Program-made: the position numbers and the translations under genes
Shown here: positions 1 through 26,902 of the stretch, piece after piece
Layout: every line of letters begins with the position of its first letter
Position numbering within the stretch: position 1 is the stretch's first letter
The notes under the pieces: generated by a model
Told to the model about the DNA's origin: nothing
The model's database searches: none
Seen by the model: the letters and a program-made list of their open reading frames with translations, nothing else
Origin: a virus
Direction: 5' to 3' (one strand)
Virus record (IMG/VR): IMGVR_UViG_3300032278_000098
Span: 1 to 26,902 of that record
DNA length: 26,902 nt

Positions 1-22
1 CTCCGTGTGGTCCCGTTGCCAT
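1..22 (-). CDS. 5' end of an unidentified minus-strand gene (partial)
   Basis: On the minus strand an ATG overlaps the stop codon of the 201-residue gene as TAATG, and it opens a frame reading MATGPHG up to the window edge. The same TAATG overlap joins several gene pairs elsewhere in the window, which is the main reason to call it. In T4, genes 2, 3 and 1 follow gene 4 on this strand, so a tail-completion or DNA-end protein is possible. Seven codons are far too few for an identification. Confidence 0.4.
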
Positions 23-627
23 TAAAACATTCCTCCGCTATGTGCCCATACTTTCTTTTTACTTGCTTTTCTAAATCTTTCTACTGGTAGAAAAAGTGCT
101 ACTTCCCATTCATCTGCATTAACAAGAACGAACTTAGATTTAACCTTACTTGTAAGATATCTATGTACTGTTGGTCTTGCTCTTTTAATCTTGGTGAAAC
201 CTTTTAGCATATCATACGTTAATTTTAATTTGGTTGTTTCATCGTACTTTTTATTATTTGCAAACATCTTAAGTTGATCCATTAATATAGCTCTATGTTT
301 TGGTGCAAGATAATGAAAGTTCAATCCAAGAAATCCATTCTCATATTTCTCTATAGGAAAAACCAAAGGAAAGGTATCATACCAGGGAAGATCATTTTTC
401 CATTTAGGATCATAAGAATAGAAATACATTTTTCCTAATACACTTTTAGACACCAAACTTTCTGAACGTTGAAGTATTGTCTTTGGCGTTTCATCAGAAA
501 ACTTTCCCTTTGTTCTATTGACAATTGAGCGAAACCAATCACCCGCTGCTTTTGCTCTAGCAGTCACTTGGTTTGTTTTTATTGCGTCTTTTAATTTATC
601 CAAATAGGATTCTTCTACTGTAGCCAT
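22..627 (-). CDS. Conserved phage protein of unknown function, 201 aa, downstream of gp4
   Basis: I do not recognise a named family with certainty. The protein is soluble-looking and lysine-rich, with no signal peptide or membrane segment. Its central part (about residues 65-120) is rich in aromatic residues, including YDPKWKNDLPWYD, then FPLVFPIE and GFLGLNFHYL, and looks like a compact conserved domain. The C-terminus is strongly basic. It starts four bases after the gp4 stop on the same strand, so the two are very likely co-transcribed. In T4, gene 2 (DNA end protector, 274 residues) follows gene 4, so position suggests a head-completion or DNA-end role, but I see no sequence motif to confirm it. 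A CTAAATAG late-promoter-like motif lies just before its ATG, inside the end of gp4. The gene is confident; the function is open. Confidence 0.85.
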   Translation of the reverse strand: MATVEESYLDKLKDAIKTNQVTARAKAAGDWFRSIVNRTKGKFSDETPKTILQRSESLVSKSVLGKMYFYSYDPKWKNDLPWYDTFPLVFPIEKYENGFLGLNFHYLAPKHRAILMDQLKMFANNKKYDETTKLKLTYDMLKGFTKIKRARPTVHRYLTSKVKSKFVLVNADEWEVALFLPVERFRKASKKKVWAHSGGMF

Positions 628-630
628 ATT

Positions 631-640
631 ACTATTTAGT
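631..640 (-). promoter_or_regulatory. Late-promoter-like motif before the 201-aa gene
   Basis: The minus strand reads ACTAAATAGT here, ending three bases before the ATG at 627. It shares CTAAATA with the two motifs before gp25 and gp8. It lies within the last codons and stop of gp4, so it may be coincidence, and its near-palindromic form weakens strand assignment. Confidence 0.3.
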
Positions 641-1054
641 TGTCAGAGTGTCCTCTGTTATTATTTGCCATTTCCATCCTTTGACTTCACAAAACTCTTC
701 TGCTGCCTTCCATTTAGCCTCATTAATTCCCCATGCTTTTACTTCTTTGAGGTATCTTCTTTTGTGTTTGGGGTTGGGTTTAGGGGGTTTTGTTTGTTTC
801 TTAGGTTTGATTTCAATTAGAGATTCACCTTGATCAGTTTTAACCCAAAAATCCGGATAATATCTATGTACTCTATTGTCAATGGGTGAACGATAGGGTA
901 TAATAATCTCTTCACTTGACCATCGCAAGACTTCAGGTTGCCTATCTAGGTATTTCATGAAGGTTAATTCCCACCCAGAACGATAAATAATTTTAGTATG
1001 ATCACCCTTATATTTTTTGTAATTTTGAGGGCGAAATTTTCCTTTGTATGCCAT
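632..1054 (-). CDS. 4: Head completion protein gp4 (TnsA-like nuclease fold)
   Basis: This is a homologue of T4 gp4 (also called gp50/65), which acts on the DNA-filled head before tail joining. The 140 residues are close to T4 gp4 (150). The N-terminus MAYKGKFRPQNYKKYKGD matches the T4 pattern. A PD-(D/E)XK-type nuclease signature is visible: E29 in GWEL, D68 in YYPDFW, and E81-x-K83 in IEIKPKK, followed by a proline/lysine-rich stretch typical of the family. The frame could be extended to a TTG at 1084, but the ATG at 1054 is chosen because it aligns with the family start and the extra ten residues look like read-through of AT-rich spacer. No clear Shine-Dalgarno sequence precedes the ATG. 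The gene is divergent from the gp48-like gene, and its start codon overlaps the late promoter of that gene by one base. Confidence 0.93.
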   Translation of the reverse strand: MAYKGKFRPQNYKKYKGDHTKIIYRSGWELTFMKYLDRQPEVLRWSSEEIIIPYRSPIDNRVHRYYPDFWVKTDQGESLIEIKPKKQTKPPKPNPKHKRRYLKEVKAWGINEAKWKAAEEFCEVKGWKWQIITEDTLTTK

Positions 1055-1061
1055 ATAAATA
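1054..1061 (+). promoter_or_regulatory. T4-type late promoter TATAAATA for the gp48-gp53-hub-spike unit
   Basis: The octamer is identical to the T4 late promoter consensus recognised by the phage sigma factor gp55. It is the only perfect plus-strand copy I found, and it sits 42 bases before the first gene of a long co-directional run. T4 late initiation starts a few bases downstream, which would leave a leader of roughly 35 bases containing a strong ribosome binding site. Confidence 0.7.
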
Positions 1062-1090
1062 TATAGATAGTTTAATAATACCAATCACAA

Positions 1091-1097
1091 AAGGAGA
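1091..1097 (+). promoter_or_regulatory. Ribosome binding site of the gp48-like gene
   Basis: AAGGAGA lies six bases before the ATG at 1104. It is among the strongest Shine-Dalgarno sequences in the window and fixes the start of the first gene of the unit. Confidence 0.75.
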
Positions 1098-1103
1098 ATA
1101 ATA

Positions 1104-2012
1104 ATGGCCGGCGGCTCACCACACGATAATACAGCACCATCACCAACAGCACCAGCACAACCACCGATACAATATCTTGAATACCCCTCTGATATTGGAT
1201 ATACAGGAAAGAACGGACAGATAGCCGGAGGTGGTACTGACAATTGGATCTCCTTTGAAGCGACTAGTTTTCTAACTCAACAACCAACGCTTGATATAGC
1301 GTTATATATTCCCGGTGACGCTCTAAACACATCATATAAATCAGAATATGAATCAGTTGCGTTAGGTGGACTAGGAGCTGCAGCGGACAAAGCTGTTAAA
1401 GCAATGCAAAACGAAGGACAGAAAGGTGGAATGACTCTTGACAATTTGAAAAGTGTTATGAGTGCACAAGCATCAGCCGCGGGAAGTGAATCTGGAAAAG
1501 TAGGAATACTTAAGGCGGGAGAGAAAGCGAACCTTCTGATAGAAGGAACAAAAACTATAATGGAACGATCACAGGGCGCGGTACTCAATCCTTATATTGT
1601 TGCCGCATATAAAGGTCCTACTGATATGAGAACACATGAATTTAGTTTTCAAATGTTACCACAAGATGTAAATGAATCTAAGGCTTGTATAAAAATTGTG
1701 AATGCATTTAAAAGAGCCATGTTACCTTCTCATGGAGGAGGAGATGCTAAAACATCACCTTCAATGATGTTTGGGTATCCTGATCAATTCACAATTAATT
1801 ATTATATTAATGGTGAGGCATTACCGAATAATGGTTCAAATCCTATGTTTAATATAGGAAAATCAGTATTGACTGGTTGTGATTTAGACTTTAATACAGA
1901 AAGCGTACCTTTATTTTTTAATGGTACACAATATCCAGTAACGGTATCAATGAAACTTTCGTTTATGGAGCTCGAAGTAATGTATCGAGAACGAATAGAA
2001 CAAGGAGCGTAA
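1104..2012 (+). CDS. 48: Baseplate tail-tube cap protein, gp48-like (gp48/gp54 family)
   Basis: This structural protein sits on top of the baseplate hub and primes polymerisation of the tail tube. T4 has two related proteins here, gp48 (364 residues) and gp54 (320); this one has 302. After a proline-rich N-terminus come YLEYPSD (about residues 25-31) and a segment with IALYIPGD (about 68-75). The family core follows at about residues 162-190: NPYIVAAYKGPTDMR, then HEFSFQMLPQ. The C-terminus has YPVTVSMKLSFMELEVM, as expected for the tube-like beta fold. The Ala/Gly/Lys-rich helical segment at about 88-150 is an insertion. It is first in the late unit and directly precedes gp53. I prefer gp48 over gp54, but only one member is present here and the distinction is not certain. 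Confidence 0.8.
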   Translation: MAGGSPHDNTAPSPTAPAQPPIQYLEYPSDIGYTGKNGQIAGGGTDNWISFEATSFLTQQPTLDIALYIPGDALNTSYKSEYESVALGGLGAAADKAVKAMQNEGQKGGMTLDNLKSVMSAQASAAGSESGKVGILKAGEKANLLIEGTKTIMERSQGAVLNPYIVAAYKGPTDMRTHEFSFQMLPQDVNESKACIKIVNAFKRAMLPSHGGGDAKTSPSMMFGYPDQFTINYYINGEALPNNGSNPMFNIGKSVLTGCDLDFNTESVPLFFNGTQYPVTVSMKLSFMELEVMYRERIEQGA

Positions 2013-2015
2013 CAA

Positions 2016-2591
2016 ATGTCTGAATTTTTTCAACATTATCCACAAGTTAGTTATGATATTACTGGGATAAAACCCATAAAAACTAAGACTGCGATTAACA
2101 TTATGGTTAAAGCAAAAATAAAAAACATTATTCAAAATGATATTGTTAATTATTTTTCTTATACAATACCAGAATCAGAGCGTCCTGATATAACCGCATT
2201 TAAGGTATATGGTGATGTAAAGTTTACATGGTTAATTTTTTTAATTAACGATATACATGATCCAATTTTTGAATGGCCATTGAATAGTAGAGAATTTGGA
2301 GGCTATGTTAAAAACAAATATGGTTCTCTCAGTTCCGCAAAAAATACTATACATCATTATGAACAAATTGTTAGGCAGAGAATAGAAGCAACAGGTACTA
2401 CTGAAGCAATTCCTTTAGCATGTTTGGAAGTTGATGTAACAACCTATGATGCTCTTGATCCTGCAGATCGAAATATTGTATATTGTTATGATTGGGAAAT
2501 AGTTAGAAATGATGATAAACGGGAGATTAAATTAATTGATAGAAACTATGTTGCAGACATTCTATCTGAACATTCGGAGAAACTTGAATAA
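2016..2591 (+). CDS. 53: Baseplate wedge protein gp53
   Basis: This homologue of T4 gp53 (196 residues; here 191) is a wedge component that helps join six wedges around the hub. The family core is visible at about residues 60-95: KVYGDVKFTWLIFLINDIHD, then a WPL segment and a YVKNKYGS segment. The C-terminus, with KREIKLIDRNYV and a charged helix, is typical of marine gp53 proteins. The start is three bases after the gp48-like stop, with the Shine-Dalgarno sequence AAGGAG inside the end of that gene. Its stop overlaps the next start as TAATG, which suggests coupled translation with the hub protein. Confidence 0.88.
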   Translation: MSEFFQHYPQVSYDITGIKPIKTKTAINIMVKAKIKNIIQNDIVNYFSYTIPESERPDITAFKVYGDVKFTWLIFLINDIHDPIFEWPLNSREFGGYVKNKYGSLSSAKNTIHHYEQIVRQRIEATGTTEAIPLACLEVDVTTYDALDPADRNIVYCYDWEIVRNDDKREIKLIDRNYVADILSEHSEKLE

Positions 2592-4384
2592 TGTCAACAA
2601 GTGACCAACGCCGAGGTACGGTTCTTGAAAGACGAAAAACGGAGACTGGCATTAATCCACAATCTGCTGATCACGGGACTAAATCGGATTTCTTAAAAAA
2701 CCCAAAAGCAGAAAAACTCCCCTCATTTCCTGGTGATTTTGAGCTCCAAAAACTTCAGCTGAGCTCACCCAATAGAAAGGGATTTATTGATCTAAAGGCC
2801 GCCTGGTCAGATTTTAATATCTATGAAGATCTTTTTGGAAGTTATCTTACTGGAAATATACAGATAGTAGATGGTGTGGGCTTAATGGAAAGTGTTCCTA
2901 TTATTGGTGAAGAAACTATACAGATTCAAGTGAAAACAAAAGGCCTTGAAAAACAAAGAAAATTAAATACAATACCAGGGCCGTTTGAAGGAAGTCTAAA
3001 TGAAGGTATAATTAATTTAAAATTTAGAGTAATTAAAGTTCTTAATGTTATGAAACTTAATGAAGGAATAATGTCTTATAAATTATCTTTCGTTTCTGAA
3101 GAGGCCATTTTAAATCTAAAACAAAAGGTTAAAAAATCCGCACTTGATCCAGTTTCACTTGAACCACGAAAAATATCTGATGTAGTAAAATCTCTTTATA
3201 GACAATTTTTTCAACGAGGTAGGCAGGGTAGAGCTAAACGTATTTTTGTTGAACCCACTAAGAATCTTACAGATTTAATTATACCAAATCAAACACCATT
3301 CAAGGCTTTTAATTTCTTAGCATCAAGAGCAGTATCTACGGGTAAACATGCAATTGGATCTAGCTTTGTTTTTTATGAAAGTATAAGGGGCTTCTTTTTT
3401 ATTTCTATGGAAACTCTTATGGCCGGTGGTGGTATGGGGTATAGTACAGTAGCAGGCGCGCCGGGATCGCCTACTGAATTAGTATATACCGTACCAGAAG
3501 AACCAGTTAAAGAAGTATACGTGGTACAGCCAAAACGAATGGGTACAAATAAAGATGAAGCTTCAAATATTGCTATAGAAATGACGGCCGTTGATGCATA
3601 TTCATTTTCTTCTAATTTTGATGTTCTTGAAAACTTATCCGCTGGAATGTATGCAAATAGATTACTTACTCATGATTTGGTTAGAATGAAATATGATACA
3701 TTAGATTTTAATATGCATGATCCTACTTCAATAGGTGGTGAAACTAGGATAGATCCAGATACCGGTGCAGTTGAAATAATAGAGACTCAACAACAAGCGG
3801 CTGATGTTAAAAACTTTAGTGATTCTTTTACTCATCTAGGACAAGGAAAATTAGCTACTGAAAAGCAAGATGCATTAGGTTCACCTGAATCGGTGATGAG
3901 TTTTTATCCCTCTAATTTTGCACATGATGTTCGATTTAAAACAGATCTAGGATCAAGAGGTGTAAAGGGAGAAGTAAAATCCAATCTAAACATTATTCCA
4001 AATAGAGTAGAACAATGGATGCAATCACGATTAGTACAAAGTCAGCAAGCTACTAATATTAAATTAAATATTAGAGCTCCTGGATTATCTACTAGAGCAG
4101 TAGGAGATTTAATAGAATTTAAATTACCTACAACATATCTTGAAGATAGGGATGGATATACACAATCGCAGGGTCATACGTATTTAAGTGGTTATTATTT
4201 AATTACTAAATTGCGTCATCATTTCACTAAAGAAAAATATGAAATAGAATTTGAAGCAATAAAAGATTCATTAAAAGTTCCACCTGGGAAAGATAGATCA
4301 ACACCAGAAGCTGATGATACAACTACCACTACTAGACCACCAGCAGCAGTAAACCCAATAACCGGCAGAACAGGCCCAAAATAA
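2591..4384 (+). CDS. 27: Baseplate hub protein, gp27-like
   Basis: This is probably the trimeric hub protein that holds the central spike. T4 gp27 has 391 residues; this protein has 597. After a charged, low-complexity N-terminus (1-45) comes a region at about 62-115 with DFNIYEDLFGSYLTGNI, then VPIIGEETIQI. This matches the first beta-barrel of gp27-like hub proteins in marine T4-like phages. Near the C-terminus (about 490-562) are NIRAPGLSTRAVGDLIEFKL and YEIEFEAIKD, the pattern of the late-control/gp27 fold. The last 35 residues are Pro/Thr-rich and probably disordered. Position immediately before a gp5-like spike supports the hub role. The extra length may include long loops or an added domain around residues 270-300 (Gly/Ala/Pro-rich). 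The assignment rests on pattern and context, not an alignment. Confidence 0.68.
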   Translation: MSTSDQRRGTVLERRKTETGINPQSADHGTKSDFLKNPKAEKLPSFPGDFELQKLQLSSPNRKGFIDLKAAWSDFNIYEDLFGSYLTGNIQIVDGVGLMESVPIIGEETIQIQVKTKGLEKQRKLNTIPGPFEGSLNEGIINLKFRVIKVLNVMKLNEGIMSYKLSFVSEEAILNLKQKVKKSALDPVSLEPRKISDVVKSLYRQFFQRGRQGRAKRIFVEPTKNLTDLIIPNQTPFKAFNFLASRAVSTGKHAIGSSFVFYESIRGFFFISMETLMAGGGMGYSTVAGAPGSPTELVYTVPEEPVKEVYVVQPKRMGTNKDEASNIAIEMTAVDAYSFSSNFDVLENLSAGMYANRLLTHDLVRMKYDTLDFNMHDPTSIGGETRIDPDTGAVEIIETQQQAADVKNFSDSFTHLGQGKLATEKQDALGSPESVMSFYPSNFAHDVRFKTDLGSRGVKGEVKSNLNIIPNRVEQWMQSRLVQSQQATNIKLNIRAPGLSTRAVGDLIEFKLPTTYLEDRDGYTQSQGHTYLSGYYLITKLRHHFTKEKYEIEFEAIKDSLKVPPGKDRSTPEADDTTTTTRPPAAVNPITGRTGPK

Positions 4385-4396
4385 TAGGATAATACT

Positions 4397-6391
4397 ATGG
4401 CATACTTTATGGGAAAAGGGGGGTTCGTTTGGTGGCAAGGAGTTGTCGAAGACCGCCATGATCCGCTTTATCTTGGAAGATGTAAGATTAGAGTTTTGGG
4501 TTGGCATTCAGAAAACAAGAACGATCAACCAACTGCGGGATTACCGTGGGCGTATCCTGTTGCACCGATTACTTCAGCAAGTCAAACGGGGGTCGGTTCT
4601 TCACCATTAGGTCCAGTTGAAGGTACATGGGTAATTGGTTTTTATCGCGATGGGGAAGACGGACAAGAACCGATGTTTTTTGGGACAATTGGTGGTATTC
4701 CAGAATTAGATGCAAAAGGAATTAATAATGATGGAACCGCTATAGGTGGTCAAGGATTTCTTGATCCAAGAATAGAAGGTGGAGATGTTGGTCATCCAAT
4801 GTTTCCAGATGAGGGGGGAAAGAGAGATCTTTTTTATAATCCTATTGCTGATTTAGTTCCCAGAGAACCAGCAACCATTATTCATAATGCAAATCCTGAT
4901 CCTTCTGAAGATGTACAAACTGTTGTAATTTCATCTGATGTTACCCTTGAGAAAAAAAGTGAAGTAAGATCTATGATTGGAACAACCGGCCCTAATACAA
5001 CGGCTCCCCCATTTACTGTTAAGGTTGTAGAACAGTCACTTAGATCAACATATCCTGATACAGGTTTAGCAAACACATCACTATCAACAACTAGAAATTT
5101 AGATTATTTAAAAGAACCAACTACAAATAGATTAGCAAGAGGTATTCGTGGAAATACTGATACGAGTGATCCAAGAGTTTCGGGAATTGTTTTCGAAAAA
5201 ATGGAAAATCGTAAGGCCGGCCAGATGCAAATTCCTACATCAGATGGTAAATCTTGGAATGAACCACCAATCCCCTGGCAAGCAATCTATCCATACAATC
5301 ATGTTCATCAAACAGAGAGTGGACACATTATTGAAATGGATGATACACCCAATTTCGAAAGATTACATTGGTATCATCGAACAGGAACTTTTACTGAAAT
5401 TCACCCAGTAGGTATCAAGGTTGATAAAATAGTAAACAATTATTATAATATTATTTTAGGAGCAAAATATACACATATTGAAGCGGGTGACTATACTACT
5501 GTTGATGGTTCACAAGAAAATTATATTCTTGGTAATAGAGTAGATAGAGTTGATGGCGATTATTCTGTTGCAATAAAAAGAGGAAGATTTAATGTTAATA
5601 ATACATTAGGGTCAATTAATTTAATAGCCGGTAAAATGACATTAAAGGCATCAGAGACACTTACTCTATCGGCTAATAATGTGATCATTGAAAAGAAATC
5701 GGCTTCTTCATCAGAAACAACAACAGGCGATGAGAAGAAAACAGTAGGTGGAAAACTAACTCATCAAACTGGTTCGTATAGTTTAAATGCTCAAGGTTCT
5801 ATTGGTATGCAAACTGGTGGAGGAATGACACTCAATATTACTGATTCAATAAACGAATCTGTATTTGGAGTGTTACCATCAATGACAATGGGTTATGCTA
5901 AAAAGACTACTGCCACTTTAGGTAAGATTGGAATGGAATGTACTGATAATATTGTTTCAGGTGGAATTGAAATGAACTTAGGGCTCGCCGGTTTAGGAGC
6001 ATCTATAGCAATAAAACCTATTGGTGATATAGAATTAAATTCTAATTTGGGAACGACTGGTATTTCAGCTACTGCTTTATTAGGAAATATAGATCTTTCT
6101 AGTGTGGTAGGAAGTGTTCAAATGAGTAGTTTATTATCGACACTCAAATTGGGTAGTGGGGGTGATGCTTCCTTACAAGGATTATTAGGTGAGGTAACTG
6201 TAAGTTCTTCAGGTAAAGTAAAAGTTGCTGGAATAATTGCTACATTGAAAGAGATATTAGATGAGATAATAGATATTGTATTAGAGCATACACATCCAAC
6301 AGGAACAGGGCCATCAGGACCACCAATGCCTCCAGCAACTGCTAAACTGTCTTTATTAAAATCACTAAAAGTTGGTGGGAGTTTTGAATAA
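4397..6391 (+). CDS. 5: Baseplate central spike, gp5-like, without lysozyme domain
   Basis: This is the trimeric needle at the baseplate centre that pierces the outer membrane. Residues about 7-105 form the OB-fold: GGFVWWQGVVED, GRCKIRVLGWH, LPWAYPVAPI and the spaced GTWVIGFYRDGEDGQEP pattern. Residues about 110-290 are a linker of unknown fold. From about 325 onward short beta-strand repeats (for example YTHIEAGDYTTVDG, then ENYILGNRVDRVDGDY) indicate a gp5C/VgrG-like triple beta-helix, which continues with Ile/Leu-rich turns to about 615. The end carries EHTHPTGTGPSGPP with an H631-x-H633 pair. T4 gp5 (575 residues) has a lysozyme domain between the OB-fold and helix; I see no Glu-Asp-Thr lysozyme motif here. 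It lies next to the hub gene, as expected of partners, and its stop overlaps the next start as TAATG. Confidence 0.87.
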   Translation: MAYFMGKGGFVWWQGVVEDRHDPLYLGRCKIRVLGWHSENKNDQPTAGLPWAYPVAPITSASQTGVGSSPLGPVEGTWVIGFYRDGEDGQEPMFFGTIGGIPELDAKGINNDGTAIGGQGFLDPRIEGGDVGHPMFPDEGGKRDLFYNPIADLVPREPATIIHNANPDPSEDVQTVVISSDVTLEKKSEVRSMIGTTGPNTTAPPFTVKVVEQSLRSTYPDTGLANTSLSTTRNLDYLKEPTTNRLARGIRGNTDTSDPRVSGIVFEKMENRKAGQMQIPTSDGKSWNEPPIPWQAIYPYNHVHQTESGHIIEMDDTPNFERLHWYHRTGTFTEIHPVGIKVDKIVNNYYNIILGAKYTHIEAGDYTTVDGSQENYILGNRVDRVDGDYSVAIKRGRFNVNNTLGSINLIAGKMTLKASETLTLSANNVIIEKKSASSSETTTGDEKKTVGGKLTHQTGSYSLNAQGSIGMQTGGGMTLNITDSINESVFGVLPSMTMGYAKKTTATLGKIGMECTDNIVSGGIEMNLGLAGLGASIAIKPIGDIELNSNLGTTGISATALLGNIDLSSVVGSVQMSSLLSTLKLGSGGDASLQGLLGEVTVSSSGKVKVAGIIATLKEILDEIIDIVLEHTHPTGTGPSGPPMPPATAKLSLLKSLKVGGSFE

Positions 6392-6864
6392 TGGCACTAG
6401 TTAAAGCAACATTGTTTAGTGAATTAATGGGAACGTTTGGAGCTCATAGTGCTGATCCAATGAAGCCGGGAAAAGATATTGCAAAAGCATTTGCTAATTA
6501 TTTAAAGATGGGACAAAATGCGGGAGGATTCCCCACAACAAATGTAATAGACACTCCTGCTGGAATGACAATAGGACAGGCTTTCGCATCACAATTACCA
6601 GCGGGAGCGGCAATAGGATCACAGATAGCATCAGCATTAACATCTATGGCAGCAACATATTTGTCTACAAATCAAATTGGACCACCGGCGGTATCACCTT
6701 CTCATACATCGCCGTTAATACAATTATTTTCTTCACCACAACCATCGGGAATGAATTTTTCAAAAGAGTTGGCAGACATATTAGACGCATGGACAAAAAC
6801 ATGGGTAGTAAGTGGGTTGATCCCAGGTGCACCACCAATACCATTTTCAGGACCTTTATCGTAG
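6391..6864 (+). CDS. Small structural or assembly protein of unknown function, 157 aa
   Basis: I do not recognise a named family. The sequence is Ala/Gly/Ser/Pro-rich with a likely helical N-terminal part (about 25-40), an Ala-rich middle (about 60-95), and a C-terminus with WVVSGLIPGAPPIPFSGPLS. The ending, with G.PP..F.G.L spacing, resembles small proteins found near spike genes in other phages. It was considered as a PAAR-type spike tip but has only two histidines, no Cys, and no PAAR motif. It is coupled to the spike gene by TAATG and precedes the 890-residue structural gene by nine bases, so a baseplate role is likely. Confidence 0.8.
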   Translation: MALVKATLFSELMGTFGAHSADPMKPGKDIAKAFANYLKMGQNAGGFPTTNVIDTPAGMTIGQAFASQLPAGAAIGSQIASALTSMAATYLSTNQIGPPAVSPSHTSPLIQLFSSPQPSGMNFSKELADILDAWTKTWVVSGLIPGAPPIPFSGPLS

Positions 6865-6873
6865 GATATAACA

Positions 6874-9546
6874 ATGTCAGGAGCAGTTGATAAAAAAATA
6901 ATTGAAACAAGAGAGGAGTTGGATAATAGTCCATCTACTCATTTATCTGCGAGAACAGGGATCCTTAATTCTGTTACTCTAATAAGAGAATTTTCTGAAA
7001 CACGATTAAATGCACTATGTGAAGCCTTCACAGGAGGGAAAAATGAATCGGGAGTGGCCACGAATATGTCTCTTCACACCGTATGTCAATCGTTGGCCGC
7101 ACAGAGATTAATTTGTTATGGAGCAGGAGCTATAAAGGGTGCTACGCAAGGTATTAAAAAGTTTACCCTTCCAGCTTATCAAACAGTAAATGGTGCACTT
7201 GGTCTTACAGAACCGAATACTTCTTTTATGGGAATTAAGGCTACTGATATTGGCGAAACATTTACTATCAATTTAACAAGTTTGGCTGGAACACAGACAC
7301 AAGGTAGTAATACATTTAGTACTGATGTTCGGGATTATTATCTAGTTAGGTCAAGAGTAACTGGAGAATTAATAGACATTAATGATGATATTACTCCATA
7401 TTCTACACCAGATAGCGATACCGCTTTTGGTAATGCAATTGCTTGGGGTGAAGATGTAGGAAGTGAGGCCGGAACATGGAACGCAGACTTTGCAAAAGCG
7501 AACATTGCTAGTGTAGGATTACAAAGTGAGGGGTTATATAATGAATTACCTACCATGACATTACAAGACCATTTGACACAAGGTAGTAACACTCAGTACA
7601 CTACATTAGGAGCGGCATTCGGCCAGAAGTTTTATTTAAAGAGACATGCTGACTATGTGAACACATTTACTATCATTGGCACAACAACAGTAAATAGTAT
7701 AGAAGTAACAGGAATATCAGACACCGATCTCGCAAAAATTAAATATGGTGATGTGATTAGTGGTTCAGGAATTCCAGATGATAATGTAACAATCGCGGGA
7801 GTAAAAACTACAGATAGTAAAATCAGACTTAGTAATACAGGAATTGCAACCTCTGATGGAACGGTTACTCTTACTGTGAATAGTGTACCATTTGGATATC
7901 AAAAAGATGATATATTTTGTCAGATAGAAGTAGTCGGTGAAGGATTAGTAATAAATCAAGATTGGAAGCCAGTTGGTGATGACGCTGGAGGTTATGGTGG
8001 AACAGATGCAGGATCAGATGATTTATTAAATGCAAATACTTCTCAATTTATAGGATTAATGGGTTTCTTTGATCCAAATAATGGAAGTGCTAATGCAACG
8101 AATGATTTAACAAAAGGAGCAAGAGGTGATTGGGTTTCTGAAGGAAAAGAATACGGAGGAACTTCATATCCTTACATAGAACGAAACCCATTCTTTCCAG
8201 CAATAGGAGGAACACAAAAAGCGTATGCAGTAGATAATGGTGAAATTGTAGGAACACAACCTACAGGATTAGGTGAAGATGATATTCCTTCTGGAAGATA
8301 TGTTAGATGGGATGCAAAAAGAGCAGATGAGACTGGAGCCTTACCAGAACATAGATATAGTACTGATTGCGCTGAAAAATTCTATTATGAACCTCAAGCA
8401 AATGGAGCACTCGCAACGATAGGATCAGCAACTGCTATAGCAAGTCACCCTATGCCAAATACTGCAGAGCCACGTGCAACATTTCCAAGAACAGGTTTGG
8501 GAAGTGTAGTAACATTAGTACGAGCGGATGAAACATTAGCAGCAAGTACAAATGCATCTCAATCGATAGTTCCGCTGGATGATGTAATTACTACTCCCAC
8601 AGCTAATTCTACTACAGGAAGTGTACCGGCTGATACAAATGAATATACTTATAGAGTGAGTAGTGGGATAATTAGGCGGGGAGGGTGGAATGTCGATTAC
8701 ACAGGCCCTACACATAATTCGACTGGTGGAACTACAAACCCTACTGTCGGATTTACTTCTGCTGGAAGAACTGCAATAACTCCAACAGACTATGTTATTG
8801 TAACTAATTATGTATCAAGAAAATTGACAACCGATGGAAGTACAGCCAATGCAGATGTTGCATTTGTAACTGGAGTAATAGATGAATTACAAGGAACTAC
8901 AGCGGGTGGAGCTAAATTTCGTGATCCTATCATGGAAGGAGCATCCACTAAACACATGACTTCTGGTTCAGCGAATGATGCAAGTTTTGATACTTATATT
9001 TGTGCAACTACTGGAACAAATGCACTTGATACTGCATTGGCAGACATAAAATCATCATTAACTGCTTTCTACTCCGCGGCTGGGATGTCTAGTCGTGCTG
9101 ATGGTTGTACTGCAGGATTTGGTGCACCAAGTGGACAGAACAGAGGAACAGCTGCAGATTTTGATAATTTTAGTAGTCAAAATGGTCACGCAAAATGGGT
9201 AACATTTTCTACTGCTTCTGGTACTTTAGTAACTAACTTGGATGCGAGAATTGCGGAAATAGATGCACGTATTGGTAAGCCAACTCGTACTGGATCTCAA
9301 TCAACTGTAAGGGGTACACCACCTGCGATTTATGTGTCTGCAGTCCCCGCAGCAAATACTACTGGTGGTTATGCTCCTTATGGTAGATCAATTTATAATA
9401 GTTGCAATTATTTACTAGGAAAAGATCTTAAATTAATGACACAGTTAATACAAGATATTCAAAGTTTAAGTCAATTGGTTGGTTTAGTAGAAAAGGCTAG
9501 AAACAGATATGAAATTTATAATGGTAGAGCAAAGGAGTATAGCTAA
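6874..9546 (+). CDS. Large baseplate-associated structural protein, 890 aa
   Basis: No T4 counterpart is recognised. In marine T4-like phages a similar large structural protein follows gp5, from memory of the family pattern. The N-terminus (1-110) is mixed helical. Residues about 263-338 form a recurrent phage-surface module: VNSIEVTGIS, YGDVISGSGIPDDNVTIAGV and a Thr-rich strand end. The middle is Gly/Thr/Asn-rich beta-type sequence. Two heptad-like helices appear late (LDTALADIKSSL and LDARIAEIDARI). The last 60 residues are the most distinctive: GRSIYNSCNYLLGKDLKLM, then a Leu/Ile-rich helix and ARNRYEIYNGRAKEY, which looks like an oligomerisation or docking segment. It overlaps the next gene by TAATG. 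The composition suits a virion surface protein; the exact location in the baseplate is inferred only from neighbours. Confidence 0.82.
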   Translation: MSGAVDKKIIETREELDNSPSTHLSARTGILNSVTLIREFSETRLNALCEAFTGGKNESGVATNMSLHTVCQSLAAQRLICYGAGAIKGATQGIKKFTLPAYQTVNGALGLTEPNTSFMGIKATDIGETFTINLTSLAGTQTQGSNTFSTDVRDYYLVRSRVTGELIDINDDITPYSTPDSDTAFGNAIAWGEDVGSEAGTWNADFAKANIASVGLQSEGLYNELPTMTLQDHLTQGSNTQYTTLGAAFGQKFYLKRHADYVNTFTIIGTTTVNSIEVTGISDTDLAKIKYGDVISGSGIPDDNVTIAGVKTTDSKIRLSNTGIATSDGTVTLTVNSVPFGYQKDDIFCQIEVVGEGLVINQDWKPVGDDAGGYGGTDAGSDDLLNANTSQFIGLMGFFDPNNGSANATNDLTKGARGDWVSEGKEYGGTSYPYIERNPFFPAIGGTQKAYAVDNGEIVGTQPTGLGEDDIPSGRYVRWDAKRADETGALPEHRYSTDCAEKFYYEPQANGALATIGSATAIASHPMPNTAEPRATFPRTGLGSVVTLVRADETLAASTNASQSIVPLDDVITTPTANSTTGSVPADTNEYTYRVSSGIIRRGGWNVDYTGPTHNSTGGTTNPTVGFTSAGRTAITPTDYVIVTNYVSRKLTTDGSTANADVAFVTGVIDELQGTTAGGAKFRDPIMEGASTKHMTSGSANDASFDTYICATTGTNALDTALADIKSSLTAFYSAAGMSSRADGCTAGFGAPSGQNRGTAADFDNFSSQNGHAKWVTFSTASGTLVTNLDARIAEIDARIGKPTRTGSQSTVRGTPPAIYVSAVPAANTTGGYAPYGRSIYNSCNYLLGKDLKLMTQLIQDIQSLSQLVGLVEKARNRYEIYNGRAKEYS

Positions 9547-9728
9547 TGGCTGAAGAAAATAAATGGAAAGAAGCAGAATTAAGAAGAGATGATATTAAGA
9601 AATTGTTAGAAAATACTAAACAACTTGCTGGAATGTATTCGGAGATCATGGGAATAAAAAAACAAGCTTGGGAAAATGTATTAAGGGCAAAGATTAGAAA
9701 AGCTGAAAAGGAAAAACAAAATGGCTGA
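9546..9728 (+). CDS. Small charged helical protein, 60 aa
   Basis: This short protein has about one third Lys/Arg/Glu/Asp and is predicted by eye to be almost fully helical, with heptad-like spacing through LRRDDIKKLLENTKQLAGMY and a basic C-terminal tail. It overlaps the upstream gene by TAATG and the downstream gene by eight bases (ATGGCTGA, shared in different frames). The tight overlap on both sides supports it as a real gene. A role as a coiled-coil partner or chaperone of one of the two large neighbours is plausible but not shown. Confidence 0.75.
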   Translation: MAEENKWKEAELRRDDIKKLLENTKQLAGMYSEIMGIKKQAWENVLRAKIRKAEKEKQNG

Positions 9729-11796
9729 ATTTAGTGCACTATTAACGGCGAAGGCCGAATGGAAACCCCATCAGATTGCGAAGGCGGGGGATATTGCATC
9801 GTTAGCGGCCGCAGCCACTACTCTTGCTGAAACTGTTAAAAGTACTCTTTCTCTTGCTAGTGCTGGAATGGAAGTGGTCAAACTTTTAGCCACACTTCAA
9901 AATATTAATCCCCTTTTAGTAGCATTGGAGGCTTTAGCAGATGAAGTACTTAAACAAATTCAAGATTTAAAAGAAGCTGGTTATTGGTACTTATATGTTG
10001 ATCCTTATTATGAAGGAAATGTATCACCAAAACAAAAATATAATTATGGTTTTGAACAATTAAGAAACAAGGCCGGAGAACTAATATGGGAAATGAAAGA
10101 TAGCAAGACAGAACAATGGAAAGATTCTCAGCCTGGTGATCCTGTCCCCACATTAGCACAGATTAATGAGGGAGTGGCAAAACCACATTATGCTTCTCCT
10201 AGAAAACTAATTCCTGGTGGATATGATAGAGACAATCCATTACTAGATCCTCTTAGGAGTCCGAATGAGGGTGGAGCAAGTAAGTTCCCCCAATTTACAG
10301 TAAAAGAAGTAATTACGGAATTTACAAAAGCATTTGATGATGAGGGTGATGTTCCCAGATATAAATTATTGGGAGAGGTTTCTGCTGCACCGAAAGCGGG
10401 GGTAATAGTATATGATACTGATGGTAATGCTTATACAGGATGGGACCCTAAAAAAGATTTTGGATTAGAATTATTCGATAAAGGTAAAGCAAGTGAAGAT
10501 GGTTCAACCGTTAAAAATTATGTGGCGGCAAGAAAGGCTCTTAATTCTAAACAAAGCATAGGTAAACCTAATATTTTAGGAAATACAGAATTTGACGGTG
10601 GGTCTGGAGCAATAGCAATTATTATTGCCTCTGGAGATTTTCAAGAATTTGTTGAAGTTTTTAATAAGTTCTCTCAAATGTTTTCTGATATTCCTGAATT
10701 TGCACCCAACACCGGTCAAAATTTATTAGATTCATTAGAACAGATTATTACTCCAAATCAAGTTACAGTTAAATTGACTCAAGTTGATACTAAGTATCAA
10801 TCGTTTGTAGTGGGTGATATTATAGGAGGAAAAATATATAGTAGTATGGGGGAAATTGCGGAGATCGTTGAAGGTTCTGTAGTTCCAACAGTTATGATAG
10901 GAAGAAAAGCGGTAGCAGATACAGATGATGAGGGATTTATATCAACTACTATGACGGATTATAATATGAATGAAGTTGAAAGATGGATTGATATGGAAGT
11001 AATATTAAATCCAATTAGAAATCTTGATGGATTAAACCCCTGGATTTCTGGTGATATGGTTGTGGAGATGGAACAAAGAGGAACTAGTGGAACTACAGGA
11101 GATGATGTGTTTCCTAATTATGTTTTCAAGGGTGGTGATACTACAGAATTACCAAAAGATCTAAGGATATATCCAAAGGTAGCAATAGTTGCAATGGAAA
11201 AGTTAATGATTCTCCCAGCTTCAACTCCGCCCGATTTTGGAGGAATTCAAATTAAAGATATTGTTCCTGGCTGGGGTGAATTTTTTCAACTATTAGAAAA
11301 TTTTGTATTACAATTAAAGGGGATGATTTCAGATTCGGCAAGTTTTATTCAAGACATGATTGATATGATTAAACAGGTTGAAGCATTTTTACAATATTTG
11401 ATTGATCTTATTGACGAGTTTTTAAAATTTTTTCAAATAACATTACCATCTGCAGGTGTGTATGCCCTTTACATTCCTAATCAAAGTGGGGGTAATGACG
11501 GAATAGTGGCCGAACTTAAATCTGCAAAAGGAATTCCAGATTTAGGATATGCGGCAGGACTATTATTTGTCGGTACAGAGGGGGATAAACTTATTGCAGG
11601 AGGGGGTAGTAAAAACCCAATAGATTTATTAGCACTAGTATTAGGTCTTCTTGATAGCGAGGAGCCGGCCCCAGAAGCCTCCACAACGGCCGCTGATGCC
11701 GCTGCCGCACTTGGTCAAGCAGTTGGCGGTTCTGACAAAGACGAATGGAAAGATAAGAGTACTGGAGATAAACTAGCTTCAATGTTATTCAGATAA
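9721..11796 (+). CDS. Large baseplate-associated structural protein, 691 aa
   Basis: The family is not recognised. The N-terminus (about 20-85) is an Ala/Leu-rich helical stretch, followed by aromatic YWYLYVDPYYEG. The middle (about 215-450) is mixed alpha/beta, with YKLLGEVSAAPKAGVIVYDT and MVVEMEQRG segments. A long hydrophobic, amphipathic helical region lies at about 515-575 (for example QYLIDLIDEFLKFFQI). It is followed by YALYIPNQSGGNDGIV and GYAAGLLFVGTEG, then an Ala-rich tail. The helical region has regular acidic residues, so an oligomer interface is more likely than a membrane span. It closes the first late unit: 47 bases of non-coding DNA with a new promoter motif follow. Structural role is inferred from position, size and lack of enzyme motifs. 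Confidence 0.8.
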   Translation: MAEFSALLTAKAEWKPHQIAKAGDIASLAAAATTLAETVKSTLSLASAGMEVVKLLATLQNINPLLVALEALADEVLKQIQDLKEAGYWYLYVDPYYEGNVSPKQKYNYGFEQLRNKAGELIWEMKDSKTEQWKDSQPGDPVPTLAQINEGVAKPHYASPRKLIPGGYDRDNPLLDPLRSPNEGGASKFPQFTVKEVITEFTKAFDDEGDVPRYKLLGEVSAAPKAGVIVYDTDGNAYTGWDPKKDFGLELFDKGKASEDGSTVKNYVAARKALNSKQSIGKPNILGNTEFDGGSGAIAIIIASGDFQEFVEVFNKFSQMFSDIPEFAPNTGQNLLDSLEQIITPNQVTVKLTQVDTKYQSFVVGDIIGGKIYSSMGEIAEIVEGSVVPTVMIGRKAVADTDDEGFISTTMTDYNMNEVERWIDMEVILNPIRNLDGLNPWISGDMVVEMEQRGTSGTTGDDVFPNYVFKGGDTTELPKDLRIYPKVAIVAMEKLMILPASTPPDFGGIQIKDIVPGWGEFFQLLENFVLQLKGMISDSASFIQDMIDMIKQVEAFLQYLIDLIDEFLKFFQITLPSAGVYALYIPNQSGGNDGIVAELKSAKGIPDLGYAAGLLFVGTEGDKLIAGGGSKNPIDLLALVLGLLDSEEPAPEASTTAADAAAALGQAVGGSDKDEWKDKSTGDKLASMLFR

Positions 11797-11823
11797 ACCG
11801 ATTTCACTATTATTTTAATTTAA

Positions 11824-11831
11824 CTAAATAT
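11824..11831 (+). promoter_or_regulatory. Late-promoter-like motif CTAAATAT before gp25
   Basis: The core ACTAAATAT is shared exactly with the site before gp8 and differs from the T4 late consensus TATAAATA by offset and one position. It lies in the only gap between the 691-residue gene and gp25. It ends only 12 bases before the gp25 ATG, so a T4-like start point would give a very short leader. Confidence 0.55.
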
Positions 11832-11843
11832 TAAGAGCAAGAT

Positions 11844-12236
11844 ATGGCTACTACATACGGAAAAGATTACGTTGATTTTGACATGGATTTTACAAAACAT
11901 CCAGCTCATGGAGATTTGTCTACTATCAAAAAATCAACAGCTATTAGTAGGTCTATAAAAAACCTATTAAGTACGAATGCAAATGAAAGACTATTTCAAC
12001 CAAGCATAGATAGTGGAATTGGAATTCTTTTATTTGAAAATTTCAGTAAGCTTACAACTTCTAGGTTAGAAAAGACAATTAAACATACTATAGAGAAATA
12101 TGAACCTAGAGCAAAAATAGCAAATATAACTGTAAAAGCCAAAGAAGATGAAAACGCATATGAAGTAATTATAATTTATATGCCAGATAATGATATACAA
12201 GAAACGACACTAGAAGTCTATTTACAGAGGACATAA
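11844..12236 (+). CDS. 25: Baseplate wedge protein gp25
   Basis: This is a homologue of T4 gp25 (132 residues; here 130) and of TssE in type VI secretion. It sits in the wedge core with gp6 and gp53 and links the baseplate to the first sheath ring. The family EPR motif is present as Y-E87-P88-R89, preceded by the helix LEKTIKHTIEKY. The N-terminal DFDMDFTKHP and the segment NLLSTNANERLFQPSIDSGI (about 40-59) match the family's signature. It opens the second late unit; its ribosome binding site (AAGAGCAAG) is weak. It is followed within three bases by gp6, its structural partner, as in T4. Confidence 0.95.
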   Translation: MATTYGKDYVDFDMDFTKHPAHGDLSTIKKSTAISRSIKNLLSTNANERLFQPSIDSGIGILLFENFSKLTTSRLEKTIKHTIEKYEPRAKIANITVKAKEDENAYEVIIIYMPDNDIQETTLEVYLQRT

Positions 12237-12239
12237 CAC

Positions 12240-14117
12240 ATGGCAAGCTCAGCGGGTAAACTTAATATATCAGAATTAGACTTCGCAAAAATTAAAGAAA
12301 ATCTCACAGGATTTTTAACAAGTCAATCTGATTTTGTAGGATATAATTTTAAAGGTTCTTCTTTTGATGTTCTCCTTGACATAATGGCATATAATACTCA
12401 TTATAATTCATATTATGCAAATATGATTGCTAATGAGATGTTCTTAGATTCCGCTTCTCTTAGAAATTCTGTTGTAGCAAGAGCAAAACATCTTGGTTAT
12501 CGGCCCCGTTCTGCACAAGGATCATTGGCCGCAGTTACACTTACTATTACTCCAACCGGCTCTCCTCCTTCTATAAGTATTCCCAAAAATACACAATTTC
12601 AGGCTGAAGTATCGGGTATATCATATATTTGGTGTACTTCTAATTCTCATTCAGTAAACATTAATGCCAATGGTGTTTATACTGTAGATAGTATAGATCT
12701 TAACCAGGGGATACCTTCAACATTTAGATATACAGCAAATACAGGTGATCCAGATCAAAAATATATTCTTCCTAATGCAAATACAGATATAAGTACTTTA
12801 GAAGTTTCTGTTCAAGTATCTGCTAGTGATTCCGAAACAGTAGTATATACAGAAGCTACTGATATCACTACTGTAAACTCTATTTCAACAGTTTATTTTA
12901 TAGATGAAATCGAAGATGGGAAATTTGAAGTTCAATTTGGTGATGGAATATTAGGAAAAATATTAGCAAATGGAAATATTGTTATATTGTCAAGTTTAAC
13001 TTGTGATGCTGATGCGACTAATGGAGCTAAAGCATTTTCGGTTGTGACTGATGTTGGTGGATATTCTAATGTAAAAATAGAAACCACCTCTTCCGCTTCA
13101 GGCGGAGCTGTACCCGCAGATATTGATGAGATTAAATTCAATGCACCCAAAAATTTCGATGCTCAAAATCGATGTGTCACAATTCATGATTATGTAGCTT
13201 TAGTTAAAAGAGATTATGGTGATGCACAAGCAGTTGTTGCTTGGGGTGGAGAAGATGCAGATCCCCCAATTTATGGAAAAGTTTATGTAGCTATTAAACC
13301 AACATCCGGAACAGTTCTTTCAGAAGCTTCTAAAAAGTTCGTTCAAGATGAAATATTGGCAAAAAGAAATATTGTTGGAATTACTCCAGAAGTTGTAGAT
13401 CCGGATTATATGTATTTAAAGGTTAGTAGTACAGTTAAATATGATTCCGGTAAAACTACAAATAGTGCATCAGTACTTAAATCAACAGTAACCACCGCAG
13501 TTACAGATTTTGGAGATACCAATTTAAAAAACTTTGACAAAGGATTTAGATATTCAAAATTAATTCAAGCAATTGATGAAGCAGAAATTTCCGTTAAAAG
13601 TAATCAAACTTCCCTTCAACTAAAAAGATTACTTTATCCATTATTGGGATCGAGTGGAGCCTATACTCTACCATTTTCTAATCAGGTCTATCACCCCTCA
13701 AATACTTTTTGGGGTGCAGTAACTAGTGGAGTATTTGGATATTACGATTCTGCAAATACATTATGGGATGAATGTAGATTACAAGATAATAATGGAACTC
13801 TTGAAGTGTATAGAACTTCAGGAGAAGATCGAATCATTGTTAATAATAATGTAGGAACAATGACTTACCTCACCGGAAAAATGGAACTTAAAGATTATAA
13901 ACCAATCTCTGTAGGTTCTGAAACTACTGGAAATACTACACCATTAGAGTTTTTTGTTACACCATCTTCATCAGATGTTAATCCTCTCAGAGAACAAATT
14001 ATCTTAATCGAATCAGATGATATTACTATTACAATGTTGGATGATGCTGGAACAGGTACGTATGTCGAAGGCACTATAGCAACTACTGATGGTACAACTC
14101 TCTCAACTGGGTATTAA
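12240..14117 (+). CDS. 6: Baseplate wedge protein gp6 (baseplate J-like)
   Basis: This is the main scaffold of the baseplate wedge; dimers of gp6 form the continuous inner ring. It has 625 residues against 660 in T4 gp6. The N-terminus has LNISELDFAKIKENLTGFL, then DFVGYNFKGSSFDVLLDIMA and NEMFLDSASLRNSVVARAK with LGYRPRSA, the classic marine gp6 pattern. Residues about 304-355 carry the J-like core: CVTIHDYVALVKRDYGDAQA, then VVAWGGEDADPPIYGKVYVA. The C-terminal quarter is beta-rich (YPLLGSSGAYTLPF and onwards), with a Thr/Gly-rich end. It lies between gp25 and the gp7-position giant gene. Its stop is followed after two bases by the next start. Confidence 0.94.
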   Translation: MASSAGKLNISELDFAKIKENLTGFLTSQSDFVGYNFKGSSFDVLLDIMAYNTHYNSYYANMIANEMFLDSASLRNSVVARAKHLGYRPRSAQGSLAAVTLTITPTGSPPSISIPKNTQFQAEVSGISYIWCTSNSHSVNINANGVYTVDSIDLNQGIPSTFRYTANTGDPDQKYILPNANTDISTLEVSVQVSASDSETVVYTEATDITTVNSISTVYFIDEIEDGKFEVQFGDGILGKILANGNIVILSSLTCDADATNGAKAFSVVTDVGGYSNVKIETTSSASGGAVPADIDEIKFNAPKNFDAQNRCVTIHDYVALVKRDYGDAQAVVAWGGEDADPPIYGKVYVAIKPTSGTVLSEASKKFVQDEILAKRNIVGITPEVVDPDYMYLKVSSTVKYDSGKTTNSASVLKSTVTTAVTDFGDTNLKNFDKGFRYSKLIQAIDEAEISVKSNQTSLQLKRLLYPLLGSSGAYTLPFSNQVYHPSNTFWGAVTSGVFGYYDSANTLWDECRLQDNNGTLEVYRTSGEDRIIVNNNVGTMTYLTGKMELKDYKPISVGSETTGNTTPLEFFVTPSSSDVNPLREQIILIESDDITITMLDDAGTGTYVEGTIATTDGTTLSTGY

Positions 14118-14119
14118 AC

Positions 14120-17100
14120 GTGGCTGTAGTCAAAGATAAAAAAGATGTATCTGTTTTATTGGAAACTCAGTTACCAGAGTTTATAAACGCCCAACATCCG
14201 AAGTTCAAAAAATTCATAGAAAAATACTATGAATTTATGGAATCCCACCAACTTTATTTTGGCACCTCATTTACATTCAATGATGACAAGCTAGTAGATG
14301 AATCAGATGGTACTAGCTATTTTTTATATGAAGATGGTGTTCGCCTTCAATTAGAGTCTGAACGTGATACGGCCGGTAATGCAAATCTCATGTTCTCACT
14401 TGGAGAAACCCTTACAGGTAATATAAGTGGAGCAACCGCAGTTGTTTCTGGTACAAAAGGTAATACTATTGCTTTTGTAAAATCTTCTAGCGTAGCAGGA
14501 TTTACATACGGAGAAAAACTTACAGGTAGTGTCACCGGTTCATACGGCACTTTAGCAAATGGTATTGTTGATGGAATATTCCCCACAGCCTCAGTAGATT
14601 CTTTTCGTTCAAAAGCACCCGCCGCAGCAATAAGAGAATTATCTTTAGACCAAGATATTGATACTACATCTATTGGTCTTATTGAAGATGCATGGAAAAA
14701 AGAATTTTATACAAATATTCCAACGACAGCAGTTACAGATAGACGACAACTTCTTAAAAGAATGAAGCAGGTCTATAGGTCAAAAGGAAATGAGGCTTCT
14801 TTTAGTTGGTTATTTCAATCATTGTTTAATAAAGAAGATATAGAATTTTATTATCCCAAAACAGATCTATTGAAACTATCTGATGGGAAATGGGCACTTG
14901 ATAAATCAATTAAAATTATAACAGCCGGTGCAAATAATATTAATTTATTCACTGGTAGAAGAATCACGGGTGCACTTTCCAAGTGTACCGCTATGGTGGA
15001 AAAACAACTTACTTCTTTTGCGGGAGCTCTTGAAGTTACTGAATTAACATTATCAGATGTTGTGCAGGGCGTTGTTGACGGAGTATTGTTTTATTTCAAG
15101 CCCGCTGAAGTAATTACATCCGAAACTGATATAGATGGATTATATGCAGAAGCAGTCACATCAGGAATTTTACAAACTGTTACTGTAGATGTTGGTGGAA
15201 CCAACTATGTAGTCGGTGATGAAATTCATGTTGCTGGTGGTGGAGGCCAAGGCGCACGTGCGAGAGTTTCATCTATTTTAGATTCTGTTGTTGAGGGTAT
15301 TGATGTTATAGATTCTGGAGATGGATATGCCGTAGGAGATCAAGTTGACTTTATTAATGATGGAACCGGTGGAAGTGGAGCGGCAGGACAAGTCCAATCA
15401 ATTATTTCTACAGGTGCAATATTAAGAAATACAGATCTCGTATCTGCTTTTCAATTAAAACAAATAGCGGCTTCAGACTATACATCAACACTTATTGGAC
15501 ACAATGCTAATACAGCTTTGTTTGGTAATTCTTCTCTAACATTTTCTGCAGGAATTAAAGCAAGTTCCGCAAAACTTTATGGCTCCACAGGTAACTATGA
15601 TGCTACCTTACATATTCTTGCCGGAGATAGAATTGCGAAGGTCGCAAGTGTAAACACATCAGGCGTAACCCTTACACAATCAGTAAAAACTGTTACTCTT
15701 TCAACGGGCCTCTCTGATAATGAAAAAATAGATATTGTTGGTGGTAAACTTACTTATGCAAACGCGAATACTAATATTGTTACAGGATTTTCCAGTAATA
15801 CTGTTTTACTAGTTAGGGATACTCACACAATTGGAGCGGGTCAAGCATTCACCGTTGATTATGCAAGCAATACTTATTGGGGTACAGTTATTAGTGCCAA
15901 TACTACCGCATTTTTATATTCTGTTGGTTCTTATTATCGTGATAATGACATAGATGCTTTGACTGTACAGAATTTTGTTAATGATGATAACATCATAGTA
16001 TATAATAATAAATTTACTAAATTGGGAGCCGCAGTCGCGGGTTCAGGTGTAGATGCACATAATATGCATAATGGCGTTACCTTTCAAGCTGGTAATACTC
16101 CCGCCGCTGTAACAACTAATACTTTTACTATGGTTGATGCTCATGGTGCATTACCCGATGTAATTGCTGTTTGTAATGGTGCTCTCAATATGACTTCTGT
16201 TGATGTTGGAGCAATTGATACATTTGCACTTACATCAGGTGGAGGTGGATATGAAACATCACCTCCTGTTAGTGTTGCTAATAATTATACTCCAACTTTA
16301 GGAAATGCATTAGATGTAGTAGGTGCTCCTAACGCCTTGCTTAATGTAAATTTACATTCATTTACTTCAGGAACAATTGCACAAGATGGTAATGTAGTCA
16401 CCTTAACTAGTGAAGATTCATTTCCGGATGCGAATTCTGGAGTACTTACACTTACATACGCAAATGGAGCTACAGATAATGTAACTGCAGTTACTAATTC
16501 TACTGTTATTAGAGTAGCTACAGAGAAAATTTTTGGACTTGGTACGGGTGATCTTCCCGATAAGCAAACCTATTCTCTTTCATACATGGCTCTTGCAAAT
16601 AACATCACAAAAAACACTTTACTCTATAATGATGATTATTCTGCAAGGGGAAGAGTTCTTGATTTTATAGACAAGGGAACTTTATCTACCGCCAATCCAT
16701 ACATTGCTAACGGCAACACAACTCTTAGAGTGGATATGACTACCACTCAAGATTTTGGTTCAACAGTAGAACATATATTATTAGAAGAAAAAGATTTTCA
16801 TAATGACAGATATTCCCATGAAAAACTTCTACTTGAATCAGCTACAGTTGGATCTGCTCAAGGTGGAGGTGGTATATTTTTAACAGAAGATTGCGTTGAA
16901 TTCATTATAACAGAAGCAGATGATCTACTTGTTGCAGAAGATGAAACAAGATTTTATACAGAAGCCACAACAGGTGAACGTGTTACCGCACATAGTAATG
17001 TCGTTTCTACATACACCACAGGAACTATGGCTCAATCGGGGACTACAGTTACAGGAGTTGGTACTACATTTCCTAATGACTCGGTTCGTGGAACTATTAC

Positions 17101-20100
17101 ATATCACGATGATGCTACCTCTACAATTACAGGATGGACAAATACCACATCATTCACAGTAGCAGATTCAAAAACAGTAGGCGCGGGTAACACATATTCA
17201 ATTAGTTATAATTCTGCATTGACATGGGGAATAAATCGAGAAGTTACAGCAGCAGGTAGTGGTACAGGAAATAAAACAGTTACCGTAACAGATACAGGAC
17301 ACTATTTAAGATCAGGTGACAAAGTTAAAATTTCTGGATGTACAACTGCACAAGTGAATGGAATATGGCCAATAACTGTTCTAACTTCAAATACCTATAG
17401 TTACACTTTACCTGAAAATGGAGTAGCTTCACCTGCTGGTGAGATTAGATCAATGCCAGTTTCATCCGTATGGCTTGCAACATCTAATGCAGTTTACATG
17501 GATACCTCACCAAAAGGTAATAATGCTGTAATTGAAGTTTCCGCCATTGCAATTGGTGCAATTCAAGCTGCAGAAGTTTATGATTTTGGTGCAGGATATT
17601 CTTCTATTCCAAATCTTTCAACTACTTCTGGTGATCAAAACGCCGAACTTACTGCAGGACTTGGTGCTTATGCAACATATCCTGGATATTATACTGCTAC
17701 AACGGGATTACTTAGTGGTGTACCAAAAATTCAAGACAACAAATACTACCAAGCTTTTTCTTATGTTCTAAAAACTGATTTTGATGTAAACGATTATCGT
17801 AATTCAGTAAAAAGATTGACTCATCCATCCGGCTTAATAATGTTTGGTGAATTGGCTATACGAAGTAAAATATCTGTAGAAATGTTCGATGCGGGAGCAA
17901 GTGGAAATGTTGATAGTTTGGGAACTATTGTAACGGCCGGCCCTGATAATGAAGGAAGAAAATATCACAACATTACTCTGTTCGGTAATACTACTGTTGC
18001 AAATGCACAATTTCAATCTTATGGTAGTAATAATGAGATGGAAATTTATACTGCAAACCATCCGTGGCAAGCGATGGATGCAAGGTTGGAAACATTCGAT
18101 GAAGTAAATCTTCAACTGGAAAATTATGTAGAAATTTCGTCTATAGCACGAACCAATTCTACAATGTATGTAGTTACAGAAACATTACATGGATTAGAAA
18201 CTGGTGATACGATTGAATTTTCTGGGGATGAATCTGGACAACAATTCAATAGCAATTATACTGTTACATCCGCGCCCACTACAAACACATATACTATTAC
18301 TCCATCACCAGATCATGGCTCTGCCGTTTCACAATCCATGTATGACGGATTTCTTTATATTCAGTTAGAAGACCAACAATCTGGAAATAATGTTATTATG
18401 GAAGATGCTTCCGATTTGATGATGGAACCATCAAATTATCTGAAATCTAAAGTAATAGCATATTCAGATGTCTTCCGCGCGAATGCGACAAATTGGGATT
18501 ATCCCTTTGCTGGTGGAATTCTAAATGAAGATGGTACTGAGATTTTACTTGAACGTGGAGGATCTTTTCTCTATCCATCAATTCAATTTCCTGAAGCTGA
18601 GACAGGAGTAATATCCATTGATGTGAGTTTCAATAGTGACATACTCCTTGAAGACGACAATGGAGCTTATGGGTGGGGGTATCTTTTAGATGAAACTTCT
18701 GCGGGACAAGGTAATGGCCCACAAAGATTTATTTCTCTTGAAGAAGATACACAAGGACCGGATCGACAATATGAGAGTATTCCAATTGTAGATACTCATG
18801 TTATTGAAACTTGGTATAATTCAACAGGAAATCATTTAATCGGAGAAGACGACCTAACGCGTTTTATGATGGAAGATGAAGCATTATTGGCCTTAGATAC
18901 TGTACCAATTACACATGATAATCGATTCTGTAAACATATTGATTCACATATAATTTATAATGCAATTATAGCAGAGGACGGTTCGTATATAATCGAAGAA
19001 GGAAGTTCAGGATCAACTAATACTTATTTTTCAGTAGAAGATGAATATGGATTAAATCAAAACGATGAACTTGATTTAATATTTGACCTTTGGGAAAGTA
19101 CACATTGGCATTTACGAATGGAGGATTCATCTCATACCATATATGAAGATGGTACTAGAATGTTGGTAGAGTTTGGATCTGTAAAAGCTCCTTTAGTAGA
19201 ATTAGAAACAGAACATTATGATACAATGGGTTATCATCTAAGAATGGAAGATGAATCTCATCTTATTCATGAAGATACAACGCGTGCGATTATAGAAGAA
19301 GGTCTAGTAAAGGCCGGTAATCATATTGAACAAATACAATATGATCTTTATGAGACAACTTACTGGCATTTGATGCAAGAAGATGGTGTAACACATACCA
19401 AGCTTGAAGATGGAACACGTTTACTTACTGAGAACGTGAATATTAAAGCTACTGAATTGTTACAACCCACAGACAAGAACATCTATAAAGTTGATTCTAT
19501 GGGTCAACATATATTGTTAGAAGATGCGTCGCCGGATCTCACTCCTATTATCTATACTGTAACTGCATCAGGATCTAGCCACTTTTTAATAGACATCGAT
19601 GATGGTAATGGACCCGTAGCCCAGCTTTCAATTACTTTACAGGGAGGTAGAGTTTATCGTTTTGATAATAGTGATTCAACAAATATCGGCCATCCATTTA
19701 AATTTTCTCTAACGTCTGATGGTCATCATGGAGGGGGAACTGCTTATACTGATGGAGTATTAGAAAACGGTACTGCAGGATATGCAGGAGCTTTTGTTCA
19801 AATACACGCAACAAATACAGCGCAAACACTATATTACCATTGTCATGCTCATTCCGGCATGGGTGGAACAGCAAATAAAACCTTATTCAGTTATTCTGAC
19901 TACAATACTTTTATTGCAATGGAAGATGTTCATAAAGCTGTGGGGGATAGTGAGAACCCTAGATTACTTTTAGATCATCCGGAAAATAAAATTCCGGACA
20001 TTACTAAACATTATGTTTCAGAATCCGCGGCGAGTGATTTAATTCATTGGACGCCAGAAAACCATTTATTAAATACTATTTCAACTTATAAAGATAAGTA

Positions 20101-21445
20101 TGTTACAGCAACTTATGGTATGCAACCCTTTAGGCCACATTATGTTTCACAATGGGCTACAGCCGAATTGGGGTTTGTTGATGATAAATTTACACAAGAA
20201 GATGGTTCAGGATTAATAATTTTAGAACATCCTGTAACAAATCAAAACTATTTACTTCATGAAGATTTTCCTGAATTGGGTTTAGATATGATGAACCTTC
20301 AAAGAGAAGTTTTGGATTTCATTTTGTTGGAAGATGTTCTTCAAACCGATGGGGCCATTGATGGTAATAGAAAAGATTATATTCAGACTGAAGAATATGT
20401 AACGTATGTTATAACAGCTTCAGGCACGCCCACATTTATTATTGATGGTGTAGAACAAACATCGTTAACTATTGAAAGAGGGGTCACTATTAGATTTGTT
20501 GTAAGTTCTTCTACGGTGTCATCTCATCCATTTAGACTTTCATCTACTGCAAATGGTACTCATGCTGGTGGAGTAGTACTTGCAGATGCAGGATATGCGC
20601 ACTCTTCGGCTGCTCATGGTAATCCCGGAGCATATGTAGAATATACTCTTACAGGTAGTACACCAGACACAATATATTATTTTTGTACTGCACATAGTGG
20701 AATGGGAGGTTCAGTTACAGTTATTAATAACACAGGAACATCGCGATCATTATTAGAAACATCTAAACCACCAATAGAAGGTTATGGTGTAGAGTTTACA
20801 CCACATCAAACTTGGACTGTTCTTCCCTCATATCAATATAGTAGAATATTAACGCGGATGAAAGGAACAGTTACCATTGCAGATGGCGCCACGGCCATGA
20901 CTGGATCTGGAAGTGAATTTACTTCTCAACTTAAAGTGGGAGATGAATTTCAAACTGCAAATGAAAATATTATATCTGAAGAAACTGGTGGAGGTATATT
21001 ATTAGAAAGTGATGAAAGAATAGAACACGAAGAAGCGCGAATTATTCATGTACAAAATGAGGATCTTGCTGCAGATTTATTAGGAACACAAATTAGAAAC
21101 TTTCGATGGTTGATAACTACAGAAGATACTACTGTTGCCGCACATGGTACACATGCCGGTGTAATAGGAACGTATGGGACTGGTGATCCTGATGCCGAAA
21201 GTTTTAGTATTGTTACGAGTGAAACCAACCAATCCCTTGTAGTTGGATTAGATGCTGAAGTCGGAGAACTTGAACTAGAAACTCCTGAATGGGAACATAT
21301 TAATATGCTCTGGGAAGATATGTCAAAAATGATAATTGTAGATCCACAAGCTTTTATGGTGAAAACTATTACTAATGATGCTTCTTTAGAGGTAACCAGA
21401 AAATGTATGCCGGGTGGAGTAAGCGACTCTGTATATCAACTCTGA
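14120..21445 (+). CDS. Giant baseplate protein in the gp7 position, with two cupredoxin-like domains
   Basis: This 2441-residue protein lies where T4 has gp7 (1032 residues), between gp6 and gp8. The start is GTG at 14120, two bases after gp6; it is preferred because residues 10-44 carry a conserved phage N-terminal pattern (LPEFINAQHPKFKKFIEKYY). Residues about 93-150 are SGA/GE beta repeats. Residues about 219-268 have YRSKGNEASFSWLFQSLFN and LLKLSDGKW, a motif shared with other marine structural proteins. Three copies of one beta module lie at 515-581, 748-822 and 965-1030. KYYQAFSYVLKTDFDVNDY and LTHPSGLIMFGE (about 1201-1240) close the conserved core. The second half is dominated by short hydrophobic-Glu-Asp repeats, with cupredoxin-like domains at 1811-1923 and 2093-2203. 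Likely wedge or fibre-anchor function by position; direct gp7 homology was not tested, hence no symbol. Confidence 0.88.
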   Translation: MAVVKDKKDVSVLLETQLPEFINAQHPKFKKFIEKYYEFMESHQLYFGTSFTFNDDKLVDESDGTSYFLYEDGVRLQLESERDTAGNANLMFSLGETLTGNISGATAVVSGTKGNTIAFVKSSSVAGFTYGEKLTGSVTGSYGTLANGIVDGIFPTASVDSFRSKAPAAAIRELSLDQDIDTTSIGLIEDAWKKEFYTNIPTTAVTDRRQLLKRMKQVYRSKGNEASFSWLFQSLFNKEDIEFYYPKTDLLKLSDGKWALDKSIKIITAGANNINLFTGRRITGALSKCTAMVEKQLTSFAGALEVTELTLSDVVQGVVDGVLFYFKPAEVITSETDIDGLYAEAVTSGILQTVTVDVGGTNYVVGDEIHVAGGGGQGARARVSSILDSVVEGIDVIDSGDGYAVGDQVDFINDGTGGSGAAGQVQSIISTGAILRNTDLVSAFQLKQIAASDYTSTLIGHNANTALFGNSSLTFSAGIKASSAKLYGSTGNYDATLHILAGDRIAKVASVNTSGVTLTQSVKTVTLSTGLSDNEKIDIVGGKLTYANANTNIVTGFSSNTVLLVRDTHTIGAGQAFTVDYASNTYWGTVISANTTAFLYSVGSYYRDNDIDALTVQNFVNDDNIIVYNNKFTKLGAAVAGSGVDAHNMHNGVTFQAGNTPAAVTTNTFTMVDAHGALPDVIAVCNGALNMTSVDVGAIDTFALTSGGGGYETSPPVSVANNYTPTLGNALDVVGAPNALLNVNLHSFTSGTIAQDGNVVTLTSEDSFPDANSGVLTLTYANGATDNVTAVTNSTVIRVATEKIFGLGTGDLPDKQTYSLSYMALANNITKNTLLYNDDYSARGRVLDFIDKGTLSTANPYIANGNTTLRVDMTTTQDFGSTVEHILLEEKDFHNDRYSHEKLLLESATVGSAQGGGGIFLTEDCVEFIITEADDLLVAEDETRFYTEATTGERVTAHSNVVSTYTTGTMAQSGTTVTGVGTTFPNDSVRGTITYHDDATSTITGWTNTTSFTVADSKTVGAGNTYSISYNSALTWGINREVTAAGSGTGNKTVTVTDTGHYLRSGDKVKISGCTTAQVNGIWPITVLTSNTYSYTLPENGVASPAGEIRSMPVSSVWLATSNAVYMDTSPKGNNAVIEVSAIAIGAIQAAEVYDFGAGYSSIPNLSTTSGDQNAELTAGLGAYATYPGYYTATTGLLSGVPKIQDNKYYQAFSYVLKTDFDVNDYRNSVKRLTHPSGLIMFGELAIRSKISVEMFDAGASGNVDSLGTIVTAGPDNEGRKYHNITLFGNTTVANAQFQSYGSNNEMEIYTANHPWQAMDARLETFDEVNLQLENYVEISSIARTNSTMYVVTETLHGLETGDTIEFSGDESGQQFNSNYTVTSAPTTNTYTITPSPDHGSAVSQSMYDGFLYIQLEDQQSGNNVIMEDASDLMMEPSNYLKSKVIAYSDVFRANATNWDYPFAGGILNEDGTEILLERGGSFLYPSIQFPEAETGVISIDVSFNSDILLEDDNGAYGWGYLLDETSAGQGNGPQRFISLEEDTQGPDRQYESIPIVDTHVIETWYNSTGNHLIGEDDLTRFMMEDEALLALDTVPITHDNRFCKHIDSHIIYNAIIAEDGSYIIEEGSSGSTNTYFSVEDEYGLNQNDELDLIFDLWESTHWHLRMEDSSHTIYEDGTRMLVEFGSVKAPLVELETEHYDTMGYHLRMEDESHLIHEDTTRAIIEEGLVKAGNHIEQIQYDLYETTYWHLMQEDGVTHTKLEDGTRLLTENVNIKATELLQPTDKNIYKVDSMGQHILLEDASPDLTPIIYTVTASGSSHFLIDIDDGNGPVAQLSITLQGGRVYRFDNSDSTNIGHPFKFSLTSDGHHGGGTAYTDGVLENGTAGYAGAFVQIHATNTAQTLYYHCHAHSGMGGTANKTLFSYSDYNTFIAMEDVHKAVGDSENPRLLLDHPENKIPDITKHYVSESAASDLIHWTPENHLLNTISTYKDKYVTATYGMQPFRPHYVSQWATAELGFVDDKFTQEDGSGLIILEHPVTNQNYLLHEDFPELGLDMMNLQREVLDFILLEDVLQTDGAIDGNRKDYIQTEEYVTYVITASGTPTFIIDGVEQTSLTIERGVTIRFVVSSSTVSSHPFRLSSTANGTHAGGVVLADAGYAHSSAAHGNPGAYVEYTLTGSTPDTIYYFCTAHSGMGGSVTVINNTGTSRSLLETSKPPIEGYGVEFTPHQTWTVLPSYQYSRILTRMKGTVTIADGATAMTGSGSEFTSQLKVGDEFQTANENIISEETGGGILLESDERIEHEEARIIHVQNEDLAADLLGTQIRNFRWLITTEDTTVAAHGTHAGVIGTYGTGDPDAESFSIVTSETNQSLVVGLDAEVGELELETPEWEHINMLWEDMSKMIIVDPQAFMVKTITNDASLEVTRKCMPGGVSDSVYQL
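15662..17209 (+). repeat. Three dispersed copies of a ~70-residue beta module in the giant protein
   Basis: Copies lie at 15662-15862, 16361-16585 and 17012-17209 (residues 515-581, 748-822, 965-1030). Shared landmarks are a T.A/TQS or AQDG start, a LTYA/ITYH strand, a VTG/VTA turn and a G.G..(Y/F)(S/T)(I/L/V)(S/D)Y end (IGAGQAFTVDY in copy 1, VGAGNTYSISY in copy 3). They are divergent in DNA, so this is old duplication. A related opening (GTVTIADGATAMTGSGSEF) recurs near residue 2250. Confidence 0.6.
18344..19540 (+). repeat. Acidic hydrophobic-Glu-Asp repeat region in the giant protein
   Basis: From about residue 1409 to 1807 the protein repeats short strands such as IQLED, VIMED, ILLER, ILLED, HLIGED, FMMED, IIAED, HLRMED, LLED. 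The last part is more regular: four units start with His in HLRMED (1664), HLRMED (1706), HLMQED (1750) and HILLED (1797), spaced 42, 44 and 47 residues, and two of the units share an EDGTR segment. Similar strands occur earlier (about 884-954) and between and after the cupredoxin-like domains. The pattern suggests stacked beta-strands (solenoid or prism) with an acidic face. Confidence 0.65.
19550..19888 (+). other. Cupredoxin-like domain 1 within the giant protein
   Basis: Residues 1811-1923 read as a small beta-sandwich opening with IIYTVTASGSSHFLIDI. His1858 lies in IGHPFKFS, and a C-terminal loop LYYHCHAHSGMGG gives Cys1908-x2-His1911-x2-Met1914. His, Cys, His and Met in this order are the type 1 copper ligands of plastocyanin-like proteins; the C-x2-H-x2-M spacing equals that of amicyanin. 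His1869, His1870, His1907 and His1909 make this copy notably His-rich. Metal binding is inferred. Confidence 0.7.
20396..20728 (+). other. Cupredoxin-like domain 2 within the giant protein
   Basis: Residues 2093-2203 repeat the plan of domain 1: YVTYVITASGTPTFIIDG, His2136 in SSHPFRLS, a Gly/His-containing middle (ANGTHAGG), and IYYFCTAHSGMGG with Cys2189-x2-His2192-x2-Met2195. The ligand His-to-Cys distance is 53 residues against 50 in domain 1. The two domains are divergent, so the retention of all four ligand positions in both is informative. Confidence 0.7.
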
Positions 21446-21468
21446 AGAATTTAAACTTAAAAAAACTA

Positions 21469-21476
21469 CTAAATAT
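21469..21476 (+). promoter_or_regulatory. Late-promoter-like motif CTAAATAT before gp8
   Basis: This octamer, within ACTAAATAT, is identical to the one before gp25 and lies in the 85-base gap between the giant gene and gp8. It is 54 bases before the gp8 ATG. A T4-like start point would fall near 21482. Confidence 0.55.
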
Positions 21477-21478
21477 AA

Positions 21479-21494
21479 CAATGAGGAATCATTG
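21479..21494 (+). terminator. Short perfect hairpin, possible weak terminator or leader structure
   Basis: CAATGA and TCATTG form a perfect six-pair stem around a GGAA loop (GNRA type), followed by ACTTTT. The stem has only two G-C pairs and the T-run is short, so termination would be weak. It starts two bases after the CTAAATAT motif, so it may instead be a late mRNA 5'-end element. Confidence 0.3.
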
Positions 21495-21516
21495 ACTTTT
21501 AACTTATAATACAATT

Positions 21517-21522
21517 GGAGGA
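21517..21522 (+). promoter_or_regulatory. Ribosome binding site of gp8
   Basis: GGAGGA lies eight bases before the gp8 ATG. It is a strong Shine-Dalgarno sequence and fixes the start. Confidence 0.75.
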
Positions 21523-21530
21523 AAACCGAA

Positions 21531-23180
21531 ATGCCTGCTATAGTAACCAATAAATTCAGAATTCATAACGCCAAACAGTTTGTAGAGGCTTTCGATGAGA
21601 TTTCTACAACTTCTGGCGCTGCAATAACTGATGCAAGTGGGTTACTCAATACTAATATGTACTTATTTATTGGTAAAGTAACCAGCTGGGCGGATGATAC
21701 AGCCCCGCCTACCCCTACCGATTCCGTTTCTAATACGGTCTACAATCATTGGAGAGATATGATTGCAGCCAAGAAAATCGGATCTACGGATGTAAGTCAT
21801 GTAGCACCACGCTATAACTGGACGACAGCATCAAATTATTACGCATATACTCATGCAAATAATGCCCTGTTCGATCAACAATTTTACGTGATGACAGATG
21901 ACTATAATGTTTATAAATGTCTCGCCAACAATCAAGCTGGTGGAGCATCTACGACTAAACCTACTGGAACAGGAACAGCCATTATCACAACAGCTGATAG
22001 TTATAAATGGAAGTTCATGTATCAGATCTCAGCCGCAAGAGCTCTTAAATTTGTAACGCCTAGTTATATACCTACTCAGCGTGTACGTAAAGCAAATAAC
22101 GCGATTGCAAATACTACTGATTCTTCGTTTCAATACGATGTTGAAATTGCAGCAAATACTTCAGGTAATGGAGCCATTGAAGTGGTTCATGTTACAACTG
22201 CTGGAAGTTCTTATACATTCGAAACTGGAACAGTTCAATCAGGACACACAGAAACCACAACTACTTGTAAAATTTCAGGTACAGGTTTGGCTACTGATCA
22301 AATCGTTAACAACGATATTTACTTTACTTCAGACTCCGCAAGTGGTGTTACAGGTAAAGGTGGAACAATTACCGATTTCCAAGCTGGTACTGATGTTGTA
22401 ACTTGGACACCCGCATTAGCAAGTGCTAACGTTCCAGCAGACGGTGACGGATATTCTATCGGTCCTAAAATCACTATTACTGGTGATGGTCATGGAGCAA
22501 ATGTTCGTGCCACTAATACCGCATCTGGTACTATTGGTGATATCGTGGTTGTTGCCGGTGGTAACAATTATGGTAATGCCGTAGCAACGATTATTACAAA
22601 CGCCGGTTCTTCTGGAGCCGTTACACCAATTATCGGCCCACGTGGTGGACATGGTGATGACGCAGTTGAAGAATTAGGTGGATTCTTTGTAATGGTTAAT
22701 AGTCGATTGGAATACGGAGAATCTGGAAACTTCACAACAAATAACGATTTCCGTAAAATCGGTCTTTTAGCTCAACCATTGTATGCCAATGGTGATGTTG
22801 CAACAGCAACAACTATTGATCAATGTGTAACTATAACAGTTCAATCTTGGAACAGTACAGCATTTGCAGAAGATGAACTTGTAACTGCATCACAGTCAGG
22901 CGCAACTGGTAAAGTTGTTGACTTCAAAAATAACACAACTCTAAGATTAGTTGATGTTACTATGGGATCAAACACTACTACTGGATATGATGGTATTGCC
23001 GGATCGTTTCAAGCAAATGAAACTTTTACAGGAGCTGGTGGAGCATCAGCAAATACTAGTGCGGTAGTTGGTGGTGATTTAGAGAAATTTTCTGGAGATG
23101 TTCTCTACATAGAAAATCGTTCACCTGTAACAAGAGCAGATGACCAAATAGAAGATGTTAAGTTAATTATTGAATTCTAA
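21531..23180 (+). CDS. 8: Baseplate wedge protein gp8 with a large insertion
   Basis: This homologue of T4 gp8 (334 residues) is a wedge component that binds gp6, gp7 and gp10. It has 549 residues here. The N-terminus PAIVTNKFRIHNAKQFVEAF, then NMYLFIGKVTSW and PPTPTDSV, matches T4 gp8 (IVTSKFR, FITFGRSEPW, PPYPTDSV). VAPRYNW, YKCLANN and YKWKFMYQI also align. The C-terminus VLYIENRSPVTRADDQIED matches the T4 ending MIYMENRPPI...DQTEEI. Between about residues 215 and 520 an insertion contains beta modules such as GDGHGANVRA, IVVVAGGNNYGNA and DELVTASQSGATGKVV, types common on phage surface proteins; the gp8 motif GFFVMVNSR/FRKIGLLAQPL is split within it. It opens the third late unit. Confidence 0.93.
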   Translation: MPAIVTNKFRIHNAKQFVEAFDEISTTSGAAITDASGLLNTNMYLFIGKVTSWADDTAPPTPTDSVSNTVYNHWRDMIAAKKIGSTDVSHVAPRYNWTTASNYYAYTHANNALFDQQFYVMTDDYNVYKCLANNQAGGASTTKPTGTGTAIITTADSYKWKFMYQISAARALKFVTPSYIPTQRVRKANNAIANTTDSSFQYDVEIAANTSGNGAIEVVHVTTAGSSYTFETGTVQSGHTETTTTCKISGTGLATDQIVNNDIYFTSDSASGVTGKGGTITDFQAGTDVVTWTPALASANVPADGDGYSIGPKITITGDGHGANVRATNTASGTIGDIVVVAGGNNYGNAVATIITNAGSSGAVTPIIGPRGGHGDDAVEELGGFFVMVNSRLEYGESGNFTTNNDFRKIGLLAQPLYANGDVATATTIDQCVTITVQSWNSTAFAEDELVTASQSGATGKVVDFKNNTTLRLVDVTMGSNTTTGYDGIAGSFQANETFTGAGGASANTSAVVGGDLEKFSGDVLYIENRSPVTRADDQIEDVKLIIEF

Positions 23181-23192
23181 TCATTTTATACT

Positions 23193-23200
23193 AGAGGAAG
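23193..23200 (+). promoter_or_regulatory. Ribosome binding site of the DUF4815 gene
   Basis: AGAGGAAG lies five bases before the ATG at 23206, in the 25-base gap after gp8. No CTAAATA or TATAAATA motif is present in this gap, so the gene is probably co-transcribed with gp8. Confidence 0.6.
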
Positions 23201-23205
23201 ATTGA

Positions 23206-26200
23206 ATGCCACTTTCTACAAATTTCAATGTTACGCCGTATTATGATGATTATGACGAGTCAACGAATTATTATCGTATTCTTTTTAGACCAGGGTATGC
23301 AGTACAGGCAAGAGAAGTAACACAACTACAGACCATACTTCAAAAACAAATTGAGAGGTATGGTCAGCACATGTTTAAGGATGGTAGTAAAGTTTTTGGT
23401 GGAGAAGTAACTTTAGATACTGAAGTTAAATCTCTTAAACTAGAAACTCAGGAATCGGGAGTTAATATTAATGCCGCTTCTTTTTCCGGAACTACTATTA
23501 CTGGTGCAACTTCCAATGCCCGTGCACGTGTCGTGGCTTCGCAGGCAGCCACCTCAAGTACTCAACCTACGTTAATGTTCCATTATTTGTCAGGTGATAC
23601 TTTCGATGACGGAGAAACAATCGCGGCCGGAGCAGTACAAGCAACAGTTGTTAGTGCAGCTGGAGCATCCGGTCTTACTGGAGCTACTGGTAATGGTTCA
23701 GTTGTTAGTGTCGATACAGGCGTATTTTATGTTGGTGGATTCTTCCTCTTTACTCCCGCAAACACTATAATCATGGATGCCTATTCCAAAACTCCTTCTG
23801 GACGTGTTGGATTAGAAATTACAGAATCAACAAAAACAAGTGATGATGATCCTCTGTTACTTGATCCAGCTTCAGGTACTTATAACTATGCTGCACCAGG
23901 TGCTGCAAGATATAAGATTGAATTAGCTCTAAAAAACAAAGCCCTTACCTCAACAGATCCAGTTTTACAACTTGCAGATGAAAATTTTATTCAGCTGTTA
24001 AAAGTTATAAGTGGTATTAAAAATGAAGAAGTTAAGTATCCCATGTATGGGGAACTTGAAAAAACTTTGGCAAGGCGAACATTTGATGAGTCTGGTGACT
24101 ATACAATCACTCCATTTAATTTAGATCTAAAAATTCATAGAGGAATTTCAGGGTTAACTGTGGCATCAGGTGTTGATGGTACTACAGTACATGGAAATAA
24201 TACTCTTTTCCTAACTGAAGTAGATGTAGGAGATGAGATTTATCTTGGATCTAATACTGTGACTTCAACTATTACAGCAATTGCTAATAATACAAGATTA
24301 ACAGTACAAACAACTCTTCCTACAAATACAGGTGATGCGATAATTTACAACGAGTCTGAAATTTCTGCTGGTATGGATGCAGGTAAGGCTTATGTAAAAG
24401 GTTATGAATATGAGAGTATTGATACACAATATCTTGATGTAGATAAGGGTAGGGATACTGACTCTGTTGTTGATTATAGTATGACATCAGAAATAGGAAA
24501 CTATCTTGTGGTTGATACTGCCAGTAGTTTATTTGATGTTGGTGCTTCTGAAGTTTGTCAATTACATTCAGTTCCTTTTGCCTCGATTAACTTAACTAAT
24601 AATACTACATTTGCCGCGACTCAAGTTGGAACAGCAAGAGTCCGCAGTATGGATTGGGATACTAGTTCTGGAAATTCAGCATACGCAGATACAAATCATT
24701 CTAATTACAGACTATATCTCTGGGATGTTAATACTTCAAATAATATCACAGGTACGGTTGGTGGATTGAATTATGATTTTGAAGAGGCCGAGGTTGCCGC
24801 TCCAACTGCGAACACTAGAATGATCCAATTAGATCTTCTTACTACTTCTTATGCAAATGATGCCTATACTGGTGCAAGTATTACAGTTAATACTACAAAT
24901 GGTATAGATTCTACTAGTGATGTTAGAATTATAGATGATTATTTTTCTGTCGTTAATGGTATTACGCAGGAAGATTCTACAGATATAATTCTCCAAGATG
25001 ATACAAGTACAAGCACTCCAAATGCATCGACATTAGGTAAAATATTGTTAATGGATGCTGGAAAATATGTAGTGGCTAATGCCGTATTTTCTCAAGCAAC
25101 CCTAGCTAATACTACTTACGATATAGATTTCAAAATTAAAGATGCAGAAAGTATAATTACTTCAACATTAGCCGCACCTCCTACTATTAATACACATGCT
25201 GACATTGCAGATGCCGGAAAATATAATAGTAGTACTTCAGGAAATACAATCTTATCTAATACAGATAAGAATACTCTTGTCTTTCCGTTACCTCAAAGTC
25301 CAATTAAGGAAACTTCAGCAACAGGTAATACAGTTAGTTACTCGTTTAAGAAAGTTGAGAAAGCACTTTCATCGGATGCTTCTGGAAAATTAACTATTAC
25401 TTTATCTAATCCTAATTATCGATTTATGCCGAGTGGTGGTACTTTATCTACAACCAATTCAAAAGAAAATTTCATTGTAGTTGTTAAGACTCCTAATGCC
25501 GCTCAAACATTTGTTAATGCAGTTTCTTCTACTGCCACATTAACAAGTTCAGATCCAGCAGAAGCAAGACTATTAGCAACTGGAAATTATCTCGACTTAG
25601 GAGCAGTTAATGATGCAGGTACAACAATTAGGCCGGTCACAGTTAATGGTACAAGACAATCAGTAGACATATATTGTAACACCAGCGCCGTTTTTGTAGC
25701 AGATATTATTTATACTGTAGAAAGTTCTTCTGTAAAGAAAGAGCCCGGCCCAAGAACAAAAACATTGGTTTCAGGAAACGGATCAGCTATTGTTGCAACT
25801 ACTGGATCTCCCGCAGTACCTACAACTTCTGTAGCAGGAGGTCAGTTTTATTTTGAAACTCCAAATCAGACACAAACTGAAACAGACTCTATTCCTGTTT
25901 CGGATGCATTTAATTTAGTTAAAGTTGTGGATTCAGGACAACCATTTATTCATGTTACAGCAGCAATGATGGTGGCATCAGCTAATAATATCGCTAGTAG
26001 ATACACATTTGAATCGGGACAAAAAGATAACTTTTATGATCACGCTACTATAAAGTTAAAGCCTGGTCAGCCAGGACCCTCAGGTAAAATTATGGTTGTT
26101 GTCGATTATTTTAATTGGGATGGTGGTGAAGGTTATCACTCTGTAGATTCGTATCCAACATCTGGGGATTATAATAAAGTAGATGCTGGAAGTACTTTAC

Positions 26201-26902
26201 CTTTTAACTATGGGACAATTCCAGATTTTACTAGCCCCACAACAGGAGCAACAGTTAATCTAAGAGATGCAATTGATTTACGCCCGAGAAGGGAAAACGC
26301 ATCAAATGATATGAATGATACATTGGCCATTGAAGGAATTCCAACTCCTGATCCAGATGGTACAATTACTTCATCTTTCAGTTATTATTTGTCAAGAGTA
26401 GATAAAATAGCACTTACCAAAGATAGAAAATTTAAAACACTTAGGGGAGAATCTGGTCTTAATCCAGTAGCACCTCCAGATGATGAAGACTCAATGACAT
26501 TGTATTCATTGAGTATACCGGCATATACTTTTAATCTTACTGATATTACTACACGATATGTTGATAACAAACGATTTACCATGAGAGACATTGGTAAATT
26601 GGAAAAGAGAATTGAAAGAATAGAATATTATACCGCCTTAACCATACTAGAAAAAGAAACCGCCTCAAGAAACTTTTCGACTGGAGGCGCAAGAGATTCT
26701 TTATTCAATCCAACAGGAACAGCATTTAAGAATGGTATATTAGTAGATTCCTTTAGTGGTCACTCAGTAGGTGATGTAATGAATGATGATTATAACGTTT
26801 CAGTAGAATATGCAAAGAAAGAAATGAGACCGGGATTCTACTATGATAATCATCGACTTACATATAGTTTAGGATATATTAATAACGTAACAAAAACCGG
26901 AG
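23206..26902 (+). CDS. DUF4815-type structural protein, 3' end outside the window
   Basis: An open frame runs from this ATG to the window edge, giving at least 1232 residues with no stop. The N-terminus has FNVTPYYDDYDESTNYYRIL, FRPGYAVQARE, TQLQTILQKQIERYGQHMF and KDGSKVFGG, the hallmark of DUF4815 proteins of marine T4-like phages. GKAYVKGYEYE (about residue 393) and ARVRSMDWD (about 479) belong to the same core. A beta module at about 311-382 (SGLTVASGVDGTT, then DVGDEIYLG) resembles modules in the giant protein. Near the right edge a helix with DIGKLEKRIERIEYYTAL (from about residue 1128) suggests a trimeric coiled coil. Position after gp8 is where T4 has gp9 and gp10, so it is probably an outer baseplate or fibre-attachment protein. 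The family is confident; the function is inferred. Confidence 0.88.
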   Translation, partial: MPLSTNFNVTPYYDDYDESTNYYRILFRPGYAVQAREVTQLQTILQKQIERYGQHMFKDGSKVFGGEVTLDTEVKSLKLETQESGVNINAASFSGTTITGATSNARARVVASQAATSSTQPTLMFHYLSGDTFDDGETIAAGAVQATVVSAAGASGLTGATGNGSVVSVDTGVFYVGGFFLFTPANTIIMDAYSKTPSGRVGLEITESTKTSDDDPLLLDPASGTYNYAAPGAARYKIELALKNKALTSTDPVLQLADENFIQLLKVISGIKNEEVKYPMYGELEKTLARRTFDESGDYTITPFNLDLKIHRGISGLTVASGVDGTTVHGNNTLFLTEVDVGDEIYLGSNTVTSTITAIANNTRLTVQTTLPTNTGDAIIYNESEISAGMDAGKAYVKGYEYESIDTQYLDVDKGRDTDSVVDYSMTSEIGNYLVVDTASSLFDVGASEVCQLHSVPFASINLTNNTTFAATQVGTARVRSMDWDTSSGNSAYADTNHSNYRLYLWDVNTSNNITGTVGGLNYDFEEAEVAAPTANTRMIQLDLLTTSYANDAYTGASITVNTTNGIDSTSDVRIIDDYFSVVNGITQEDSTDIILQDDTSTSTPNASTLGKILLMDAGKYVVANAVFSQATLANTTYDIDFKIKDAESIITSTLAAPPTINTHADIADAGKYNSSTSGNTILSNTDKNTLVFPLPQSPIKETSATGNTVSYSFKKVEKALSSDASGKLTITLSNPNYRFMPSGGTLSTTNSKENFIVVVKTPNAAQTFVNAVSSTATLTSSDPAEARLLATGNYLDLGAVNDAGTTIRPVTVNGTRQSVDIYCNTSAVFVADIIYTVESSSVKKEPGPRTKTLVSGNGSAIVATTGSPAVPTTSVAGGQFYFETPNQTQTETDSIPVSDAFNLVKVVDSGQPFIHVTAAMMVASANNIASRYTFESGQKDNFYDHATIKLKPGQPGPSGKIMVVVDYFNWDGGEGYHSVDSYPTSGDYNKVDAGSTLPFNYGTIPDFTSPTTGATVNLRDAIDLRPRRENASNDMNDTLAIEGIPTPDPDGTITSSFSYYLSRVDKIALTKDRKFKTLRGESGLNPVAPPDDEDSMTLYSLSIPAYTFNLTDITTRYVDNKRFTMRDIGKLEKRIERIEYYTALTILEKETASRNFSTGGARDSLFNPTGTAFKNGILVDSFSGHSVGDVMNDDYNVSVEYAKKEMRPGFYYDNHRLTYSLGYINNVTKTG

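Follow-up and report, generated by a model that had tools for sequence, protein, structure and literature searches.

Two predicted cupredoxin-like domains with apparent type 1 metal sites in a large baseplate protein of a pelagimyophage-like virus

The baseplate locus and its carrier protein

The window (the whole stretch of DNA that was analyzed, 26,902 nucleotides from a 26.9-kb virus record) contains a T4-type baseplate cluster, in which one very large open reading frame is flanked by gp6-like and gp8-like genes (Table 1). The 2441-residue product of this frame takes the gp7 position and bears two cupredoxin-like domains, here termed D1 and D2, near its C-terminal end. The protein matches the baseplate wedge subunit PHROG 17744 (E 9e-39). 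Like T4 gp7, it sits between gp6 and gp8, and it scores above the cut-off of the Pfam family Baseplate_wedge PF23786 (31.6 bits versus 27) over a short stretch only. According to an excerpt of PMC7029224, T4 gp7 is absent from pelagimyophages and cyanomyophages, which have VrlC in its stead.

When the first 800 residues of the protein were searched, residues ∼11–450 matched proteins of the phages Mosig (Pelagibacter) and Melnitz (Methylophilales) encoded at the same gene place, and residues 11–285 matched the corresponding protein of the Pelagibacter phage HTVC008M; identity to these proteins is 28–32% in this N-terminal part. Because Mosig, Melnitz, and HTVC008M are also the best-ranked named kin of the gp6-like protein (∼39% identity), the window appears, judging from its genes, to belong to a pelagimyophage-like virus. 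In the gp6–gp8 stretches of HTVC008M and Melnitz, we found no convincing copy of the cupredoxin-like domain (best E 0.006). Mosig carries a copy in a separate tail fiber gene adjoining gp8, and Melnitz carries one in a tail fiber gene away from the gp6–gp8 stretch.

Around D1 and D2, at residues ∼1414–2300 of the 2441-residue protein, a regular expression picks up ∼19 short motifs of the hydrophobic-Glu-Asp/Glu/Ser type (LLLED, HLRMED, and HLIHED, for example). Elsewhere in the baseplate cluster, at positions 6391–11796 of the window, three open reading frames (157, 890, and 691 amino acids) have no PHROGs match at E 0.001.

Table 1. Genes and domain features of the baseplate locus, in positions of the window
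Feature	Position	Strand	Remarks
gp6-like baseplate wedge protein	12240..14117	+	PHROG 219 (E 1e-168); Pfam Gp6-like_1st
2441-residue baseplate protein, gp7 position	14120..21445	+	GTG start
Cupredoxin-like domain D1, as modeled	19535..19903	+	core residues 1811–1923
D1 first His ligand, H1858	19691..19693	+	from sequence
D1 Cys-x2-His-x2-Met loop, C1908/H1911/M1914	19841..19861	+	from sequence
Cupredoxin-like domain D2, as modeled	20381..20734	+	core residues 2093–2203
D2 first His ligand, H2136	20525..20527	+	from sequence
D2 Cys-x2-His-x2-Met loop, C2189/H2192/M2195	20684..20704	+	from sequence; Cys, His, and Met in plastocyanin register
gp8-like baseplate wedge protein	21531..23180	+	PHROG 438 (E 6e-100); Pfam Phage-Gp8

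Ligand residues and predicted fold of D1 and D2

All eight residues that an earlier note on this DNA had named as metal ligands, four in each domain, were found at those places in the sequence. In both domains, a type 1 set (His, Cys, and His plus an axial Met) occupies the canonical positions, as judged by sequence, by the register with plastocyanin, by predicted secondary structure, and by the census of relatives described below. The Cys-x2-His-x2-Met motif occurs twice in the 2441-residue protein, whereas its composition (8 Cys, 64 His, and 42 Met) leads one to expect 0.0036 occurrences, and chance was therefore rejected as the source of the motif. In amicyanin, the ligands are His-53, Cys-92, His-95, and Met-98, that is, a Cys-x2-His-x2-Met loop with ∼39 residues from the first His to the Cys. 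The claim that the spacing equals that of amicyanin thus holds for the loop, but not for the His-to-Cys distance, which is 50 residues in D1 and 53 residues in D2.

D1 and D2 share ∼42% identity over 107–108 columns. In BLAST lists of family segments, with near-copies and the query itself included, D2 ranks 183rd of 298 for D1 and D1 ranks 142nd of 287 for D2. These mutual ranks show that the two domains differ at many other positions, a statement that had if anything been too cautious, and they led us to reject a recent tandem duplication of one domain. D1 and D2 represent two old lineages within one protein, each of which has kept the full site.

Structural models of D2 (118 residues) and D1 (123 residues) were built with 40-row family alignments and reached a pTM of 0.80 each, with a pLDDT of 86.8 for D2 and 85.2 for D1. 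A Foldseek search of the PDB with D2 gave 20 matches at E ≤ 1e-3, including rusticyanin, AcoP, laccase, plastocyanin, CuNiR, and amicyanin. The search with D1 gave a single match at 1e-3, to a laccase; AcoP, laccases, CuNiR, and amicyanin come next, and immunoglobulin-like chains appear in this list from rank 22 on. In VIA-align, D2 aligns best with rusticyanin (Z 9.0, rmsd 2.6, 96 residues aligned) and D1 with the cupredoxin part of a nitrite reductase (Z 8.7, rmsd 3.1, 104 residues aligned), where rows within Z 1 of each other count as ties. These scores are modest, and a Z below 8 may reflect a common arrangement alone, which applies to the match of D1 with auracyanin A (Z 7.7, rmsd 2.7, 97 residues aligned) as well as to those with cytochrome oxidase subunit II, SO1698, and EfeO (not type 1), which at Z 7.1–7.8 are tied with blue copper proteins.

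Cupredoxins hold the first His just before a strand and the Cys, His, and Met around the loop that joins the last two strands. In the predicted secondary structure, the first His lies directly ahead of strand 51–54, the Cys at the end of strand 97–102, and the second His and the Met in the loop ahead of strand 109–115. The proposed check of the fold, by structure prediction and search against copper proteins, accordingly yielded a predicted cupredoxin sandwich and lists led by cupredoxins. D1 and D2 are thus both predicted to form a Greek-key cupredoxin sandwich, which is clearer for D2 than for D1.

Against the Pfam family Copper-bind PF00127, D2 scores 19.1 bits, under the cut-off of 21.2, and D1 is not listed. 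The sole Pfam family that admits D2 at its cut-off is PF25489 (At5g54830-like; 30.9 bits versus 27), for which we know of no described function. No Pfam family rises above its cut-off for D1, the best being Cu-oxidase_3 (E 0.13), and PF25489 is not listed for this domain at E ≤ 1. PF25489 matches 4 of 21 family members at E 0.01. We rejected it as an annotation key because it misses most of the family: matches were found in 2 of 11 genomes or records, above the cut-off in the window only, and in none of 14 control genomes. An excerpt of PMC7029224 names a YHYH domain for pelagimyophage-type phages, and one fold match of D2 in a viral structure library bears this name. The identity was rejected, as Pfam lists YHYH neither for D1 and D2 (E ≤ 1) nor for 21 relatives (E ≤ 0.01).

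HMMER aligns the Cys, His, and Met of D2 with those of plastocyanin (E 0.16 for the pair), with a loop two residues shorter in D2 and the first His two columns off. A profile of 21 relatives searched against the PDB met mostly copper proteins, with CuNiR as the best match (E 9e-4), then pseudoazurin (E 4e-3) and plastocyanin (E 5e-3). Among the matches listed, 3 of 42 are not copper proteins by name, and the profile meets amicyanins at a weak E of 0.17–0.88. Alignment A1 was picked by hand from 26 rows, five of which were dropped, including two ligand-poor ones (the second copy of locus L012, and L020).

Relatives and retention of the ligand set

The earlier note had supposed that cupredoxin-like sequences of this kind recur in structural proteins of marine phages. 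Indeed, tblastn against 50,697 phage records found D1 in 273 and D2 in 126 of them. By name, these records are Synechococcus, Prochlorococcus, cyanophage, Pelagibacter, and Methylophilales phages plus a few marine or uncultured ones, and the features under the 50 matches listed per search comprise tail fiber, baseplate wedge-tail fiber connector (gp9), virion structural, minor tail, and hypothetical proteins. The viral structure library contains 64 models that match D2 at E ≤ 1e-3; among the 50 of these listed, the named ones are mostly tail fiber, connector, structural, or uncharacterized proteins of marine phages. In gp9 of Syn33 (406 amino acids), the single Cys is the ligand. Among 72,556 plasmid records, there was no D1 match at E 1e-3. 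Three small β-sandwich proteins of Pithovirus- or Marseillevirus-labeled records (BFVD A0A481Z6J5, A0A481YVH3, and A0A481Z7Q7) also match the fold of D2.

One scan of 84,980 genomes yielded 61 loci in cellular assemblies. Some of them are phage genes by eye, with tail-fiber-like starts in two Pelagibacteraceae loci (L280 and L299) and a baseplate-type start in L318. Other loci look cellular. Three from SAR86 (L308, L325, and L313) have signal-peptide and lipobox-like starts, likewise by eye, and in these, as in SAR86 locus L305, the domain lies at or near the C terminus. L308 also encodes a cadherin domain and has a metabolic gene adjoining; L305 and L308 both lie downstream of an aldehyde-dehydrogenase-family gene, which in L305 is preceded by an amino acid kinase gene. 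In marine group II archaea (Poseidoniales), L294 (4053–5333) encodes a lipoprotein-like protein with a C-terminal copper-type domain, in which Pfam finds collagen repeats and DUF7151. At three cellular loci, none of the 5 neighboring genes scanned is a copper gene. With weak matches counted, a profile match at E ≤ 1e-3 is present in 46 of 81 sampled genomes of the family of L305 and in 12 of 60 of the family of L294. Taken together, the relatives appear from their sequences to form one large, mainly marine, modular domain family that is common to phage tail or baseplate proteins and to bacterial and archaeal surface-type proteins.

Three further observations concern the cellular assemblies. 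Another locus from marine group II archaea (L291, 4140–5171) resembles L294 by eye, being lipoprotein-like with a C-terminal copper-type domain. A Cellvibrionales MAG (L321, 4509–5654) encodes a protein that consists mostly of three domain copies, with a membrane anchor-like stretch at its C terminus. Some weak matches in SAR86, near 636 amino acids, were considered as multicopper oxidases, a reading that we rejected, since Pfam gives a bacterial Ig domain alone in the one tested; such matches are therefore unusable as a positive control.

In a ligand-blind scan of viral contigs, the ligand-free N-terminal part of the domain served as query, and the best 80 loci (77 distinct) were kept. A His and a downstream C-x2-H-x2-M are present in all 77 distinct loci (60, plus 17 with shorter frames). 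For the census, a profile with the four ligand columns masked was run over the collected loci, which gave 299 distinct complete domains after exclusion of 7 incomplete segments. All four ligands are present in 289 of these domains; one has Gln in place of Met, nine have at most one ligand, and none has two. The unadjusted output gave 287 domains with four ligands, two with three, and ten with at most one; L166, in which the His is displaced by a two-residue insertion, and L178, which reads C-x2-H-x3-M, were put under four upon reading of the sequence. An earlier count of 210 of 215 differs from the present one in that other profiles and other sets of loci were used.

As many as 79 of the 299 domains came from a scan pattern containing Cys, His, and Met, and the cellular loci came mostly from patterns containing some ligands. 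A less biased subset of 140 domains combines both ligand-free scans with the tblastn isolates and excludes ligand-pattern and cellular-scan loci. Within it, 132 domains have four ligands (111 of 112 from the scans, whose best 80 loci each are close relatives, and 21 of 28 from the isolates, which were chosen by hand, some since their match ended ahead of the Cys), and 8 have at most one. Column shuffling of this subset produced 26.8 partial sites on average (minimum 20), or 14.4 (minimum 10) with the ligand-poor rows collapsed to four lineages and the 132 intact rows left uncollapsed. The ligands are thus kept or lost as a unit. This all-or-none pattern, with four ligands in 289 of 299 domains and two in none, supports the proposed selection on the metal site, and the four positions are not free to vary, though nine of the 299 domains lack the site.

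The ligand codons of 108 motif-bearing domains show synonymous change (82 TGT and 26 TGC for Cys; 74 CAT and 34 CAC, and 60 CAT and 48 CAC, for the two His), and in 107 of these domains the ligand Cys is the sole Cys. The four ligands are the only invariant columns in the 40-row alignments A4 and A5, whose rows were preselected for the motif, so that we do not count this as evidence. Aromatic and glycine positions near the site are conserved as well, and in phages that infect different hosts a large part of the domain is conserved too, together with its loops.

The single-ligand change, seen once in the census, replaces the axial Met by Gln in L306, a SAR86 locus from a cellular assembly; the same swap is found in stellacyanin. 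Among the ligand-poor copies, one clade comprises cyanophage structural proteins from P-RSM4, S-E7, ACG-2014b, and S-SSM4 (loci L020, L356, L358, and L359), with T4-GC 345 in the notes of P-RSM4 and S-E7. Other ligand-poor rows are PSS2 (L353), one of the L184 copies, the second copies of S-H9-2 and Syn33, and a copy from a SAR86 assembly (L332). The cyanophage relatives among these rows, which include the second copies of L016 and L012, have lost the ligands together, and the rest of the domain is still recognizable. In the second copy of S-H9-2 (L012), the C-terminal half may not be the domain, which would perhaps make it a partial copy instead of a loss. PSS2 has lost His, Cys, and His and has kept the flanking tyrosines, the Met, and the Gly-Gly, which indicates that the packing around the site can be kept without the ligands.

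In a tree based on few columns, with many open forks, without D1 and D2 of the window, and with the cellular locus L347 counted as phage, a single clade (100/100) unites the four cyanophage rows that are poor in ligands, and PSS2 groups with the L184 copy that has likewise lost them (99/86). Rows from phages and from cells are intermingled in this tree, with 16 label changes, at least 7 of which are forced. Because nine of the 299 domains, including the cyanophage structural clade, are without the site, the fold can do without metal, and some virion proteins can dispense with the site. Given that a quarter of the isolates are without the site, a metal-free version may be present in many of the phage records that tblastn counted.

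A metal-stiffened display module and its alternatives

Conservation across the family and the structural models indicate that D1 and D2 are very probably cupredoxin domains with a type 1 metal site under selection. Copper is probably the metal that this putative site binds in the virion. As to function, for which the earlier note had offered copper-stabilized folding, binding to a copper protein of the host surface, or delivery of copper to the host as candidates, we only tentatively propose a structural or display role, instead of a receptor or redox role. Such a use is favored by the many different carrier proteins, the conserved loops, the loss of the site in some lineages, and the reducing compartment in which folding takes place. 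Somewhat favored as a joint explanation is that cupredoxins with intact type 1 sites, from a mainly marine modular family, take up copper after lysis and serve as metal-stiffened display modules. The domain would fold metal-free in the host cytoplasm, which is scarce in free copper, and would take up copper, or zinc at first, in the lysate or in seawater. The metal might then act as a cross-link that yields a stiff, protease-resistant module where disulfides hardly form, and this module might be shown on the baseplate or fiber to hold or present neighboring parts.

Alternatively, the site might hold zinc or nothing in the virion, copper never being the working metal and the residues forming a generic metal clamp. 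The cytoplasm of the host, in which phage proteins fold, withholds copper, and recombinant azurin takes zinc. However, His-Cys-His with Met or Gln is a type 1 copper set and not a typical zinc set, the sole single-ligand change seen is that from Met to Gln, and some relatives resemble outer-surface cell proteins, where copper is within reach, all of which makes the zinc or empty site unlikely. Quite unlikely, too, is the broadest scenario, in which the tails of abundant ocean phages would be copper proteins with a dozen or more type 1 centers, loaded after release and used at the host surface, either for docking on a surface protein that handles copper or binds cupredoxins or as a redox- or copper-sensitive baseplate trigger. 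The domain on lipoprotein-like proteins of SAR86 and archaea would then be the cell-side donor or recipient of the module.

Copper-assisted host engagement, be it by docking on a surface copper protein or cupredoxin-binding protein of the host or by baiting a copper uptake receptor, would suit a domain found in baseplate, gp9-type connector, and tail fiber proteins, all of them parts able to touch the host. We consider it improbable, because domain and loops are conserved across hosts, unlike receptor-binding tips, and because a clade with few ligands has been maintained among structural proteins; a parallel for iron has been proposed with the HxH sites of tail fibers and the Trojan Horse idea (PMC11705849, in an excerpt). 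A redox-active center, scavenging oxidants or triggering a baseplate change by electron transfer, would agree with type 1 sites being electron carriers and with the best fold matches being mostly redox proteins, yet it is very improbable for a domain that occurs in such a variety of virion and surface proteins and has no partner enzyme adjoining in the few neighborhoods scanned. That the residues are kept for packing, with an inherited but idle likeness to a copper site, is hardly credible: conservation does extend to the aromatic and glycine residues surrounding the site, but ligand loss is all-or-none and PSS2 keeps its surrounding residues without His, Cys, and His.

Respiration, photosynthesis, and copper enzymes are the known settings of type 1 copper sites. 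In the open-access literature, with most subscription papers and all preprints outside this scope, we found no description of blue-copper-type domains in phage baseplates or tails. An excerpt of PMC7029224, on pelagimyophages, contains neither “copper” nor “plastocyanin”, and PMC10966104 names copper once, for grids. If the display module indeed carries copper, this metal would join the short list of phage-tail metals, in phages of Prochlorococcus, Synechococcus, Pelagibacter, and Methylophilales, and phage–host contact would become open to simple metal tests, for which the all-or-none loss of ligands provides natural ligand-free control domains. The contribution to the global copper pool would be minor: 1e10 virions per liter with 18 sites each would amount to 0.3 pM, and total seawater copper is roughly nanomolar.

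D1 and D2 share with amicyanin, plastocyanin, and pseudoazurin the predicted cupredoxin sandwich and the order of a His followed by Cys-x2-His-..-Met, but differ from them in the His–Cys distance of 50–53 residues and in the score below the cut-off of PF00127. Plastocyanin is a free carrier, whereas D1 and D2 are parts of a virion protein. Rusticyanin, auracyanin, and AcoP, which serve as redox proteins in respiratory or photosynthetic chains, provide the best single-domain fold matches, yet with 14–28% identity in those rows. The cyanophage plastocyanin petE, a host-type electron carrier at work during infection, is a blue copper protein likewise encoded by marine phages. It is a separate carrier, however, whereas domains of the D1/D2 type are fused into virion structural proteins; petE is listed in an excerpt of PMC3037559. 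Metal sites in phage tail proteins also occur in the HxH tail fibers of T4 (gp37) and of the alterophage R22Y, where iron sits on His pairs of a trimeric fiber, whereas here an entire cupredoxin domain bears a site that includes a Cys. For such HxH iron sites, the excerpt of PMC11705849 also proposes a role in marine metal traffic.
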